The notes beneath the pieces are model-generated. The model was not told where the DNA came from and made no database searches. It saw only the letters and a list, made by a program, of their open reading frames with translations. From Candidatus Bathyarchaeota archaeon (GTDB lineage: Archaea; Thermoproteota; Bathyarchaeia; Bathyarchaeales; Bathycorpusculaceae): 64,000 bases of DNA. How positions within the stretch are numbered: the stretch's first letter is position 1; every line of letters begins with the position of its first letter. The position numbers were made by a program, and so were the translations under genes. Shown here one piece after another: positions 1-64,000 of this stretch. The DNA lies in NCBI GenBank assembly GCA_026014545.1, contig JAOZIH010000007.1, positions 1-64,000 of the forward strand, given 5' to 3'.

Positions 1-42
1 GACGACGTAGACCTCCCAGAATAAAAACGACAAGTTTAAGAA

Positions 43-115
43 GCCTCGAGCGGGCCTTGATCCCGCGACCTGCTGCTTACAAGGCAGCCGCTCTACCGGG
101 CTGAGCTATCGAGGC
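43..115 (-). tRNA. tRNA-Thr (anticodon TGT)
   Basis: On the minus strand the sequence folds as a complete cloverleaf. The acceptor stem is GCCTCGA/TCGAGGC, the D stem is GCTC/GAGC, and the anticodon stem GCTGC/GCAGC encloses the loop CTTGTAA with anticodon TGT. The T arm is GCGGG-ATCAAGG-CCCGC, with ATC replacing the usual TTC at the start of the T loop. No intron is present and CCA is not encoded. It lies downstream of, and in the same direction as, the trp operon. Confidence 0.95.
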
Positions 116-191
116 GCTCGCTTGCGTATTAAGCATCTTGCACCTAACAAATAAAAACTTTCACCAACCATAGCGCGGTTTGATATGATTC

Positions 192-1007
192 TTAACCACT
201 TTGTTTTGTTGCATCTTTGAGCTTGCGCGCAAACTTTTCCAGCGCTTCAACCATCCTGTTGATGTCCACCTCATGATTATTAATGATGTTGACGAAGGCA
301 CTTCCCACAATTACGCCATCAGCGCCACTTTGAATTAGCTGCCTTACATGCTCGGGCTTTGAAACGCCGAAGCCGACAGCCAATGGAACGCGGCCAGCGG
401 TGTAGGGCAAAACGCGCTCAATCAATTGCACAGTTGAGTCTTCCAAGGCTTCGCGTGTGCCGGTCACGCCGAATTGTGAAACAAGATAAAGAAACCCTGA
501 CGTGCATTCGACAATCTTGCTTAAGCGCTCGTTTGAAGTGGATGGCGCGGCAAGAAAGATAGTATCCACGCCAAAGCGCTTGGCCGCTTCGCGGTAGTCT
601 ATTGCCTCCTCGATAGGTAAGTCGGGAACAACAACGCCGTCGACACCTGCATTTTTTGCTAAGCAGAAGAAATTCTCTATTCCCATGCGGAAAACAGGAT
701 TGAAATACGTCAAAAGCACAATGGGCACGCCATGCCTTCTTTTAATTTCCCCAGCCAGTTCCAGCACCATTTTCGGCGTGGTTCCAGCCTTCAAAGCGCG
801 CACAGTAGCCGCCTGAATCGTTGGCCCGTCAGCTATGGGGTCAGAGAAGGGCACACCAAGCTCAAGAATGTCAACGCCGCCTTTAATAAGCGCCTCCGCA
901 ATAGCGGGTGTAAAACGCGGCGCTGGGTCTCCGCCAGTCACATAGCCGATAAGTGCGCCTGCTTTTTGTGCTTTCTGCCGCTGGAAAACCTTATGGATGT
1001 CGCTCAT
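192..1007 (-). CDS. trpA: Tryptophan synthase alpha chain
   Basis: Cleaves indole-3-glycerol phosphate to indole and glyceraldehyde-3-phosphate and passes indole to TrpB. It is a 271-residue TIM barrel of normal length. The acid/base pair is at the classic positions: Glu49 in [11 protein letters not shown] and Asp60 in PIADGPT. The phosphate-binding GFGVSKPEH and GVIVGSAFV segments are in the C-terminal third. Its start overlaps the end of trpB by 4 bases, so translation is probably coupled. It is the last gene of trpEGDCFBA. Confidence 0.97.
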
Positions 1008-2203
1008 ATTTTCACGCCCAGAAAATCAGCTACAACGCCCACATCCTTGTCTCCGCGTCCCGATAATGTGACCACAATTGCGTCTTCCTGCTTCATTTTA
1101 CGCGCCAGCTTCATGGCGAAGGCAAGTGCATGCGCCGACTCAAGCGCTGGAATTATGCCTTCCTCACGCGATAGTGTGCAGAAGGCGTCCACTGCCTCCT
1201 TATCAGTTGCCGTAACGTACTCCGCTCTTTGCAGCGCTTTCAAAAAAGAGTGCTCTGGGCCGACGCCTGGGTAATCCAAGCCAGCGGAAATGCTGTGTGT
1301 GTTCTGTATTTGTCCATCGCTGTTTTGAAGTACGTAGGTTAGCATGCCGTGAAAGACGCCTTCCGCGCCAGCACCCAGCGACGCCGCATGCTTGCCTGAG
1401 CCTATGCCCTCGCCGGCGGCTTCAACACCATATAACTTAACGTTGTTATCATCTTCGAACGGGTAGAATGTTCCTATGGCGTTGCTGCCTCCGCCAACAC
1501 AGGCAACCAGCGCGTCAGGTAATCGTTTTTCTTTCTTTAGGAATTGTGTTTTCAGCTCGGTACCAATGACGCTTTGGAAATCTCGGACAATCATAGGGTA
1601 GGGATGTGGCCCTACAACTGAGCCTATGAGGTAGTAGGTGCTTTCGACGTTGGTTGCCCAGTCTCTCAGCGCCTCGTTTATGGCGTCCTTCAACGTTTTG
1701 GAGCCTGACTCTACAGGATGAACTTCTGCTCCTAAAAGCTTCATTCTGAATACGTTAAGCCGCTGCCGCTGCATGTCCTCAACGCCCATGTAAACCTCTG
1801 CCTTCAACCCTAAAGCGGCGCATGCGATAGCGGTGGCAACGCCGTGTTGTCCCGCGCCTGTTTCAGCTATTACCCGCTTTTTTCCCATTCTCTTGGCCAA
1901 AAGCGCCTGGCCTAGAGTGTTGTTTATCTTGTGGGCACCGCCATGCGCGAGGTCTTCTCGTTTCAGGTAAATTTTGGCTCCGCCCAGCTTCCGCGTTAGA
2001 TTCTCCGCATAATACAATGGTGTTGGGCGTCCAGCATATTCCGATAAGTAGTAGGCTAGTTCTTTGCTGAAGCTCGGATCCTGCTTAGCCTCAGCGTAGG
2101 CTTCATCCAGCTCATTGATGGCTGCCATTAAAATTTCCGGGACAAAACGGCCTCCGTATTTTCCATATTTTCCATCAATGGGATAACTACTTAGCTTCTT
2201 CAT
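1004..2203 (-). CDS. trpB: Tryptophan synthase beta chain
   Basis: PLP-dependent condensation of indole with serine to form tryptophan, in complex with TrpA. The protein has 399 residues. The N-terminal block [13 protein letters not shown] is typical of the TrpB1 type rather than the TrpB2 type found alone in many archaea. The PLP lysine is Lys92 in GGAHKINN, and the phosphate-binding loop is VGGGSNAIG. The gene lies 3 bases downstream of trpF and overlaps trpA by 4, consistent with one transcript. Confidence 0.97.
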
Positions 2204-2206
2204 TTT

Positions 2207-2854
2207 TTAGCATCCCTTTTTTGCTTTTTTAACGAACTCGCTTATTTTTCGGTGATCCTTGATTCCCGGTTGCTGTTCTACGCCGCTGGATACATCTACA
2301 GCGTACGGCTCAACAACGTGCACTGCTTCAGCGACGTTTTCGGGATTAAGTCCTCCAGCCAGAATTAACGGTTTCGGATAAATAGCCTGCTTAATCTGCT
2401 TGCTTAGCTCCCAGTTGTGGACTACGCCTGTTCCGCCGCACATGCCGATAACGAAGGAATCAATTAGCACCGCGTCAAATAGCTTCGCCATTTTTACGGC
2501 ATTGCTGACTGGATCAGCAGAATGAGCGTTGACGGTGCCTATCAAGGTAATGTTTGGTAGTTTCAGCCGAATTGACGCGGCGATATGTATGTTCTCGCAG
2601 TGTATCTGTATGGCATCTGGATTTAGTTTCTCGTATGCTTCGAGCTCGCTAAGGCTTCTTGGAACGGTAACTAAAACACTTTTTATGAAGGGCGGAACTT
2701 GCCTAAGGAGCCTCTCTGCTTCTGTTAGTGAGAGATTTCTCGGTGAAGCGGCAACTCCCACTACGAAGCCGACTGCGTCAGCGCCTGCGGCAGCGGCTGC
2801 GTCTAAATCTTCTTTGCGGGTTATTCCACAAATTTTCACTTTGACCTTGCTCAT
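2207..2854 (-). CDS. trpF: Phosphoribosylanthranilate isomerase
   Basis: Amadori isomerisation of phosphoribosylanthranilate to CdRP in tryptophan synthesis. It is a monofunctional TIM barrel of 215 residues. The general-base cysteine is in VKICGITR near the N terminus (Cys9). The conserved C-terminal phosphate-binding strand reads LAGGLNPENV, followed by AVDVSSGVE. The start overlaps trpC by 4 bases. Confidence 0.95.
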   Translation of the reverse strand: MSKVKVKICGITRKEDLDAAAAAGADAVGFVVGVAASPRNLSLTEAERLLRQVPPFIKSVLVTVPRSLSELEAYEKLNPDAIQIHCENIHIAASIRLKLPNITLIGTVNAHSADPVSNAVKMAKLFDAVLIDSFVIGMCGGTGVVHNWELSKQIKQAIYPKPLILAGGLNPENVAEAVHVVEPYAVDVSSGVEQQPGIKDHRKISEFVKKAKKGC

Positions 2855-3627
2855 AAGGCTGACACGAACTCCTTAACTTTCTTTTCAATATTATCCGCAA
2901 ACATGACTGCTGAGCCGATGAGGAAAGCGTGAGCGCCGCATGCATGCAGAAAACGCACATTAGCAGGTGTTTTAATCCCGCTTTCGCTTACCACGATCTT
3001 CCCCTCTGGGCTGTTGCGCTGCAAAATTTCCTTAGTCGTGTTCAAATCCACTTTTAATGTTGCCAAATCGCGGTTATTAATCCCAACTAAATCAGCTTGT
3101 GTTCTAACTGCAGAGCGAAACTCTGCTTCAGTGTGCGTTTCCAGCAAAACCTCAAGACCTAAGGCATGTGCCCGCGCAATCATATCTTGAATGCCGCACT
3201 CGCAGTAGCCTCTCTCAAAAAGCGCCGCTATTAGCAATACCGCGTCGGCGCCAAGTTTTGAGGCAGCATCCAGCTGCAATGGGCTGAGAATTATATCTTT
3301 CATCAGAAGCGGAAGCCTCGACGTTTTGCGTGCTTCGGCAAGTAAGTGTAAGGCTCCCTTGAAATGTTTGGGTTCCGTTAGAACAGAAATGCCAACGGCG
3401 CCGCCTTTCTCTATGCCTCGTGTTATACTACATACATCAATGTCTTTTCTGATTATCCCGGTAGAGGGCGATGCGGGTTTTATTTCCGCGATAACTGGTG
3501 CATTTTTAGCCTCCAAAATCGCCTTTCTCAAGCTAAGCTTGGAAGCTGCCGCCGCTGCTATGTTGTAGTAGCCGCTGTGAATTGTTTCTTTTGCGGTTTG
3601 CGCTAATATGTCGAGATAATCAGGCAT
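2851..3627 (-). CDS. trpC: Indole-3-glycerol phosphate synthase
   Basis: Ring closure of CdRP to indole-3-glycerol phosphate. The protein is a stand-alone 258-residue TIM barrel, not fused to TrpF. Diagnostic segments are VIAEIKPASPSTG (substrate-phosphate and catalytic lysine region), LLMKDIILSPLQ (second catalytic lysine), LLETHTEAE, GINNRDLATLKVDLN and VSESGIKTPANV. The usual SPSKG is SPSTG here. It overlaps trpD by 8 bases and trpF by 4. Confidence 0.95.
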   Translation of the reverse strand: MPDYLDILAQTAKETIHSGYYNIAAAAASKLSLRKAILEAKNAPVIAEIKPASPSTGIIRKDIDVCSITRGIEKGGAVGISVLTEPKHFKGALHLLAEARKTSRLPLLMKDIILSPLQLDAASKLGADAVLLIAALFERGYCECGIQDMIARAHALGLEVLLETHTEAEFRSAVRTQADLVGINNRDLATLKVDLNTTKEILQRNSPEGKIVVSESGIKTPANVRFLHACGAHAFLIGSAVMFADNIEKKVKEFVSAL

Positions 3628-4681
3628 ATTTCTGCTCTAGCTCCTCAAGTTTTGATAAGCAGCCGCCAGATGCCTTGATTAACGCTTTCAGCTTCTCATA
3701 GGCTGCGCCGCTATCAATTGATTTGCGCGCGGCTTCTATGGCGTAACTGAAGTCATCTGCTTTGCCGCCCACAATAAGTGCTGCAGCACTGTTGGCAAGT
3801 ACCATCTCCATTTTTGGATCATCGAAAGCGCAATGGGCATTCAAGATTTTGAAGAGAAGCTCAGCGCTTTCAGCGGGCGTTGTCCCTCTTATGTCGTCTA
3901 TTCGCGCTTTTTTGAGGCCTAAGTCTTTCGGCGTGATTTCTAATGTTGCCACTTCCTTTTCTCTTAACCAGGCAACAGCAGTTTTTCCCGTAGTAGATAT
4001 TTCGTCAAGCCCATCAAGTCCGTGGACCACCATGGCCTCTTCGCATCCAAGATTCTTCAAAGTATAAGCCAAAGACAAGGTTAATTGTGCATCGTAAACG
4101 CCGAGTAGCTGCGCGTTAGCCGAAGCAGGATTAACCAAGGGGCCAAGAATGTTAAACACGGTGCGGATGCCTATCTCCCTTCTTGGCTCAACAGCATATT
4201 TCATAGCTGGGTGAAACGCCGGCGCAAACATAAAGCCCACTCCATTTTGCTCAATGGCGTTTTGCACGGCCTCCGGCGCCATGTTAAGGTTGAAACCCAG
4301 TTTCTCCAGCACGTCAGCGCTGCCGCTTTGGCTTGTTACTGAGCGATTGCCATGCTTTGCTATTGTAACACCTGCGCCAGCGGCAACAAACGCCGCGGTT
4401 GTGCTGACATTGAAGGTTTTTATTTTGTCGCCGCCTGTTCCGCATGTGTCAACAAGCCTGCCGTTTACGTGCGGCTGAATCCGGCGGCATTGCTCCCTCA
4501 TTACCGTGGCGAAGCCTATCATCTCTTCAACGGTCTCCCCTTTCATCCGCAGCGCGGTCAAAAATGCGGCAATTTGGGCGTTAGTCGCTTTTCCAGACAT
4601 TATTTCCCTCATGACTTCCTGTGCTTCTGCGAAAGTTAGGTTCGTCTTCTCCACGAGTTTTTGTATGCATTCTTTGATCAT
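3620..4681 (-). CDS. trpD: Anthranilate phosphoribosyltransferase
   Basis: Transfers phosphoribose from PRPP to anthranilate. The protein has 353 residues and normal architecture: an N-terminal helical dimer domain, then DTCGTGGDKIKTFNVST (PRPP diphosphate loop), AKHGNRSVTSQSGSADVLEKLG, and the anthranilate-binding region MFAPAFHPAMKYAVEPRREIGIRTVFN. It is monofunctional: TrpG is separate, 6 bases upstream. Confidence 0.96.
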   Translation of the reverse strand: MIKECIQKLVEKTNLTFAEAQEVMREIMSGKATNAQIAAFLTALRMKGETVEEMIGFATVMREQCRRIQPHVNGRLVDTCGTGGDKIKTFNVSTTAAFVAAGAGVTIAKHGNRSVTSQSGSADVLEKLGFNLNMAPEAVQNAIEQNGVGFMFAPAFHPAMKYAVEPRREIGIRTVFNILGPLVNPASANAQLLGVYDAQLTLSLAYTLKNLGCEEAMVVHGLDGLDEISTTGKTAVAWLREKEVATLEITPKDLGLKKARIDDIRGTTPAESAELLFKILNAHCAFDDPKMEMVLANSAAALIVGGKADDFSYAIEAARKSIDSGAAYEKLKALIKASGGCLSKLEELEQKYA

Positions 4682-4687
4682 ATTGCT

Positions 4688-5269
4688 TCATCTGCCTTCC
4701 AAAAAATTTTTTATAATCAGTTTTCCATCCTCGCAGAGTATAGATTCAGGGTGAAACTGCACTCCCTCGATTGGATATTCCACATGTCGAACGCCCATGA
4801 TTTCTCCATCGTCAACTGCGACGGCAGTCACTTTGAGGCAATCGGGAATAGCTTGTACATCGCCAACTAGCGAGTGATAACGTGTTGCCGTGAAAGGATT
4901 GCTTACGCCCTTGAAAATGCCTTCTCCATCATGCTTAACCGTGCTGGTTTTTCCATGCATCAGCTTTTTCGCTGAGACGATTCGGCCACCGTAAGCGTGG
5001 ATTATTCCTTGATGACCTAGGCACACGCCCAAAGTAGGGATTTCACGGCTTAAGTGCTGCAGGATTGCTGTGCAAACGCCGAAGTACCGGGTGTCTGTAG
5101 GCGTACCTGGCCCAGGAGAGATTGCTATTCTATCTGGCTGGAGCATTTCTGCTTGCTTCAAAGTTATTTGATCGTTTCTGTAAACGAGGACCTCTACGCC
5201 GAATTCGCCTATGTACTGGACAAGGTTGTAAACGAAGGAATCATAGTTGTCAATGACAAGAACCTTCAA
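4688..5269 (-). CDS. trpG: Anthranilate synthase glutamine amidotransferase subunit
   Basis: Class I glutamine amidotransferase that feeds ammonia to TrpE. It has 193 residues. The N-terminal motif VLVIDNYDSFVYNLVQY is typical of TrpG/PabA. The nucleophile cysteine is in LGVCLGHQGI and the histidine/glutamate of the triad is in VQFHPESIL. The start directly abuts the trpE stop. A role in folate synthesis (PabA) is possible in principle, but the position inside a trp operon argues for TrpG. Confidence 0.95.
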   Translation of the reverse strand: MKVLVIDNYDSFVYNLVQYIGEFGVEVLVYRNDQITLKQAEMLQPDRIAISPGPGTPTDTRYFGVCTAILQHLSREIPTLGVCLGHQGIIHAYGGRIVSAKKLMHGKTSTVKHDGEGIFKGVSNPFTATRYHSLVGDVQAIPDCLKVTAVAVDDGEIMGVRHVEYPIEGVQFHPESILCEDGKLIIKNFLEGR

Positions 5270-6613
5270 CTATTCTTTGCCTCCTGCCTTCTCAAGCGCT
5301 TTCATCAGCGCCTCTGCTTTATGGTTGGTTTCAACCCATTCTTTTTCAGGCACAGAATCAGCCACGATGCCCGCGCCGGCTTGAATGTATGCTTTGCTCC
5401 CGTTCGCGAACAGTGTTCGGATGGTTATGGCGAAATCCGCGTTTCCATTATAAGCGAAGTAGCCGACAGCACCCGCGTAGGGACCTCTTCTTGTGGGTTC
5501 AAGCTCTTCAATTATTTCCATAGCACGAACCTTAGGCGCGCCGGAAACCGTGCCTGCTGGAAAAACCGCTCTTAACACATCAAAGCAATCCTTGTCTTCT
5601 CGAAGTTCGCCTATAACCTGCGAAACCAAGTGCTGCACGTGGCTGTAGCGGTGAACCCGCATGAACTCTGGAACATGGACGCTTCCGAACTTGGCTATTT
5701 TTCCAATGTCATTTCTCGCCAAGTCAACCAGCATCACATGTTCAGCGCGTTCTTTCGGGTCAGCCAGCAACTCTTTTGCTAAGCTCGCGTTCTCGCGGGA
5801 ATTCGCCCCACATGGTCTCGTTCCGGCTATCGGGAAAGTTTCAACTAGCCCGTTGTCGACTCTAACAAGCATTTCTGGGCTGGAACCTACAATTTGCCTG
5901 TCTTCAGCCTTAAGGAAGTACATGTATGGCGATGGGTTTATTTCGCGTAAAGAGCGGTAAAATGCTATTAAGTCGCCAGTAAAGCGAAGCTCATAGCGCT
6001 TTGAGAGCACAACTTGGAAGATGTCGCCTGCTGCTATGTACTCTTTAGCTTTTTCCACCGATTCCTCGAACTGCTCTTTCGTAACGTTCATTTTCGGCTG
6101 CTGATGTCTTACCGCCTCACCGTTGGCAGGTTGCTTAATTAACTTCTCAAATTCTGCAAAGCGGTCTTCATTTGAGTAATAGTAGAATGCTTGACGCTGC
6201 TTGTGGTCAAACACTATGCCGTCATCGTAGAATCCGAACTGAACATCTGGGAAGCCTAGGTCATCGCGGGCTTTTTGCGGAAGTTTTTCCCAGTAGCGAA
6301 TTGCATCGTAAGAAATGTAGCCGACTGCGCCTCCCGCAAATCTGGAGCTGCCGTTAGTAACGTTTTTACTTTTAACAAGCTCAGCTACAACACGCAGGGG
6401 TTCGCTGGTTTCAGCTTTATCTACCTCTTCAGTTATTTCATTGTAGAGTTCTGCTTCTCCATTTTTTACTGTAACAGTTAACCGCGGCTCAAAGCCTATG
6501 AACGAGTATCGCGCAAGTTTTTTGGGACCTTCTATGGACTCGAGTAGATAGGCTGTTTTGCAGTGATTTTGGAGTTTCGAGAAAATTTCAACCGGGGATT
6601 GTGTGAAAGGTAT
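5270..6613 (-). CDS. trpE: Anthranilate synthase component I (no canonical start codon)
   Basis: Makes anthranilate from chorismate; the feedback-regulated first step of the pathway. The frame is open from about 6679 to 5270. It contains the N-terminal Trp-binding block LLESIEGPKKLARYSFIGF (about 6560-6500) and the catalytic C-terminal half with SSPEMLVRV, PIAGTRPCGA, RVHRYSHVQHLVSQV, FPAGTVSGAPKVRAMEII and IQAGAGIVADS. The conserved N terminus reads KIPFTQSPVEIFSKLQ from about 6616. No ATG, GTG or TTG occurs in frame between the upstream stop (6680-6682) and GTG at 6212-6214, which would delete about 135 conserved residues. The start given is an ATA codon at 6611-6613 and is only a placeholder. 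Causes could be a near-cognate start, a frameshift from the small ORF just upstream, or a sequence error. Confidence 0.85.
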   Translation of the reverse strand: MPFTQSPVEIFSKLQNHCKTAYLLESIEGPKKLARYSFIGFEPRLTVTVKNGEAELYNEITEEVDKAETSEPLRVVAELVKSKNVTNGSSRFAGGAVGYISYDAIRYWEKLPQKARDDLGFPDVQFGFYDDGIVFDHKQRQAFYYYSNEDRFAEFEKLIKQPANGEAVRHQQPKMNVTKEQFEESVEKAKEYIAAGDIFQVVLSKRYELRFTGDLIAFYRSLREINPSPYMYFLKAEDRQIVGSSPEMLVRVDNGLVETFPIAGTRPCGANSRENASLAKELLADPKERAEHVMLVDLARNDIGKIAKFGSVHVPEFMRVHRYSHVQHLVSQVIGELREDKDCFDVLRAVFPAGTVSGAPKVRAMEIIEELEPTRRGPYAGAVGYFAYNGNADFAITIRTLFANGSKAYIQAGAGIVADSVPEKEWVETNHKAEALMKALEKAGGKE

Positions 6614-6617
6614 CTTT

Positions 6618-6683
6618 CTATAATTTAGTTTGTGGATTGTGAGTTGTGTATTTGTTTGTTCGGAGCCAAACGCGATACCTCAT
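6618..6683 (-). CDS. Possible 21-codon leader ORF ahead of trpE
   Basis: ATG at 6681-6683, preceded by GGGTG, an SD-like match 6-7 bases upstream. It encodes about 21 residues, mostly polar, with one Trp, and stops at TAG 6618-6620, exactly where the conserved TrpE N terminus begins in another frame. It could be a leader peptide or the true 5' end of trpE separated by a one-base frame change. A single Trp codon does not make a convincing attenuator. Confidence 0.35.
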   Translation of the reverse strand: MRYRVWLRTNKYTTHNPQTKL

Positions 6684-6707
6684 GTTCGCACCCAGTTGGT
6701 TTTAGAA

Positions 6708-6753
6708 AAGACGGAAGCGTCTTATTTAAGGCTTTTGTGCACAAAAATGTACA
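6708..6753 (-). promoter_or_regulatory. trp operon promoter with TRP-box-like hexamers and an inverted repeat
   Basis: On the minus strand a TATA-like TTAAATAAG lies at 6721-6729, about 40 bases before the small ATG ORF. Upstream of it are TGTACA (6748-6753) and TGTGCA (6736-6741), 12 bases apart. TGTACA is the TRP box bound by TrpY in Methanothermobacter (established for that genus only). Between TATA and the expected transcript start is a perfect inverted repeat AAGACG-gaag-CGTCTT (6708-6723). A regulatory role is inferred. Confidence 0.5.
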
Positions 6754-6766
6754 TTTCCGCCATTTT

Positions 6767-7102
6767 TCACAGCAAGCAGTCATCCAACCAAGCCAAATAT
6801 GATTTTGAACTATCAACAATTGGAAGGGCAATTATTTCTGGCACCTCATAGCTATGCAAAGCCTTCACAGCATCCGCTAGCTTGCCAAACAAGTCCCGCC
6901 GCGATTTCATGAGCATCAAATACTCTTCTGCATTCTCAATTTTCCCAGACCAATGGAAATATGAAGAAACAGGGCCAATTATGTTGGCGCATGCAATTAA
7001 TTTCTCCTTAAGAAGCTGCTGCGCTATCTTTTCTGCTTCCTGCCTATTGGCCGCCGTCACAACTACAACAACATAATCCTTAGTCAACTTCACACCGCCC
7101 AC
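6767..7102 (-). CDS. cutA: CutA1-like divalent cation tolerance protein
   Basis: A small trimeric ferredoxin-like-fold protein of the CutA1 family, about 106-111 residues. Family blocks visible are VVVVVTAANRQEAEKIAQQLL, LIACANIIGPVSSYFHWSGKIE, EEYLMLMKSRRDLF and HSYEVPEIIALPI, ending in YLAWLDD. No ATG is in frame. GTG at 7100-7102 is the longest start; TTG at 7085-7087, preceded by GGTG 5 bases earlier, leads straight into the first beta strand and may be the real one. The stop lies next to the trp promoter. Confidence 0.9.
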   Translation of the reverse strand: MGGVKLTKDYVVVVVTAANRQEAEKIAQQLLKEKLIACANIIGPVSSYFHWSGKIENAEEYLMLMKSRRDLFGKLADAVKALHSYEVPEIIALPIVDSSKSYLAWLDDCLL

Positions 7103-7212
7103 CCATAGAACATTACATGGGTTAGTGTTTTTGTTCTAAAAACTTTCGCGAAGCAACACACATTTAAGATTCAAAATTATAATTATAGAAGTGTGCTTGA
7201 GGTGCATCTGGT

Positions 7213-7701
7213 TTGATGGATGATCAGTTGAGAGTTTTAAAGGTTATGAGCGAAGTAACCAACCGCATTGACATGAATAGTTTTGCTCAGATGGTTGGCT
7301 TGAAGCTTGAAGAGACATTGCTGCGCATGCAAGACCTTGCCAACGCCGGCTTCATACGGCGAATAAACGGCGGATATAGCATAACAGAAAAGGGCAGAGC
7401 CTTGTTAAAGGCTATTACGCCCGTTCCAAAAGAATTAGCCTTTCACTTTTACACGGATATAGGGCAGCCAACGGGCTTCTCAGCAGAAAGCCTCAAAGAC
7501 TTCTACGAAATAGTTAAACGCGTCGCCGCTGCATCATTGGAGTTTCATCTATATCGAGAGGATTTTGAAAACTGGATAAAAACCGTATTCAAAAACACGG
7601 CATCAGCTGGCGCACTCGCTGAATTAAGAGCTTCACAGCTGAAGGGTGAAGAGCTCAGGCAGGCAATTCTGAAAACTATAGCGTCAAAATTCAACTTTTA
7701 A
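7213..7701 (+). CDS. Winged-helix protein with a DUF5752-like C-terminal domain
   Basis: 162 residues. Residues 1-70 form a winged-helix DNA-binding domain (LEETLLRMQDLANAGFIRRINGGYSITEKGRALL). Residues 75-160 contain ELAFHFYTDIGQPTGFSAESL and SLEFHLYREDFENWIKTVF, a pattern I associate with the archaeal DUF5752 family, whose function is unknown. GAGGTG at 7199-7204 serves either TTG 7213 or ATG 7216. It is monocistronic between two divergent or convergent neighbours. A transcriptional role is inferred from the HTH. Confidence 0.75.
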   Translation: MMDDQLRVLKVMSEVTNRIDMNSFAQMVGLKLEETLLRMQDLANAGFIRRINGGYSITEKGRALLKAITPVPKELAFHFYTDIGQPTGFSAESLKDFYEIVKRVAAASLEFHLYREDFENWIKTVFKNTASAGALAELRASQLKGEELRQAILKTIASKFNF

Positions 7702-7716
7702 ATTCACCGCTTATCT

Positions 7717-8184
7717 TTAAGCGGTCTTGCCTTTTTCATTCTCTAGCTTAAGCCACCAATCGGGCACTTTAGCGTTTTCCGCGGCGTCCCATGGGTCAAA
7801 AGGTTTCAAGTCAAGAACAGGTGTCCCATCAAACGCGTCGAGACCGCGAACCGTCAAAACGTTGCCTGCAACTTTAACGAGTTCAACAAGCGTTAACCCA
7901 ATGGGGTTCGGGCGGTACATTGTTCGCGTGGCGAACACGCCCAGCAATGGCAAATCAGCTCTGCCACGAGGATGAACCTTCAACCGTACTTCTCCGCGGC
8001 TAACCTGATTAAGCCAATATAACACGAAAAGATGAGAAAAACCGTCGATGCCCTCTAATGCTTCAGCAAGCTCGCTTCTGACGATTATTTGTGATGTTCT
8101 GCGTTTATCCCTTACTTGATCGCCGACGGCGTCGGTTTTGACATATCCAATAGGTTTAAGAACAATTTCATCATCAGGAGACAT
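7717..8184 (-). CDS. trmO: TrmO-like tRNA (t6A37) methyltransferase, UPF0066 family
   Basis: 155-residue single-domain member of the TrmO/TsaA (UPF0066) family. Characterised members N6-methylate t6A37 in tRNA-Thr using SAM. Family blocks are LKPIGYVKTDA, IDGFSHLFVLYWLN, HPRGRADLPLLGVFATRTMYRPNPIGLTLVELV and VRGLDAFDGTPVLDLKPFDPWD. It starts at ATG 8182-8184 with AGAGG just upstream. The C-terminal region seen in Escherichia coli TrmO is absent, as usual in archaea, so the exact substrate is not certain. Confidence 0.88.
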   Translation of the reverse strand: MSPDDEIVLKPIGYVKTDAVGDQVRDKRRTSQIIVRSELAEALEGIDGFSHLFVLYWLNQVSRGEVRLKVHPRGRADLPLLGVFATRTMYRPNPIGLTLVELVKVAGNVLTVRGLDAFDGTPVLDLKPFDPWDAAENAKVPDWWLKLENEKGKTA

Positions 8185-8216
8185 GCCTCTGTTCTCCGCC
8201 TTTTAAGACGCATGAA

Positions 8217-8227
8217 ATTTATATAAG
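8217..8227 (-). promoter_or_regulatory. TATA box for the TrmO-like gene
   Basis: Minus-strand TTATATAAAT, about 35-40 bases upstream of the start ATG at 8184. This is the expected distance for an archaeal TATA box serving a short leader. Confidence 0.55.
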
Positions 8228-8337
8228 CCTTCGAGTTTCCAGATTCTGGATTGCAGCGCCTCTAAAGATAGCACAGCGCAACTTTGAACCGTAAGCTCTA
8301 TATTTCCTATTGAAACTTCATTTAAAAGAACCCAAGT

Positions 8338-8412
8338 GGGCCCGTAGCTCAGTAAGGTTAGAGCGGCGGACTCTTAATCCGTAGGTCGCGGGTTCAATTC
8401 CCGTCGGGCCCG
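8338..8412 (+). tRNA. tRNA-Lys (anticodon CTT)
   Basis: Complete cloverleaf. The acceptor is GGGCCCG/CGGGCCC, the D stem GCTC/GAGC, and the anticodon stem GCGGA/TCCGT with loop CTCTTAA, giving anticodon CTT. The T arm is GCGGG-TTCAATT-CCCGT. A CCA follows the discriminator G at 8413-8415. There is no intron. Confidence 0.96.
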
Positions 8413-8523
8413 CCATCACCAATTTTTAGCGTCTCATAAATTATGTCGCACATTTGCCGCCTAATAGTCAAACCATGCAGAAAATAGTAGAGGGGGTCTA
8501 CCTACAGGCGCCATTATAGTTAA

Positions 8524-10248
8524 TTAAATAAAACGAGCCGCTCGCTTAGTTATCTTTGCTTCAATTATTTTGTTCATGTTTATTTCGAAGGCTGCTACGG
8601 GGTTTTCAAGTTTCCATGCCTCTAGCACTAGCGGGTGGATTTCGCCTATGATTCCCACGTTTACGCCGTTAACTGTTGCCGTGCCCACTCTGCCCTCAAT
8701 GAAGCTTGGATGCGTAATCGCCTTTATCTGCCACTCGACGCCCATATTCATGAAGAATGCGTCCAGCGCGGATTTGATTTCGCTGAAGCTAGCGGTCGGA
8801 TGCGACGTTGCTGCCGCAAGCCACTCTTCATCGCGGGTTTTCGTTTCCCTTGTCTCGTCCAGTAGCGTAATCTTGCCTAGCTCGAAGATTTTCTGAGGAA
8901 ACTCTACTGACTGGTTATTGCTGAGGAACTCCATTAAGCCCGGTAAAAGCCAGTTCCGTAGGCATGACATAGTCACAACTTTCGGGTTAGCCACTTCTAC
9001 AACATGGGCTCTTTCGCAGTTCATTTTGTCGAAGAGATTTTCCGGGTTTGTTAACGTGTAGGTCAAGATTTCTTGAAAGCCTAAGCCGACCATAAGCTCG
9101 CGTGCAATGTTAATTAGCCGCTGTTCGGGTCTCTCGCCGCCTGTTGTGGGCAATTCACGCCAGAGCGGTTCAATTTTATCATAGCCGTAGGCGATGGCAA
9201 CGTCTTCTACCAAGTCCACTGGGTGCATCACGTCGACGCGGTAGCATGGAACTATTACGGTTATGGTGCCTCCGCTGATTTTTTCAACACCCAACCCCGC
9301 CTTTAAAAACAGTTGCGCCATCTGATTGGTGGTAAGCTGGAAGCCAAGGACTTTTTTCGCGTAGTCAGCGCTTAAATCCATGTGTCTGCTGCTGAAGTCT
9401 GGAGTTATAACCCGTTTGGCAGGATAAAGTGCTTCCTCAGGATAATGCACTTCGGCAGCGTACGCCTTGCCGCCTCGATCAATCAGCGCCAGCGTCACCA
9501 AGTTCAATGTGTTAAGTACGGTTTGATGGACTGTGCCCGTAACTTCCACGAGCACATTCCGCGTTGCCTCCGTAACCTTGCCCAAGTCGTTCGAATTTAT
9601 AATCGGTGGAAACGAAAGCACTTTCTGTTCTGAATCCAGCAGAATTGGATACACGCTGTGCTTTTTGACGATGTGCCCGTACTCTAAGCCTTTCGGATGC
9701 CGCTCCAGAATCTCCGCTAAACTCAGCGTTTCCTCAAAGCCAAGCGGGACAAATCTGATAGCGTCAGGCTTTGCAACAGTGTATTTCAGCGGCGGAGAAA
9801 TCAAGTTGTAATCGTAAAGTCCGATGGAGGTTTTTTGCCTGCTTCGTCCATATGTCTGATCCAGCTTGTCTTGCAAGTACATGAGCCCGCGGATGATTGT
9901 GTCCGTTAGCTTTACGTCTTTGACTACTGCGCAGCAGATGAACGGGCGTATGCCGCTGAGCCGCGCGTCAACATGCACCTCTAATATCGGCGAGTTAACT
10001 TCGTAGCTACGTGGGCCCTTCTCAAGGTTAAGGAAACCACGGAGCACACGTGCTAAACCTTCGACACTCCACAAGTCCGGGCGGTTTGTGTCCTTCAATT
10101 CAATGCTCGCAACGTTTTCCTGCTTACTGTAAAGTTTCACTTCCGCTTTGACGAATGCCAGCAACTCATCCAGCTTTTCGATGTCGCCGTGCCAACTCCA
10201 GCCGAGCAGGCGCTCTAATTCTGCGCAATCCACATCTATCGTCGGCAT
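8524..10248 (-). CDS. pheT: Phenylalanyl-tRNA synthetase beta subunit
   Basis: 574 residues, the archaeal/eukaryal-size beta subunit. It starts with PTIDVDCAELERLLG, where bacterial PheT carries an OB-fold region. It has the tRNA/structural B3/B4 region (FICCAVVKDV), the B5 domain (VITPDFSSRHMDLSADYAKKVLGFQL) and the pseudo-catalytic core GFQEILTYTLTNPENLFDKM ending in FAEI-like strands. It contributes structure and tRNA binding to the (alpha-beta)2 enzyme. The start lies 1 base after the pheS stop, so the two subunits are translated from one message. Confidence 0.96.
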   Translation of the reverse strand: MPTIDVDCAELERLLGWSWHGDIEKLDELLAFVKAEVKLYSKQENVASIELKDTNRPDLWSVEGLARVLRGFLNLEKGPRSYEVNSPILEVHVDARLSGIRPFICCAVVKDVKLTDTIIRGLMYLQDKLDQTYGRSRQKTSIGLYDYNLISPPLKYTVAKPDAIRFVPLGFEETLSLAEILERHPKGLEYGHIVKKHSVYPILLDSEQKVLSFPPIINSNDLGKVTEATRNVLVEVTGTVHQTVLNTLNLVTLALIDRGGKAYAAEVHYPEEALYPAKRVITPDFSSRHMDLSADYAKKVLGFQLTTNQMAQLFLKAGLGVEKISGGTITVIVPCYRVDVMHPVDLVEDVAIAYGYDKIEPLWRELPTTGGERPEQRLINIARELMVGLGFQEILTYTLTNPENLFDKMNCERAHVVEVANPKVVTMSCLRNWLLPGLMEFLSNNQSVEFPQKIFELGKITLLDETRETKTRDEEWLAAATSHPTASFSEIKSALDAFFMNMGVEWQIKAITHPSFIEGRVGTATVNGVNVGIIGEIHPLVLEAWKLENPVAAFEINMNKIIEAKITKRAARFI

Positions 10249-10249
10249 C

Positions 10250-11779
10250 TTATGCCACCTCCTTTCTCCTCAGCCAATCCAGATTCTGGCTGAAAATGTA
10301 GCGGATATCATCCACGCCTGCGCGCATCATGAATAGGCGGTCGACGCCCAAGCCCCATGCGATAACAGGCACCTTCACGCCAAGCGGCAGTGTGACTTCT
10401 GGCCTGAAGATTCCTGAGCCGCCGAATTCGATCCAGCCGTAGCCTTCTTTATAGGCGCTGAGCTCCACGCTTGGTTCGGTGAATGGAAAATAGTCTGGCT
10501 TGAAACGCACCTTGTCGGCGCCCGCAATTTCAAGCGCGAACTTCGCTAGGACACCCAGCAAATCCCGCAACGTGAGCTTCTCATCAACGACTATGCCCTC
10601 AACCTGATTGAACTCGCTGAGATGCGTCTTATCCACAACTTCTGGCCTATAACAACGGGCAATAGAGAAGTATCTGCTAGGAATCTCCAACTTCGGGCTT
10701 AACAGCGTCCTCGCGCTTAAGCAGGTGCCGTGTCCCCTTAGAATCAAGCGCCTTGCCTCTTGAATCGAATACTTGTAGCACCAGCCTGTTGAGCCTGTGC
10801 GCCAGCCGTTCTCGTGAGTAGCTTTAACGTTTGCTACTGCCTTCTCGTAGGCGCTTATATCGCCATATTCTGGGTTTTTGACGAAGTATATGCCGAAGAT
10901 TTCTCTGGCTGGGTGATCCTGCGGCGTGTATAGGGCGTCAAAATTAAAGAAGGACGTTTCCACATTAGTGCCTGTCATCTCCTTGAAGCCTAAAGTGACT
11001 AATTTAGCACGTACTTCTTCCAGAAAACTGAGGTATGGATGCTTCTTTCCAGGCCAAGTTTTAGCCACAGGCGCCTCAATATTATACTTCTGAAGCTTTA
11101 CGCTTCGCCATTTACCTGTTATGATAAGTTCTGGCGTAAGCTGTGTCACTTCCTCCGGCGCGGCAGACGCTTGCGCTGCAGCTTGCTTACCCGCCTCGGT
11201 GACTTCTATGATTCTGCGAGTTTTCTCTTCAGTCAACAGCAGTTTACGCTTCTTCAGTGTTTGCACAGCAGCTTGTAGCGCCGCATTTAAACTGTCAAGC
11301 GACACTTGCCTGTTGCCATGTACGTAGCTTAGGAGCTTTTCATCATCGCCCTCTGGCGCCTCACCTTGCTGAAGCAGATTAGCGGCAACTCGTAGCATGT
11401 TGGTTTTTGAGTCGTAAACTGCCCAGTTTTTCTTTATAACCCAACCCAACGCGATTTGCTTAAACTGCTGATCCAAACCTGCTTCAGCTACCGCACTATC
11501 CAGATTTGCTTCGCCGCCTAATTTGAGCAAGGCTTTTATGAGGCGTCTTTCAGGCAAACCCTTTTCCGCATGCATGCCGCCTTCTGCGCTGAGCTTGACA
11601 ATAACCTGTGGTTCTGCGTGAATTTTGACAAGTGCCTGCTCCTGCAGGGCTAATGCTGCACGCATGATGGCGGCGTCGGATAATTCAGCCTCGCTGATTA
11701 ACTGTTCAACTGAAGCTTTGCCGCCCAACTTTGCTATTGAAGCAAGGACTTTAAGTTCATGTGCCCTGAGGTTAACCAT
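10250..11779 (-). CDS. pheS: Phenylalanyl-tRNA synthetase alpha subunit
   Basis: Catalytic subunit, 509 residues. Residues 1-200 are repeated winged-helix modules (ASIAKLGGKASVEQLISEAELSDAAI and similar), as in archaeal/eukaryal PheS. The class II aminoacylation core follows: motif 2 region RYFSIARCYRPEVVDKTHLSEFNQVEG and motif 3 WGLGVDRLFMMRAGVDDIR near the C terminus. The Phe-specific segment FTEPSVELSAYKEGYGWIEFGGSGIFRPEV is intact. It is the first gene of the pheS-pheT pair. Confidence 0.96.
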   Translation of the reverse strand: MVNLRAHELKVLASIAKLGGKASVEQLISEAELSDAAIMRAALALQEQALVKIHAEPQVIVKLSAEGGMHAEKGLPERRLIKALLKLGGEANLDSAVAEAGLDQQFKQIALGWVIKKNWAVYDSKTNMLRVAANLLQQGEAPEGDDEKLLSYVHGNRQVSLDSLNAALQAAVQTLKKRKLLLTEEKTRRIIEVTEAGKQAAAQASAAPEEVTQLTPELIITGKWRSVKLQKYNIEAPVAKTWPGKKHPYLSFLEEVRAKLVTLGFKEMTGTNVETSFFNFDALYTPQDHPAREIFGIYFVKNPEYGDISAYEKAVANVKATHENGWRTGSTGWCYKYSIQEARRLILRGHGTCLSARTLLSPKLEIPSRYFSIARCYRPEVVDKTHLSEFNQVEGIVVDEKLTLRDLLGVLAKFALEIAGADKVRFKPDYFPFTEPSVELSAYKEGYGWIEFGGSGIFRPEVTLPLGVKVPVIAWGLGVDRLFMMRAGVDDIRYIFSQNLDWLRRKEVA

Positions 11780-11963
11780 GCTTTTGAGCCTTCGTTAATG
11801 CAATATGCACTTTTGTTATTGTAGTTTCAATGCGCTAATAAAAGCATGTTGATCCTCTATGAATGTTTGCAGATAAAACTTGCGTCTTGCGTTTTATGCA
11901 AGCTGGCTCCGCATAAGTCTTAAATTCACGGTGGTTGATATCTCGTTCATCGTTGGTTAAAAA

Positions 11964-12896
11964 ATGGGTAAGACAGTTGTGGAAGCTGATTCGCTAGTCA
12001 AACGTTACGGTCAATTGATGGCTGTTGATCATATATCATTTGAGGTTTATGAAGGCGAGGTTTTCGCGTTTCTAGGCCCAAATGGCGCGGGAAAAACAAC
12101 AACTGTGGAAATTCTCGAGTGCCTTAGGCCTCTTACAAGCGGCAACGCCCGAGTGCTCGGTTACGACGTAACCCGCAGCGAGGATGTTAAGGAAATTAAG
12201 AAGCGTATAGGTGTTTTGCCGCAGGAATTTTGCGCTCTTGATAAGCTTACAGTTAAAGAGAACATCGCCTTAATCGGCGACATGTATGATAGGCATCTTG
12301 ACATAGATGAGGTTATCGCGTTGCTTGATTTGAAAGATAAAGTCAATGAGAAGTTTGAGAATCTTTCCGGTGGCTTAAAGCAGCGAGTCGGCGTCGCAGC
12401 TGCGTTAGTCAGCGATCCGCAACTTATCTTTCTGGATGAGCCCACCACGGGGCTTGATCCTAAAGCGCGAAGAGACGTTTGGGCAGTGATCGCAAACTTG
12501 AAGCGGCTGGGCAAAACAGTTTTCCTTACAACGCATTATATGGAAGAGGCCCAAGTGTTAGCTGACAGAGTTGCCATCATTAATAAGGGCAAGATCGCCG
12601 CGATTGGTGCGCCTCAAGAGTTAATCTCCCAGTACGGTGGCTTAAAGATTCTGAAAATCCGCGGCGGAGACAAAGCGCTTGCAAGCTTGCTTCAGAAAAA
12701 ATATGACAAAGTTAGCCTAAACGGCAACGGTGATGTGCTGGTTAAGATAGATGATGTGGATGAGTTTTGGCGGGTTATGGCAACCTTGGCTGAGCTGAAG
12801 ATTAACAAGGATGTGGAAATTCAAACTCCCACAATAGAAGATGTTTTTCTCAAGATAACTGGTGGAATCATAACTGAAGAGGGGGAACTAAAGTAA
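11964..12896 (+). CDS. ABC-2 type exporter, ATP-binding protein
   Basis: 310 residues. Walker A GPNGAGKTTTVE (about 37-48), Q-loop LPQEF, signature LSGGLKQRVGVAAAL, Walker B LIFLDEPTTGLD and H-loop TTHYMEEAQ are all intact. The C-terminal 80 residues form the accessory domain typical of drug, polysaccharide or lipid ABC-2 exporters (DrrA/CcmA-like). The stop overlaps the ATG of the permease by 1 base, so the two form one transporter. The substrate cannot be told from sequence. Confidence 0.93.
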   Translation: MGKTVVEADSLVKRYGQLMAVDHISFEVYEGEVFAFLGPNGAGKTTTVEILECLRPLTSGNARVLGYDVTRSEDVKEIKKRIGVLPQEFCALDKLTVKENIALIGDMYDRHLDIDEVIALLDLKDKVNEKFENLSGGLKQRVGVAAALVSDPQLIFLDEPTTGLDPKARRDVWAVIANLKRLGKTVFLTTHYMEEAQVLADRVAIINKGKIAAIGAPQELISQYGGLKILKIRGGDKALASLLQKKYDKVSLNGNGDVLVKIDDVDEFWRVMATLAELKINKDVEIQTPTIEDVFLKITGGIITEEGELK

Positions 12897-14161
12897 TGAG
12901 GGCGCTAACCATATTCAAAGCTGTATTCAAGAATTGGATGCGAAGCCGCTCTGGGCTTTTCTTCAGCATACTGTTCCCAGTGCTGCTCTTACTTGTGTTC
13001 GGCGCAATCTTCTCAGGAGTCGGTAGCTCATCAAAGTACCGCCTTTTCGTACAAAACCTCGACATTAACGCAACAGATGCAACACCAAGCGAACTTTCAG
13101 TAGCTTTCATTGACGCCTTGAACAGCACCGAAACCTTCGGCATAAACGAGATACCCGCCGACGAAAACGCTACGGAGTACGCGCAGGAAGTGCTTGGACC
13201 TTTAGGCGGAAACATGCGCATCCTTGTAATCTCCGAAGGCTTCCAAAACGACCTGCTTAACGGCACGCTAAAAGTTAGAGTTGGAATAACATATGAAACA
13301 ATGGACATGTATTACTGGTATGTTGAGCCATACTTGACCGACTCCCAAAAATCAGCTTTTCAGCAAGGACTAGCCCAAATGCAGCAGTACAATGCGACAA
13401 TTCCTGATGCGAAAGCATCTCTGACTATAATGCTTGACCCGGCTGACTCGTCAGCTACCATAGTGAAAAGCATAGTCATGAGCATAGCAAGCGCATTCAA
13501 CTATGAGCTTATAGGCGCAGAAAACGTTGTAGAATTCCGCGAAGCATCAGTAACGACCAAGCATTACAGCAATGTGGATTTCTACGTTCCCGGCATCACA
13601 GCAGCGTTCATAATGACTAACGGCATAATCGCTTTAACAGCTACTACCACAGAATTCAAGCGAAGAGGCATCATAAAACGCTTGTCACTCACCCCGCTTA
13701 CCAAGCTTGATTGGGTAGTAGGCAATGTTCTCTGCCAAACCATCTTGAACCTGATGCTCGCGGGAATTATGATTGCTCTTGGTTGGGTAGTTTTCAATGT
13801 CCGCGTGATACCAGACGCATTTTCAATAGCGCTGATTCTATTGGGATCAATAATGTTTTCAGGTATGGGCATGGCGCTGTCAGGTTTCATAAAAGACGTG
13901 GAAGCAGCATCAGCCATAGGCAATGCGATAGCTTTTCCAATGATGTTCCTGTCTGGAACTTATTTCCCACTTGAAATTATGCCTTCTTACGTGCAGACGA
14001 TTTCAAAAGCGCTACCGTTGACTTACGTCGCTGAGGGACTCAAGCATGCGATGATTTACCAGAATCCTGAAGGAGTATACATAAACATGGTCATAGTTGC
14101 CGTGCTTGCTGTTGTCTTCATAATTGTGGGTTCGCTTGTAACCAGATGGAAAGAAAAGTAG
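12896..14161 (+). CDS. ABC-2 type exporter, permease
   Basis: 421 residues in the ABC-2 fold. There is one N-terminal membrane helix (about 20-41, SGLFFSILFPVLLLLVFGAIF), a large extracytoplasmic domain of about 190 residues, and then five C-terminal helices. The late part contains IGNAIAFPMMFLSGTYFPLEIMP, the conserved re-entrant region of ABC-2 permeases, and ends SLVTRWKEK. It pairs with the preceding ATPase. The two genes stand alone, without a regulator or a biosynthetic neighbour that would suggest the cargo. Confidence 0.9.
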   Translation: MRALTIFKAVFKNWMRSRSGLFFSILFPVLLLLVFGAIFSGVGSSSKYRLFVQNLDINATDATPSELSVAFIDALNSTETFGINEIPADENATEYAQEVLGPLGGNMRILVISEGFQNDLLNGTLKVRVGITYETMDMYYWYVEPYLTDSQKSAFQQGLAQMQQYNATIPDAKASLTIMLDPADSSATIVKSIVMSIASAFNYELIGAENVVEFREASVTTKHYSNVDFYVPGITAAFIMTNGIIALTATTTEFKRRGIIKRLSLTPLTKLDWVVGNVLCQTILNLMLAGIMIALGWVVFNVRVIPDAFSIALILLGSIMFSGMGMALSGFIKDVEAASAIGNAIAFPMMFLSGTYFPLEIMPSYVQTISKALPLTYVAEGLKHAMIYQNPEGVYINMVIVAVLAVVFIIVGSLVTRWKEK

Positions 14162-14226
14162 CCGCGGCGGAGTTCTTGCGGAAAAAGCATATATGACCGC
14201 CAGCTTTCCTTTCTCTTCAACAGCAA

Positions 14227-15375
14227 TTGGTGATTACGACGGCAACGCCTAATGGTTCAGGAAACGAAATGGTCGTCACGCCATGGGAAGTTAAGGGGAA
14301 AGTTGACTATGAACGCTTGATACGCGAATTCGGCACGCAACCCCTAACTGAGGAGCTTCTCGCAAAAGTTTCTCGGTACACGGGCAAGCTGCATATTCAG
14401 CTGCAGAGACGCATTTTCTTCTCGCACCGCGACTTGGACACGGTGTTAGAGCTTTATGAAAAAGGCGTGAAGTTTGTTCTCTACACGGGCAGGGGCCCAT
14501 CTGGCCCAGTGCATATTGGGCATCTGGTGCCATGGATTTTCACGCGGCATTTGCAGGAGAAGTTTGGCGCGCGGCTGTATTTCCAGATGACTGATGACGA
14601 AAAATTCATCGTGGACGACGAAGCGAATCTTGCTGAAACTAGGCGTTACGCTTACGAAAACGCGCTAGACCTAATCGCCTTGGGCTTCAAGCCGGAAGAT
14701 ACCTTCATAATCTATGATGTCGAGGACATTGACCTACTTTATGACCTCGCCCTGGAAGTTGCGAAACGCATCACGTACTCAACTGCAAAGGCAACCTTCG
14801 GCTTCCAGGACAGCACCAACATCGGCTGGATTTTCTGGCCTGCACTGCAAGCTGTGCCCTGCTTCATCCACAAGAAGTTAACTGGCGAGAACGTGCCCGC
14901 GCTGATTCCAGCAGCCATAGACCAAGACCCGTACTGGCGCGTTACCCGCGACATAGCGCAGAAACTCGGCTACTACAAGCCAGCGCAGATTCACTGTCGC
15001 TTCCTACCAGGCCTCGGGCCAGGCGGAAAAATGAGCGCTTCAATGCCTGAAACCAGCATATTCACCATGGACCCGCCCGAGCTGGTTAAACGCAAAATCT
15101 GGAACGCCTTCACAGGCGGAAAACCCACCGCGGCGGAGCAGCGGAAAACAGGCGCCGACCCAACTGTATGCTCGATTTTCCAGTATTACGTTTACCTATT
15201 CGAAGAAGATGACACGAAGCTCATGGAGCGCGAGCGCCGATGCCGCGCAGGCGAGATACTATGCGGCGAATGCAAACGCGATTTGGCAGAGCGCCTCAAC
15301 AAGTTCCTTGAGGAGCACCGGCGAAAGAGAGAAAAAGCAAAAGATGTAATAGAAAAATTTCACATAAAACGTTAA
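14227..15375 (+). CDS. trpS: Tryptophanyl-tRNA synthetase
   Basis: Class Ic aminoacyl-tRNA synthetase of the archaeal/eukaryal TrpRS type, up to 382 residues. HIGH motif: GPVHIGHLVPW (about 97-107). KMSKS variant: GKMSASMPE (about 276-284). The AIDQDPYWRVTRDIA segment is characteristic. The longest start is TTG at 14227. ATG at 14269, preceded by AGGA, begins the conserved TPWEVKGKVDY block and is a strong alternative. A TATA-like GCATATATGA lies near 14190. The flavin reductase-like gene follows after 15 bases. Confidence 0.95.
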   Translation: MVITTATPNGSGNEMVVTPWEVKGKVDYERLIREFGTQPLTEELLAKVSRYTGKLHIQLQRRIFFSHRDLDTVLELYEKGVKFVLYTGRGPSGPVHIGHLVPWIFTRHLQEKFGARLYFQMTDDEKFIVDDEANLAETRRYAYENALDLIALGFKPEDTFIIYDVEDIDLLYDLALEVAKRITYSTAKATFGFQDSTNIGWIFWPALQAVPCFIHKKLTGENVPALIPAAIDQDPYWRVTRDIAQKLGYYKPAQIHCRFLPGLGPGGKMSASMPETSIFTMDPPELVKRKIWNAFTGGKPTAAEQRKTGADPTVCSIFQYYVYLFEEDDTKLMERERRCRAGEILCGECKRDLAERLNKFLEEHRRKREKAKDVIEKFHIKR

Positions 15376-15390
15376 AAAGGGTGAGAGCGT

Positions 15391-15942
15391 ATGTCCGAGA
15401 AAATTAATGTGGATTTCTCTTCGGCTTACCGGCTTCTGCATCCTATGCACACGGTTCTCGTTTCCTGTGTTGGGAAAGTTGGGAAGCCTAATGTTTTGCC
15501 TTTAGCTTGGGCGATGCCGACTTCGATGAATCCGCCGATGGCTGCGGTGAGCATATCGCCGAACCGTTATTCGCATACGCTTATCGAAGAAACAAAAGAG
15601 TTCGTGATTAACATTCCAACGGTGGAAATTGTTAAGCAGACGCTTGAATGCGGCAAAGTTAGCGGCCGAAGCCACGACAAATTCCGCGAGACAGGCTTGA
15701 CGCCGCTTCCAGCCAGAAAAGTGAAGGCGCCCATCATAAAAGAGTGCATAGCCCATATAGAATGCATGCTGCACAGCCAATTCAAAACTGGCGACCACAC
15801 CATTTTCGTCGGAGAAGTTGTAGAAGCTTATGCTGACAAGGGCGTCTTTACCGACAAGTATGACATAAGCAAAGCGCGGATGCTCTTTCACTTGGGCGGA
15901 AACGTCTTCGCAACCCTCGACCCAAAGGTCTACAAGCCCTAA
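15391..15942 (+). CDS. Flavin reductase-like FMN-binding protein
   Basis: 183 residues of the flavin reductase-like/flavoredoxin family (split beta-barrel FMN binding). Visible family blocks: VSCVGKVGKPNVLPLAWAMPTSMNPPMAAVSI, SHTLIEETKEFVINIPT, VSGRSHDKFRETGLTP and HTIFVGEVVEAYAD. GGGTGAG sits 8 bases before the ATG. It probably reduces or carries FMN; the partner enzyme is unknown. It is probably cotranscribed with trpS, though no functional link is evident. Confidence 0.85.
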   Translation: MSEKINVDFSSAYRLLHPMHTVLVSCVGKVGKPNVLPLAWAMPTSMNPPMAAVSISPNRYSHTLIEETKEFVINIPTVEIVKQTLECGKVSGRSHDKFRETGLTPLPARKVKAPIIKECIAHIECMLHSQFKTGDHTIFVGEVVEAYADKGVFTDKYDISKARMLFHLGGNVFATLDPKVYKP

Positions 15943-16075
15943 CAACCGATTGCAAGCAAGTGAATTTTATTTTCGTTCCTCTGTAATTTTCTACGCGCTT
16001 TTTATGCTAACACTTAAGTTATACAACAAACTATCCTCTTGCAAAAGAACTGATTAGCAGAGAAGTGACGCAGTA

Positions 16076-16981
16076 ATGAGTCGTTACGATGAGGAAGCTA
16101 TAGAAAAATTTCGCTTATCAGGCAAGATTCTCCGAGAAACCAGAGAAGAAATGCGCAGCTTCGTCCGCGAAGACATGCCTATAATTGAAGTATGTGAAAA
16201 AGCTGAGGAGCTTATCCGCAGAAAAGGCGGCAAACCTGCTTTCCCATGCAACGTCTCCATAAACGAGGTTGCGGCTCATTACACTTCGCCGCCAAACGAT
16301 GGGCATAGGATTCCTGAAAAAGCCATCGTGAAAGTTGACATAGGCGTCCATGTTGACGGTTACGTAACAGACACTGCCTTCACGGTTTGCTTCGACCCAG
16401 CCTATGCAAGCATGCAAGCGGCGGCTGAGCATGCCTTGAACGCAGCTGTAGACAGTATTCATTCAGGCATGCCAACCTCAAAAATTGGGGAAATAATCGA
16501 GAAATCCATAAGAAACCGCGGTTTCAAACCCATCTCGAACCTAACGGGACATTCTGTGGGCAGATACCTCATCCACGCTGGAACCTCTATTCCAAATGTT
16601 ACACAGCTTTCATTTACGAAAGTCCAAGCAGGCGAAGTGTATGCTATAGAACCCTTCGTTACAATGCATGATGCCATCGGTCGTGTTGAAGACGGCTCAG
16701 ACATCACGATTTTCCGTTTAGTCAAAGCCAAATCCGTGAAAAACCCTTACGCTAGGAAACTTCTTGAACATATTGAAGATAATTTTAGAACCTTACCCTT
16801 TGCTGAACGCTGGCTAAAAGGTATAGTGCCTGCAGACCAGTATCGCGACGCCTTCAATGAGCTATACAAGTCCAAGGTGCTTATGGGCTATCCCGTGTTC
16901 ATCGAGGCAAGCCGCAAACCTGTTGCGCAGTCAGAGCATACGGTGCTCATAACCGAAAACGGTTGTGAAGTTCTAACTTAA
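16076..16981 (+). CDS. map: Methionine aminopeptidase, type II
   Basis: Removes the initiator methionine from nascent proteins. 301 residues in the pita-bread fold. Metal ligands are visible in VKVDIGVHVDGYVTDTAF (two Asp), GHSVGRYLIHAGTSIPN (His), YAIEPFVT (Glu) and QSEHTVLIT (Glu). The insertion between the last two (about residues 215-275) is the type II subdomain found in archaea and eukaryotes. Its last 4 bases overlap the convergent gene at 16978. Confidence 0.95.
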   Translation: MSRYDEEAIEKFRLSGKILRETREEMRSFVREDMPIIEVCEKAEELIRRKGGKPAFPCNVSINEVAAHYTSPPNDGHRIPEKAIVKVDIGVHVDGYVTDTAFTVCFDPAYASMQAAAEHALNAAVDSIHSGMPTSKIGEIIEKSIRNRGFKPISNLTGHSVGRYLIHAGTSIPNVTQLSFTKVQAGEVYAIEPFVTMHDAIGRVEDGSDITIFRLVKAKSVKNPYARKLLEHIEDNFRTLPFAERWLKGIVPADQYRDAFNELYKSKVLMGYPVFIEASRKPVAQSEHTVLITENGCEVLT

Positions 16982-17388
16982 AAAGCGAAGGGTTTCTCTC
17001 TTTCTCTAACTTCCTTGAAGATGGCTGTTATCAGCATTTTCTCGTTGCATTTTTGGCATGGGTCAAGCTCCTTGAATACGAAGTCGCCGCGCTGAAACTC
17101 TCTGACGCTCTTGAACCCGCATTTCCTGCACTCGATTGTGGTCATGACTTTTGGTGCTTCAATTTTCATGTCTGCAATGCGTTTGCGCGATTGAACCATG
17201 ACATAAAGAGACAACGCCATAGCAATTAAGCCTATAACAAGCAGGTATCCAGCTGCGACTTCGTTGCCTCCAACGAAGAGATTAACGGATGATATAAGCG
17301 CCACCATGGATAATGCTAAAACTATCAGCACAATCATTGTGAGGTAAGTTGAGATTTTGGTGGTTGCTGAAGATGAATTTTCACTCAC
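16978..17388 (-). CDS. Two-helix membrane protein with a cytoplasmic zinc ribbon
   Basis: 136 residues. Two predicted membrane helices (about 14-36 and 45-66) are followed by a C-terminal zinc ribbon CRKCGFKSVREF...CQKCNEK. The start is GTG at 17386-17388, preceded by GGAGGA. It lies 14 bases downstream of the DUF1512 gene on the same strand and is probably cotranscribed. I do not recognise a named family. Membrane location and zinc binding are the only supported statements. Confidence 0.75.
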   Translation of the reverse strand: MSENSSSATTKISTYLTMIVLIVLALSMVALISSVNLFVGGNEVAAGYLLVIGLIAMALSLYVMVQSRKRIADMKIEAPKVMTTIECRKCGFKSVREFQRGDFVFKELDPCQKCNEKMLITAIFKEVREREKPFAF

Positions 17389-17402
17389 GACCTTTTTTCC
17401 TC

Positions 17403-18539
17403 CTATTGTCCTATGCCAATTGTGTTGCCTACGCCGAAAATGATGACTTTGTCACCTTCTTTGGTTCTCTCTAAAATAACGCTTTTCACGCGCTCAATTA
17501 CCTTGTCCACTGAGTCTGAAATTTCTTTGCGCATTGGCGAAACTGCGTCGCCGATGTCCTCCTTAACTATCACGGCATAAATTGGGATATGATAATCCAC
17601 TAGGGCCTCTTCAATCTTGTACTGATCCACGCCTGGTCCGCCGATTGCGGCGCCTACACCCTCGGCGACCTCGCCGACCATTTCGCCTTCAAGCTTCAAG
17701 CCCGCATCAATCATTATTACAGCCGCGATTTTCCCCTTATTCTCCTCGATAACCGCTTTTATGGCATCGCCTGGCTTGCCCACGTTGCCGCCTGGTCCTT
17801 CAGCCTTCATGATGAGCGCGGTGCGACCTTCTAATGGCACTTCGGCGACGACGCAATCTTTCGGCACCTTGCGTGTTTCGTAGCCATGCATAAGCTTCGC
17901 AGCTACCAGCGGGCCAACACCGTCGCCTATGGGCTGCCCATACGCGAAGGCTTTCAATGCGCTGGCGTACGCTTCTGCTTCCTTCATAACCAAGGGTAGT
18001 ATCATCTGCAGCTGCATTATGATGTAGAGACTTAGCGTTTTCTTGCCTTGAATGTAATAGTGGCGCACAACTTTGTAGATGTAGTTAAGCGCCATGGCTG
18101 CCTCCAGCGTGTTCTCCAGATTGTTCACTTGAACTTCGTCGCTTGCAGGCGCCATCAGCTTTACTTCGTCCTTGAGTCGCGTGTCTCTCACGTCAAGGAT
18201 GTGATCAAGCTTGTAAACGATGCCCGCGGGATCCATACTCTGCGGCGAAATTGTGAAATAATCCAGATAGCGATCAACTCTTGCGGATGGGTCGGTTTGC
18301 GGCTTTCCAAGCTCTTTTATCGTTTCTATCGCGATTCTTCGCCCTTCATCCTTTATGTACTTGAGCTTGTAAAGCGACCCTTCAACCTCGCGGATCATCA
18401 CGTACATTTGAATTCTTTGACCATAAAACAGGAAAACTATGAAGATAACATAGAATAGTATGCTTAGAATCTGCGATATACTGTCACCTGCCCCTCCTAA
18501 CTGACCTGTCACAGCGGGCAGAACTGCCAGCATGCTCAC
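17403..18539 (-). CDS. DUF1512 family membrane-anchored protein
   Basis: 378 residues. An N-terminal membrane helix (about 20-42, SQILSILFYVIFIVFLFYGQ) is followed by a large soluble domain. Recognisable segments are QRIQMYVMIREVEGSLYKLKYIKDEGR, PQSMDPAGIVYKLDHILDVRDTRLKDEV, GQPIGDGVGPLVAAKLM and VDQYKIEEALVDYHIPIYAVIVKE. I match these to the archaeal DUF1512 family, whose function is unknown. The start is GTG 18539 or ATG 18533. The zinc-ribbon membrane protein downstream may act with it. Confidence 0.8.
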   Translation of the reverse strand: MSMLAVLPAVTGQLGGAGDSISQILSILFYVIFIVFLFYGQRIQMYVMIREVEGSLYKLKYIKDEGRRIAIETIKELGKPQTDPSARVDRYLDYFTISPQSMDPAGIVYKLDHILDVRDTRLKDEVKLMAPASDEVQVNNLENTLEAAMALNYIYKVVRHYYIQGKKTLSLYIIMQLQMILPLVMKEAEAYASALKAFAYGQPIGDGVGPLVAAKLMHGYETRKVPKDCVVAEVPLEGRTALIMKAEGPGGNVGKPGDAIKAVIEENKGKIAAVIMIDAGLKLEGEMVGEVAEGVGAAIGGPGVDQYKIEEALVDYHIPIYAVIVKEDIGDAVSPMRKEISDSVDKVIERVKSVILERTKEGDKVIIFGVGNTIGIGQ

Positions 18540-18624
18540 GTTTTCACCACGTCTCCAAAAACATTCAGCACTAAGTTATAAATCTTAGCTAAATCTCCCT
18601 TTATCTTTCAGCGTTTAAGTGGGC

Positions 18625-18739
18625 TGCCAGCTTTCCCAGTTTCGCGTGGCCGAAGACCACACTACCGCTGGGAACGGAGCACGGTTTAACTTCTGAGTTC
18701 GGAATGGGATCAGGTGGAACCCGTGCCCTATGGCCGGCA
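18625..18739 (-). rRNA. rrf: 5S ribosomal RNA
   Basis: On the minus strand the 115-base sequence starts TGCCGGCCATAGGGCACGGG and ends GCTGGCA. The ends pair as helix I (TGCCGGC/GCTGGCA with one G-T pair). The universal CATTCCGAACTCAGAAGTTAA core is present. No 16S or 23S gene is nearby, so this is a dispersed 5S gene, common in archaea with unlinked rRNA genes. The exact ends could differ by one or two bases. Confidence 0.95.
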
Positions 18740-18937
18740 AACCCAGCAATACACGGCATTTTTCCTTCATTAACTTTTCGCTTTCAAGAATACTCACCGC
18801 ACCGTAAAACCCGCCAAGTCTCATTTACTAGCCGCGAGATTATCAGCTGAAGGCAATGCTGTCGTTGCCGCTGCTTATGCCGCAGTAGAGATAGAGGCTC
18901 TAAAAAACAGAAAAAGGAGGTGAGGGAAATTGACTTA

Positions 18938-19327
18938 TCATTTTTCCTTAGCTATTGTTAGGATTTCTTTGATTGCAATTATCACTGCTGCGGGAGCTGC
19001 AAAAGCTACAATGTAATTGAGGATTCCTGTGGCCCAGAAATATAGCAAATCATGAATCGCGCATAAGGGTTCCCAGACGTTTGCGCCGGCAGCCACAGCT
19101 AAAGCAATCGTGGCTATCAGGAAGGGCATTACTTCTTTGGCGGTTATAGTTGTAAGCCCGATTATTATGCCCAGCACTACTAGCACAAGAAGAACCCAGC
19201 CATTAACAGTTGCAACTGCGTTCCATCCGCCTTCGCTCCACGCCATGTAGCCCACCACGAGACCCATTACGACAGCTATGACGACAAAGAGTAGATACGC
19301 CCATTTTGATATTAGCCCCATCTCCAT
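18938..19327 (-). CDS. Small multi-span membrane protein
   Basis: 129 residues, almost entirely hydrophobic, with about four membrane helices (about 9-29, 41-63, 65-84, 100-121). The start ATG is preceded by GAGGGG. No catalytic motif or known family was recognised. It stands alone between the 5S gene and tRNA-Trp. Confidence 0.7.
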   Translation of the reverse strand: MEMGLISKWAYLLFVVIAVVMGLVVGYMAWSEGGWNAVATVNGWVLLVLVVLGIIIGLTTITAKEVMPFLIATIALAVAAGANVWEPLCAIHDLLYFWATGILNYIVAFAAPAAVIIAIKEILTIAKEK

Positions 19328-19584
19328 TTTAATCCCCTCAAAAGTTTAGTTATCATTTGATTTTTGTTATAAATTTTGCGTTTAACAACGTTTACCAAAG
19401 CATTTTTAAAAGCTGATTTGCCTTTTGCGACGGCAAAATGGTCTTTTTCATAACAGCTACACCGCGCTTTTCTGAAAGCAGCTTCGTCTTACGCAAGAAG
19501 ATTTGATGAATATATTTTTATTTTGGACATTCAACTTAATCCATTCAGCATTGGCATGGAAAGGGGCTGTAGTCTAGGCAGGCA

Positions 19585-19659
19585 TGACGACGGGCTCCAG
19601 AAAGCAAGCACAACGGGTTTGCTGACCGCATGGGATGACGAAGTTCTGGAGCGGTCTTA
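19585..19659 (+). ncRNA. Candidate C/D box methylation guide within pre-tRNA-Trp
   Basis: Box-like elements in order are TGACGA (19585-19590, in exon 1), CTGA (19622-19625, D'), TGACGA (19636-19641, C') and CTTA (19656-19659, weak D). The guide before D', ACGGGTTT, is exactly complementary to AAACCCGT across the 3' splice site; the fifth base before D' pairs with C39. The second guide contains TTCTGGAGC, complementary to the anticodon region GCTCCAGAA. In haloarchaea the tRNA-Trp intron is known to guide methylation of C34 and U39. With CTTA as box D the fifth base would address C32 rather than C34. Confidence 0.6.
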
Positions 19660-19664
19660 GAGAA
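19601..19664 (+). other. tRNA-Trp intron 1 (canonical 37/38, BHB)
   Basis: Splice sites fit a bulge-helix-bulge. The 5' side is ACGGG-CTCC-AGA-AAG and the 3' side is CTT-AGAG-AAA-CCCGT, with three-base bulges AG|A and AA|A. The central helix is three pairs plus one C-A mismatch, so the motif is slightly relaxed. The intron also carries box C/D-like elements, described separately. Confidence 0.8.
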
Positions 19665-19670
19665 ACCCGT

Positions 19671-19700
19671 AGGAACGGCCAAGCGCCGATTTCCGGGTAA
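19671..19700 (+). other. tRNA-Trp intron 2 (43/44, BHB-like)
   Basis: The 30-base intron fits ACCC-GTA-GGAA on the 5' side and TTCC-GGGT-AAA on the 3' side: four-pair central helix ACCC/GGGT, bulges GT|A and AA|A, then GGAA/TTCC. Its own hairpin CGGC-CAAGC-GCCG lies inside. Removal gives a normal five-base variable loop AGGTC. No outer exon helix forms, so it is a relaxed BHB. Confidence 0.8.
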
Positions 19701-19739
19701 AGGTCGTCGGTTCAAATCCGGCCAGCCCCACCACCGCAT

Positions 19740-20200
19740 AAATTAGCACCCTTTGACTGCGGAGGAAACCTTCAACTTTGTCCAAATCAAGACGAATTAG
19801 TTCTAAGAATTCCAAGATATTGAGTGCGCTCTAAATCTTCAAACAAATCAAGCAGTTGAAATATTGTTTAAAAAAGATAAAATTATTATACGTAAGGTTT
19901 AACATATACTGTAAAAATTTATGGGAATTTTTCATATTTATTCACACTTTAGACTTAAAAGGAGGTTCATCGCATCTGACTTTAGTTTACGTCTCATTGA
20001 AACTTGCCAAAAAAGCGTCTTTCCTCAACGTTTTCTCAAATTCTAAATTATGCTTTCGGATATTATTAATAGGGCAGGAAATATTGCGAACCCTAAAACT
20101 TTAATTTGAGTCTATTATTAGTTGCAAAAACTTTAAATACAAGAAAATCTGAATCATAAAATAGAATTGTATCTCTTAAAGGGTTAATGGAGATGCAGGA
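19740..20200. other. Intergenic region, AT-rich, with a promoter at its 3' end
   Basis: No convincing gene. One short open frame near 19856-20104 has the composition of random AT-rich DNA. A TATA-like CTTTAAATAC near 20128-20137 and GGAG at 20189-20192 (8 bases before GTG 20201) look like the promoter and ribosome binding site of the next gene. Confidence 0.5.
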
Positions 20201-22234
20201 GTGAAAATATGTTCTGCCAACTTATATGGCCGCGGAGTTATCGTTGCCTGTTTAGTGATTACGTTTTTGTTAGCCTCTGAGTTGTCAATTGCTTTTGCTG
20301 ACTCCGGGGTGCCTGCTAACAACCAAAACATGGCTGAAGCGGCAGCTTTCATTCTGAGAGACATTTTAAACATTGATTTATCCAAGTACCCCTTTAAGGT
20401 CAGGTTTACTCCTGATGGCGAGTATATGGGGCTTCCTGAGAAGAATGTCGTCTTTACACTTGAACGTGACGGGGAATTCGCCGACTTCATATTCACCTTT
20501 ACTAGTGAAAGGCTCCGTTTATTAGACGCGTACGCGACCGATGGATTGCTATATTTATTGCCCAACAAAAGCGAGATTGACGTGGCTAAGAGGTTTTTAG
20601 AGAAGTGCCAAGACCGCTTCGGAGCCATGCATTACCAACCCATGATCAGCATTCTTGAAGGAATTAGAGACAAAGAGAACGTTACGACACTTTCTGGCAA
20701 CATCAAGTTCACGGCAACATATGGAAAAGTCCAAGACCTTGGCGATCGCTTTGTCGACTCAGTTGAGTACAGATGGACTTATGTGGTAAACGGCGCTGAC
20801 GCTCCACTGAAGTGCGTAGCTATGTGCATCAAGCGAGGCTACATGAGCTTCATAGACATGTGGAACTTCTATAGGATTGAAGGCGAGAAAATCGAAATCA
20901 CAAGGGAGAAAGCGATCGAAATAGTGACGGAAAATGCTCAAAGCGCTTCCTTCAAAGTATACGCTGGAAACGAAACGTGGATTGATGTGAAAGATTTTAA
21001 GGTGGCAAGCGTCAACTGGATCAACTTAATGTTCACTAATTATCCATCAAGCGGTGGGGCGCGTGGTGGAGACCCCTTAACACTTTACCCTCTATGGCGT
21101 GTCAACATATATTTCGACAAGCTATACCCAGGAAACATTTACGGAGCCAGCGTCGCAATATGGGCTGACACCGGCGAAGTCTGTGAAATCCAACCGTTAT
21201 ATATCATGGGAAGCATGTTCGACAATGAAATCCTAAGCAGCGAACTCTCGAACTCTAATGCTGAAGTAATACATTTGGTTCCAATTACCGAAGAACAGCA
21301 TGGCACCTCATTACAGCAAGTTTCATGGTTAACATCAGCATTAATCCCGCTTACACTAGGACTGGGGGTTCTAAGCATTCGCCGCCTCAAGAAAATAAGG
21401 CTAAATAACCATCTTAATGGAAAAGTTAGAAAACTAATCTTCGGCGGGATATTCTTTATCTCTTTAACTGCGCTTCAAGCAATTACCCCTGTAGCAAAGG
21501 CAGGAACTTACTGTATTGCATTTTATGGCTCACGATGGAATATGGCTGCAGAAGAAATCTCGTATGCTAAATATGTCATTGATAACGGTGAGATATGGTT
21601 TGGCTATGTAGGCTACACATGCTATGATCTATATGGTAGCCTAACGCAGAAGCAAGCAGTGTTGGATCACGCATCCTCTTTTGAACAATCTTTTGATCAC
21701 GTGGCAATGTTTCATCATGGGCACGGGGGTATGAACATGACGTATACGCAGCATCGGGACTATTTCGATGACGATGGACCTGAGCCACTGAGCAATCAAA
21801 TATGGGACTATGAGGTTGGGCAAAAAGCTTTGAAGAAACACTTTTTTGTAATTATTTGGGCATGTCGACAAGGAGATCATATAGGGGGACCAGATGGTCC
21901 GCTCGGCGTCTATGGAATGCCATATGCATGGCATAATCCTGTTGACAGCAGTGATTGTTTCATAGGATTTCGGGATGCATCAATGCCCCTTGCGCAAGCA
22001 TCTAAGCATAATACTCTCGTAAATTATGGCGTCTGGCTCCTTAGGTTCATCTATCACGCCACGTACAATAATCTCAGTGTGATAAGCGCTTTGAATCGTG
22101 CCTCCTATGACCATTTTGGGATTTCGTTCACCGATACAGAGCTTTGGCAGGGATTTACGGCGTATTGGCCAGGCATAGGCAACTGGATTGGCAAAATGGA
22201 AATATATGGAAACTGGTACATACACCTCTACTAA
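20201..22234 (+). CDS. Exported membrane protein with a caspase/gingipain-like C-terminal domain
   Basis: 677 residues. An N-terminal signal peptide (VIVACLVITFLLASELSIAFA) is followed by an extracellular region of about 350 residues, whose LYPLWRVNIYFD...YGASVAIWADTGEV resembles PepSY/YPEB-type repeats. Two membrane helices follow (about 378-396 and 411-432). The last 240 residues contain VAMFHHGHGG and then VIIWACRQGDHIGGPDGPLG, spaced like the His and Cys of clan CD peptidases (caspase, gingipain, legumain). Proteolytic activity is inferred from the motif pair only. GTG start with GGAG 8 bases upstream. The next gene is another exported protein 44 bases downstream. Confidence 0.7.
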   Translation: MKICSANLYGRGVIVACLVITFLLASELSIAFADSGVPANNQNMAEAAAFILRDILNIDLSKYPFKVRFTPDGEYMGLPEKNVVFTLERDGEFADFIFTFTSERLRLLDAYATDGLLYLLPNKSEIDVAKRFLEKCQDRFGAMHYQPMISILEGIRDKENVTTLSGNIKFTATYGKVQDLGDRFVDSVEYRWTYVVNGADAPLKCVAMCIKRGYMSFIDMWNFYRIEGEKIEITREKAIEIVTENAQSASFKVYAGNETWIDVKDFKVASVNWINLMFTNYPSSGGARGGDPLTLYPLWRVNIYFDKLYPGNIYGASVAIWADTGEVCEIQPLYIMGSMFDNEILSSELSNSNAEVIHLVPITEEQHGTSLQQVSWLTSALIPLTLGLGVLSIRRLKKIRLNNHLNGKVRKLIFGGIFFISLTALQAITPVAKAGTYCIAFYGSRWNMAAEEISYAKYVIDNGEIWFGYVGYTCYDLYGSLTQKQAVLDHASSFEQSFDHVAMFHHGHGGMNMTYTQHRDYFDDDGPEPLSNQIWDYEVGQKALKKHFFVIIWACRQGDHIGGPDGPLGVYGMPYAWHNPVDSSDCFIGFRDASMPLAQASKHNTLVNYGVWLLRFIYHATYNNLSVISALNRASYDHFGISFTDTELWQGFTAYWPGIGNWIGKMEIYGNWYIHLY

Positions 22235-22278
22235 GTAAATATCACCTCTAAACAACACGCAATAAAATAGCTGTAATA

Positions 22279-23592
22279 ATGGAGTCTTCAATGAGAAGAT
22301 GCAGGGTTATATTCGTTTTGGCCTTTCTGTTGTCAACCTTTTTACTTCCCTGTTTCAGTGCGGATTCTGTTACTATATGGGTTCGGGAGCTTGGAGAGAT
22401 CGACCTTGGTATGACTCGCTCAGTTATAAGAACTGCTGATGGCGGATTTGCGGTTGTCGGGAGTAAAGATGGCGGCTTCCTACTTATGAAACTCGACCAT
22501 GAGGGTAACTTAGAGTGGGAGCGAGTGTATGGCGCGAAGGCCGAGTTCGCAAGTTTCGCCAACGACGCTCTGCAGACACCTGACGGCGGATTTCTGCTTG
22601 CCGGGCGTGGAACCCCTTGGCCACACTTTATGGGGCCGAATGGGACGCTCTTCAACCTAATAAAGGTTGATGCACACGGGAATTTAGAGTGGGAGCGTCT
22701 ATACGGAACAAGATCCATCGAGGATCCCTTTGTGGCTTACTCAATAGTTGAATCCAGCGGCGGATACACTATACTCGGGTACTCTGAGTCAAACTGGTCG
22801 CCCATAGCGAGTGGAAGCTGCAGAATAGTCCTGATAAAAATCGATGAGCAGGGAAATGTGCAGTGGAGATGCGAGTATCCAATCGAGGTGCCTTATGCAA
22901 ACGCATATGTTACTGAGGCGGATGACGGGGGGTACTTCATACTAACACTTGCGAGGTTTTACTACTATAACCACTTCTGCTACGACGACTGGGACTATGT
23001 GCTGATCAGAACCGACCCAGAGGGCAACATAATTTGGAAAAAACTATATAACTACACCCGGAGTGATGACCCCAAGGCCCTATTACCGACTTCAGACGGC
23101 GGTTTCGTGCTTGCCGGAAACGTCATCATCCATGAAGATAAGCTTAATTATTCAGTCATCAAGGTGAATAAGGTGGGAGAAGTTGAGTGGAACAGGGTTT
23201 ATAGTGGGTTTTTATGCTCAGCAACAACATTGAAGGATGAGGGGTACCTGCTTGCCACGAAGTCACTTTCAGGCGGCGTGATCCTCAAGATTACAACAGA
23301 AGGAGAAATCGAGTGGAGTGTCAAGTATGAAGGAGGCGACGAGCCCGCCATCATACCGTATCATGTGGTGGAAACGATGGATGATGCCTACGCCTTCACA
23401 GGAGCAAAAGTCGACAATCCCCAAGTTAAAGTTCTCGTTAAGTTTAAACCGCAAAGCCCGGGAAAAACCACAGAACCGTCAAAAGATTATATGGCGTTAC
23501 CAGCCACTATCACGGCGGTTGTAGCCACCACATCTATTATCATAGTTACAATAATAATTAACCTAAAGAAAAAAGGAAGAAAGTTATGCTAA
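22279..23592 (+). CDS. Exported beta-propeller-like surface protein
   Basis: 437 residues. It has a signal peptide (VIFVLAFLLSTFLLPCFS) and about seven repeats of 45-55 residues with the pattern T.DGGF...G...GG..L.K.D..GN..WE..YG (for example GGFLLMKLDHEGNLEWERVYG). A C-terminal membrane helix (TAVVATTSIIIVTIIINL) and basic tail KKKGRKLC follow. The repeats suggest a beta-propeller displayed outside the cell. No catalytic residues were recognised. Probably cotranscribed with the preceding gene. Confidence 0.75.
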   Translation: MESSMRRCRVIFVLAFLLSTFLLPCFSADSVTIWVRELGEIDLGMTRSVIRTADGGFAVVGSKDGGFLLMKLDHEGNLEWERVYGAKAEFASFANDALQTPDGGFLLAGRGTPWPHFMGPNGTLFNLIKVDAHGNLEWERLYGTRSIEDPFVAYSIVESSGGYTILGYSESNWSPIASGSCRIVLIKIDEQGNVQWRCEYPIEVPYANAYVTEADDGGYFILTLARFYYYNHFCYDDWDYVLIRTDPEGNIIWKKLYNYTRSDDPKALLPTSDGGFVLAGNVIIHEDKLNYSVIKVNKVGEVEWNRVYSGFLCSATTLKDEGYLLATKSLSGGVILKITTEGEIEWSVKYEGGDEPAIIPYHVVETMDDAYAFTGAKVDNPQVKVLVKFKPQSPGKTTEPSKDYMALPATITAVVATTSIIIVTIIINLKKKGRKLC

Positions 23593-23721
23593 GAAATTAT
23601 CAAAGCCGGCATGATAAATGGGCTTATGTTGAACATCACTGCCAAAGTGTGTATTTTCTAATTTCTTTCAGAGAATAAATAAAATAAACACATGGCGCAT
23701 CCAATACTCAATATATGGAGG

Positions 23722-23737
23722 GCGACCTTGTGGTCGC
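23722..23737. terminator. Short perfect hairpin between convergent genes
   Basis: GCGACC-TTGT-GGTCGC in the 253-base gap between the surface-protein gene (plus) and the phosphorylase gene (minus). It lacks a flanking T-run, so a terminator role is only a guess from position. Confidence 0.25.
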
Positions 23738-23845
23738 TTAGGAACATGCAGAAGCGGATCTAACGCAAGCCTAAGTAAATATGGGAGCCAACAATTTTTC
23801 TAGCATTTCAAGATAATGATAACGTGGCCTTACGTTGTAGCTTGG

Positions 23846-25510
23846 TTAGAAGTAGGCTTCTGTAATGTATCTCCGCATCATTCTGTGGCTGTTGAAGTAG
23901 TAGGCGATTTTTCCAATGGAGTTTTTCATGGTTTTTATCCATTCATCTCTTTTCGTGTAGAACATCGGCGCGATAATGTACTCCAGTTTATTATAAAGGT
24001 CATCTACCTCTCTGCTGCTTCGCTCTTCAGGGGATATGCGCTCTTCTGGAGGCGGCCCAATCGACCAACCTGTTATGCCTTCCATCCAGCCTTCAATCCA
24101 CCAGCCATCCAACACACTAAAGTTTACAACGCCATTATGCGCTGCCTTCATGCCGCTGGTTCCCGATGCCTCAAAAGGAGGATGAGGCGTGTTCAGCCAA
24201 ACATCAACTCCAGCAATCACCATGGCAGCAGTTATCAAATCGTAATTTTCTAAGTAGACAATTTTGATGTCATCTTTTAATTTTTGAGTGTAGCTGAAGA
24301 TTTGTTCAATAATTCTCTTGCCCTGGTAATCTTTGGGATGTGCCTTTCCCGCAAAAACTATCTGTAGGGGCGCTTTCCTGCTTATTCTGCGCAGCTTTTG
24401 CAGATCGGAGAATATCAGCGTTGCTCTCTTGTATTCTGTGGCTCTTCGAGCAAAACCAAGGGTCAATACGTCGATGTTCATGCCAATATTGGCGACTTTG
24501 TTAACATGGTCTATCAATAATTTTTTTGCTTCCCGGTGAGCCTGCCAAACTTCTTCATCAGGTATTAAGTCTACGCGCACAAGCAGGTTAGGCTCGTTCG
24601 CCCAGCCTGGCAGATACTTATCATATAGCCTTCTGAAGCTTTCGCATGTCCAAGTATACGAGTGGATGCCGTTGGTGATGGCGTGAATTTCGTATCCGGG
24701 GAACATCTCTCTTGAGGATTCACTGTGCCTTTTCGCTACGCCGTTAATATAATCGCTTAGGTTAAGTGCAAGTCGCGTCATATTCAATCGGTCTTCGCCG
24801 CCTATGCTTTTCAGCACTTCCAATGGGACATGGTCGCCTAAGACTTCCTTAACAAGGTCGTAAGAGAATTTATCCTGCCCAGCTTCGACAGGAGTATGTG
24901 TGGTAAATATGCAGCTACTTCTAACTTTTTCAACATCCATTTCCTGCTGCCGTAGCAATTCTAACGCAAGAAAGGCTGAGTGTCCCTCGTTCATGTGATA
25001 TTTGCGGATGCTTATTCCTAATTTCTCCAGCATCCTCACGCCGCCTGTTCCTAGCACGATCTCCTGCTTGAGGCGGTATCGTTCGTCTCCGCCATAAAGG
25101 AAAGAGGTGATTTCTCTATCTTCGCTACTATTTCCATCAACATCGGTATCCAAAAAGTAGACAGGAACCACGCCGCCCGTTTGGCTCACAACGTTGTAGA
25201 GCCACGCCTTAACATGCACATCGCGCGATTGAATCTGCACGGTGACTTCTTCTGGAAGCAACTGCATGAACTTTGCTGGATCCCACGGGTCTTCATGCTC
25301 TATCTGCTTTCCCTCAGGCGTTAATTCCTGTCTGAAATAGCCTTTCTTGCTGACTAAGCTGACGCCTACCAGAGGCAGCTTCAAATCAGCGCTTGACCTT
25401 ATCGTGTCGCCTGCGAGGACGCCGAGACCGCCGCTGTACGTGTGCATGTCATTTGACAGTGCTATTTCCATAGAGAAGTATGCGACTTTCTGTTTTGTCT
25501 GGTTTTGCAT
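23846..25510 (-). CDS. glgP: Alpha-glucan (glycogen/maltodextrin) phosphorylase, short archaeal form
   Basis: Phosphorolysis of alpha-1,4-glucans to glucose-1-phosphate (GT35, PLP-dependent). 554 residues against about 800-850 for bacterial and muscle enzymes; short forms also occur in methanogens. Family blocks: AYFSMEIALSNDMHTYSGGLGVLAGD at the N terminus, IRKYHMNEGHSAFLALELL, TTHTPVEAGQDKF, ITNGIHSYTWTCESF, and EASGTSGMKAAHNGVVNFSVLDGWWIEGW with the PLP-binding lysine in TSGMK. It is the last gene of a probable three-gene run after the P-type ATPase and the HprK-like protein. Confidence 0.92.
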   Translation of the reverse strand: MQNQTKQKVAYFSMEIALSNDMHTYSGGLGVLAGDTIRSSADLKLPLVGVSLVSKKGYFRQELTPEGKQIEHEDPWDPAKFMQLLPEEVTVQIQSRDVHVKAWLYNVVSQTGGVVPVYFLDTDVDGNSSEDREITSFLYGGDERYRLKQEIVLGTGGVRMLEKLGISIRKYHMNEGHSAFLALELLRQQEMDVEKVRSSCIFTTHTPVEAGQDKFSYDLVKEVLGDHVPLEVLKSIGGEDRLNMTRLALNLSDYINGVAKRHSESSREMFPGYEIHAITNGIHSYTWTCESFRRLYDKYLPGWANEPNLLVRVDLIPDEEVWQAHREAKKLLIDHVNKVANIGMNIDVLTLGFARRATEYKRATLIFSDLQKLRRISRKAPLQIVFAGKAHPKDYQGKRIIEQIFSYTQKLKDDIKIVYLENYDLITAAMVIAGVDVWLNTPHPPFEASGTSGMKAAHNGVVNFSVLDGWWIEGWMEGITGWSIGPPPEERISPEERSSREVDDLYNKLEYIIAPMFYTKRDEWIKTMKNSIGKIAYYFNSHRMMRRYITEAYF

Positions 25511-25537
25511 GAGCTAAGCCACTTGCTTGCGTAACGT

Positions 25538-26485
25538 TCAAGTTACCTTTAAAATTTCTTTTATTGCTTTGTGTGTCTCAATTGGCGGTAACGTGGTGTT
25601 CACAAGGTAGGTTTCCGCGCGGCTAAAGAATTCCTTGAAGAACTTTTCTCGCAGCATAGTTTTCCTTGAATCCTTAACTAGCAAATGGGGATTGCAGAAG
25701 TCTACTCTTTTTATGTACTCAACCGCTTCGGTCGCCGTTAACTTTTTAGTGATTGTGCAATCGGCTGGGTCGCGTTTCAATAAGATTGCTGTGTTCAGTG
25801 GCGTCATTGGGAAGATTTTTCCTTTCCCAACAATCCATCTGATGTTAACGACGGCTCTGCCTTTCGCGTCGAACTCGGCTTTTTCCACAAGCGACTTGTA
25901 TTCGCCCCAGATTTCCGCGATGTCTGCTTGGATATAGAAGTTCTTTTCAGAGCTAAACGCCACGTTCTGGTCAGCCATGAAGCGGACAAAGAACCAGTCA
26001 TCTGATATGGCGCTGACGCCTTTTAGCCTCAGCAGCCCATAGGTATGCGTGGTTTTGCCTGTGCCCGATGGCGCTATTAAACAGGCGCCTTGGCCTGCTA
26101 TGCTTACGCAGGCGCCGTGAACCGAGTTGATGCCGTGCTCATCCTCAAGAATGTCACCGGCGACGCTTAGGGCTATTGACTTCACCCAACCATAATAGTC
26201 AACGTTGATTAAGAAGGCTGTTTTCGAGAGTGGATCGTAGAGTACACGTTGCTTTTCGCCGTTTTCCTGTATGACAATTAGCCGTCCATGTGAGCGGGTG
26301 TGCGCCGACATGGGGTAAAAGTTTTCTTCCCAGCGGTCTTTGATGTATTTGCTGTCTGTTAAGAGTTTTATGCAGCAGCCGTATATGTCTGCTCTTTCTT
26401 CATAAAGCAGGCGCTCGCCATATTTTTCCATTAATGCGTTCTTGTCTTCGATGGAGATAAGTTCAATTTCATATTTTGATGCCAT
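25538..26485 (-). CDS. HprK-like P-loop protein of unknown role
   Basis: 315 residues. Segment 120-150 reads INSVHGACVSIAGQGACLIAPSGTGKTTHTYG: a histidine before a Walker A loop APSGTGKTT, followed by ISDDWFFVR. This is the layout of the HprK/PEP-carboxykinase-like fold, seen in HPr kinases and in related proteins of unknown substrate. No HPr gene is visible here. Its first 17 bases overlap the end of the P-type ATPase gene, and the phosphorylase starts 27 bases downstream, so all three are likely cotranscribed. Kinase activity and target are inferred only. Confidence 0.65.
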   Translation of the reverse strand: MASKYEIELISIEDKNALMEKYGERLLYEERADIYGCCIKLLTDSKYIKDRWEENFYPMSAHTRSHGRLIVIQENGEKQRVLYDPLSKTAFLINVDYYGWVKSIALSVAGDILEDEHGINSVHGACVSIAGQGACLIAPSGTGKTTHTYGLLRLKGVSAISDDWFFVRFMADQNVAFSSEKNFYIQADIAEIWGEYKSLVEKAEFDAKGRAVVNIRWIVGKGKIFPMTPLNTAILLKRDPADCTITKKLTATEAVEYIKRVDFCNPHLLVKDSRKTMLREKFFKEFFSRAETYLVNTTLPPIETHKAIKEILKVT

Positions 26486-29225
26486 AGGCGTTTACCTTTT
26501 TCACTTTGCTTCTTACAAGTTTTCTTATTTCGTCAGCGAATAGCACCGAGCTGGAGACGAGAATTATCAGTAGCCAGTCCACGGGCGAAAGCGAAATTGT
26601 GCCTAACGCGGTTTGTAGCGGAGGCAAGAGCGTTGCGAGCACTTGCAGAGATACGGAGGCTGCGATGCCGCCTAGCAGATATTTGTTGGTGGTTAAGCCA
26701 GGTTTGAAGACGGATGTGGTTCTTGACCTGCAATTCAGCGCGTTGAATACTTGGAACATGGCTATGGTTGTGAAGGCTAATGTTTGTGCTCTTTGAAGCC
26801 CGCCGCTGTTATAGCCCATTGTGAAAATCCATAGCGTGCCGATAGCCATGAATAAGCCGACGTAAGCAATGTTCAACATAATATCTCGGTTAATTATTCG
26901 CTCTTTTGGTTTTCTCGGCGGCTGCTCCATCACGCCCTTCTCTTTAGGCTCCATGGCCAAGAATTTGTCGAGCAAGCCGTCGGTGACTAGGTTAACCCAG
27001 AGAATTTGAACTGGCGTGAAAATTAGTGGCACACCAGGCAAAAGCACAAGCGCTGCTATTACGGTGATTATTTCGCCCGTGTTAGTTGAAACAAGATACT
27101 TGACGACTTTTCTGATGTTTTCGAAAACTACGCGGCCCTCTTCGACGGCGTTGACGATGCTTGCGAAGTTGTCGTCAGTCAAAACCATGTCCGCCGTTTC
27201 CTTCGTGACATCCGTGCCCGTGATGCCCATTGCGACGCCTATTTCCGCCGCCTTCAACGCGGGTGCATCGTTGACGCCGTCGCCTGTCATAGCCACGATA
27301 TGTCCTTTCCGCCGTAGAGATTCCACGATTCGATACTTATGCGTCGGGGATACCCGCGCGAACACTGCAGTTTCATTTATCACCGCATCAAGCTCATCAT
27401 CAGACATGCTCTCCAAGTCTGTGCCCGTTAGAACCCTGTGGCCTGATTCCAGAATGCCTATTTCCTTTGCTATGGCCTCTGCGGTAAGCTTATGGTCGCC
27501 CGTAGCCATCATCACTTTGATTCCTGCTTTTTTGCAGAGCTGAACCGCTGACTTAGCTTCTGGCCTAGGCGGATCCAGCATGCCTGCAAGGCCGACAAAA
27601 ACGAGTTTAGCGCGACCTCTTTGAATGGCAGCTTTCACGTCTTCAAGCTCTGCTGTGTCTATGCTCGCGTAAGCGATGGCTAGCACTCGCAAGGCTTCGC
27701 TGGCCATCTGAGTGCTGGCTGCGAGGATTTCTTCTTTCCTTTGCTGAGTCAGCCGTTTTGCTTTGCCGTCTTCGAGAATTTCAGCGCATCTTTCTAGTAT
27801 CGTCTCCGGCGCTCCTTTGACATATACATGAAGTTTTTCCGCGGAAATTTTGTGGAAGGTAACCATATACCTGCTTTTGGGGTCGAATGGTATCTCGTCT
27901 ACGCGGGGATACTTGGCTTCTAAATCGTCTTTTTGTAAGCCTGCTTTCGCGGCGGCAACAACCAGCGCGCCTTCTGTGGTGTCGCCGTAAATTTCCCATT
28001 GCTGCTTGCCGTCGAGTTTGTGTCGCCTTAGCCGTGCATCGTTGCACAGCGCCGAGATTCTGAGCAGAAAACCGAGGGCTTTCTCTTTTGCCGCGTCAAT
28101 TTTTGCGCCGTCTATTTCAAAATGGCCTTCTGGGGTATATCCAACCCCTGTAACCTTAACGAGTTTATTGTTTACAAATATCTGCTGTGTAGTCATTTGG
28201 TTGGTGGTTAATGTTCCAGTTTTATCAGTGCAGATTACTGTGGCCGAGCCCAGTGTGTCAACGGCTTGCAGCCGGCGGATAATGGCGTTTCTTTTTGCCA
28301 TCCTATGCACGCCAATGGCCAAAGTTATTGTTATTACGACGGGTAGGCCTTCGGGGATGGCGGAGACCGCGGCTGCCAGAACGAATAGGAATGCTTCTAG
28401 AAATTCAAACCCGCGGAGAAGACTAATTATCAAGATTAAGCCGCTTGCAAGTAGCGCAAGCAAGCCAAGCTTCTTGCTTAAGTCTACTGTCTGCTTCTGA
28501 ATGGGCGTTTCAGCTTTTTCAGTTTCCTTTATCAGTTTAGCTATTTTGCCTATTTCCGTCTTCATCCCCGTGGCGACAACAACGGCTTTGCCTCTTCCCC
28601 GCGTAACTATCGTGCCTGAAAAAGCCATGTTCGCCCTATCGGCAACTGGCAGGTCTTTCGGGAGGGCGCCAACCGTTTTTTTAACAGGTATTGACTCGCC
28701 CGTAAGCATTGACTCATCTATTTCCAAGTTTATGGCCTCGAAGATGCGGGCGTCCGCGGGCACTTTAGCTCCAGCGTCTAAGTCTATTACATCGCCTGGA
28801 ACTATCTCCATTGTTTTCACCCGCATTTCGATGCAGCTTCCTGTTTCTGGGCAGTCACGGATTACTTCTGCTTCTGGCGCCGCCATGGTTTTCAGCGCTT
28901 GAAGGGCTGCCTCCGCCTTGTATTCCTGAAAAAAGCCTATAGCCGCGTTCAAAGCGATGACTACAAGGATAACTGTCATGTCAATGTATTTTTCAACAAA
29001 AAACGAAATTAATGCTGCCGCGGCAAGGACGCCTACAAGCGGGCTTTTCAGTTGCCGCACCAGCAGCGCCAATTTGCTGGTTTTCTTTTCTTCTTCCAGC
29101 TCATTCGGCCCGTAAATCTGCAGTCGCGCCGCTGCTTCGGCGTTTGTCAATCCTCTTTTGCTTGTATTAAGCTGCTTGAAGACCTCTTCAACGCTTAGAT
29201 TGTGCCAGACCTTTTCCTGAGCCAC
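26469..29225 (-). CDS. P-type cation-transporting ATPase (P2, calcium-type)
   Basis: 918 residues with full P2-ATPase architecture: cation_ATPase_N region at 1-75, MLTGES actuator loop, M4 motif AIPEGLPVVITITLA, phosphorylation site ICTDKTGTLTTNQM, nucleotide-binding KGAPE, ATGDHKLTA and hinge MTGDGVNDAPALKAAEIGVAMG. M6 is ILWVNLVTDGLLDKFLA, and C-terminal helices M7-M10 are present. PEGLP and NLVTDG suit SERCA/PMCA-like Ca2+ pumps, but ion choice cannot be fixed from sequence. The end overlaps the HprK-like gene by 17 bases. Confidence 0.92.
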   Translation of the reverse strand: MAQEKVWHNLSVEEVFKQLNTSKRGLTNAEAAARLQIYGPNELEEEKKTSKLALLVRQLKSPLVGVLAAAALISFFVEKYIDMTVILVVIALNAAIGFFQEYKAEAALQALKTMAAPEAEVIRDCPETGSCIEMRVKTMEIVPGDVIDLDAGAKVPADARIFEAINLEIDESMLTGESIPVKKTVGALPKDLPVADRANMAFSGTIVTRGRGKAVVVATGMKTEIGKIAKLIKETEKAETPIQKQTVDLSKKLGLLALLASGLILIISLLRGFEFLEAFLFVLAAAVSAIPEGLPVVITITLAIGVHRMAKRNAIIRRLQAVDTLGSATVICTDKTGTLTTNQMTTQQIFVNNKLVKVTGVGYTPEGHFEIDGAKIDAAKEKALGFLLRISALCNDARLRRHKLDGKQQWEIYGDTTEGALVVAAAKAGLQKDDLEAKYPRVDEIPFDPKSRYMVTFHKISAEKLHVYVKGAPETILERCAEILEDGKAKRLTQQRKEEILAASTQMASEALRVLAIAYASIDTAELEDVKAAIQRGRAKLVFVGLAGMLDPPRPEAKSAVQLCKKAGIKVMMATGDHKLTAEAIAKEIGILESGHRVLTGTDLESMSDDELDAVINETAVFARVSPTHKYRIVESLRRKGHIVAMTGDGVNDAPALKAAEIGVAMGITGTDVTKETADMVLTDDNFASIVNAVEEGRVVFENIRKVVKYLVSTNTGEIITVIAALVLLPGVPLIFTPVQILWVNLVTDGLLDKFLAMEPKEKGVMEQPPRKPKERIINRDIMLNIAYVGLFMAIGTLWIFTMGYNSGGLQRAQTLAFTTIAMFQVFNALNCRSRTTSVFKPGLTTNKYLLGGIAASVSLQVLATLLPPLQTALGTISLSPVDWLLIILVSSSVLFADEIRKLVRSKVKKVNAYGIKI

Positions 29226-29473
29226 AGAGATTTCCTCAGAAAAGTTATGGTTAGATTGTGATTACTTTATCTTTTCATTGTTATATAAACGATTTTTTGC
29301 GTTCAATCAGCCCTAACTTCAGCAGCGCAAACTTGACATGCGCCCTTTGCCATTAAGAGGAAATCCCAGTCCATCTAATCAAACATCTAAAAGCTTAAAA
29401 GCGCTTGAAATAAAATAGTTTCAACGAAGCTAATTATGCTCTGTTTGCCCTTGTTGGAGGGAGGTGATTTCTT

Positions 29474-30286
29474 TTGAATTATGAAGAAAGACTGAAAATA
29501 ATTGCGAAGTCGCCTATCTCGTTCAGCTATTTAAGGCGGTTTAACATTGGCGCCGGCATACTTCATTTATCACAGGGAATTTTGATGCTTGTATTGGGCA
29601 CTTTAATATCATGGGAAAGAGACATTTACACGTTTTACCTGAAATTTAACATAGGTCCACCGATTTCTGTTGCGCCTAACCCTCAGGTTCTATTTACTTT
29701 AACTAATCTCGGCGTTATAGTTGCCTCATTCCCATTACTGTCAGCTTTAGCTCATTTCATTATAGCCTTCCCGAAAAACCGAGACTATAATGAGAACTTG
29801 AAAAGAGGCATTAATCCTTACCGTTGGTATGAATATGCATTTTCCAGCTCGATAATGATAGTGTTAATTGCGACGTTTGTCGGCGTCTGGGATTTCTGGT
29901 CTTTAGTTATGATTTTCACTTTAAATGCGATGATGATAATGTTCGGCTACTACATGGAAGTGGTTAATCAAAAAGCTGAGAAAACATCATGGTTGCCGTT
30001 TATTCTGGGATGTGTGTCTGGCGGAGTTCCATGGGTGGTTCTTTTCGCCTATTTCGCAGCAGCAATTACCTCAACGGGAACTAACCCGCCCACGTTCGTC
30101 TACATAATCTTCTTCATCTATTTTGCCGTATTCAACGTCTTCGCCTTAAATATGGTGCTACAATACAAAGGTGTGGGCCCATGGAAAGACTATCTTTACG
30201 GCGAACGCGTCTACATAATATTAAGCTTCGTAGCCAAAACCGCGCTGGCATGGCTGGTTTTCATCGGAATATACGCGCCCTTCTAA
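29474..30286 (+). CDS. Heliorhodopsin
   Basis: 270 residues with seven membrane helices. Diagnostic residues of the heliorhodopsin family: retinal Schiff-base lysine Lys255 in helix 7 (LSFVAKTALAWLVF), counterion Glu120 in helix 3 (YRWYEYAFSSSIM), His31 in helix 1 (GILHLSQG) and His94 (ALAHFI) in the Schiff-base cavity. Known heliorhodopsins insert with the N terminus inside and do not pump ions in most cases tested; roles in sensing or light-stress response are proposed. TTG start at 29474, with a very strong GGAGGTGAT ending 5 bases upstream, suggests high translation. No retinal synthesis gene lies in the window. Convergent with the DUF523-DUF1722 gene. Confidence 0.93.
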   Translation: MNYEERLKIIAKSPISFSYLRRFNIGAGILHLSQGILMLVLGTLISWERDIYTFYLKFNIGPPISVAPNPQVLFTLTNLGVIVASFPLLSALAHFIIAFPKNRDYNENLKRGINPYRWYEYAFSSSIMIVLIATFVGVWDFWSLVMIFTLNAMMIMFGYYMEVVNQKAEKTSWLPFILGCVSGGVPWVVLFAYFAAAITSTGTNPPTFVYIIFFIYFAVFNVFALNMVLQYKGVGPWKDYLYGERVYIILSFVAKTALAWLVFIGIYAPF

Positions 30287-30360
30287 CCACCCCTTTCTTT
30301 ACAAACACTTAGTAAAGCGGCGAAACATCAGAAGCCCCACGTGAACTGCAGAAATCCCCG

Positions 30361-31341
30361 CTATTTCCAGTAATCCCTAACGTTATATGAAAGCGTGTAA
30401 TCCAGTTCTGTCAGCGCCTCTGGATATGGCTCCAGCAGCGTCTGCGCAGATAAGTAATCTTGCTTGAACCTTATTATCCACGCTTTAAGGATGCTCAGTA
30501 AGGCGCTTAGCGGAAGCTGCCCCGCTCGGTATTTTTCCACGTGTCCAATGAAAAAGGCTTTTTCCTCTCTTGAGAGGCCGCTTGAGAAATAGCCCATGAT
30601 TTTCAAGAGTACATTGGCATATGAGCCAGTGCTGGGCGTTTTAGCCAGCGCCAAAGTCAAATGCCTCTTGTACTCTTCAAATAGGTCGCTTGCTGGTTTG
30701 CCTTCCTGGTTGGCAACTATTTTTCCCATGTATCTGAGTTCTTTTTGGCTGTATGCCGTGAGTAAATACTTGTTTTCAGAGTGGAAACGGATTAAGCTGC
30801 TGATTTTCCCATTTTTTGCGGTGGCTCTGAAACTTGCCAGGGCGAAAAGCTTTGTTAGGAAATGGTGGCGGATTTTATGATTGATTAATCGCCCTTCATC
30901 CTCTATTGCGAGACCAGGAAATTTTTGGAGAACCGCTTCTCCGAAGAAGCCTGGACCCTTGCCGATGGGCGCAGACTTCTGGATGCTTCCGTAAACTTTC
31001 ACGTTTCTTAAGCCGCTACTTGGCGAGCCATGCTTTAGAATGAAGCCGTCAACTTCCTTTAGAGAATCCAAGAAGGAATCAGAGAAGGCACGCATTTTCT
31101 GGGTTAAATCAGCCCTTGTAGCCGGCTGGATTAATCGGCGCTCGCCGTTAACCAATACTATCCGCACTGGCTCCCGTGGAACCCCCAAGCCAATGCTTAC
31201 TTCGGGGCATACGGGAATGAAATCAACATGGGATTTAAGCTTTTCAACGACTACGCTGGAAATAATTTGCCCATCGTAACGTACAGCCGCAAAAGTGATG
31301 CACTCAGACACCACAACCACTGGTCTTGGGAAAACTCTCAA
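30361..31341 (-). CDS. DUF523-DUF1722 fusion protein (TudS/YbgA-like)
   Basis: 326 residues. The N-terminal half is DUF523: VVVSECITFAAVRYDGQ, FIPVCPEVSIGLGVPREPVRIV, DGFILKHGSPSSGLRNVKVY and GPGFFGEAVLQKFPGLAIEDEGRL. The C-terminal half is DUF1722 (RHHFLTKLFALASFRA ... HLTLALAKTPSTGSYANVLLKIMGYFSSGLSREEKAFF). DUF523 includes the iron-sulfur thiouracil desulfurase TudS, with three Cys cluster ligands. Here Cys14 and Cys45 remain, but the usual SPSCG is SPSSG, so the third ligand is missing. DUF1722 (YbgA) often neighbours photolyase genes in bacteria. Confidence 0.85.
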   Translation of the reverse strand: MRVFPRPVVVVSECITFAAVRYDGQIISSVVVEKLKSHVDFIPVCPEVSIGLGVPREPVRIVLVNGERRLIQPATRADLTQKMRAFSDSFLDSLKEVDGFILKHGSPSSGLRNVKVYGSIQKSAPIGKGPGFFGEAVLQKFPGLAIEDEGRLINHKIRHHFLTKLFALASFRATAKNGKISSLIRFHSENKYLLTAYSQKELRYMGKIVANQEGKPASDLFEEYKRHLTLALAKTPSTGSYANVLLKIMGYFSSGLSREEKAFFIGHVEKYRAGQLPLSALLSILKAWIIRFKQDYLSAQTLLEPYPEALTELDYTLSYNVRDYWK

Positions 31342-31479
31342 GCAGCCACCAAGAACACAATTTTCATGCCTAAAAAATAAGAGATTAAATCTTAAAATGC
31401 TTTCTTAAAGAAAACTCAGTGCAACTAGCTTAACTGCCATATTTCAGAGAATAACTTGCGTTGAATGCACACGCAATAA

Positions 31480-32043
31480 CTATTTGAGGATAAGGTTTGC
31501 TAACGTTTTTTCCCTAACTACCTCAACCACGGCTTTGCCTGCGAGGCGCTCAGCTACTTTAAACGCGAAATGCAAGGCTGTTGCGGGACCTTGACTGGTA
31601 ATTAAGTTTCCGTCCTCAACCACCAAATCCCTCTGGACTTTTCCGCCGACCCGTTCAAGCTCGCTTTCCATGCCAGGGTATATGGTGCACTTCTTGCCCC
31701 TCAAAATGCCCGCGTCCGCCAACACCGCAGGCGCCGCGCAAATGGCCGCCACAAGCTTGCCTGAAGCGAAAGCCTGCCTAACCAGTGAAAGAACCGCGGC
31801 GTTTTTCCTCAAGTTAACGTAGCCGGGATTTCCGCCTGGACATATTATCGCGTCATACTCCTCCACTTTCACCTTGTTTATCGAAGTGTCAGGGATAACT
31901 TTCACGTCGTGAGCGCCTGTCGTCGGCTCTGCAGAAAGCCCAGCAACCACAACTTTGATGTTGCATCTTCTGAGAACATCAATTACCGTTAAAGCTTCAA
32001 TCTCCTCGAATCCTGACGCGAGAAGAACTAATGCCAAAGCCAT
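31480..32043 (-). CDS. DJ-1/PfpI family protein
   Basis: 187 residues from ATG 32041-32043, chosen because GGTG lies 7 bases upstream and the fold starts at ALALVLLASGFEEIEALTVIDVLRR. A longer in-frame start at 32097 adds 18 residues with no counterpart in the family. The nucleophile-elbow cysteine is in AAICAAPAVLADAG and the glutamate is in GFEEIE, as in DJ-1/YajL. Activities in this family include deglycase/chaperone, chlorinase and protease forms, so the exact role is open. Confidence 0.88.
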   Translation of the reverse strand: MALALVLLASGFEEIEALTVIDVLRRCNIKVVVAGLSAEPTTGAHDVKVIPDTSINKVKVEEYDAIICPGGNPGYVNLRKNAAVLSLVRQAFASGKLVAAICAAPAVLADAGILRGKKCTIYPGMESELERVGGKVQRDLVVEDGNLITSQGPATALHFAFKVAERLAGKAVVEVVREKTLANLILK

Positions 32044-32217
32044 AATTGAACACCAAAATAATCCTTTATCTACTGTTTTACTTAAACCTTCATTCACCTC
32101 TTCGACACAGGCAAATTTTAACTCGCAACAGCTACCCCGAATGCACAGCCAGTAAGTTGCACTAGCGGCATGCAGCTGATAAATTTGACTTCAACCAAGA
32201 CGCAGGTTTGTCGATGG

Positions 32218-32292
32218 TGGGGCTGCCCGGATTTGAACCGGGGTCTATAGCGCCCGAGGCTACAAGCCTAGACCAAACTAGCCGACAGCCCC
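32218..32292 (-). tRNA. tRNA-Pro (anticodon CGG)
   Basis: On the minus strand: acceptor GGGGCTG/CAGCCCC, anticodon stem GTAGC/GCTAT with loop CTCGGGC (anticodon CGG), T arm CCCGG-TTCAAAT-CCGGG, discriminator A, and encoded CCA at 32215-32217. The D stem GGCT/AGGC contains a G-G mismatch. No intron. Confidence 0.9.
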
Positions 32293-32446
32293 TACGCAAG
32301 CGCCCGCGGGCGTATTCTTCATTTCAGAACTTATAGAAATAAGTATTCCTTCGCACCGGCGCAGTTTGCCGTAAAAGCGCGCTTCATGCTACAGTTCAAG
32401 CCTTAAATAGAGGGATACAAGTGCAAAAATTGCACTGCATTTGGCG

Positions 32447-33043
32447 TTACGCTTTTGGCGCTTGAGTGGTTGAGGAAACTGCTGGTGCACTGCCGACTTT
32501 CTTGTGGTATAATCTTGCGGCGATGCAAAGTGCTGCGGCAACAGCGGCTAACCAGAAAGGCCACTGAAAACCTGTGGCTATTGGCACGTTTATGGTTGCG
32601 CCTTCCGTGAGGTTTTGCGGTAACGTCGCTGTTATTAGGCCTGTTAGCGGCACATTAAGTCCAATGATCATCTGCGCAATCATCGTAGCCGCAATCAATC
32701 CGATGGCGAAGAAGATAAGCGTGTAAAGTGGTTTCTTGTAGCTGAAGCCAAGCATCGGCTTAGCATATGACTTGGCCGGCGCGAAAGAGTAAACTAGCAT
32801 TGCCACACCACTTGTAATGAACATTAGCAGGGACGAAATATTCAGCGCCCAAATAACCGGTATCGTGAACATGGTGTCTGCAAAGCCGAAGTTCGTGTTT
32901 ACAGGCGAAACGTTTGCTTGCAGCAAGTTGTCGCCAACTGTAAGCTGCCACCATGGCTGCAGCAGTGATACGGCAGCGGTTAGAAGCGTCAAGACGCCGC
33001 CGGCAAACCCGAACCAGTTAACACGCGCTAAGCTTGCTTTCAT
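32447..33043 (-). CDS. Four-helix membrane protein
   Basis: 198 residues with about four membrane helices (about 10-30, 60-86, 106-130, 158-178) and a flexible Ser/Thr/Ala-rich C-terminal tail. There are extracytoplasmic loops between helices 1-2 and 3-4. No recognised family. It lies 12 bases downstream of the exported protein gene at 33056, probably forming a two-gene unit. Confidence 0.7.
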   Translation of the reverse strand: MKASLARVNWFGFAGGVLTLLTAAVSLLQPWWQLTVGDNLLQANVSPVNTNFGFADTMFTIPVIWALNISSLLMFITSGVAMLVYSFAPAKSYAKPMLGFSYKKPLYTLIFFAIGLIAATMIAQMIIGLNVPLTGLITATLPQNLTEGATINVPIATGFQWPFWLAAVAAALCIAARLYHKKVGSAPAVSSTTQAPKA

Positions 33044-33055
33044 GCCTTTTGCCCC

Positions 33056-33595
33056 CTACTTCTGCCTCATCGGGTTTGGAATCTCAACCGTTTGCTCCAT
33101 TTGGATCTGCACGCCCTTAACGTCCACCGTTAAACCCGCCAAGTCAACCGTAACAGTCTCTTCATCTGCATGAGCAGCTTCAAGATGGCTTTCAGCTGCG
33201 GCTGTCCATGTTATGATAACTGTTAAAATTTTGGTTTCGTTTACGCCTATGTTAACAGGCTTGTCAAGGCTTACAGCACCCAAGCGAAAGTCATGCGAGG
33301 CACACTTGACATCTCCGGTGATGGAATTAATTGTGATTTCGAAGGGAAAGGGGTTTTTGAACTCGATTAGCTGTGTAATCGTCCGCGAGGTTAAATCATA
33401 CTGCGGCTCGCCAACTGGCTTCAACATTGGCTCCTCAGAACCGCCACCGCCACTTAACTTGTCCTGAATCTCCTCAATTTCGGGCGGAATGAACATGCCC
33501 ATCAAGTTGTCTTGATGTACAAGCACAACGCCCGCGATGGGCGTAACAGTGATGGTTACTGTGATTAGGGTCAAAATCAACCGTGCTTTGTCCAT
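33056..33595 (-). CDS. Signal-anchored exported protein, LEA14-like beta domain
   Basis: 179 residues from ATG 33593-33595 (DKARLILTLITVTITVTPIAGVVLV follows, a signal-anchor helix). An in-frame start 8 codons upstream (33619) is possible. After a GGGGS-type linker, the remaining 120 residues read as beta strands with TITQLIEFKNPFPFEITINSITGDVKC, the pattern of LEA14/water-stress-like domains. Probably acts outside the membrane with the four-helix protein encoded just downstream. Confidence 0.7.
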   Translation of the reverse strand: MDKARLILTLITVTITVTPIAGVVLVHQDNLMGMFIPPEIEEIQDKLSGGGGSEEPMLKPVGEPQYDLTSRTITQLIEFKNPFPFEITINSITGDVKCASHDFRLGAVSLDKPVNIGVNETKILTVIITWTAAAESHLEAAHADEETVTVDLAGLTVDVKGVQIQMEQTVEIPNPMRQK

Positions 33596-33713
33596 GTTTC
33601 CACTACGCTTTCTAGACACTATATGCGGCTTGAACTTTTATGGTTTATGCACTGTTATTAAACAATAAATCGCGAACGTAGCCCATGAACACCCAAAAGT
33701 GCTTGCCCTCTGC

Positions 33714-34418
33714 CTATTCCTTGTAAGGCGTGCTCAGCACTTCTTTGACCCTGTTGCTTGTTACTGGCCCAAGTCCATAAACCGTTTTCGCCCAGTCATC
33801 CACGTTGATGAACGCGTTCAGTGGCGTTTGATATGTCTTGAGTATAGCAACTGCCTTTTCCCTGCCAACATTGGGCAAGCTTGCGACGAAATATACTTGC
33901 GCATCAGCCAAGGTTTCAGTTTTCTTGCAGGGATGAACTGTCGGCGCTCTTTTCTCCACAATCTGCTCTTGCCTTGCCGCGACATAGAGAAAATCTACTG
34001 TTTCCTTGTAGGACGTCGTGTTAACCAAGGCTATGCCATTCTTTGCCAAGTTGAACATGGCGCCCCAAACCGCTGCAGGCTGTATGTGGCTGAACTTGTA
34101 GATTATAGGCAAATAACCCTCTAATAGTATCAGCGCCTTGGGATAAGCCTCCTTAAGCCGGAACAACTGCTCGAAAAGGTAACGACGCGTAAGCGTGTAG
34201 ACAAAGTCTGTTACGGTTTTCCGCTCCACCGCGCACTGGTCAGACAGGATGTAGTCGCCTTTTTCCAGCGTCTCCGTCTTGACGTTAACGCCGCGCTCAA
34301 TTAAGCCCTTAACGATCTTGGCGGCGGAATTGGCCTCTCGACTGTCAACGATAATCGTGGGCTTTTCACCATTCTTTTTCTCGTTCAAGTAGGGCAGAAG
34401 CGTTTCAGCACCAGACAT
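33714..34418 (-). CDS. xpf: XPF/ERCC4-type structure-specific nuclease (short form)
   Basis: 234 residues. The ERCC4 nuclease domain (about 17-150) has IIVDSREAN, GDYILSDQCAVERKTVTDFVYTL (the GD-n-ERKxxxD active site) and RLKEAYPKALILLEG. Tandem helix-hairpin-helix motifs follow (about 175-232: VASLPNVGREKAVAILKTY and VYGLGPVTSNRVKEVL). There is no helicase domain, as in the short XPF of Crenarchaeota rather than the Hef of Euryarchaeota. It cuts branched DNA in repair and fork processing, usually with PCNA; no clear PIP motif was identified at the C terminus. Confidence 0.92.
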   Translation of the reverse strand: MSGAETLLPYLNEKKNGEKPTIIVDSREANSAAKIVKGLIERGVNVKTETLEKGDYILSDQCAVERKTVTDFVYTLTRRYLFEQLFRLKEAYPKALILLEGYLPIIYKFSHIQPAAVWGAMFNLAKNGIALVNTTSYKETVDFLYVAARQEQIVEKRAPTVHPCKKTETLADAQVYFVASLPNVGREKAVAILKTYQTPLNAFINVDDWAKTVYGLGPVTSNRVKEVLSTPYKE

Positions 34419-34549
34419 AAACTCAACTCTAAAATTGCGATAAGCATCCCCTGTTTATCTCACTTTCGTTTTATGAGCGATTCATGGTAATCATGCGTAT
34501 TCAAATCAGCGAGCAAAAAAATAGAGGGAGCTTGCTGTGTTTTAAGGCA

Positions 34550-36082
34550 CTACTTTAGTAGAGGTATATCGCTGATTTTGAAGCTATATTGACCATTTCC
34601 GCCTTGACCGCCAGTTGAATATCTATAGATTCTGATTCGCCACTCACCTGTTATACCCATTGGGTCGCGTGTAATAGTTTCTGAACCGCCATTTGCTCTT
34701 GTTCTACTGTAAGCAACCAATTGGCCACTTGGATTATATAATTCCAAGTCAAAGTCTGCATTAGATGGCGGATGAAGCACAAATGCCAATCTAGCTGTTG
34801 AACCAGTATAGATTTTGAAGTAATCTTCCGTATCCAAGGTGTGATCTGGTGTGGGTAAATCGCAAAGACGCCCATAGTACAAAGTATTCTTGATTACAGA
34901 AGAGGCACCGCTGAAAGTGTTGGAACCATCACCGCCTTGATTAGCATCATTATGAACAGGATACACATAGTGCGCCCCATTTTCATCGCCCCACTCAAGG
35001 CTTCTAGGAGAAACATCGTTAGTCGCCATATGCCCGTACATTGTCTGGCTGTTTGATTGCATATCCATTAACATCAGCCAATGCCCTATTTCATGGGTAG
35101 CAACAGATTGGACATCATAGCAATTTTGCTGTGCGCCAACGGCCCATGCATATCTGTCATTAAACTCGGTATCACTTTCCAAGATGTGAAAATTGCTGAC
35201 ATAGTTGTGATTGAGCGCTACCCATGTTTCATTGTAGTTTGTTATCCAAAGCAAAGCATTATACCCATCGTATTGCGCACTTGCCACATTACACGTGCCC
35301 ATATCTGTGAAGTCAATTCCAGAAAAGCGCAAGTCTTCCCATGCGGTAAACGCTGCTCTTATTGCATCAAATTCACTTGTGCCTGCAATATCGGAGGTAC
35401 CATCAATATCACTGTAGTAGTTTATGGGCAAATCATTCCAATATCGATGGTACCCGTCCCACGCAAATCCATAACCATCCTCTTCATCAACAGAAGTAGA
35501 TGGTTGATTTTCCGAAAGCTGCAGATAATCATTCCCATCAGGTTTATCCACCTCTTTAGTGCCATCTGCCGGAAATGGGATATATGTTAAAAGTTGCAAA
35601 TGGTCTTCTTTTTGGCGGCAAAAGAACAACACTTTCTCACCAGTTTCTAGCTTCATCACGTCTGGCAAAGATATAGTGTCTTCAGGTCCATATGCCCACA
35701 TTATATTCACTATTAGTGCTATATCACCAATTGAACCGCCAACATATCTAACAACCAGCGTATCATTCGCTTGTATGTTGTCGGTCAGCGGCACTTCGAT
35801 ATATATCTCCGCATTTGTTACTATAGTTCTCGTTTTCTCATCCAATAGTACACTTTCAACTTTTTTTACAGTACCAATGGCTACGAAAGTTGCCAAATCT
35901 CTGTTTTCAATCAAAATCTGGTTAGCTTCAATCAATGAATTTGCTTCTTGCACCAGCGGATTTTTGTTTTGGATATTATCGTTAGCTGAGTCTGAATAGG
36001 TAATCTGAACCATGCTGCGCATAGTGGAAGCTAGTAGCAATATTAATGCAAAGATTGTAGCTACTTTCATCCATTTTAGCAT
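34550..36082 (-). CDS. Secreted metzincin-like metalloprotease with a C-terminal PPC domain
   Basis: 510 residues. Signal peptide (VATIFALILLLASTM), pro-region to about 220, then a peptidase domain with VATHEIGHWLMLMD (about 346-359) and the later SQTMYGHM, resembling a Met-turn. The zinc motif is HExxHxxxxxD, with Asp as third ligand and Met in place of the usual Gly three residues after the second His. The C-terminal 110 residues form a PPC beta-sandwich (DYFKIYTGSTARLAFVLHPPSNADFDLELYNPSG...GEWRIRIYRYS) often removed on maturation. The membrane HTH gene at 36220 lies upstream in the same direction. Confidence 0.8.
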   Translation of the reverse strand: MLKWMKVATIFALILLLASTMRSMVQITYSDSANDNIQNKNPLVQEANSLIEANQILIENRDLATFVAIGTVKKVESVLLDEKTRTIVTNAEIYIEVPLTDNIQANDTLVVRYVGGSIGDIALIVNIMWAYGPEDTISLPDVMKLETGEKVLFFCRQKEDHLQLLTYIPFPADGTKEVDKPDGNDYLQLSENQPSTSVDEEDGYGFAWDGYHRYWNDLPINYYSDIDGTSDIAGTSEFDAIRAAFTAWEDLRFSGIDFTDMGTCNVASAQYDGYNALLWITNYNETWVALNHNYVSNFHILESDTEFNDRYAWAVGAQQNCYDVQSVATHEIGHWLMLMDMQSNSQTMYGHMATNDVSPRSLEWGDENGAHYVYPVHNDANQGGDGSNTFSGASSVIKNTLYYGRLCDLPTPDHTLDTEDYFKIYTGSTARLAFVLHPPSNADFDLELYNPSGQLVAYSRTRANGGSETITRDPMGITGEWRIRIYRYSTGGQGGNGQYSFKISDIPLLK

Positions 36083-36219
36083 TGTTTTTCACCTTCAATT
36101 TAAACAACAACTAAAAAGAAAATTCAAAGTTTTACTCAAAAGTAATTTTCACTTAATTCATACATTTGTCACATTATCTAGAGATGCTGATTTTTTGCTA
36201 AGAATCTTAATAAATATAA

Positions 36220-36912
36220 CTAAGTGCTTCTGTCATGCATGTAAGTAGCTACGCGAATTAATTTCTTGGCACACATATGCCAAATGGTTATACTGGTAAG
36301 TGTTCCAATTGCGAGTGAGAACAAAAGAACTTGAATGTCCATTTGAGTTGTATCAGGAAGCAGGGGACTAATCACGATGGTAGGATCTGAAAATTGCAGA
36401 GCGTAGTTTCTTTTAGTAAGAAATTGAAACAGCCAATAACTGAAAAGACTAAAACTGACAAAACCCATTGCAGATAGCAACAGCCGTTCAAAAAACTTTC
36501 TTAACGCAATTTTTTTCAGTTTATCCAGATACTGTTTTCTGTTTTCAGTTTGAGGCTCAACAACAAGAAGGAAAGCCGCTCTTTTCAAAGAATATCTCTT
36601 CGTAATTTTCCCTCGCGAGCTTATTTCGCGGCTTGCAACGCTTACAATTCCCGCGTCTAACAACCTTTTTATGTGATAGGCAACGGATTGAATTGAAGTG
36701 TTCAACTTTTTAGCGAGTTCACTAGTGGTTAGTTCAGTAGATGCAAGCATCTGAATTATTTGTTTGCCAACAGAATTTGACAATTCTTCCGATAGAATCT
36801 TCGCTTCAGGTTCTAGAAGGCCAATAGCTTTAACAACATCATCTGGGGCAACTTGCAAGTTCTCATTGAAGTGCTTATCGATATTATTCCTCTCGCGCAA
36901 GAGTGGAACCAT
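36220..36912 (-). CDS. Membrane-anchored ArsR-type winged-helix regulator
   Basis: 230 residues. A winged helix of the ArsR type is at about 40-115 (LSNSVGKQIIQMLASTELTTSELAKKLNTSIQSVAYHIKRLLDAGIVSV). A linker leads to two membrane helices (about 144-167 and 192-215) flanking a short outside loop. DNA binding with membrane attachment is a pattern seen in archaeal surface-stress regulators. It lies directly upstream of the secreted protease on the same strand and divergent from the FG-GAP protein, so it may control either or both (inference). Confidence 0.75.
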   Translation of the reverse strand: MVPLLRERNNIDKHFNENLQVAPDDVVKAIGLLEPEAKILSEELSNSVGKQIIQMLASTELTTSELAKKLNTSIQSVAYHIKRLLDAGIVSVASREISSRGKITKRYSLKRAAFLLVVEPQTENRKQYLDKLKKIALRKFFERLLLSAMGFVSFSLFSYWLFQFLTKRNYALQFSDPTIVISPLLPDTTQMDIQVLLFSLAIGTLTSITIWHMCAKKLIRVATYMHDRST

Positions 36913-37234
36913 TCATAAAATGTGTAAATGAAACTAATTAATTATTCTTTTGGGGGACGCCAAATATATCACACATTTTAAAGTGCTTTCTCTTTCAACA
37001 GATGAAAAATCTCGTCATACGCACTTGATTGCTGATAGTGTTGCCATAATTGTCTTAAAATGTAAGTGCTGTATTTCGTTAACGTAACCAAAAATTGATT
37101 CATTTCAATTCATCTGTGATCACCCCATCCAAGAAACCCAATCATGAAAACCCTTATCAGGGTTAAGATAACTTCCCTCTAAATCAAAGCGTATATCTAC
37201 ACAGCATTACATAATCTGTAAAAGATGAATCACC
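36913..37234. promoter_or_regulatory. Divergent intergenic region with an inverted repeat
   Basis: 322 bases between the membrane HTH gene (minus) and the FG-GAP gene (plus). It holds a perfect inverted repeat AACCCT-TATC-AGGGTT at 37149-37164, about 70 bases before the plus-strand ATG, suited to a dimeric regulator. No gene or RNA was recognised. Confidence 0.4.
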
Positions 37235-38725
37235 ATGCAAAGAAAAATTACATTTTTCTCTCTTATGTTCACTCTATTGCTCACGTTCATAATATTAAGC
37301 ACATATGCATTTCATCAACCAAGCATTTTGCTGCTGAAGGCAGAGCAGCACTGGGAAACCTACGGCGTAGGCGGCACATGCATCCACGGATCGCATAACC
37401 TCTTTCTGGCAGACGTAGATGGCGACGGCGTAACGGAAATCTTAACAGGCGGCTTAATGTACCAAGTGCACGAGGGCAAAAGGCTGACTTTGGAGGCGCC
37501 GCTTAAAATCTGGCGTTGTAATGGGCAAAATCTTACGCTGGAAAAAAGCCACAAGTGGCTAGGCAACATTGAATGCGTCTACGCAGCTGATGTGGACAAC
37601 GATGGCATGGTTGAAATCGTCACCGCAGGAAGTGTAATTAACGGCGCAAGCGTTTCCAATGCGCTTAGGGTTTGGAGCTACAATGGTGAAGAATTAGCTC
37701 TGAAGGCAAGCCGCGAAGGCACGTATGACGGCGCAATCTTCGCCAGCGACCTCGACAGTGACGGCACACTTGACATCATCACGGTCGGAAGAGACAGCCC
37801 TGCTAACTGGTCAAGCACGCAGCTTGCTGCATGGCGGCTTCGCGAAGGCAACTTGACAATGCAGGGAGAACCGCAACGGTTTGCCGCCAACGTAACCAGC
37901 GCCAGCACAGTCTACGCCTGCGACCTAAACTTTGATGGAGAAATCGAGGTAATCACCGCGGGATATTCCGGCAAGCTGGAAAACAGCAGCGGGCAGCTTC
38001 GCGTCTGGCACTGGAACTGCACTGAATTCCTGTTGAGGGCGAATGCTGAATGGCGTTTGGTGGAAGACGGCTACGGCTTGAATATTGCTGGCGGAATCCA
38101 GGGCAACACCGTGGTTAATAGCGTGAAAGTAGGCGACGTTGACGGCGATGGCACTGCGGAGATAATCACAGGCGGATTCACCTACAACGGAGAGTGCATT
38201 GCTGCCCAGCTTAGAATATGGATTTGGAATGGCACGGCACTGCTGCTGGAGGGAAGCCAAGAATGGGCAAGCGATTACCTCACCGAAGTCAAATGCATTT
38301 CGCTAGGTGATGTTGACGGTGACTCGCACGTAGAGATAGTGACAAGTGGTATAATCGCAGCTTATGGCAGCTTCAACACAAGCCAAACAAGACCCAACCA
38401 TGCCCAACTAAGAGTCTGGCGCTGGGATGGCAATTCGTTGTCGCTGGAGCAAAGTCAAGAATGGACAATTGGCGACGGCGTCTGCGCTTGGAACGTCGGC
38501 ACAGCAGATTTAGACAATGACGGGAGAATGGAGATAGTAACTGTGGGGTGCATGGGCATGAATAACCTTTGTGATCCAGACATGCGCATCTGGTCACTCA
38601 CATCCGCTACTCCAATAGAATTTATTATAGCCTTTGTAGCCGTTGCAGTCACCATGGTTATGGTAGGTGTATACATTTTAGCCAAAAAGTTTCGAAGAGA
38701 AAATGTTTCTAATCAAGAACTATAA
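37235..38725 (+). CDS. Surface-anchored FG-GAP/VCBS repeat protein
   Basis: 496 residues. Signal peptide (FTLLLTFIILSTYAF), then about seven FG-GAP-type repeats with calcium-binding D-x-D-G-D loops (ADVDGDGVTEILTGG, ADVDNDGMVEIVTAG, SDLDSDGTLDIITVG, GDVDGDGTAEIITGG, GDVDGDSHVEIVTSG, ADLDNDGRMEIVTVG). Each is followed by a strand such as LRVWSYNGEELALKAS. A C-terminal membrane helix (PIEFIIAFVAVAVTMVMVGVYIL) and a short tail end it. The layout is that of an integrin-like seven-bladed propeller displayed on the outer face. Confidence 0.85.
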   Translation: MQRKITFFSLMFTLLLTFIILSTYAFHQPSILLLKAEQHWETYGVGGTCIHGSHNLFLADVDGDGVTEILTGGLMYQVHEGKRLTLEAPLKIWRCNGQNLTLEKSHKWLGNIECVYAADVDNDGMVEIVTAGSVINGASVSNALRVWSYNGEELALKASREGTYDGAIFASDLDSDGTLDIITVGRDSPANWSSTQLAAWRLREGNLTMQGEPQRFAANVTSASTVYACDLNFDGEIEVITAGYSGKLENSSGQLRVWHWNCTEFLLRANAEWRLVEDGYGLNIAGGIQGNTVVNSVKVGDVDGDGTAEIITGGFTYNGECIAAQLRIWIWNGTALLLEGSQEWASDYLTEVKCISLGDVDGDSHVEIVTSGIIAAYGSFNTSQTRPNHAQLRVWRWDGNSLSLEQSQEWTIGDGVCAWNVGTADLDNDGRMEIVTVGCMGMNNLCDPDMRIWSLTSATPIEFIIAFVAVAVTMVMVGVYILAKKFRRENVSNQEL

Positions 38726-38772
38726 CTGTTAAAGGATACCCTATGAAATCGTGTTCAGCGTAATCAAGTTGG

Positions 38773-38955
38773 CTATTCATATCTTATTAAGAACAACGGT
38801 TTTTCAGCTTCTTTACGCCTTTCTTCTAAAGGCACATCTCTCAATGAAACAATCTCTAAAACCTCAAAACGCTCTTCGATGACTCTCTTCTGCAAGCGGA
38901 CACCTTGTTCCTTGTCTAACCTAGTTCTCCTTGATTTTCTAACACGAGAACGCAT
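38773..38955 (-). CDS. Possible small charged protein
   Basis: 60 residues, very rich in Arg, Lys and Glu, with no membrane or zinc motifs. Support is indirect: the composition is unlike random AT-rich sequence, and a TATA-like CATATAATAC lies about 35 bases before the ATG. No family was recognised. It could be a false ORF. Confidence 0.4.
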   Translation of the reverse strand: MRSRVRKSRRTRLDKEQGVRLQKRVIEERFEVLEIVSLRDVPLEERRKEAEKPLFLIRYE

Positions 38956-39177
38956 AAAAATCGCCTTTAAATTTCACTTTCCAAAATGTATTATATGTTC
39001 ATTCAATATTTTAAAAGTTGCGTTTTGCCTGATGCAATATCGGCACTTGCTGTTCAATAGAACAGTGGTTAACATGTTCTATAATAGTCTTCTACTGCTT
39101 ACCCCTAACCAAATTCTTCAGTCCCAACTACTACAAGGGCGTATCAAAAAATTATCGATAAAAAAAGATGGAAGAGA
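38956..39177. other. Intergenic region downstream of EF-1alpha
   Basis: AT-rich. It contains an inverted repeat TGTTC-AATA-GAACA (39051-39064) followed by TGTTCTATAATAG, a possible protein-binding site or a structure at the end of the EF-1alpha transcript. Nothing else was recognised. Confidence 0.3.
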
Positions 39178-40482
39178 TTATGGTCCTTTCTTAGTAATTT
39201 CCTTTACAATGCCTGCAGCGATGGTTGTGCCCATATCTCTGACGGCGAAGCGACCGAGCTCTGGAAAGTCATTGTAAGTCTCTATGGCTATTGGACGCAA
39301 AGGCTCCATTCTTACCCATGCCGCGTCTCCAGTCTTAATAAAACTGGGCTTTTCTTCGACAACTTGGCCTGTGCGCGGATCAATTTTCTTTAAGAGCTCC
39401 GTGAATCTGCAAGCAATTTGGCCTGTGTGGTAGTGAAGAACTGGCGTGTATCCAGCGGCTATTGCAGTTGGATGATAAATCACGATGATTTGGCCGATGA
39501 ACTCTTTGGCTACGGTTGGCGGGTTATCCACTGGTCCTGCTACGTCTCCACGGTGAATGTCCGTTTTGGCTATGCCTCTCACGTTCATTCCGATGTTGTC
39601 GCCTGGCTCGGCAACAGGGATTCTGGTGTGGTGCATCTCGATGGATTTTACTTCAGCCGTTTTGTTGGATGGCATGAAAATGAGGTTCATGCCTTCCTTG
39701 AGTACGCCTGTTTCGACTCTGCCGACAGGAACCGTACCTATACCCGTGATGCTGTAGACGTCTTGAATCGGAATGCGTAATGGTTTAGCAACTGGCTTGG
39801 GAGGCACTTCTAGCATGTCCATGGCTTCGATTAGGGTTGGTCCCGTGTACCATGGCATTTTGTCGCTCTTCTTGATTAGGTTGTCGCCTGTCCATCCTGA
39901 AACAGGTACAAAGTTGATTTTTTCAACTTTGAAACCAACCATCTTCAACATGCGTGCGACTTCGTTTTTAATTTCCTCGTATCGTTCTTTGCTCCAGTTT
40001 ACCGTGGTGTCATCCATCTTGTTGATGGCTACGACTAATTGGCGGACGCCGAGTGTGAAAGCCAGGAATGCATGCTCGCGTGTTTGGCCTCCTGGACCAA
40101 TGCCTGCTTCGAACTCGCCTTTTTTAGCTGAAACAAAGAGCACAGCGGCGTCAGCTTGGCTTGCACCTGTGATCATGTTCTTGACGAAGTCTCTGTGGCC
40201 TGGCGCGTCTATGACTGTGAAATAGAATTTGTTGGTTTCAAATTTCAGGAATCGAAGGTCTATGGTTACGCCTCTTTCACGTTCTTCTTTGAGGTTGTCG
40301 AGTACCCAAGCGTATTTGAATGTGCCTTTGCCCATTTTTTCGGCTTCTTCTTCGTATTGTTTGATGGTTCGTTCATCGATGGCGCCTGCTAAGTAAAGCA
40401 GATGCCCGGTAGTGGTGGATTTTCCGTGGTCAACGTGCCCCATGATTACGAGGTTTATGTGTGGTTTTGTGCTTTTGCTCAT
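39178..40482 (-). CDS. tuf: Translation elongation factor EF-1alpha (aEF1A)
   Basis: GTPase that delivers aminoacyl-tRNA to the ribosome. 434 residues. G1 [17 protein letters not shown]2 region RERGVTID, G3 DAPGHRDF and G4 NKMD are all intact; domains 2 and 3 follow ([47 protein letters not shown]). The insert [29 protein letters not shown] identifies the archaeal/eukaryal type. GAGGAAG precedes the ATG. It is unlinked from S12/S7, which lie 2 kb away. Confidence 0.98.
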
Positions 40483-40983
40483 TTTTCTTCCTCTATTTTA
40501 TTTTTCCTTAAATTTTAGTGCGTTAACACAACTGTTCTTCCAATTATTTTAAGCTTATCATAGCAATTCTGCGTTTATTCGCTAGATTTTCGAAGCGTTT
40601 GGGTCTTCTAAGCTGCATGATGCCGTTCTTCTCGTAAAGTAATCGAAGCCTACACTTAACATCTGTTTTACCTCTTAAACTGTTGTTGCGTGACAACTTG
40701 TCCTCTTTAGTGGAGCATGCCGATGTACCTTGCATTTTCCTGAAAGTAAAAATTGTTGCCATTATTAGAGTGTGATGGGTACCACTCTGTTTTTTAATTC
40801 GCAGTTGAGTGTTTTTGAAGTTCTGCAGTGTCTCCACAGATGCACTGAAAAAAGCAAGCTGAAAAAGTTGTTACCATTAAAATTAAAAAATTAATTCAAC
40901 TTAACATTTTTTATAGTATTTTATGCGAAAATTAAAAATATCACTTAAAGATAAAAATATAAGGGCATCTTGAGGGTAAAAAA
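40483..40983. other. Intergenic region upstream of EF-1alpha
   Basis: 501 bases between divergent genes. A TATA-like AAAATTTAAGG (minus, near 40508-40518) and GAGG before the ATG suit EF-1alpha. The strand pointing right has ATTTTTTATAGT near 40908 for the small zinc protein. An open frame at 40544-40837 (minus) lacks any recognisable protein pattern. Confidence 0.4.
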
Positions 40984-41211
40984 ATGGGAGAAGAGAAAGT
41001 TGAACTTTTAAAGGTAATCGTCGGCATCAAAATGCGTTCTATAGGCTTAGACGCTACTCTCTGCTATAGATGTGGCAAATTATTTTTACGAGAAAAAGAA
41101 GAGCTAATCTGTAAAGATTGCAAAACCATAACAAGCTTACCCCTTACATCAAAACTTGCGAAATCAACACAAGAAAGTTGCTGTCATTATAGCGAGCCAT
41201 GCCCCTTATAG
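40984..41211 (+). CDS. Small zinc-ribbon protein
   Basis: 75 residues. CYRCGKLFLREKEELICKDCK gives a CxxC-15-CxxC-like zinc knuckle in the middle; more Cys/His occur at the C terminus (CCHYSEPC). GAGGG lies 8 bases before the ATG and a T/A-rich promoter about 75 bases upstream. The function is unknown; nucleic-acid or protein binding is typical for such proteins. Confidence 0.6.
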   Translation: MGEEKVELLKVIVGIKMRSIGLDATLCYRCGKLFLREKEELICKDCKTITSLPLTSKLAKSTQESCCHYSEPCPL

Positions 41212-41376
41212 CATGCATTGTCCGGAATTAAATCTACGTTACTTTCGCCGCAAAACGTGGTTAGGCATACTTGAACAAACTTGACTTGTTACATTTGTAA
41301 TGTTAAATTAAAATGGCGCAAAATAGGTAGAAATTGTATTAAACTTGTTCTAGCGAAGTATTAAAATGGACAGAGT

Positions 41377-42552
41377 ATGCCAACGAATTTGCCTCCTGAA
41401 GCTAAGGAGAAGTGGGCTGAAGTTGAAGCTACACGGAATCCGCGGGAGAAACTTCAGCGTATGCAAGAATTCTTAAGCCTAGTGCCGCAGCATAAGGGCA
41501 CCCTCAAGCTGCGGGGCCAGATTAAAAAGAAAATTGCTATTTTACGCCGGGAATTAGAAGAACGCAAGACCAAGCGTGCTGGCCGAGGTGGCCCAAAGTT
41601 TTTCATTGAAAAAGAAGGCGCTGCGCAAGTGGTGCTTCTCGGCTTGACGAATGTGGGTAAAAGTTGCTTGCTATCAGCTGTGTCGAATGCGAATGTGGCT
41701 GTTTCAGCGGCGCCTTATACCACGCGTGAGCCCGTGCCTGCCATTATGCCTTTCGAGGATATTCAGTTTCAGCTAGTGGAAGCGCCTGCTGTAATGGAGG
41801 GCTCTGCAGATGGTCGCGCGTGGGGTTTGCAGTCGCTTGCGTTGGCGAGAAATGCGGATGGTCTAATCTTGATGGTGGATTTGTCTTCTGATCCAGTGGC
41901 GCAGTTAAACCTAATTCTCTCCGAGCTAGAGAAGGCACGTTTGCTCGTCAATAAGCCGCGTGGCAGGGTGGATGTTGATCGGCGTTATATGGGTGCTGGT
42001 TTGCGCATAATAGTTGTTGGGCAACTTGTGGATTGCACAATGCGGGATGTTGAGGCGCTTTTGCGAAGTTATCGTATTAACGATGCGATCGTGAAGATTT
42101 CTGGAGAGGTTACCTTAGACGATGTTGAGGATGCCATTTTTGAGAGCACCACGTACAAGCCTGCGGTTATTGTTGCGAACAAGCTGGATGCGCCCGGCGC
42201 GGCGGAGAAACTTCAGCAGCTGGAGAATTTCGTGGCTGGGCGTATGCCTGTGATTGCGGTTTCCTGTGAGAGGCGGATAGGTTTAGAGCGGCTTGGCAAA
42301 GTTTTGTTTGACACGTTAGGCGTGATTCGGGTTTATACTAAGGAGCCGAGCGCTAAAGAGCCTTCGCAGCGTCCATTCACGTTGCGGCGTGGCGCCACAG
42401 TGGCAGATTTAGCTCGTAATATCCATTCAGATTTTGAGCGTAATTTTGCCTATGCCCGAGTGTGGGCTGACCGCTTGACGTTTAGTCCTCAGAAAGTAAG
42501 TTTGGGCTTTGCCCTAGAAGATGGGGATATAGTGGAGATTCACGTGCACTAA
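41377..42552 (+). CDS. DRG-type GTPase with a TGS domain
   Basis: 391 residues of the Obg/DRG branch. An N-terminal helical region (about 1-70) is followed by the G domain: G1 [17 protein letters not shown]2 YTTREPVP, G3 region EAPAV in place of DTPG, and G4 NKLD. A helical insertion precedes the C-terminal TGS domain (about 320-391, [31 protein letters not shown]...[12 protein letters not shown]). DRG proteins bind ribosomes and RNA. The changed G3 (EAPA rather than D-x-x-G) may alter hydrolysis. It ends convergently, overlapping the S7 stop by 4 bases. Confidence 0.9.
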
Positions 42553-43136
42553 CGTGAGGACTGCGCAATGCGTTCTATCTCGTGCCGTTTAGACACGGCG
42601 ACGCTTTTGATGTCATTGTTTGCTGCGAGAATAAGCTCATCTGCAAGCGCCTCTTGTATGCTGCGTGGACTGTTAATTGAAGCAGCACGTGCGGCCTCGG
42701 TGATGTGACGCAATGCCAAGTCTATGCGACGTTGCGGCGAAACATCCACACTTAAGTGGTAAACAACTCCACCGTAGCTTATCCTTGTCGTGTCTTCGCA
42801 TGGCGCACTGTTTTCTACTGCTCGAACAAGCACCTCTATTGGGTTTCTGCCTGTGCGCAAGTGGATTATTTCGAAGGCTTGTTTGACTATGTTGGTTGTC
42901 TTAGCTTTTTTACCCGCATTCTTTCCAGGCCGCATAAAGTCGTTGATTAGCCGCTCAACTATGTTGACGTTTGCTTTTCTGAAGCGCTGGTGCTCGTGGC
43001 GCCCCATGCTGTGCGGCACAACCATCGGGGTTAAATTCAAATAGCGCTTTAAGCCTGGATCTTTAACCTCTATGCCCTCAAAAGACCATTTCTGGAAAAG
43101 TTTTATTTCCTTCTTTTCTGTGCTCACATTGCTCAC
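42549..43136 (-). CDS. rps7: Small ribosomal subunit protein S7
   Basis: 195 residues of archaeal uS7; it nucleates assembly of the 30S head and contacts the E and P sites. Conserved core: [97 protein letters not shown]. The start overlaps the S12 stop by 4 bases (coupled). In many archaea this pair is followed by EF-2 or EF-1alpha; here a convergent GTPase gene intervenes. Confidence 0.97.
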
Positions 43137-43573
43137 CGTGCCGGCTTCTGTTTGCGTCCATAGACAAGTTCTTTCAGTGATACGCCGTTTACCATGATGA
43201 CTTTGTAGCGGACACCTGGGATGTCGCCCATGGCTCCGCCTCTTGTACCGCCTATACCTTCAACGATCACTTCATCATGTTCATCTATAACGTTGAGCGC
43301 GCCGTCTCCTGGCAGGAAAGCCGTTATCACACGGCCATTCTTGATGAGCTGGGTTCTAACACATTTGCGGATGGCGCTGTTAGGTTGCTTACTTTCAACA
43401 CCCACTTTTTCTAACACTATGCCTCTGCTCATCGGAGCACCCTGCAGTGGGTCAACTTTCTCGTCTAAGCGAAGCATGCGGCGGTTATAGTAACGATCTG
43501 ACCAGCGGAAGTTTTTCCGCTTCCTTTTTAACTGTCTTGCGGCGAACTCGCCTCTTGGAGACTTGGAACCCAT
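43133..43573 (-). CDS. rps12: Small ribosomal subunit protein S12
   Basis: 146 residues of archaeal uS12, a decoding-centre protein. The start ATG at 43571-43573 begins [25 protein letters not shown], the normal archaeal N terminus. The open frame extends 57 codons further upstream, but that part has no ribosomal-protein similarity. Conserved loops [19 protein letters not shown] and [15 protein letters not shown] are intact. Translationally coupled to rps7. Confidence 0.97.
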
Positions 43574-43858
43574 TCGACTATATCCTCTTTTGCACAGCAT
43601 AAACACCAACACCGATATATAAACAAAACGAACCCTAGGCAGCGGTTCTTTTGAACAAGCAAAAATCTCGCGAACATATTTGGCGGCTATTAGTGGTTCA
43701 TTGCAGAAACCTATAGAGGGGGGTCTATCGCCATCGTCTTCCATAGACGATAATAATGGTGCTTTACGCTTTAAAAATCGACGATAAGTGCGGAATTGTT
43801 ATTCTCGAATTTATTTTGGAAGGCCGATGTGTATATTGGATTCACATTTGTAATTCAG

Positions 43859-43911
43859 AAATATAAAATATTGAGTGGGGCTTCGTTTTTATTCTAATTC
43901 AGACTCAGAAG
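43859..43911 (+). promoter_or_regulatory. Promoter and operator of the TrmB-like regulator gene
   Basis: TATA-like AAATATAAAAT at 43859-43869. Element TTCTAATTCAGACTCAGAAG at 43892-43911, on the expected transcription start and 9 bases before the ATG. Its complement aligns with elements upstream of three archaellum promoters. A partial copy (TAATTCAGAA, 43851-43860) touches the TATA box. Confidence 0.6.
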
Positions 43912-43920
43912 TGCTTCTTC

Positions 43921-44805
43921 ATGGAAACTTTCCCAGAGGAACCTCAGCAAATCACACTGCAAGACGAAAACATCGATTACTGGACGTTTATCCAGAAAGA
44001 ATCCGTCAAATCCATCGAGGAGATTGAAACCATACTTCAAGATCTTGGGCTTTCTAAAAATGAAATTCAAGTTTATTTGTATCTTGCTCTTTACAATGAA
44101 CGAAAAGCAAGCGAAATTTCTAAGGCACTACATCTACATAGAACTAATACTTACCAAATACTGCGCGATTTAGAGAAGAAAGGTATAGTTTCATCGCGTC
44201 TCGAAAAACCATTAAAATTCGTTGCTACACCATTTGAAAAAGCCATTGACACACTTATTGAAGCGAAGAAACTAAATCTGCAAACATTAGAAAGAAAAAA
44301 GAAAAATCTGGTCAACGTGTGGCTGTCTCTTCCTAAACCCAAAATTGAAAGCAGCCAGAAAGAAATTTTCCAAATACTCGAAGGAGAAGAGCAGGTAACC
44401 CTAAAAATGGCAGAAGCCATTCAAAACGCGCAAAACGAAATTGCCCTCTTTATCTCCGAAAATGACATGGTTCCATTTTATAACGCAGGGCTACTAGAAC
44501 CGCTTCAGAAAAATTCAAGTCTTGATGTTAAGCTATTAACAGATAACTCGCCCAAAGCTCGTTTTTTCGTGGAAAAATTGCGACTGCAAAATAAGCGTTA
44601 TGCATCGACGGAAATCAACTCTATTCCCACCTTTGCTTTAATAGATCGCAGCTGCCTGATTTTTCTGATTAAATGCTTCGCTGAAAAAAGTGGCAAGAGA
44701 GCTGCGCAGCCGGGAATTTCTGCTTTATGGACAAATTATGAAGCATTCATTAAAGCGTTAAGCGCGCTATTTACTCAGTTATGGAACGGCGGGAACAAAA
44801 CCTGA
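43921..44805 (+). CDS. TrmB-like transcriptional regulator
   Basis: 294 residues. A winged helix of TrmB type is at about 34-110 (IETILQDLGLSKNEIQVYLYLALYNERKASEISKALHLHRTNTYQILRDLEKKGIVSS). A coiled linker (about 115-145) leads to a C-terminal PLD-like effector region (EIFQILEGEEQVTLKMAEAIQNAQNEIALFISE ... LDVKLLTDNS). TrmB proteins sense sugars or other small ligands in known cases. It is the only regulator beside the archaellum locus, and its own promoter carries the same 20-bp element as three archaellum promoters, so it is a good candidate for controlling motility. Confidence 0.85.
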   Translation: METFPEEPQQITLQDENIDYWTFIQKESVKSIEEIETILQDLGLSKNEIQVYLYLALYNERKASEISKALHLHRTNTYQILRDLEKKGIVSSRLEKPLKFVATPFEKAIDTLIEAKKLNLQTLERKKKNLVNVWLSLPKPKIESSQKEIFQILEGEEQVTLKMAEAIQNAQNEIALFISENDMVPFYNAGLLEPLQKNSSLDVKLLTDNSPKARFFVEKLRLQNKRYASTEINSIPTFALIDRSCLIFLIKCFAEKSGKRAAQPGISALWTNYEAFIKALSALFTQLWNGGNKT

Positions 44806-44880
44806 CGCAAGAAGTAAAAGCATGAATGAAAGATAAGTTTTGGCTTCAAAAAGGAGAGCATAAAAAAGAAGGGATGGGTG

Positions 44881-45522
44881 TTAGCCTAAATCAATGAATG
44901 AGTTTGCTGGCATACCACCCGGAGCTGTTCGCACCACAGTCAAGGCCGCGCCTTTCGGCGTTCTGACCTCCACTTTCACAGTCTCGTAATCGCCAACCAT
45001 GCCGTCAGTCGAGTTTGAAGCCAACCGTATCATCAAGAAGGCTTTCTCGTTGGATTCCAATACCGTATCACCGTCGCCATTGTAAATTGCAAATTTAGCT
45101 TGCGTATCTGCCAAAGCTAATGAGCTGTTCAGTGCATCCCAACTTGTGCTGCTTGCCGTTGCTGCACCTTGGTAGATGTTGAGGTAAGTCGCGTTCGGCA
45201 AGTAAACCGAGACTATGATTGACTCGTTTTTGAGATCGACAGAAGCCTTCCCAGCCGATAGCTTTACGGGAATAAGCAAATAGAGTATTTCGCTTGAGCT
45301 TGTGTTTGTCTTCGCCGTCACGACGCCGTCGAGCTGCAGAGCCGTCAATGACTCCTCAAGTCCTGTTTGCATTGTTTCCTTGGTTTTTTGTGTGGTGTAG
45401 AAGCCCATGTTGATGACTACGTAGCTTAGTGCGGCGGCGATTATTATGAAGGCTATCAGCACTATAGCCGCCTCAACGCCTACAATTCCCCGCCTGCTTT
45501 TAGAAAGTTTCTTGAGGATCAT
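44881..45522 (-). CDS. arlB: Archaellin (type A copy 1)
   Basis: 213 residues. Class III (prepilin) leader MILKKLSKSRRG, predicted cleavage after Gly12, then IVGVEAAIVLIAFIIIAAALSYVVINMGF, the helix that packs in the filament core. The remainder is a beta-rich outer domain with N-x-S/T sites suited to N-glycosylation. The ATG abuts the TAA of the preceding archaellin, so both are on one message. The N-terminal coding region shares 94 identical bases with the copy at 46397. Confidence 0.92.
   Translation of the reverse strand: MILKKLSKSRRGIVGVEAAIVLIAFIIIAAALSYVVINMGFYTTQKTKETMQTGLEESLTALQLDGVVTAKTNTSSSEILYLLIPVKLSAGKASVDLKNESIIVSVYLPNATYLNIYQGAATASSTSWDALNSSLALADTQAKFAIYNGDGDTVLESNEKAFLMIRLASNSTDGMVGDYETVKVEVRTPKGAALTVVRTAPGGMPANSFIDLG
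45383..45476. repeat. 94-bp repeat shared by two archaellin genes (copy 1)
   Basis: Identical over 94 bases to 46938-47031. It encodes the N-terminal helix of type A archaellins. Flanking sequence diverges abruptly. Confidence 0.85.
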
Positions 45523-46161
45523 TTACACGTTCACCCAGGTGTCTTTTGGCATTGATTCTGGAATAGTGAACTCTAGCGACAGCGGCGCTGTTTTCTCTAA
45601 TCGTATCTCAATGTTTATCTGTGCTCTCACAGTAGCAGCATTTGCACTGCCGAGTTTTATAAGGAGAAAGCCCTTTTCGTTTGAGTCTAATGTTTCGTCG
45701 CCATTGCTATTCTGAATGAAAAGCATGGCGCTGTTATCAGTAGGAACCGCGGATAGCAGTGCTGTGAAATTCTGGCCAGTGGGGTCCAAAGTGCTGTTCA
45801 CGCCTTTGTACACGTTTGCCCAGGCATTTGCGCCTACCTTCAGCGTTACAACAGTCGTGTTCTGCCACATGGCGACATACTTAACGCCGTAGGCCTTCAA
45901 GGGGATGAGCAAACCTGTCACGTTGGCGCCGTCAGTTGATGTTTTCACGAATATTGTTCCATCAACTGCAAGTGGTGTGCTTGCTTGTTTTAGTCCTTCC
46001 TGTATTACGGTTTTGCCGCGTTCGGTTGCGAATACGCCCTGGTTGATGACCATGAAGCTGAAGACTGCGGCGATTATAACGAAGGCTATGAGGATTATGG
46101 CTGCCTCTAAGCCGACTATGGCGCGCTTTTGCTTTGCAAAGTTTCTCAGTTTGCTGTTCAT
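45523..46161 (-). CDS. arlB: Archaellin (type B copy 1)
   Basis: 212 residues. Class III leader MNSKLRNFAKQKRA with cleavage predicted after Ala14, then IVGLEAAIILIAFVIIAAVFSFMVINQGVFATERGKTVIQEGLKQAS. The -1 residue is Ala where the other copies have Gly; both are accepted by archaeal prepilin peptidases. The outer domain begins TPLAVDGTIFVKTSTDGANVTGLLIPLKAYGVKY. First gene after the promoter element at 46287-46306; followed without gap by type A copy 1. Confidence 0.92.
   Translation of the reverse strand: MNSKLRNFAKQKRAIVGLEAAIILIAFVIIAAVFSFMVINQGVFATERGKTVIQEGLKQASTPLAVDGTIFVKTSTDGANVTGLLIPLKAYGVKYVAMWQNTTVVTLKVGANAWANVYKGVNSTLDPTGQNFTALLSAVPTDNSAMLFIQNSNGDETLDSNEKGFLLIKLGSANAATVRAQINIEIRLEKTAPLSLEFTIPESMPKDTWVNV
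45973..46030. repeat. 58-bp repeat shared by two archaellin genes (copy 1)
   Basis: Identical to 47654-47711. It encodes part of the region just after the core helix in type B archaellins. Confidence 0.8.
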
Positions 46162-46268
46162 TTTCTATTTCCTCCTTTGAGGCGTGTTAGCGTTTTAGGG
46201 GCGATGTTTATATTAAAACTTATGAAATGCTAATTTGAATCACTAAAATTTGTAATTTTGATTCGAAT

Positions 46269-46306
46269 TTATATAAAAATAACAGAATTAAATTCTAAAT
46301 CTGAAC
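46269..46306 (-). promoter_or_regulatory. Promoter and operator upstream of the proximal archaellin pair
   Basis: On the minus strand, GTTCAGATTTAGAATTTAAT (46287-46306) lies 7-8 bases upstream of a TATA box TTTTTATATAA (46269-46279), about 110 bases before the archaellin ATG. The 235-base gap between the two archaellin pairs holds nothing else recognised. Confidence 0.6.
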
Positions 46307-46396
46307 AAGAAGATTCATCAGCCGCAAAACACAACCCAGCAATTTCAGCCTTAACAAACCTGAACGCTATAAAAATAGAAAAAGGAGGAGAGAATG

Positions 46397-47071
46397 TCAT
46401 CCCAAGCTAACATAAGATTGCGGAAGCATACCGCCAGGAGCCATTCTTTCAATTGTTAACGCTGCACCTTTTGCACCCTTAATCTCAATTGTAATGATCT
46501 CATAGTCCGCAAGAGTGTGCTGCCCGCCGCCAGGTGGACTTTCATCCAAGTGGATCACGAAGAAAGCTTTCTCCGTAGTTTCCAGCACCGTGTCTCCGTC
46601 ATCATTATAGATTATGCCCATGGCGTAGTCTTTCTCTACGCTACTTGCGAACAGCGTAGTCATGTTAGCCAGCACTTTTTCTAGATTGACTGGATCAGCG
46701 CCGTATATAGTCTCATTAAACACCCCTCGGTAAATATTTAGCAGCGTAGCATTCGGCAAGTACGCAGTCAATGCAAGCGTTCCATTCTTCAAGTCCATCG
46801 CAGCCCTTCCAGCGGAAAGCTTAACCGGAAACACTATCCATTCGATATGCCCGTTTCCGTCAGTTTTTGCCGTAACCACGCCGTCCAGTTGCAGCGCATT
46901 TAGCGATTCCTCTAGACCTGAAGCCATTGCATCTCTTGTTTTTTGTGTGGTGTAGAAGCCCATGTTGATGACTACGTAGCTTAGTGCGGCGGCGATTATT
47001 ATGAAGGCTATCAGCACTATAGCCGCCTCAATTCCAACGATACCTCGCTTGTTTTTCAATAACTTCCACAT
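46397..47071 (-). CDS. arlB: Archaellin (type A copy 2)
   Basis: 224 residues. Leader MWKLLKNKRG, cleavage after Gly10, then IVGIEAAIVLIAFIIIAAALSYVVINMGF, the same core helix as type A copy 1. The outer domain diverges from copy 1, with extra Asn-x-Thr sites (GVFNETIYG, ANMTTLF) and a proline/glycine-rich loop PPGGGQHTLAD. It follows type B copy 2 by 12 bases and is presumably cotranscribed with it. Confidence 0.92.
   Translation of the reverse strand: MWKLLKNKRGIVGIEAAIVLIAFIIIAAALSYVVINMGFYTTQKTRDAMASGLEESLNALQLDGVVTAKTDGNGHIEWIVFPVKLSAGRAAMDLKNGTLALTAYLPNATLLNIYRGVFNETIYGADPVNLEKVLANMTTLFASSVEKDYAMGIIYNDDGDTVLETTEKAFFVIHLDESPPGGGQHTLADYEIITIEIKGAKGAALTIERMAPGGMLPQSYVSLG
46938..47031. repeat. 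94-bp repeat shared by two archaellin genes (copy 2)
   Basis: Identical to 45383-45476; see that entry. Such identity inside otherwise diverged genes suggests recent gene conversion or strong constraint. Confidence 0.85.
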
Positions 47072-47083
47072 GCTTTTTCACCT

Positions 47084-47962
47084 CTAAGCGACAGGCACAT
47101 AATTATTCGCAGGCATAGATGCAGGCACTGATAATTCAATTGAAAGCGTTGCGCTTGTCTCAAGCCGTATCTCAATGTTTATCTGCGTTCTAGCTGAAGC
47201 GGCAGCATCCGGCGCTAGTCCTATCAGCAGAAATCCTTTTTCGCCTGTGTCTAATGCCTCGTCACCGTTGCTGTTTACTATTGCGAGAACAACTCCTGTT
47301 GTGAGGCCTTTGCTATGGCCGTTGCTGTATGTCTCATTTACATAGACATTGCAAGGTTGGCCGGTCACTGTTTGATTGGCTAATTGGAAGCCTGCAAAGT
47401 CATCGAATTCTTTGCCTGTTGGGTCATACGTTAAGGTGGTTGCGTTATAGGCTGCGCCGTTTGGGTAGCCAACGTATAGCACGCCTAAGTACGCGTTTGC
47501 CCAGGCTCTTTCGCCTACTCTCAGAACTACGACTGTCTGGTTTCTGCCTGCGGGTACATATTTCACGCCGAAAGCTTTGACAGGAATAACGATAAGATCC
47601 ACTTTCGTGCCGTCAGGTGTTGTGCGCATGAAAGCCGTGCCATCTATTGTTAATGGTGTGCTTGCTTGTTTTAGTCCTTCCTGTATTACGGTTTTGCCGC
47701 GTTCGGTTGCGTAAAGTCCCTGGTTTACAACCATGAAGCTGAAGGCGGCGGCGATTATAACGAAGGCTATGAGCACTATGGCTGCTTCTAGACCTATGAT
47801 GCCTCGCTTTTGGTATGCAAAGTTTTCGATTAGGTATGCTCTTTGCTGTGTGTTGCGGATTTTTTGGTTGCATGAAGGGCAAGTGACCATTCTTAGTTTT
47901 GATTTTGTGTGCCAGTAGTATCCGCATTTGTTGCATTTTATGTTTGGTTTTTGTCTTTTCAT
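47084..47962 (-). CDS. arlB: Archaellin (type B copy 2) with a zinc ribbon in its leader
   Basis: 292 residues. Residues 1-54 form an unusually long leader containing IKCNKCGYYWHTKSKLRMVTCPSCNQKI, a CxxC-14-CxxC zinc ribbon (Cys10, 13, 28, 31). The class III site QKRG follows (cleavage after Gly54), then IIGLEAAIVLIAFVIIAAAFSFMVVNQGLYATERGKTVIQEGLKQAS. Ordinary archaellin leaders have about 6-15 residues. Met25 could be an alternative start but would split the ribbon. The outer domain is longer than in the other copies. First gene after the promoter element at 48040-48059. Confidence 0.9.
   Translation of the reverse strand: MKRQKPNIKCNKCGYYWHTKSKLRMVTCPSCNQKIRNTQQRAYLIENFAYQKRGIIGLEAAIVLIAFVIIAAAFSFMVVNQGLYATERGKTVIQEGLKQASTPLTIDGTAFMRTTPDGTKVDLIVIPVKAFGVKYVPAGRNQTVVVLRVGERAWANAYLGVLYVGYPNGAAYNATTLTYDPTGKEFDDFAGFQLANQTVTGQPCNVYVNETYSNGHSKGLTTGVVLAIVNSNGDEALDTGEKGFLLIGLAPDAAASARTQINIEIRLETSATLSIELSVPASMPANNYVPVA
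47654..47711. repeat. 58-bp repeat shared by two archaellin genes (copy 2)
   Basis: Identical to 45973-46030 in the type B copy 1 gene. Confidence 0.8.
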
Positions 47963-48024
47963 TTCTGCTACTTCCTCTACTTAGACTACTACTACTTACA
48001 CTGAATATGTATTGTGTATTAAGA

Positions 48025-48059
48025 TTTAATAAACATTCTTGGATAATCCGAATCAGAAC
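48025..48059 (-). promoter_or_regulatory. Promoter and operator upstream of the distal archaellin pair
   Basis: On the minus strand, GTTCTGATTCGGATTATCCA (48040-48059) lies 5 bases upstream of a TATA-like GTTTATTAAA (48025-48034). The archaellin ATG is about 65 bases further downstream. Confidence 0.6.
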
Positions 48060-48147
48060 ACAAATAAATTAAAAATTCACCAAAACCACAAAAAACCTTT
48101 GCAAAAAATACACAAAACCAACTAAATTTACATCAACAAAAGCAAGA

Positions 48148-49791
48148 CTACACCGGCAACTCTAAACTCGGCATCGAACCCAACACGCTCTGTATCAAAG
48201 CACGACCAACCATCCACGTGAACCCACTTAATATCAAAAGCAACCCAAAATTCAAAAAGAAAGTACCCCAATATCCAGCTGAAACCTCTTTAACAATCAA
48301 AGCATTAGCCAAAGCCATAACAAAAACCACAACTATGTTACCTGCCTCAATTATCGCCATCGGTATCTCATTAAAACCAAAATACGGCAAGTTAATCAAA
48401 TATTGAGACATAAAACCAGCCAACACCTCCAAAATGACTAACAAAACCACCGTCATAGGCTGCATAACCAAAACCAACGTCTGAAAACTCTTCGCAACAG
48501 CATCCCGCATCTTCCTAAACTCCAGAAACTTCACCACGCGATTTCCCAATGCATTACCTATCACAAGCGCATTGGCACCTCTATTCAAAGAATCAAGCAA
48601 TATCTTGTTACTCATATGCACCTGATAAGACGCCGCTTCTGAAGAAAGCGTTTCCAGCGCCTGCTCATGGTTTATTCCCAACTTAACTCTCGCCAATGCT
48701 TCTTTAACAAGTTTACGAAGAGGTCCCAGCTCCATGTAAAGAATATACGAAAGAGACGCCTTCAAATCGGCGGTAGAAGCCAGATTCTCTCCTAAAGCCT
48801 TCAAAAAAGTCGGATAATTCTTATTGATTTTATTAACATACTTCTCAAGCATGTAACCAAAAATCCCCGGAATGAGCGTACCAAAGCCAAGCACTATGAA
48901 AGCGATAGGCGGTCCCATGGCAAAGTAAAGGAAAAACGCAAGCACCGCCGAAGACGGAACAGTGGCTAAAGCGCCCCATCTAAGCAGAGAATACAGTTTT
49001 GGAGGGTACTTCCCTATATAGATAAGTTGTTCTTTAGGTGATGCGGATCTGAAAAGAAAGTACATCATTACTGTAGCTAAAATCGCAATCAAATACCCGA
49101 AAACTATCGCGCTTGGATCGATCATGAAAACAGTCATAATAACTAAAGTCATAATCAAGAAAACTGTGATGCTCTGAAAAGTCGTAAAGATTCCGCCAAG
49201 AGTCTTTAAAGTTTCAATCGCACGCGTATAGTAACCCGAATACTCCTCCATAAGCATAGAAGCCTCCATTTCCAAGTATCCCCGAGGCTCAACACTCGAA
49301 AACACGTTTGTACAACGAACAAGAATATCCTTAAGCGGTGACTTAACGGTCTCAGCCACATGCGCCGTTGCCTTCGTAAGTCCAAACCCGAAATCCTTCG
49401 CCAAGTTCCGTATTCTCCTGAAGACTCTGCTGTAAAAACCATATTCCCTATTATCAGCGATCACGTTCACTAAATCCGATGGCGACGTTTCACCAAGCGA
49501 CAAACCATACATGTGAAAAATGGCGGTTGTAAGCATATAATCAATTTTGGTCCTAAGCTGCTTCTTTGACACCCGCTTTAATAAAAATGAAAAGCCCACA
49601 CCTATGAAAAGGCTAAGTAGTCCCTCCAATATTTTCTCGCACAGCAGATAGTATGCTGAGAAAAGTATGGATGGAATTAGAAGCAAAAAAAGCCTTTTAG
49701 AATCCGCTATTGCCAAGGAATCCTCATCTCTTTTACTTTCCGATGAACTTCCCATACTCCCTGATTCCGAACAGCAATTATAGTCTTCCAA
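48148..49791 (-). CDS. arlJ: Archaellum membrane platform protein ArlJ (FlaJ)
   Basis: Polytopic membrane protein on which the motor ATPase ArlI works; related to TadC/PilC. Up to 547 residues with about nine hydrophobic helices in N- and C-terminal groups, separated by conserved cytoplasmic regions rich in charge (KALGENLASTADLKASLSYILYMELGPLRKLVKEALARVKLG ... FLEFRKMRDAVAKSFQTLVLVMQPMTVVLLV). The first ATG (49791) lies 85 bases inside arlI; ATG 49755 shortens the overlap and may be the real start. Last core gene before the archaellins. Confidence 0.9.
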   Translation of the reverse strand: MEDYNCCSESGSMGSSSESKRDEDSLAIADSKRLFLLLIPSILFSAYYLLCEKILEGLLSLFIGVGFSFLLKRVSKKQLRTKIDYMLTTAIFHMYGLSLGETSPSDLVNVIADNREYGFYSRVFRRIRNLAKDFGFGLTKATAHVAETVKSPLKDILVRCTNVFSSVEPRGYLEMEASMLMEEYSGYYTRAIETLKTLGGIFTTFQSITVFLIMTLVIMTVFMIDPSAIVFGYLIAILATVMMYFLFRSASPKEQLIYIGKYPPKLYSLLRWGALATVPSSAVLAFFLYFAMGPPIAFIVLGFGTLIPGIFGYMLEKYVNKINKNYPTFLKALGENLASTADLKASLSYILYMELGPLRKLVKEALARVKLGINHEQALETLSSEAASYQVHMSNKILLDSLNRGANALVIGNALGNRVVKFLEFRKMRDAVAKSFQTLVLVMQPMTVVLLVILEVLAGFMSQYLINLPYFGFNEIPMAIIEAGNIVVVFVMALANALIVKEVSAGYWGTFFLNFGLLLILSGFTWMVGRALIQSVLGSMPSLELPV

Positions 49792-51377
49792 ACATCAGTA
49801 AATGAGGGAAAATTCTCTGCAAGAAAACTTAGTATCTCCGCCCTAGCCTTCAATTCATCATAAAGTTCCCGTAACCTCTCTTTTCCCCAACCTCTGAAAG
49901 CGAGGACTTTGTTCTCCAAATGATAGCTTGAACCCATAAAGCGAAATTGATCTACATCAGCATCATACATGAATATGGGCAAAAAGTTTAATCGCCCTTC
50001 ATCAGGCTCATAACCAATAATTTCGTTAATTGAAGTCATTCTACGAATGAACTTTTTTCCCCGCTCCATTCTAGCCTGAAAAATAGCCAAGTTCAATCCG
50101 TCTATATGCGTCTTCGGCACGTCAATCGGATGTGACGTAAGTCTTTGAAAAAGCTGCCCCAGCGTTCCTGCGTGCATTGTTGAAAGCACAGGATGCCCGG
50201 TCTCGATGGCTTGAAAAGCTATTCTGCCCTCTTCTCCCCTTATCTCGCCAATAATGATATAGTCAGGTCTCTGCCTCAAAGCCGCTTTCAACAAGTCAAA
50301 CATTGTAACTGGCACGCCGGTGTGTAGTCGCGTAACTTCTCGTATCCAGTTTTTATGGTAAACACTTATTTCCGGCGTTTCTTCAATGCTAATTATCTTT
50401 GAGTCAGAATCAATAAAACACGTAAGCGAATTCAACGTCGTTGTTTTACCTGAAGCAGTTTCTCCGCAAATTATCGCCGAGACGCCTATCTCAAAGAGCA
50501 TCCACAAGTACGCCGCTAACTCCGCCGTAAACGTGTTCCACTTGATTAATTGCGCTACTGAAATGGGTTCTTTCGGAAACTTGCGCACAGTAAAGTTGCT
50601 TCCTCTTAGACTTATGTCCTCGCCAAAAACAATGTTCAGCCTTGAGCCATCCGGCAGATGAATGTCAATTATGGGGTGCATGTAGCTTAAAACTTTCCCG
50701 TATCTTTCCGATATGCTTCGCAGCAAATTATCAATTTCCTTCTTCGAAACATTCACGCTTGTCTCCAAATGCCCAAACAGCTTATGATAAACGAAAATGT
50801 TGCCTGCACCTGGAATGCTTATGTCCTCAAGCGCTGGATCAGCCAAAAAACCGTCTAAAAAGCCATGGCCAACTTTTTCTCGCAAGAAGTGATATAGAAG
50901 AATTTTTTCATCTACTCCCCTAGGGAGCTTCACCATTTTACTTTTGATCGCGCGCTTAAAGAGGGCAGCCAAAATATTTTCTTTTTGCCCCTCATACTCT
51001 CTGTCCTCAACCAATCTCGCAACTGCCATCTCTATTTTGTCTAATAATTCGCGATCCGGCTTCGGAGGTTCTATCAGGGCATATTTGCTAATTTCTCCGC
51101 CTACCGTGACATGTGCATAAATACCTAAACCCAAAGGATACATCACATTAGTTTCTTTCTCAATTTTTCCGGCGTCAAGATTCGGAACATATTTTGGCGT
51201 TTCAGGCAAAGTGTTCAGATAATCCGCCAAGTACGGGTGCTCTTTCACCGCGCTCTCTAAGGTTTCGCAGACGGTTTTCTTAAAAGGCCACGGATCTTCT
51301 TTCACCTCAGTTTTGGGCGATTTGCTGTTAAAGCCAAATTTTTTAAGCGCTAAATCAAGTTTGCCTCTCATAAGCAT
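49707..51377 (-). CDS. arlI: Archaellum motor ATPase ArlI (FlaI)
   Basis: 556 residues of the type II/IV secretion ATPase superfamily; powers assembly and rotation of the archaellum. Walker A GETASGKTTTLNSL (about 313-326), Asp box/Walker B region IIGEIRGEEGRIAFQAIETGHPVLSTMHAG with the His box, and the N-terminal regulatory domain with GHGFLDGFLADPALEDISIPG. 6 bases separate it from arlH. Confidence 0.94.
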   Translation of the reverse strand: MLMRGKLDLALKKFGFNSKSPKTEVKEDPWPFKKTVCETLESAVKEHPYLADYLNTLPETPKYVPNLDAGKIEKETNVMYPLGLGIYAHVTVGGEISKYALIEPPKPDRELLDKIEMAVARLVEDREYEGQKENILAALFKRAIKSKMVKLPRGVDEKILLYHFLREKVGHGFLDGFLADPALEDISIPGAGNIFVYHKLFGHLETSVNVSKKEIDNLLRSISERYGKVLSYMHPIIDIHLPDGSRLNIVFGEDISLRGSNFTVRKFPKEPISVAQLIKWNTFTAELAAYLWMLFEIGVSAIICGETASGKTTTLNSLTCFIDSDSKIISIEETPEISVYHKNWIREVTRLHTGVPVTMFDLLKAALRQRPDYIIIGEIRGEEGRIAFQAIETGHPVLSTMHAGTLGQLFQRLTSHPIDVPKTHIDGLNLAIFQARMERGKKFIRRMTSINEIIGYEPDEGRLNFLPIFMYDADVDQFRFMGSSYHLENKVLAFRGWGKERLRELYDELKARAEILSFLAENFPSFTDVWKTIIAVRNQGVWEVHRKVKEMRIPWQ

Positions 51378-51383
51378 GTTCTC

Positions 51384-52085
51384 CTAAATCTTTACTCCGC
51401 TGAGCGGCATCACTCTTAAGCCTATTTGCGGGTTGATCTCAAGAGAAATAGCGCTTTTCCGCTCTCCGCTTACTCCCCAAAGCTTTACGATTCGCAGCAC
51501 TTTGACATCTATACCCGAGATGCTCGCATTTTTCAGCACGAAATAAACGTCGGAGCTTGCTCTAAGCTTCATTATGGACTCTTCAGAAAGAAATTCTGGA
51601 TGAAAAGTGATAAGTACAGTTTTGCCATCTGAAACCAAGTTTTTAAGTCGAGTAATAAACGTCAAAAATTCATATGGAGGTGTATCCACAGTTAAAACGC
51701 TTAGACTGTCAATAATTACGGCATCATAATGTTTTTTCTTTAGCTCAAGAAAGTTCGTGGTTACCCTTAAAAAGAAGGAGCTGAGAAACTCGCTCCATCT
51801 TCCGCCCTCAACATGCAACGGATAAATGTTAAATTGCCCTGAAAGGTAGTAACTGTACGGGTCAAGCTTAACAGACTCCATCATAGACAGGTATTCTTTT
51901 ACAGTGGCCTCGCTGGACACTACATAGACTCTTAATCCGCTTTTGAGCATTGCATAAACTACTTGTTGGACAAAAACAGTTTTTCCCGAGCCATAATCTC
52001 CCTCAATCGATATCAGACTGGGGGTCGGTATTCCACCGCCAAGATCTCTGTCTAACTCTGGTATCCCCAAGCTTATAACTTGCAT
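51384..52085 (-). CDS. arlH: Archaellum ATP-binding protein ArlH (FlaH)
   Basis: 233 residues, RecA/KaiC-like. Walker A EGDYGSGKTVFVQQV (about 29-43) is followed by YDAVIIDSLSVLT as Walker B. Known ArlH binds ATP and forms a ring under ArlI, acting as a regulatory part of the motor. Its start overlaps the end of the preceding arlF/G gene by 1 base. Confidence 0.92.
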   Translation of the reverse strand: MQVISLGIPELDRDLGGGIPTPSLISIEGDYGSGKTVFVQQVVYAMLKSGLRVYVVSSEATVKEYLSMMESVKLDPYSYYLSGQFNIYPLHVEGGRWSEFLSSFFLRVTTNFLELKKKHYDAVIIDSLSVLTVDTPPYEFLTFITRLKNLVSDGKTVLITFHPEFLSEESIMKLRASSDVYFVLKNASISGIDVKVLRIVKLWGVSGERKSAISLEINPQIGLRVMPLSGVKI

Positions 52086-52609
52086 TATTCTTTGACAGCC
52101 TCCCCTGATGCGGTTACGCCATAATGTGAAGCAAAAGTTACAGAAACAATGCCTTGCGCGGGAATTTCCGGTGCTCCATTGGGAATGGTGAATGCTAAGC
52201 TCACTTCTTCTCCAAAATTCAAATAATCATGAATGCTTGGGCTAAACGTGCTGTTTGTCCCAGAAACTCTAATCTCCAGTATTTCATATTCTTCAATAAG
52301 GTATGAATGCCATTGAGAACCTTCCCCATAAGACAATATTATGGTATTCCAGTTGAACCCGTTTTGGTTTTTCAGAAAAATCGTTTTCGACCCGAGATTT
52401 TTAACCGTAACAATGCATCCTGTAGCATTTATCGCTTCAATAGTGAGCTGTAATTTGACATCGATTTTGGCTCTTTCATGGCTTATATAAGCTTCAGCAG
52501 TATAGTAAAGCTCCTTTATGCCCTGAAAAAAGGCTGTCGTAAAAGAGGCAAAAATTACTAAGAATCCTATGAAAACGATAGCCGATGCCAGCGTTACCGA
52601 GAAGCCCAA
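52085..52609 (-). CDS. Archaellum stator protein, ArlF/ArlG-like (second)
   Basis: 174 residues. N-terminal membrane helix GFSVTLASAIVFIGFLVIFASFTTAFF, then a beta-sandwich resembling the archaellin outer domain (DVKLQLTIEAINATGCIVTVKNLGSKTIFLKN). ArlF and ArlG form the stator contact with the S-layer. Gene order (CDE-x-x-H) fixes both as ArlF/ArlG, but which is which cannot be decided from sequence alone. Confidence 0.82.
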   Translation of the reverse strand: MGFSVTLASAIVFIGFLVIFASFTTAFFQGIKELYYTAEAYISHERAKIDVKLQLTIEAINATGCIVTVKNLGSKTIFLKNQNGFNWNTIILSYGEGSQWHSYLIEEYEILEIRVSGTNSTFSPSIHDYLNFGEEVSLAFTIPNGAPEIPAQGIVSVTFASHYGVTASGEAVKE

Positions 52610-52618
52610 GTGCTCACC

Positions 52619-53122
52619 TCAGGAAACTGGTGCTGGAAAAAGGTAGCTGCTTCCTATTCCTTTTGAAGGAACTATTTTTGCTTCAAAGATGGTGCCGTTT
52701 AAAATGCTACTTGGGTAGGCTCTTATTGTAACGGTTTCTCGTGGCTCCCAAACACCATCGCCGTTAGCATCTGCAATGGTAAATTGGCCGCTACCCGCCT
52801 CAGCTGTTGCATTATAAGAGTATAATTGCGCCTGGCAGTATTCGCCAACATAAACGTCTAGATACGCAAAATCTTTGAATGGCAAATTGCCAACATTTTT
52901 TGCGTAAATTGCAAAGTGCGCGGGTGCTGTGGAGTTGTCCACTGTAGCATAAACTATTTCTAATTGGAGGTTAGCCATTCTCTTGGCGTCGCTAATGTTT
53001 TGCATTAACTCACTTTGTACGACATTGCCTGTGTAGAATGCATATGCGGAAAAAGCGCTTGCCAAACACACGGATGCTATGACCATGATTATATGCGACA
53101 GCGTTACAGAGAAACCCATCAT
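52619..53122 (-). CDS. Archaellum stator protein, ArlF/ArlG-like (first)
   Basis: 167 residues with the same layout as the next gene: GFSVTLSHIIMVIASVCLASAFSAYAFY membrane helix, then LQLEIVYATVDNSTAPAHFAIYAKNVGNLPFKDF and strand-rich C-terminal part. The shared GFSVTL start suggests that the two arose by duplication. The start overlaps arlCDE by 4 bases. Confidence 0.82.
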   Translation of the reverse strand: MMGFSVTLSHIIMVIASVCLASAFSAYAFYTGNVVQSELMQNISDAKRMANLQLEIVYATVDNSTAPAHFAIYAKNVGNLPFKDFAYLDVYVGEYCQAQLYSYNATAEAGSGQFTIADANGDGVWEPRETVTIRAYPSSILNGTIFEAKIVPSKGIGSSYLFPAPVS

Positions 53123-53979
53123 TCAGCACCTTTTGCCGATTTCACCCTTTTCAGTTGATTTTCAGTTAAGGCGATGAGTGTTTCCACATCTTGATGACTT
53201 ATACTAACTTTTGAGATTGCAGCCGCCCTGTACAGATTGAGTAGTAGGTATCCCTTTGTGAATCCTTTTCCTCGAAGTTTTTCAGCTACAACCGCTAAAG
53301 AATAGATAATCTCGTTGGTTTGTGGTGGCAAATAGCCCATATACTCGCAAGAACATGCAAGCTGGTGTATCTCACTTGCTTTTAATCCAGCTTCTAGGAG
53401 ATCCCAAATCCAGTCTAAATATGCAGAGCTGACTTTAGACAGTTTTGATTCTACGGCGCGTGTTTCTTCAATATTTTTGATTTCTGGTTGAATTTGCATT
53501 TTGGGCTCTGAAGTAAATTGTGCTTCTACGTTTTTTGTCCTAGTTTCTTCTCTATTTTCCTCAGTAGCCACACCACTTTCTTGGGGCTTTTCTAAAATAA
53601 TTGATTTAACGCCGGGCGGCAATCTTTCGTCGCTTATGTTTTTCAAGTCTTTTTCGCTTGAAATTGTTCTTAGCAGGTTAAACGGGTTTTCAATTTCGCT
53701 GACGGCGGAGCGGATGTCCACAATAGATTTCTTGAGTTCAGTTACTGTTGTCTGCAAATCATTTGATAATTTGTTAACATCTGATTTCAGTTTGGATAAT
53801 TCATCTTCTGCAAACTTGTTGTTGTTTTTGTCTGAGGTTTGGGGAATCTCTTCTTGGGTGCTCTTTTCTTCTTCAGTTTTTTTGGTGTTAGCGTTTTTTT
53901 TATCTAACAATGCGAAGCTTCTCCTTTTGTGATCTGAACGTATGCATTTATCATACGAATCTATAATCATATTTAACAT
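53119..53979 (-). CDS. arlCDE: Archaellum switch-complex protein ArlC/D/E-like
   Basis: 286 residues. A charged low-complexity N terminus (15-60), a coiled coil (about 55-100, ELSKLKSDVNKLSNDLQTTVTELKKSIVDIRSAV), then a conserved C-terminal domain AYLDWIWDLLEAGLKASEIHQLACSCEYMGYLPPQTNEIIYSLA typical of ArlD/E. In Euryarchaeota this complex links the motor to chemotaxis; TACK archaea with short loci usually lack it and use ArlX. No che genes lie in the window. First gene of the archaellum operon; divergent from ftsZ. Confidence 0.8.
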   Translation of the reverse strand: MLNMIIDSYDKCIRSDHKRRSFALLDKKNANTKKTEEEKSTQEEIPQTSDKNNNKFAEDELSKLKSDVNKLSNDLQTTVTELKKSIVDIRSAVSEIENPFNLLRTISSEKDLKNISDERLPPGVKSIILEKPQESGVATEENREETRTKNVEAQFTSEPKMQIQPEIKNIEETRAVESKLSKVSSAYLDWIWDLLEAGLKASEIHQLACSCEYMGYLPPQTNEIIYSLAVVAEKLRGKGFTKGYLLLNLYRAAAISKVSISHQDVETLIALTENQLKRVKSAKGAE

Positions 53980-54031
53980 GTGTGAAAATCAAATTAAGAT
54001 TTATAAAAATGGTTGCTTAGATTCAAATATT

Positions 54032-54065
54032 GTTTAAATTTTAGAATCTAATTCGAATTCTGAAC
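54032..54065 (-). promoter_or_regulatory. Promoter and operator of the archaellum core operon
   Basis: On the minus strand, GTTCAGAATTCGAATTAGAT (54046-54065) lies about 5 bases upstream of the AT-rich box AATTTAAACA (54031-54040). A second TATA candidate ATTTTTATAAA (54000-54010) lies nearer the ATG at 53979. The element is the one seen at the archaellin promoters and at the TrmB-like gene. Confidence 0.55.
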
Positions 54066-54217
54066 TAAACTAAATGCGCATTCAAGCTATGGTTTAAATA
54101 ACTAGTTTGCTGCAGGTGGATTGTCTTTTTAAGTTTTATTTCAAAAACCGTATTAATTCGTAAGACGTAATATTTATTAGTTTGCGCGTCTTTAAAAATA
54201 CAGACAGAGGTGAAAAA

Positions 54218-55288
54218 TTGCAAACCGAACAAATATTTGCAGAAGCAAGAATACCCACAGAAACACAAGAAGAAAAAATCGAAAAATTTGCGCGGCTCGC
54301 CGTCCCGACAGTAGTAGCTGTTGGTCTCGGAGGCGCAGGATGCAACGTTGTAAGCTGGGTCAAGGAAAGAGGCATAGCAGGCGGCAAACTCGTAGCAGTA
54401 AACACCGATGCGAATCACCTTAAAATCACCAAAGCTGACAAACGAATTCTAATAGGCGAAAAATTAACACGCGGACTCGGCTGTGGCGGCTACCCTGAAA
54501 TAGGCGAAAAAGCCTTACGAGAAACCGCAAACGAAGTCATAAACGAAGTTGCTAGTGCCAACATAATCTTTTTAGTAGCCGGCCTAGGCGGAGGAACAGG
54601 AACAGGCGCAATAATAGGCTTAGCTGAAGCGTTACGCGACAAGTTTTCAAGTTCAGGCTTGCCCCATCTGGTTGTCGGTGTCGTTACACTTCCCTTTGAT
54701 GTTGAAACAGCCCGAATGTCAATTGCTAAAAAAGGCTTGGACAGGCTAAAAGCAGCATGCGATACGGTTGTAGTTATCGATAACAACAGGCTCGTCAAAG
54801 TCGCAGGAAATCTGCCTTTCAAAGAAGCCTTGGGAGTAGCTAATACCACAATCGGCAAATTCGTAAAGGGCATCACGGAAACAATCACCACTGCGAGCTT
54901 GATCAACTTGGACTACGCTGATTTAAGAGCAATAATGTCAGGAGCAGGATTAGCGTCCATAGGCATAGGCGAAGGTTTTGGAGAAGGCAGGGTGGAGCAA
55001 GCTGTTGAAAAGGCATTAAACGATCGCCTTCTGGACATTGAAGATGTGACGAAAGCACGTGGCTTGCTTATTCATGTTGCAGGTGGCGATGACCTGACGC
55101 TATTTGAAGTTAACCATGCCGCTGAGATTATGAAGCGCTCGTTACCGCCAAAGGCAAAGATCATCTGGGGTGCGAGAGTTGACAAAGAACTAAAAGGCGC
55201 CGTTTCAGTGATGGCTGTTGTGACTGGCGTAGAGAGTGCATTCTTGAAGAAACGTGAAAAACGGTTAGGTCCAATTAGACTCTGGTAA
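54218..55288 (+). CDS. ftsZ: Cell division protein FtsZ
   Basis: Tubulin-like GTPase that forms the division ring. About 356 residues from TTG 54218-54220, chosen because GAGGTGA lies 5 bases upstream; a TTG 12 codons earlier is in frame. GTP-binding motifs: VVAVGLGGAGCNVVSW, NTDANHL, AGLGGGTGTGA (tubulin signature) and LPFDVE. The T7 loop reads INLDYADLRAIMSGAGLASIGIGEG, with the catalytic Asp residues. This is the FtsZ rather than CetZ type. The C-terminal tail ends EKRLGPIRLW, probably a partner-binding peptide. Confidence 0.95.
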   Translation: MQTEQIFAEARIPTETQEEKIEKFARLAVPTVVAVGLGGAGCNVVSWVKERGIAGGKLVAVNTDANHLKITKADKRILIGEKLTRGLGCGGYPEIGEKALRETANEVINEVASANIIFLVAGLGGGTGTGAIIGLAEALRDKFSSSGLPHLVVGVVTLPFDVETARMSIAKKGLDRLKAACDTVVVIDNNRLVKVAGNLPFKEALGVANTTIGKFVKGITETITTASLINLDYADLRAIMSGAGLASIGIGEGFGEGRVEQAVEKALNDRLLDIEDVTKARGLLIHVAGGDDLTLFEVNHAAEIMKRSLPPKAKIIWGARVDKELKGAVSVMAVVTGVESAFLKKREKRLGPIRLW

Positions 55289-55522
55289 TCATCCTTTCCT
55301 CTTTTTTCTTATTGACCTGTTAAAACCAGCAAGTTTTCTATATGCCAGATTGATTTTAGAACAGTATAATCCGCCCTTCACCTTTCCACATAAATGGCTT
55401 TTTAAATGTTGAATTAGAAAAGTGACGTGGATATGGGCTAATGTTTTTGGGAAAAAGTAATTTGTTCGTTGTCAACCATAAATGTTAAAGTAACCTAAAC
55501 CTCATAATAACTGTTAAAGGCT

Positions 55523-58500
55523 ATGGTTCAGAATCGTGATTTGATGTCAGAGGATGAATTTCTGTCAATTGGAGAAAAGTATGCTTCGCCGATGTCGCGT
55601 CGCATTGAAGACTGGAAATATCGGCTCATAGACCTATCGCGGCGAAACAGCTTACTGTATTTCACGCCCAGTAAAAGAGGGAATCTTTTCATTTCTCGTC
55701 CAAACATGGAAGCAATCTTCAACAGACTTGTTTTAAGAAAACGGAAAATGGCGTTTTGGTACCCTCCTGAAGAGGAGCATTTTCAACAGCCGCTGCAATC
55801 CGGGAACGGATTACTTAGCAGTGAAAAAAACAAGCCAGCAGCAAATCAACTCGTATGCGACGGGATCAGCAGAACCGATCTTGAAAGAGTCCTCAAGAAC
55901 CTCTACAGACGTTCGCTTCTGGATTATAGAGAACGAGGCATACGGCTATTGCATATCTCTTTTGGGATGCTGGTCTGGAAAGAAAAAGAAACTTCCGAAG
56001 AAGTCCGTTCGCCTCTAATCCTTGTACCAATCGAGTTAAAAAGGGAATCCTTTAGGGCGCCTTTCTTTATTTCCGTTCCTCCTGTAGAAGAAGAGGTAAT
56101 TCTGAATCCTGCTTTGCAAGTGAACTTGAAAGCTGTTTTTAAAATCGAACTTCCACCTTTACCTGAATATTTGGAATACCAAAGTCTAACTGAATACCTT
56201 AGTGCTGTTACGAAACTTGCTGCCGAACACGGTTGGCGAGTAGAAGATACTGTGGCAATTGGGCTTTTCTCGTTTCACAAAATAGTTGTTTATAATGATC
56301 TTGACGCAAATGAAGCCATAATAAAGCGGCACCCTCTAATTCGCGCTATTGCCGGCGTTGAGAAAATCCCGTTCACTCAAAATTCTCTTCCCACAGAAAA
56401 AGACGTAGACATAGTGCAACTGCCTGAAAAGTCATTTCAAGTTCTCGACGCAGACAGCAGTCAAAGAGTAGCGATTGAGTATGCCTTGCGTGGGCAAAGC
56501 TTTGTGATTCAAGGTCCGCCTGGTACAGGCAAAAGCCAAACAATAGCCAATATTATCGCTGAATGCATAGCTCACGGAAAATCTGTCCTATTTGTCAGCG
56601 ATAAAATGGCTGCTCTCGAGGTGGTTTATAAGCGGCTACGCGAGGTTGGCTTATCCTCATTCTGTTTGGAGCTTCATAGCAGCAAAGCCAATAAGCAAGA
56701 AGTTGTAGCTGAGCTTAAACGTTGCCTTGATGAACAGCTGGTTCCTCGTAAACTGCCCGCTGAGCATGAGTTTAAGCGCTTTGCTGAATTACGAGAAAGC
56801 TTGAATAGTTATGTAGTTTCACTTCATCAAAAACGGGCTCCTTTACAGAAAAGCGCGTATGAAGTGTTAGGCGAACTTTCGCGCTTAGAATATGTTCCAT
56901 TTGTCCAAGTTGAATTTCCCAATGTGGAAAGCTTAACTCCACAGAAACTGCATGAGATAGAACATTTGATGCATCGTCTGAAACATGTTTGGCAAGTTGT
57001 GGAAGACCCGGATTTCCCATGGCGCGGCTATCGCGGAAACAATTACAATGTAGAGATTCGTTCAGAATTATCCACATTTCTCAATAATCTAATTTCAGCC
57101 ATAGAAGCGTTGAGAGTAGAATCTGAAAAATTTGCAAAACAATTGGGCTTAAAAGCTCCCGTAACATTTGATGAGATTAAATGGCTAATTGAAATAAGTA
57201 ATCTTTTATTGGAGAGTCCTAAACCTGAAGCAAGCTGGGTGATGCATCCCAATCTTGATCAACTAATCTCTGAAGCAGAAACATATCGTTCAATGGCTGA
57301 GTGGTGTAGAACAACACGCAACCGTTTACTGGAGCATTATAGCCCCGATTTATTCAATTTGCCTATTAGTAAGTCTGAAGAATTTGAAAAAGCCCTTTTG
57401 GCAATCAACAATTTGCTTCTACACTCAAACATAGAAGAAAGCGCGCTTCTTAAAAAACGGGAGAAGCTCTTAGATTTCGCCAAACAGACCATTGCTTTAT
57501 CAGAAAAATGGAAAGAAAAAGCACAACAGCTTGCTTTGCTGTTCGGTTTGCCAACAGAAAATCTTACACTTGACCGAATTAGACAACTATCCCGCATCGC
57601 TCTTCTCTGCTTCTCAGAGAATAAACCTGAAGCCCTATGGCTGGATTCATCTTATTTCCAGCAAGTACAAGATGCTTTTCCAAAAATAAAGAAGACATAT
57701 GAAGAATATAATGCCCTGAAGCTTAAGCTGGAACAAACTTACACCGAAGAAATTTTCAAAATAAACCTTGATGGTTTAATAAAACGTTATAGTGAGTCGT
57801 ATCGTAGTTTCCTCCGCTGGTTACGCCCACGTTTCTATAGCGACCAGAAGCAAATAGCTCTTTTAACGCGTGATGGCAAAGTTCCGAAGTCTGTTTTGCA
57901 AGATTTGATTGAGGCGCGCAGGCTAAAGATGTTACGTGCCGAAATTGAGGCTTCTGCAAATACTGTTCAAAGTTTGCTGGGGCATTACTACAAGAGGTTC
58001 GGGACAGATTTTCAGGGAATAGAAAAAGCAATGGCAACTACATCAGAACTACTAAAATTATTAGCGCCAATGGGTGTACCTGCCAATATAGCTAGGCTAG
58101 TTTCATACGGGTCAGATCCACCGCTCGTGATTAAACAAGTCGGCAATGAATTACAGGAATCCTGTGAGAACTGGGATCAGCTTGCTATGGAATTAAGCGA
58201 CCTACTACCAATGTCCTATATGCCTAATTCTAGTTTGCCATTACATGAAACACCTATAGCAATGCTTCAAGAGTGGGCTCGCTTAGTTGAAAGGCATCTT
58301 GCCGCTCTCTGCAAAATGACAGAGGAAACTTTAAAGACAAATAAGAGTGGAGAACTGCCGAATTACAAACAATTAATTGCTGACTTAAAAGATGCTGAAA
58401 ATGTTAGAAAAAAAGAGACTGCAATCCTCGAGGAGGCAATGCATCTTCAAGCAAAATTTGGGTTCCGCTTTGCAGGACTTGAGACATGCTGGGAAGAAAT

Positions 58501-61192
58501 TATCTCGGTTCTTCGTTGGACTAAAAAGGTTCAAGCTGCATTTGGGTCTTCTTTGATCCCTGAACTTTTTGCATATGTAATCTCTCATGGCGCTGATTAC
58601 GCTCCATCTAACAGCAACTTGATTAAATATTATGATGAGGCATCGAAGACTCTGGAGGGATTGGAGTCTCGATTCGAAACAGCACCAACATATCAAGGTA
58701 AGAGACTGCAAGAATTTAGTCTTGAGGCAATTCAAAGCAAGATCAGATTGCTTAGAGAACGAGTTGGCGATCTACAAGTTTGGGTTGATTTCAAAGAAGT
58801 CAGAAACCTCTTTGCACTGGAAGGTCTATCTGCATTTTTTGACCGCCTTGTCAAGAATTCCCCTCCTGCCTCTCAACTTGTCGATATATTTCGAAAGTCA
58901 GTTTACCAGGAATGGCTTAATCACCTCTACGCTCAAGATACGCAACTATGCAAATTTAGAAGAGAAACCCATGAGCAGCTAATTGACGAATTCAGAAAGC
59001 TTGATCAAGAGTTAATTCGCCTTTCGCCAAATCGGGTTATCGCGGCGGCAAACAGCAGAAAGCCACAGGACATACTTGTTCAAGCAGATGATTCGGAAGT
59101 GACGACATTAATGAAAGAGGCTATGAAAAAGAAGCGGTTAATGCCCATCCGCGATCTCTTACAGAAAATCCCTAATCTTCTGTTCCGTCTCAAACCTTGC
59201 TTGCTTATGAGCCCAATTTCTGTAAGCCAGTTCCTTCCCCCTGAATTGATGAAGTTTGATGTTGTTGTCTTCGATGAAGCCTCTCAGATTGTTCCTGAAG
59301 ATGCCATTGGCGCTATTTATCGTGGAAAAACAATAGTAATAGCAGGCGACAACAAACAACTGCCGCCTACCTCATTCTTCTTGAAATCACTACTTGAAGA
59401 AATCGACTGGGACGAAATCAAGGATGAAGATGTTGAAGTTTTCGATAGTATACTAGACGAATGCATTGGAGTTGGCTTGCCAGTCAAGACTCTGCGCTGG
59501 CATTACCGTAGCAGACACGAGGAACTAATAGCTTTCTCTAACCATCATTTCTATAATGGTAATCTCATAACCTTCCCTTCCGCAATAGCGAAACATGAAG
59601 CTTTAGGCGTGAAGCTAGTTTATGTTCCAGACGGAATATATGATCGCGGTGGCCGGCGCGACAACCCTAGAGAAGCAGAGGTTGTTGCAGACTTAGTTTT
59701 TGACCACTTCCAAAAGTATCCACAGAAAACGCTCGGAGTAATAACTTTCAGTATAGCGCAAATGACTGCTGTTGAGGAAGCGATTGAACAGCGTAGGCGG
59801 CAACATCCTGAATTCGAACATTTCTTCAAGGAAGATCGCCTGGAAGGATTTTTCGTCAAGAATCTGGAGAACGCGCAAGGAGATGAACGTGACGTTATAA
59901 TATTAAGCCTCGGCTATGGCTACGACCCTCAGGGCCAGATTACGATGAATTTTGGGCCTATAAACAAGGCTGGCGGAGAGCGGCGGTTGAATGTTGCAAT
60001 TACTCGCGCTAGAGAACGCACAATTCTTGTAACTTCCATAAAATCTTCTGATATTGACGTTAAATCAACCAAATCCGAGGGCACAATACTTCTGCAGAAG
60101 TATCTTGAATACGCTGAAAAAGGCCCTGATGTGTTGAATCTGCCTAAGCAGAAAGCAGGTGAGTTTGAATCTTTTATAGAAGAGGATGTAGCAAGAGTAA
60201 TTCAAAGCCTTGGCTATAAGGTTGTTCCCAAAGTGGGCTATAGTAGTTGCCCAATTGATATAGGAGTAATCGACCCAGATTCTGGCAATTATCTTTTAGG
60301 AATAGAATTTGACGGCGCAACATATGCTTCTGCCAATAGCGCAAGAGACAGAGACCGACTTAGAGAGCAAGTGCTTAGCCAATTATCTTGGAAGATTCAT
60401 CGCATATGGTCGCCAGCGTGGGTGGCGAGACGAGAATCAGAAATCAAGCGATTAGCCGCTGCCTTGGAAGAAGCCAGAAAATCCCAGAAGACAGCAATGG
60501 TTTCAACTGCTAATCGCCAGATAGAAGAGCAAGTAGATAGCGCGAGGCTGAGCGCTGAGGTTCAAAGAGTTCAATTTTCAGGGTTGGACAAGATTGGCGT
60601 TCCTTACAAGGTGCATGCCCTACGCATAGAATTCAATACGAATACGAGCGTGCTGTCTTCTAAGTATGATCCGGCAGTTCCCTCAAGCGAATTCCATTTT
60701 GACGAGAATCGCCGACTGCAGAGTCGCCTCTTAGAAGAGCTTGTAAGAGAAGAAGGCCCCATTCACTTTGACCTTGCAGTTAGAAGGTTAGCCTCTGCAT
60801 GGGGATTAAAGCGCTGTGGGCCAAAAGTCGTTCAAGCTGTGAGAGAGGCGCTTAATATCTTGCTTCTAGATGGAAAGGTTGCAGTTAAAGGATATTTTCT
60901 TTGGCCGCCCAATATGCAAAATGTGCCGGTGCGTGTGCCAGTGGCTGATATTCCTGAATCAAAAAGAGCACTGGAGCATATCCCGCCCGAAGAAATTGCA
61001 AATGCCATGTTACTGATCGCCCAATACGCTTTAAGCATAAGCGTTGATTCATTGATAGTTGAAACTGCAAAGGTGTTTGGCTTTAGCCGTGTGACAGAGA
61101 AAAGCAGAAAACGACTCTATGAAATATACCGCAGACTTTTACTAGAAAAGAAACTTGTTTTTATCAATAATGTTGTTATGTTACCCAACTAA
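55523..61192 (+). CDS. DUF4011 / SF1 helicase / endonuclease / DUF3320 giant protein
   Basis: 1889 residues. Order: DUF4011-like N terminus (about 20-260; RIEDWKYRLIDLSRRNSLLYF), helicase lobe with Walker A QGPPGTGKSQTIANI (about 330), a helical insertion of about 850 residues, Walker B VVVFDEASQIVPEDAI (about 1249), GDNKQLPPTSFF, RWHYRSRHEELIAFSN and NVAITRARERTIL (Upf1/DNA2-like SF1). A Vsr/DUF559-type nuclease fold follows (about 1548-1635; IEEDV...PIDIGVI...LGIEFDGATY), then DUF3320 (about 1690-1889). DUF4011-helicase-Vsr proteins are reported as single-gene anti-phage systems (Hhe). Defence is inferred; no other defence gene is adjacent. Confidence 0.88.
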   Translation: MVQNRDLMSEDEFLSIGEKYASPMSRRIEDWKYRLIDLSRRNSLLYFTPSKRGNLFISRPNMEAIFNRLVLRKRKMAFWYPPEEEHFQQPLQSGNGLLSSEKNKPAANQLVCDGISRTDLERVLKNLYRRSLLDYRERGIRLLHISFGMLVWKEKETSEEVRSPLILVPIELKRESFRAPFFISVPPVEEEVILNPALQVNLKAVFKIELPPLPEYLEYQSLTEYLSAVTKLAAEHGWRVEDTVAIGLFSFHKIVVYNDLDANEAIIKRHPLIRAIAGVEKIPFTQNSLPTEKDVDIVQLPEKSFQVLDADSSQRVAIEYALRGQSFVIQGPPGTGKSQTIANIIAECIAHGKSVLFVSDKMAALEVVYKRLREVGLSSFCLELHSSKANKQEVVAELKRCLDEQLVPRKLPAEHEFKRFAELRESLNSYVVSLHQKRAPLQKSAYEVLGELSRLEYVPFVQVEFPNVESLTPQKLHEIEHLMHRLKHVWQVVEDPDFPWRGYRGNNYNVEIRSELSTFLNNLISAIEALRVESEKFAKQLGLKAPVTFDEIKWLIEISNLLLESPKPEASWVMHPNLDQLISEAETYRSMAEWCRTTRNRLLEHYSPDLFNLPISKSEEFEKALLAINNLLLHSNIEESALLKKREKLLDFAKQTIALSEKWKEKAQQLALLFGLPTENLTLDRIRQLSRIALLCFSENKPEALWLDSSYFQQVQDAFPKIKKTYEEYNALKLKLEQTYTEEIFKINLDGLIKRYSESYRSFLRWLRPRFYSDQKQIALLTRDGKVPKSVLQDLIEARRLKMLRAEIEASANTVQSLLGHYYKRFGTDFQGIEKAMATTSELLKLLAPMGVPANIARLVSYGSDPPLVIKQVGNELQESCENWDQLAMELSDLLPMSYMPNSSLPLHETPIAMLQEWARLVERHLAALCKMTEETLKTNKSGELPNYKQLIADLKDAENVRKKETAILEEAMHLQAKFGFRFAGLETCWEEIISVLRWTKKVQAAFGSSLIPELFAYVISHGADYAPSNSNLIKYYDEASKTLEGLESRFETAPTYQGKRLQEFSLEAIQSKIRLLRERVGDLQVWVDFKEVRNLFALEGLSAFFDRLVKNSPPASQLVDIFRKSVYQEWLNHLYAQDTQLCKFRRETHEQLIDEFRKLDQELIRLSPNRVIAAANSRKPQDILVQADDSEVTTLMKEAMKKKRLMPIRDLLQKIPNLLFRLKPCLLMSPISVSQFLPPELMKFDVVVFDEASQIVPEDAIGAIYRGKTIVIAGDNKQLPPTSFFLKSLLEEIDWDEIKDEDVEVFDSILDECIGVGLPVKTLRWHYRSRHEELIAFSNHHFYNGNLITFPSAIAKHEALGVKLVYVPDGIYDRGGRRDNPREAEVVADLVFDHFQKYPQKTLGVITFSIAQMTAVEEAIEQRRRQHPEFEHFFKEDRLEGFFVKNLENAQGDERDVIILSLGYGYDPQGQITMNFGPINKAGGERRLNVAITRARERTILVTSIKSSDIDVKSTKSEGTILLQKYLEYAEKGPDVLNLPKQKAGEFESFIEEDVARVIQSLGYKVVPKVGYSSCPIDIGVIDPDSGNYLLGIEFDGATYASANSARDRDRLREQVLSQLSWKIHRIWSPAWVARRESEIKRLAAALEEARKSQKTAMVSTANRQIEEQVDSARLSAEVQRVQFSGLDKIGVPYKVHALRIEFNTNTSVLSSKYDPAVPSSEFHFDENRRLQSRLLEELVREEGPIHFDLAVRRLASAWGLKRCGPKVVQAVREALNILLLDGKVAVKGYFLWPPNMQNVPVRVPVADIPESKRALEHIPPEEIANAMLLIAQYALSISVDSLIVETAKVFGFSRVTEKSRKRLYEIYRRLLLEKKLVFINNVVMLPN

Positions 61193-61370
61193 ATAAACAG
61201 CCTAAAAATAATCATAAAAACAAAAACTTTTTTTGTGAATATGTCTCCAAACTTTATCTGAAGTGAGTTCTTACCAAGTATATTTTATAATATGCAATTT
61301 TGCCGTGCAAGCCTATAGCAGTTTAAATATTCTATTTGTAATGAATTTACCTAGCTTGGAGGAATCCGCT

Positions 61371-62396
61371 GTGTCCGTTCATTTCATTCAATGGAATACT
61401 TCGCATGATATGTTAAAAGAAGTTAATCGCCTATATGATGCGGCAGGCACCTTTGACTGCATAGAAAAGGGCGACCTCGTTGCTGTCAAGCTGCATGTAG
61501 GCGAATTAGGCAACCCCTATCACGTACAGCCCTTTTTTGTTCACGACATAGTCCGCAGAGTCAAAGAGGCAGGAGGCAAGCCATTTCTCACAGACTCCAC
61601 AACCTACTATTGTGCACAGCGGAACAACGGTTATGACCACACAGTCACGGCGTTAATGCATGGGTTTGGCATGGCCCCGTTTATTGTGGCAGATGGCCTG
61701 CGCGGCGAGAACGCCCGTCTCGTCAAAACTAAGGGCATATTAAAAGAAGTCGAGGTGGCAGGCGTTATAGCTGAAGCTGACGCCATGATTGTGGTTTCGC
61801 ATAATAAGGGTCATGAGCTCAGCGGATTCGGCGGCGCCATAAAAAATCTAGGCATGGGCTGTACTTCGCAAGCGGGAAAGCTAAGGCAACATAGGACGAT
61901 AGGTTTGGAGATAGATACGTCAAAGTGTATTGGATGCGGCAAATGCAAGGACGCGTGTAGTATGCATTTACCTGAAATAATCGAGGGGAAAGCTAGGAAC
62001 ACTTCGCCGTTATGTATGCGGTGTCCCATGTGCTCAGAGGCTTGCCCAACAGGCGCGATAAAACTTACGGACAAGAATAATCTTTGCAGGGCATTAGCTT
62101 CTGCAGCGTATGGTGTGCTCTCAACCTTTAGAAAAGGCAAAGTTTCCTACGTGAGCTTCGCGAAGGATATTACGCAGTATTGTGACTGCTTGCCCAATCC
62201 AGGCGAAAGAGTAATGAAGGATGTGGGCATCTTCGCCTCTAACTCGCCTGTGTCCATCGACGCTGCCTTCCTTGGGATGATCGATTATAAAATCTTCAAT
62301 GACGCGTACAGTGTAGATTGCATGCTACAAGTGAAAGAAGCAAAAAACCTTGGCATAGAAGGCGATACAGCGCCAAAAATAAACAGAATAAGTTGA
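61371..62396 (+). CDS. DUF362 domain iron-sulfur protein
   Basis: 341 residues from GTG 61371, chosen because GGAGGA lies 8 bases upstream and a TATA-like GTTTAAATATTC lies near 61321. ATG 61341 is also in frame but precedes this SD. DUF362 region: KGDLVAVKLHVGELGNPYHVQPFFVHDIVRRVKEAGGKPFLTDS and SHNKGHELSGFGGAIKNLGMGCTSQAGK. Two 4Fe-4S ferredoxin motifs follow: CIGCGKCKDACSMHLPE and CMRCPMCSEACPTGA. Electron-transfer or cofactor-related roles are suspected for the family; none is proven. Confidence 0.87.
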   Translation: MSVHFIQWNTSHDMLKEVNRLYDAAGTFDCIEKGDLVAVKLHVGELGNPYHVQPFFVHDIVRRVKEAGGKPFLTDSTTYYCAQRNNGYDHTVTALMHGFGMAPFIVADGLRGENARLVKTKGILKEVEVAGVIAEADAMIVVSHNKGHELSGFGGAIKNLGMGCTSQAGKLRQHRTIGLEIDTSKCIGCGKCKDACSMHLPEIIEGKARNTSPLCMRCPMCSEACPTGAIKLTDKNNLCRALASAAYGVLSTFRKGKVSYVSFAKDITQYCDCLPNPGERVMKDVGIFASNSPVSIDAAFLGMIDYKIFNDAYSVDCMLQVKEAKNLGIEGDTAPKINRIS

Positions 62397-62670
62397 AGTA
62401 GCATAGTTTCATGAAAATTCTTTGTTTCCCACTGCTTTCTCTAGCAAGTTTTCAACCAAGTTGTAATAGATAAAAATTGTGATGGAAGCCTTCTCCTTTC
62501 TTTCACCTTCCGGTTGAAATAGCATTATTATGAAATCTTATAAAACGTTTGTGTCAGCAGCGGCATATATCATTTTACGCAATATTTCTGATGTTACTGG
62601 TATGTCTGCTTTTGAAACTTTGCTTTTTAATGCTAACCGTTCCACAACTAAAATTGGAGGAGGAAAGCGG

Positions 62671-62796
62671 ATGTTCGAGAACGCATTCAGCAACGCTGTT
62701 TCAATGCTGCTGCTATTGTTAGGGATCTCAATAGCTTTTATCTTCCTTTCAGGTTACTTGTGGAGCCGCGACCGAAAAAGAATCTTGCTGGAATAG
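62671..62796 (+). CDS. 41-residue single-span membrane protein
   Basis: ATG 62671 is preceded by GGAGGAGG at good distance, stronger than any signal at an in-frame ATG 47 codons upstream. The product has one membrane helix (about 10-30, SNAVSMLLLLLGISIAFIFLSGYLW) and a basic tail RDRKR. Function unknown. Small proteins of this type are often missed by gene finders. Confidence 0.6.
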   Translation: MFENAFSNAVSMLLLLLGISIAFIFLSGYLWSRDRKRILLE

Positions 62797-62947
62797 GCAA
62801 AATTGTTTGTTGGATTTTTAAAAACTTTGTAACTGAATCTGCCTATTGTAGTTAATCCCGCTCCTTTTTGATTAAACATGGCAATGAAGTGGCGGAAACC
62901 TTTTTTTTAACAACACGCATAATCAACACTTAAGGAGTTGCAGCAAA

Positions 62948-63124
62948 ATGAGTAAGAAAGGCGATAAGCATCATATTGAAGAGTTAAAAGAGATGATTCA
63001 AGAAAAGAAGCCTGATGAACCAGTAGAGAAGGTGCTTGTTAAATTCTGTGAACGGCATGGCGTATCGATGGACACATGCCGAGTATACTACAAACGTTTG
63101 GTTAAAGAAGGAAAAGTAGAATAA
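62948..63124 (+). CDS. 58-residue basic HTH-like protein
   Basis: ATG at 62948, with AAGGAG about 10 bases upstream. The product is charged, and its second half (VEKVLVKFCERHGVSMDTCRVYYKRLVKEGKVE) has a helix-turn-helix rhythm with a recognition-helix-like RVYYKRLVKEG. DNA binding is a guess. A reverse-strand open frame over the same DNA has no supporting features. Confidence 0.65.
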   Translation: MSKKGDKHHIEELKEMIQEKKPDEPVEKVLVKFCERHGVSMDTCRVYYKRLVKEGKVE

Positions 63125-63268
63125 CTTATTCCGCCATTCTCTATCTTTTTCGTTCAATTTTTCCCGCAATACTTCCGAATCATAGCTGGAAACTGAGAGA
63201 CATATTTTTTAAACTGGCCGTGGCATTATATGAGGCTAATGTTAGCATAACATGTACGGGCTGAACTG

Positions 63269-64000
63269 TTGAAAAATAAATACTGGCTACCTATAGTTCT
63301 CGTCTCTTTGCTAATTGTTTCACTTTTCTTAGTATCTAGGCTTTTTGATGACCCTGCCTTAAACATTTTTGTAGGTGTCGATGTTGCCTACGACAACGTT
63401 GAAGAGCTCAAGCAGCTTGTTGACAAAATAAGCTCTTACACTAACACTATCGTAATAGGAAGCACAGGAATAACCCATAATTTCACTAAGCTTAACGATG
63501 TTTGCCAATACCTCTACAATAAAAGCATGTATTTCATGATTTACGCTCACCCCATAAACGACCCAGAAGTGCTTAATGTCCAGCGGCAGTGGGTGCTTGA
63601 CGCTAAACCCAAATGGGGTGAACATTTTTTGGGCTTATATGCCTATGATGAACCCGCAGGGCGCCAATTAGATAATGCCACACTAAAAGCGGTAGACGAT
63701 TCTAATTGGTATGTAGATAATTGGACGGATGCAGCAAACAAATACATTACAAACATGAACCTCATTCTCAATGTTTCAATTCAGGAACATATGGGCGGGC
63801 TGCATTTACCACTATTCACCTCAGATTACGCCCTTTATTGGTTTGACTACAAGGCAGGTTATGATGTGGTTTTTGCAGAGTTTGGCTGGAACTACAGCCG
63901 ACACATAAATGTGGCACTATGCAGAGGCGCAACGACTGTTCAAAACAAAGACTGGGGTGTAATGATCACTTGGACATACACTGCTCCGCCTTACCTTGAA
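63269..64000 (+). CDS. Secreted protein, TIM-barrel-like (3' end outside the window)
   Basis: TTG start at 63269; 244 codons are visible without a stop before the window ends. Signal/anchor helix KNKYWLPIVLVSLLIVSLFLVS, then LNIFVGVDVAYDNVEELKQLVDKISSYTNTIVIGSTGITHN, MYFMIYAHP, WGEHFLGLYAYDEPAGRQLD and VVFAEFGWNYSRHINVALCRGAA. The alternation of strands and helices, and acidic residues at strand ends (YDEP, AEFGW), recall glycoside-hydrolase-like barrels, but no family was identified. TATA-like ATATTTTTTAAA near 63203. Confidence 0.7.
   Translation, partial: MKNKYWLPIVLVSLLIVSLFLVSRLFDDPALNIFVGVDVAYDNVEELKQLVDKISSYTNTIVIGSTGITHNFTKLNDVCQYLYNKSMYFMIYAHPINDPEVLNVQRQWVLDAKPKWGEHFLGLYAYDEPAGRQLDNATLKAVDDSNWYVDNWTDAANKYITNMNLILNVSIQEHMGGLHLPLFTSDYALYWFDYKAGYDVVFAEFGWNYSRHINVALCRGATTVQNKDWGVMITWTYTAPPYLE

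Follow-up and report, generated by a model that had tools for sequence, protein, structure and literature searches.

The self-guiding tRNA-Trp intron, described for Euryarchaeota, is a standard case of an intron with a function. In Haloferax and Pyrococcus, it is established that the intron guides the formation of Cm34 and Um39 (or Cm39) in tRNA-Trp (PMC7994747, PMC4090602, PMC6313347, PMC2584109), and for the haloarchaea it was argued that guiding takes place before splicing (PMC2584109). Self-guiding was reviewed for Haloferax and "other Euryarchaeota" (PMC11408192). By our reading, sR40 (Rfam RF01297), a four-box C/D RNA that fits the anticodon region of tRNA-Trp, is the Pyrococcus tRNA-Trp intron guide. 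In Sulfolobus acidocaldarius, Cm34 was detected in tRNA-Trp, and the predicted-guide targets cited for this species are tRNA-Gly and tRNA-Gln, not tRNA-Trp (PMC7668247). A circular tRNA-Trp intron was found in Sulfolobales (PMC12558985).

The window analysed here, the whole stretch of 64,000 nt from a Candidatus Bathyarchaeota archaeon, contains a tRNA-Trp gene whose first intron is probably a built-in 2'-O-methylation guide with a single K-turn, directed at C39 and C34 of its own precursor. The anatomy of the intron, the complementarity, its covariation, the conservation and the genes for the proteins were observed, and it is from these that we infer protein binding, methylation at positions 39 and 34, and action before splicing.

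The tRNA-Trp gene and its surroundings

The gene for tRNA-Trp(CCA), read directly from the sequence, lies at 19563..19733 on the + strand and has its CCA end encoded. The acceptor stem (19563-69/19723-29, GGGGCTG/CAGCCCC), the T arm (19706-22, GTCGG-TTCAAAT-CCGGC), the anticodon stem (19590-94/19666-70, ACGGG/CCCGT) and a D arm with TGAC at its end can all be recognised, and C34 and C39 are at 19597 and 19666. The boundaries of intron 1, which bears the guide, follow from this anticodon stem and the 7-nt anticodon loop CTCCAGA: it covers 64 nt (19601..19664, +) at the canonical position 37/38, and homologous introns are present in relatives. Intron 2, of 30 nt, interrupts the variable region at about 19672..19701 (+), and its boundary is uncertain by 1-2 nt because AGG/GG is repeated. 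It is missing from relatives such as L029, L033 and L040-L042, in which CCCGTAGGTC is uninterrupted (L029 and L033 read CCCGTAGGTCGTCGG). The gene was not called by ARAGORN, nor by the Rfam tRNA model at its gathering score, presumably as a consequence of the two introns. Rfam found no RNA at this locus at gathering score, and the tmRNA and plastid matches that fell below that score were weak and judged to be noise. Further introns occur in exon 1 of the tRNA-Trp genes of relatives, in its D-arm or anticodon-stem part, at 25/26 in L015 and at about 28/29 in L030, L033-L037, L043, L046 and L094, so that a single gene can have up to three. The gene seems to be prone to gaining introns.

The source genome comprises 1.86 Mb in 41 contigs. 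The DUF1512 protein encoded nearby (17403-18539) is closest, with identities that reach 98%, to proteins of Candidatus Bathyarchaeota MAGs, which places the window in the class Bathyarchaeia. A 5S rRNA gene (18622-18741, -, 75.4 bits) lies on the other strand, some 0.8 kb upstream of the tRNA-Trp gene, flanked by the DUF1512 gene and by an ORF for a membrane-protein-like product of 129 aa. Shortly 3' of the tRNA-Trp gene, two large + strand ORFs (20201-22234, 677 aa, and 22279-23592, 437 aa) resemble genes for secreted or membrane-anchored proteins. The genome also encodes the proteins of the box C/D RNP, with Nop5 adjoining fibrillarin, and two proteins of the L7Ae family. A scan of the whole genome with a strict four-box C/D pattern returned one match.

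Two guides on either side of a C'/D' hairpin

The layout of intron 1 is that of a self-guide, a 37/38 intron of tRNA-Trp(CCA) with guides that fit positions 34 and 39 and span the splice junctions. The D' guide ACGGGTTT (19613..19620, +) forms a duplex of 8 bp, free of mismatches, with target 2, AAACCCGT (19663..19670, +), which consists of the last two intron bases, A38 and C39-U43. G19617, the fifth base upstream of CTGA, faces C19666, which is C39, in agreement with what the earlier note had stated for this half of the guide. The same is true for the nine base pairs that the note had described between the second guide and the anticodon region: TTCTGGAGC (19644..19652, +) pairs across the 5' splice site with target 1, GCTCCAGAA (19594..19602, +), covering G31-C32-U33-C34-C35-A36-G37 and the first two intron bases. 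With the canonical spacing of 12 nt from C' to D, the fifth base of this guide faces C34 (19597), and with CTTA taken as box D it faces C32, so the shift of target calculated earlier was arithmetically right. The fifth-base register of the D' guide thus fits C39, and the second guide fits only by way of the 12 nt from C', without a box D. When the intron core was shuffled 20,000 times with its dinucleotides preserved, a complement of at least 9 to the 5' target was found in 0.21% and one of at least 8 to the 3' target in 0.7%; both together were found in none of the 20,000. Complementarity by chance is excluded, and the comparison with relatives argues this point far more strongly.

Between the guides lie box D' CTGA (19622..19625, +), an apical stem (19626..19633, +) with CC/GG around GCAT, and box C' ATGACGA (19635..19641, +), that is, the internal C'/D' K-turn or K-loop expected of an archaeal box C/D sRNA. 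Of 74 relatives from the order, 69 have CTGA or CGGA as box D', and C' reads ATGACGA or ATGAAGA nearly throughout the order, the latter in half of the relatives. The stem has only 2 bp and a four-base loop in the window, and it reaches up to 5 bp, with covariation, in relatives; there were 27 two-sided covarying cells compared to 8.9 after shuffling, and the third pair occurs as A-U, G-C, C-G, G-U, U-A and U-G. Covariation within the order is also seen in the 3b.3n pair of the K-turn, formed by position 5 of C' (19639) and position 2 of D' (19623), which is mostly C.U (27 of 74) or A.G (26 of 74).

A DNA search for the tRNA-Trp locus gave matches in 60 of 61 relatives' genomes, among them all 37 with a completeness of 90% or more and a contamination of 5% or less. 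The sR40 model turned out to be too weak for finding relatives, giving scattered matches (in the window 20.1 bits, E 0.067, for a gathering score of 50; above the gathering threshold in none of 101 genomes of the class), and we used our own model instead. This model of 80 positions, built from 41 introns of the order, found the intron in 163 of the 189 genomes from the class (in 113 of 120 when only good ones are counted) and, for the phylum, in 167 out of a sample of 299. We read 116 distinct candidate introns of tRNA-Trp, 107 of them with a recognisable D'-stem-C' hairpin; in 105 of these 107, C' agrees with the consensus at 6 or more of its 7 positions. Some 100 distinct tRNA-Trp introns, from Bathyarchaeia as well as other Thermoproteota, have both guides and the hairpin. 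Kinship was taken from the group label except for the named MAGs and the Sulfolobaceae (the f41 genomes), the latter being identified by the 7-kD DNA-binding family, which Sulfolobus acidocaldarius alone has among the named control genomes.

The comparison of introns in relatives for which the earlier note had called confirmed that compensatory changes maintain the complementarity. Where the D' guide is in register (92 introns), its duplex spans intron base -2 through nt 43 and breaks off abruptly, intron base -3 being paired in 3.3%. We then set each guide against its own target or that of another species, with 2000 shuffles; after swapping, the variable positions paired less often, to a degree beyond all 2000 shuffles, a significance that is overstated because the swap test and the shuffles ignore phylogeny, and several of the compensatory changes look independent. 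For the D' guide, pairing with its own and with swapped targets was 97.8% versus 74.6% at intron base -1 and 93.5% versus 74.5% at nt 43; for the second guide it was 87.1% versus 67.2% at i2 and 58.4% versus 37.1% at i3. All four bases are found at intron base -1, and for A, G, T and C the D' guide reads GGGTTT, GGGTCT, GGGTAT and GGGTGT, respectively; in L095, where the anticodon stem ACGGG has become ACAGG, the guide is altered to match. Covariation with the first intron bases is likewise seen in the second guide (CTCCAGAGC/GCTCTGGAG, CTCCAGCTC/GAGCTGGAG, CTCCAGTCA/TGACTGGAG and CTCCAGCGC/GCGCTGGAG), which is found exactly 12 nt from C' in 104 of 107 introns when the spacer is measured between the end of C' and the expected position of box D. 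The second guide also outlasts the D' guide, as it is kept in L190, L201, L202, L204, L218, L221, L225 and L228, which have no D' match. The D' guide is thus unmatched in some Thermoproteota, and position 39 is not a universal target.

Two loci depart from this pattern in other ways. One genome has two tRNA-Trp copies, L050 (G013:C15:24202-24281) and L007 (G013:C35), and in L050 the D' guide is ACGTGTTT in place of ACGGGTTT, which breaks a central pair. This pair of copies is either a natural test of action in cis or in trans, or a case of contamination. L032 (G032:C125:38613-38777) has a longer, diverged intron that keeps the hairpin and the second guide TTCTGGAAC and has a degenerate D' guide.

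The terminal C/D motif and the competing readings

All four boxes of the guide proposed earlier can be read directly in the sequence, ATGACGA at 19584-19590, CTGA at 19622-19625, ATGACGA at 19635-19641 and CTTA at 19656-19659. The idea of a self-targeting C/D guide survives in that it is borne by the intron, fits its own positions 39 and 34 and has conserved D' and C' boxes, but its two outer boxes do not. We consider it very unlikely that there is a four-box guide with box C in exon 1, CTTA as box D and a terminal K-turn formed across exon and intron, methylating C32 or C34. The exon ATGACGA (19584..19590, +) is contiguous in 53 of 74 order members and in 10 of 74 is interrupted further on by a 28/29 intron, which would favour such a guide. 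However, it consists of the D arm and nt 26-27, where the anticodon stem starts, and we judge it not to be part of the guide: it is broken in L062, L106, L125 and L233 (TTAAGACG or CTAAGACG) and in L234-L236 (TATTACGATGGG), an intron splits it in L015, and Sulfolobaceae lack it. All of these relatives keep both guides and the hairpin. The distance between the exon ATGACGA and D' varies between 28 and 61 nt, whereas that from C' to the place of box D is 12 nt. CTTA (19656..19659, +), claimed as a degenerate box D, is not conserved as one, since close relatives have CTTA, CATA, TTTA, CAGG or TAGA at this site, and a flanking stem is lacking. The C32 alternative needs CTTA as its box D and is therefore disfavoured, which leaves C34 as the better target.

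A terminal motif was also sought at the canonical places. In the window, the place of box C reads AGCAAGC and that of box D (19654-19657) reads GTCT. Among the 107 introns, neither a terminal box C (RUGAUGA) about 12 nt 5' of D' nor, at about this distance 3' of C', a terminal box D (CUGA) was found; exact CTGA occurs at the box D place in 0 of 107 and NNGA in 30 of 107. Many introns have only 14-18 nt 5' of D', which is insufficient for a box C and a guide of 12 nt. Box-C-like words in the intron ends were at the level of shuffled sequences, and across the circularised junction the best such word scored at least 6 in 13.1% compared to 12.4% after shuffling. A box D supplied by the circular junction was rejected as well, as CTGA follows the second guide in 2 of 107 introns where 3.2 were expected. 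As these two defining boxes are missing, we file the element as a reduced tRNA-Trp self-guide and not as a standard four-box C/D sRNA.

The missing motif may be explained in other ways. It seems unlikely that the motif comes from elsewhere, either from a second intron copy in a dimeric RNP or as a non-canonical K-turn with the conserved GAGA or NNGA close to the 3' end of the intron. Box C/D RNPs are able to assemble as dimers (PMC7089733), and the NNGA found in 30 of the introns would suit a non-canonical K-turn; on the other hand, GA near the 3' end is also required by the splicing motif, and a box C that would match is absent from both the intron and the circular junction. It is quite unlikely, too, that only the D' half is a methylation guide, for C39, and that the second stretch is an anticodon clamp that delays splicing and has no box D. 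The absence of box D from all 107 introns, the exact position of C39 under the D'+5 rule and the clash between second-guide pairing and the splicing fold are what such a clamp would predict. Against it stand the better conservation of the second guide, which persists where the D' guide is lost, its nearly invariant register of 12 nt from C', and the known Cm34 in tRNA-Trp of S. acidocaldarius. That the complementarity reflects nothing but the secondary structure of the intron, without a role in modification, we regard as highly improbable. Cis pairing of the guides is possible and the alternative folds have similar energies, yet this would leave the canonical C'/D' K-turn, the exact D'+5 and 12-nt registers, the similarity to sR40 and the known function in Euryarchaeota without a reason.

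Proposed mechanism and comparison with known systems

With intron 1 taken as a built-in guide, the D'-stem-C' hairpin would fold into a single K-turn that L7Ae can bind, and L7Ae, Nop5 and fibrillarin would assemble on this lone C'/D' K-turn. The strand 5' of the hairpin would pair with the 3' exon, with C39 at D'+5, and the strand 3' of it would pair with the anticodon, where the fixed 12 nt from C' would place C34, not C32. The sequence TTCTGGAG in a pre-tRNA-Trp intron would serve position 34 only. As both duplexes contain intron bases, guiding would have to come before splicing. Pairing of the second guide hides the bulge-helix-bulge that is needed for splicing, and so the two folds, which both need CTCC, are mutually exclusive; in calculated RNA folding the alternatives were similar (-28.5 kcal/mol free, -27.3 and -23.9 kcal/mol constrained). 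With its spacing to the second guide fixed, C' may be the ruler for position 34. In established work, the methylated base is set relative to box D (PMC7089733), and the setting of position 34 by a second guide without box D would be at odds with this. Methylation of the second target is held to be positioned by the terminal C/D motif, and an intron in which this motif is absent offers a clear test of what the box C/D RNP needs.

Self-guiding of tRNA-Trp is a known system; what is new is the reduced, phylum-wide architecture without the terminal C/D motif. Open papers gave no account of the Bathyarchaeia guides or of the loss of terminal C/D, and Thermoproteota may already be among the 29 archaea for which PMC2584109 lists introns of this kind. 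The presence of the same intron across Bathyarchaeia, Sulfolobaceae and other Thermoproteota indicates that it is older or more widespread than the open literature states. The tRNA-Trp introns of Sulfolobaceae share the single-K-turn anatomy, and their guides track their own exons (TTGGGTCT/AGACCCAG). The Cm34 detected in S. acidocaldarius tRNA-Trp independently supports C34 methylation in Thermoproteota, and the intron guide is a candidate source of it, one that open papers do not propose.

Judging from layout and sequence, the guide of intron 1 is homologous to Pyrococcus sR40 and to the haloarchaeal tRNA-Trp intron guide. With sR40 it shares the order of D' guide, D', C' and anticodon guide, and CGGGUUUGCUGACC is identical in the window; the Rfam consensus of sR40 has in addition AUGAGGA 12 nt 5' of D' and CCGA 12 nt after C', both of which are absent from intron 1. 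In Haloferax volcanii, too, a 37/38 intron of tRNA-Trp guides Cm34 and Um39 of its own precursor before splicing (PMC2584109, PMC7994747, PMC11408192), but that intron is 103 nt long and has both C/D and C'/D' boxes, whereas the one from Bathyarchaeia has 64 nt and C'/D' only. It is possible, although we hold this only tentatively and think it somewhat less probable than its opposite, that throughout Thermoproteota a tRNA-Trp intron with one K-turn methylates two sites and that the distance from C' sets the wobble base. If this is true, the accepted D+5 rule would be relaxed, and the guide with four boxes in Euryarchaeota and the half guide in Thermoproteota would be alternative states of one ancient intron.

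Follow-up and report, generated by a model that had tools for sequence, protein, structure and literature searches.

An array of 6-bp repeats shared by the promoters of a TrmB-like regulator gene and of archaellum and chemotaxis genes in Bathyarchaeia

A gene for a TrmB-like regulator lies beside a cluster of archaellum genes in a stretch of DNA from a Candidatus Bathyarchaeota archaeon (64,000 nucleotides, analysed as a whole and hereafter called the window), and the question arises whether the regulator and the archaellum genes are tied together through a common promoter element. An earlier note on this DNA had proposed such a link from four aligned 20-mers, one at the regulator gene and three in front of archaellum genes. 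All four were found letter for letter on the minus strand, and the link is well supported, with the element conserved in related archaea. The features are listed below in window coordinates.

43859..43872, plus strand: the regulator's TATA box; a conserved TTCAGAA unit lies immediately upstream
43887..43911, minus strand: array where the regulator's transcript is expected to start (the earlier 43892-43911 plus one 6-bp unit)
43921..44805, plus strand: TrmB-like regulator, 294 aa, with an N-terminal winged HTH, a long helix and a PLD-like C-terminal domain
44881-45522, 45523-46161, 46397-47071 and 47084-47962, minus strand: four archaellin genes in two pairs (PF01917)
46208..46227, minus strand: core promoter serving the second archaellin pair, conserved as TTTCATAA..TTAATATAA, 59 bp from the array
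46232..46264, minus strand: a further conserved stretch, located between the core promoter and the array, GAATCnAAATT..AAATTTTA...
46287..46306, minus strand: array before the second archaellin pair
48017..48033, minus strand: core promoter serving the first archaellin pair, conserved, 6 bp downstream of the array
48040..48059, minus strand: array before the first archaellin pair, 13.5 bits
48148..53979, minus strand: archaellum assembly genes (ArlJ, ArlI, ArlH, two ArlF/G-like, ArlCDE-like coiled coil)
53968..53987, minus strand: core promoter serving the ArlCDE-like operon, conserved, 58 bp downstream of the array
54046..54065, minus strand: array before the ArlCDE-like/arlG-F-H-I-J operon, 17.0 bits

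The ArlCDE-like protein, which has no Pfam match, was named from its position and coiled-coil look; as its start, the TTG at 53910, preceded by AAGGAG, is the likelier choice.

The sequence TTCWGAWTYNGAAT, with at most one mismatch, occurs five times in the window, every time inside one of the four sites. Dinucleotide shuffles of the window gave a mean of 1.09 matches (sd 1.26), and at least five in 1 of 100 shuffles. Over the whole genome the motif search gave a divided answer: at the same stringency TTCWGAWTYNGAAT had 46 matches (each strand counted separately) versus 23 for the reversed control, and four exact ones, two of which are archaellum promoters, whereas looser patterns stayed at background. 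The 20-mer consensus of the four sites was not enriched at up to three mismatches (41 versus 45 in the reversed control), nor was a three-unit hexamer pattern at up to one (32 versus 29). Because neither rose above its control, a 14-bp core and a trained profile were adopted. Such background counts would fit the view that the resemblance is a side effect of AT-rich promoter composition, which we consider very improbable, as it is contradicted by the shuffle, permuted-profile and matched-intergenic controls and by conservation of the element in relatives.

The 14-bp profile was trained on the TrmB-regulator promoters of relatives only, with the window, genome G014 and the regulator's paralog in the same genome (G000) excluded. 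It scores the four window sites at 13.5-17.0 bits; four other sites in the window, at 12.0-13.8 bits, all lie within open frames of 469-1893 aa. A scan of 400 kb from this genome, 52.4 kb of it intergenic, gave 18 sites of at least 13 bits, none of them intergenic. Twenty places outside the window were fetched from the 46 genome-wide matches, together with the paralog promoter (L060). Seven of the 20 places had an intergenic site of at least 11 bits, ten had such sites in open frames only and three had none. Some of the open frames holding sites at those ten places are short and possibly not genes.

The element is built as an array of GAWTYN units, each of 6 bp, rather than as a fixed 20-mer. 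Pairs of GAWT at 6-bp spacing numbered 26 versus 1.3 expected in 22 archaellum promoters of eight element-bearing genomes, and 16 versus 1.1 in 24 TrmB promoters (0 of 200 shuffles in each case). Five family genomes that lack the element gave a corresponding count of 1 versus 0.4 across 12 archaellum promoters. Two adjacent units make an imperfect 13-bp palindrome (TTCWGAWTYNGAA), which would suit a dimeric winged HTH. At the regulator gene the register moved by one unit fits equally well, and profile widths of 12 and 18 settled on different registers within the array. The width of 14, which agrees with the palindrome seen by eye, was chosen after the archaellum promoters had been read and before they were scored.

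The regulator itself carries a TrmB HTH at residues 39-106 (PF01978; E 6.3e-17, 61.6 bits against a gathering score of 25.6). Its AF2 model has a pLDDT of 84, and its best PDB matches, by fold and by sequence profile, are TrmBL2, a general chromosomal protein (PMC4158304; this and the other PMC records are cited from excerpts). In the recognition helix, R74, T75, T77 and Y78 do not vary among 42 aligned family members, and Y78 is aligned with a Tyr of TrmBL2 that is important for DNA recognition (PMC4158304). TrmBL2, the closest solved structure, is also without a C-terminal effector domain (PMC4158304), and a Pfam scan at E 0.001 detected no C-terminal sugar-binding domain in the regulator. 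The two proteins differ, however, in sharing 18% identity, and the NCBIfam TrmBL2 model gives 27.6 against a cut-off of 530. The equivalogs for TrmB, TrmBL1 and haloarchaeal TrmB gave 21-25 bits against cut-offs of 500-650. The fold search also returned TrmB chain 2f5t (titled sugar binding domain; E 3.4e-6, 143 columns), a match that probably runs via the PLD-like part. Type IV pilus genes and chemotaxis clusters are neighbours of this gene family, and an archaellum cluster in G000 and G014; the paralog of the regulator, G000:C3:54004, is 43% identical and pilus-linked.

The regulator's own element had been placed downstream of TATA on the expected transcript start, and it was found there, 14 bp behind the TATA box. 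At 12 bits or more it is present in 24 of 28 fetched ortholog promoters when counted in-sample (L058, among the four below, scored only 7.8), and in 15 of 24 when each was left out of training, a slightly favourable figure because the leave-one-out scores began from the full profile. Promoters kept out of training gave 16.2 bits for the window regulator, 13.2 for G014 and 14.7 for the paralog. TTCAGAA followed by TATA was found in 26 of 31 regulator-family promoters, and in 30 when one free letter was allowed. Since this conserved unit also lies directly upstream of the regulator's TATA box, simple autorepression is not certain. The proposal that one protein activates motility and represses itself stands in so far as the element occurs in both regulator and archaellum promoters; the TTCAGAA unit and the element in the paralog's promoter make so simple a form less certain.

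With the element at 12.6-14.7 bits in its own promoter, the paralog may bind it as well. Were the paralog, or both proteins, the chief binder of the archaellum arrays, the result would be cross-control of pilus and archaellum and no one-protein switch, a reading that agrees with the recognition helix kept across the family. We regard it as rather improbable: in G105, G109 and G119, which have only relatives of 37-41% identity, one of nine archaellum promoters reached 12 bits (a G109 site), and in G052, G030, G017, G045 and G009, which carry the element, only one family member was found at E 1e-45 or better.

The element is conserved and promoter-specific among relatives, as a comparison of archaellum promoters demonstrated. 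It reached at least 12 bits in 15 of 19 promoters from seven genomes with the ortholog, in 1 of 23 from 13 genomes without it and in none of 79 control regions, and none of 200 column-permuted profiles matched the difference between genomes with and without the ortholog. Four promoter rows shorter than 60 bp, two of them empty (ArlCDE of L093, L094, L100 and L101), were excluded from scoring, and G094 contributes no archaellum promoter. In order-level genomes the ArlCDE-like gene lies behind the archaellins, so that the region upstream of it may not be the operon promoter. The promoter of the second archaellin pair reached at least 12 bits in all seven aligned genomes, with the site of G004 at a different place. 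The ArlCDE and FlaB1 promoters of G045 and G009 fell below 12 bits, and the FlaB3 promoter of G109, a genome without the ortholog, scored 14.3. On the archaellum tree, three changes of the element yield three independent contrasts with a mean agreement of 2.8 of 3, a number at which significance is unreachable. Fourteen of 21 family genomes with the ortholog are without ArlH, which indicates that archaella are not the ortholog's only target; an ArlH search of 90 family genomes yielded no additional archaellated genome.

A third regulator could instead bind the arrays and control the TrmB-like gene and motility alike. Genome G004 argues for it, as its archaellum promoters bear the element (16.2, 11.4 and 12.1 bits) and no TrmB ortholog was found in its 94% complete assembly, and so does the extra conserved stretch that two archaellum promoters have between array and core. 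We nevertheless hold it to be distinctly improbable, because the element occurs at most fetched ortholog promoters, in several families and beside differing neighbours, and is mostly missing from archaellum promoters where the ortholog is missing. The link of the element to the TrmB-like family is well supported by these comparisons.

The position of the arrays relative to the core promoters was less uniform than first described. Of the three archaellum elements said to lie 5-8 bases upstream of a TATA-like box, only the one at 48040-48059 kept this arrangement in relatives. The boxes at 46268 and 54032, next to the arrays at 46287 and 54046, were rejected as promoters for want of conservation; at both places a conserved core lies 58-59 bp further downstream. 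The positions of the 48040 array (upstream) and the 43887 array (downstream) would fit TrmBL1-type control. The distance of 58-59 bp at the other two promoters is unlike TrmBL1 geometry and counts against the mechanism proposed below.

Chemotaxis promoters were also found to share the element, which points to a regulon wider than the archaellum promoters alone. It precedes cheY, the first gene of the chemotaxis operon, in G000 (16.2 bits, 13 bp away) and G014 (16.8 bits, 15 bp away), the distance being taken to the start of the gene or of the match, and it also precedes an MCP gene in this genome; the MCP promoter of G014 scored only 8.0 bits. The cheY promoters of G109 and of the first copy in G105 gave 3.2 and 2.7 bits. 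Two further cheY sites were set aside: that of G094 (12.6 bits) touches the cheY match start with no in-frame start codon between and may be coding, and that of the second G105 copy (11.9 bits) is 172 bp away in a region common with a divergent TrmB relative. Control of the adjacent pilus operons was likewise rejected, as the element is absent by eye from the pilin promoters inspected, which carry another motif (TACACACAAAT).

We think it likely that the element is the operator of the regulator at 43921-44805 or its immediate family, which would activate the archaellum and MCP genes and limit itself and the cheY operon; which protein binds the arrays, and whether each effect is positive or negative, we infer. 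The regulator would activate the three archaellum units and the MCP gene from sites upstream of their core promoters. Sitting across its own transcript start, it would lower its own transcription, and close to where the cheY operon begins it would reduce transcription of that operon. Archaellum and chemotaxis genes would thereby be coordinated under negative feedback on the regulator.

The rule invoked by the earlier note, that thermococcal TrmB-type regulators activate when bound upstream of BRE/TATA and repress when bound downstream, is stated in PMC4158304 and PMC4706686. TrmBL1/Tgr of Thermococcales, with a TrmB-type HTH and a palindromic operator, acts in this way (PMC4158304, PMC4706686), but its operator is TATCAC-N5-GTGATA at sugar genes rather than GAWTYN arrays at motility genes; the regulator here is without a sugar-binding C-terminal domain in the Pfam scan, and two of its arrays are far from the core promoter.

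Archaellum regulators have been described in Methanococcus, Pyrococcus, Haloferax and Sulfolobus. EarA (Methanococcus, Pyrococcus) is alike in site layout, with repeated short sites upstream of archaellum BRE/TATA, four 6-bp consensus sites in M. maripaludis (PMC5512572, PMC10665913), although its site is A(C/G)(C/G)TACA(T/C). The winged-helix protein CsmR of Haloferax also regulates the archaellum and has a semi-palindromic site ahead of BRE/TATA, but its mass is 13 kDa and its site is TATCA(N4)TGATA (PMC13286277). In Haloferax, TrmB and TbsP affect both motility and the formation of biofilms, which is explained via glucose metabolism (PMC13286277), and the TrmB-family gene hvo_0169 was recovered in an adhesion screen (PMC5198076). 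The excerpts of PMC13286277 and PMC5198076 describe no archaellum operator for Haloferax TrmB-family proteins. A full-text literature search returned, among the matches listed (titles and abstract starts), no motility regulator in Bathyarchaeia.

These comparisons suggest that swimming is under the control of this regulator family, which would also set its own level; a TrmB-family regulator seems here to have been recruited to motility. More tentatively, and with considerable doubt, this TrmB lineage may be a surface-filament master switch of Bathyarchaeia that activates archaellum and MCP genes and brakes itself and the chemotaxis operon, the pilus-linked paralog reading the same arrays and the pair choosing between swimming and attachment. 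A sequence-defined candidate operator, a candidate protein and a list of targets (archaellum, cheY operon, MCP) are now in hand together, so that motility control in an uncultured lineage becomes testable with purified protein and DNA. If true, the proposal would add surface filaments to what the TrmB family controls directly and would provide a second example of archaellum promoters with short, repeated activator sites.

The window's own genome is a 1.86-Mb archaeal genome in 41 contigs, and one relative, G014, has the same gene arrangement as the window. The features considered, with the conserved promoter cores from alignment of relatives, are as follows:

43921-44805, plus strand: TrmB-like regulator gene, tail to tail with the archaellum cluster
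minus strand: archaellum cluster, comprising two archaellin pairs, ArlJ, ArlI, ArlH, two ArlF/G-like proteins and a coiled coil termed ArlCDE-like
48017-48033: conserved core, first archaellin pair, directly behind the element (gap 6 bp)
46208-46227: conserved core, second archaellin pair, gap 59 bp from the element
53968-53987: conserved core, ArlCDE-like operon, gap 58 bp from the element

The earlier note claimed that one 20-bp element is shared by all archaellum-cluster promoters and the regulator. This was borne out: the cluster has three intergenic promoter regions, each with a site, and a further site lies where the regulator gene begins. From the sequence at 53896-53927, the ArlCDE-like frame probably starts at TTG 53910, behind AAGGAG, rather than at ATG 53979. 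An ftsZ-like gene (54182-55288) is followed downstream by a 1889-residue helicase-like frame (55523-61192), both named by reading the sequence alone.

The element consists of repeated 6-bp units, GAWTYN, as in GTTCA-GAATTC-GAATTA-GATTCT at 54065-54043. Two adjacent units form the imperfect palindrome TTCWGAWTYNGAA, and at the regulator site both the register of the earlier note and the register one unit over match. Pairs of GAWT spaced by 6 bp (lag 6) occurred 26 times in 22 archaellum promoters from eight genomes, where 1.3 were expected, and 16 times in 24 TrmB promoters, where 1.1 were expected (0 of 200 shuffles in each case). Pairs were also in excess at lag 12 in both sets and at lag 18 in the TrmB set, with smaller excesses at lag 7 (both sets) and lag 13 (TrmB set). 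The control, 12 element-free archaellum promoters of five family genomes, gave 1 versus 0.4 at lag 6 and 3 versus 0.3 at lag 7. With at most one mismatch, the core TTCWGAWTYNGAAT matched five times in the window, every time within the four sites; shuffled windows averaged 1.09 matches and reached five in 1 of 100. Genome-wide, 46 such matches were counted versus 23 for the reversed pattern (each strand separately), and two of the four exact matches precede archaellum genes. Looser patterns searched genome-wide showed no excess; therefore, it is the core that is specific, rather than the full 20-mer of the earlier note.

Of 99 relatives searched, 29 supplied the regulator orthologs used here (48-58% identity), with further matches outside this set in G018, G069 and G023 and a fragment in G008. 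The 31 regulator promoters compared come from 28 relatives, G014, the window and the paralog in the window's genome; in 26 of them TTCAGAA directly precedes the TATA box. The promoters of the 28 relatives usually also carry a second array close to the transcript start, and both features are independent of the identity of neighbouring genes. After removal of near-duplicates, and with the window, G014 and paralog promoters left out, 24 of the 28 were used for expectation maximisation, which yielded the 14-bp profile TTCtGa.T..GAAT. In-sample, 24 of the 28 scored at least 12 bits with this profile; by leave-one-out, 15 of 24 downstream regions did. The promoters never used in training scored 16.2 (window), 13.2 (G014) and 14.7 bits (paralog). 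The four window sites scored 16.2, 16.0, 13.5 and 17.0 bits; four other window sites at 12.0-13.8 bits all lie within long open frames. A 400-kb genome sample (52.4 kb intergenic) held 18 sites at 13 bits or more, none intergenic, and two intergenic sites that reach 12 bits.

Conservation at relatives' archaellum promoters, proposed earlier as a check, mostly followed the ortholog. The profile reached at least 12 bits in 15 of 19 archaellum promoters of seven ortholog-bearing genomes (G000, G014, G052, G030, G017, G045, G009), the remaining four being ArlCDE and FlaB1 of G045 and of G009, versus 1 of 23 in 13 genomes without ortholog (G109 FlaB3, 14.3 bits). None of 79 control upstream regions of the same loci reached 12 bits, and none of 200 column-permuted profiles equalled the observed difference. 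G004 is an exception: it yielded no ortholog, yet its archaellum promoters scored 16.2, 11.4 and 12.1 bits. G016 and G028 have the ortholog's usual flanking gene, with no TrmB within the 1.5 kb fetched beside it; G028 is weak evidence because only one promoter is readable, on a 4.4-kb contig. On the ArlH/ArlI/ArlJ tree the element changes three times and the ortholog four times; three independent pairs gave an average agreement of 2.8 out of 3, too few pairs for a significance test. Among 90 family genomes, 21 carry an ortholog at 52% identity or above (own genome and G008 fragment included), 13 an archaellum (12 with full ArlH plus the cut-off locus of G016), and 7 both.

The regulator carries PF01978 at residues 39-106, and its AlphaFold2 model (pLDDT 84) shows a winged HTH, a long helix and a PLD-like domain. 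In PDB comparisons the model most resembles TrmBL2, then TrmB. The Pfam search gave no sugar-binding domain, and NCBIfam equivalogs scored far below cut-offs. The two archaellum-linked proteins come out as sisters in the family tree (99/97). They fall together with seven proteins from a different family, mostly pilus-linked ones (100/99), and apart from their own family's other orthologs. This placement, which involves long branches flagged by the tree program, suggests horizontal transfer. Pilin and pilus ATPase genes adjoin 8 of 29 ortholog loci; pilus ATPase or membrane genes adjoin 13 of 19 more distantly related loci, that of the paralog included, and three more such loci lie in chemotaxis clusters (two in G105, one in G094). 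The paralog (G000:C3:54004-54846, L060; 43%) adjoins a type IV pilus operon, and its promoter carries the element too. Where pilin genes neighbour TrmB orthologs (e.g. L031, L051, L059), their promoters show another conserved motif, TACACACAAAT, often accompanied by a palindrome resembling GTGTAGTACTGTTCTACAC.

The element had also been placed close upstream of a TATA-like box at each archaellum promoter. This holds at the first archaellin pair (6 bp) but not at the other two (59 and 58 bp), where the nearer TATA-like boxes are without conservation in relatives. Between array and core, these two promoters contain a second palindrome-like stretch around GTAAAwTTTAC (46232-46264 and about 53990-54040; GAATCnAAATTgTAAAwTTTACAAAT in relatives), to which a different factor may bind. 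The gaps differ by 52-53 bp, near five helical turns, and therefore the arrays of the three promoters may lie on one face of the DNA, a reading only suggested by the alignment of three cores. At the regulator, the array begins 14 bp behind the TATA box. By the rule on operator position and sign given for TrmBL1 and related proteins in PMC4158304 and PMC4706686, the archaellum genes would be activated from the upstream arrays and the regulator's own gene would be repressed, as the earlier note had proposed. The unit upstream of the regulator's own TATA box and the long gaps at two archaellum promoters make this assignment of sign tentative.

In the own genome, intergenic matches precede an MCP gene adjoining cheB (15.6 bits) and, by 13 bp, the cheY frame (16.2 bits) heading an operon with CheD, two CheC, CheR and CheA. 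G014 has the element at the corresponding place, 15 bp before the hand-placed cheY frame (16.8 bits), followed in the fetched piece by cheY, CheD and CheC-like genes; its MCP promoter scored 8.0 bits. Elsewhere, cheY scored 3.2 bits in G109 and 2.7 in the first G105 copy; the second G105 copy (11.9 bits) shares its region with a divergent TrmB relative, and the G094 cheY site may be coding. Further intergenic matches precede a 135-residue protein at C38:2003 and a 136-residue coiled coil at C6:64576. The former (L150 1556-1963) has a hydrophobic N-terminus, no Pfam match and an exact core match upstream. Two similar short coiled coils, also without Pfam match (L168 1312-1722 and L170 9147-9554), comprise the 136-residue one with the element upstream and a 135-residue one divergent from cheY.

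Both the element and its connection with the TrmB-like family are thus well supported, beyond what a sequence-only reading of the window could show, and they extend to chemotaxis genes. The regulator at 43921-44805 would itself bind the element, and through it may activate motility and repress its own gene.
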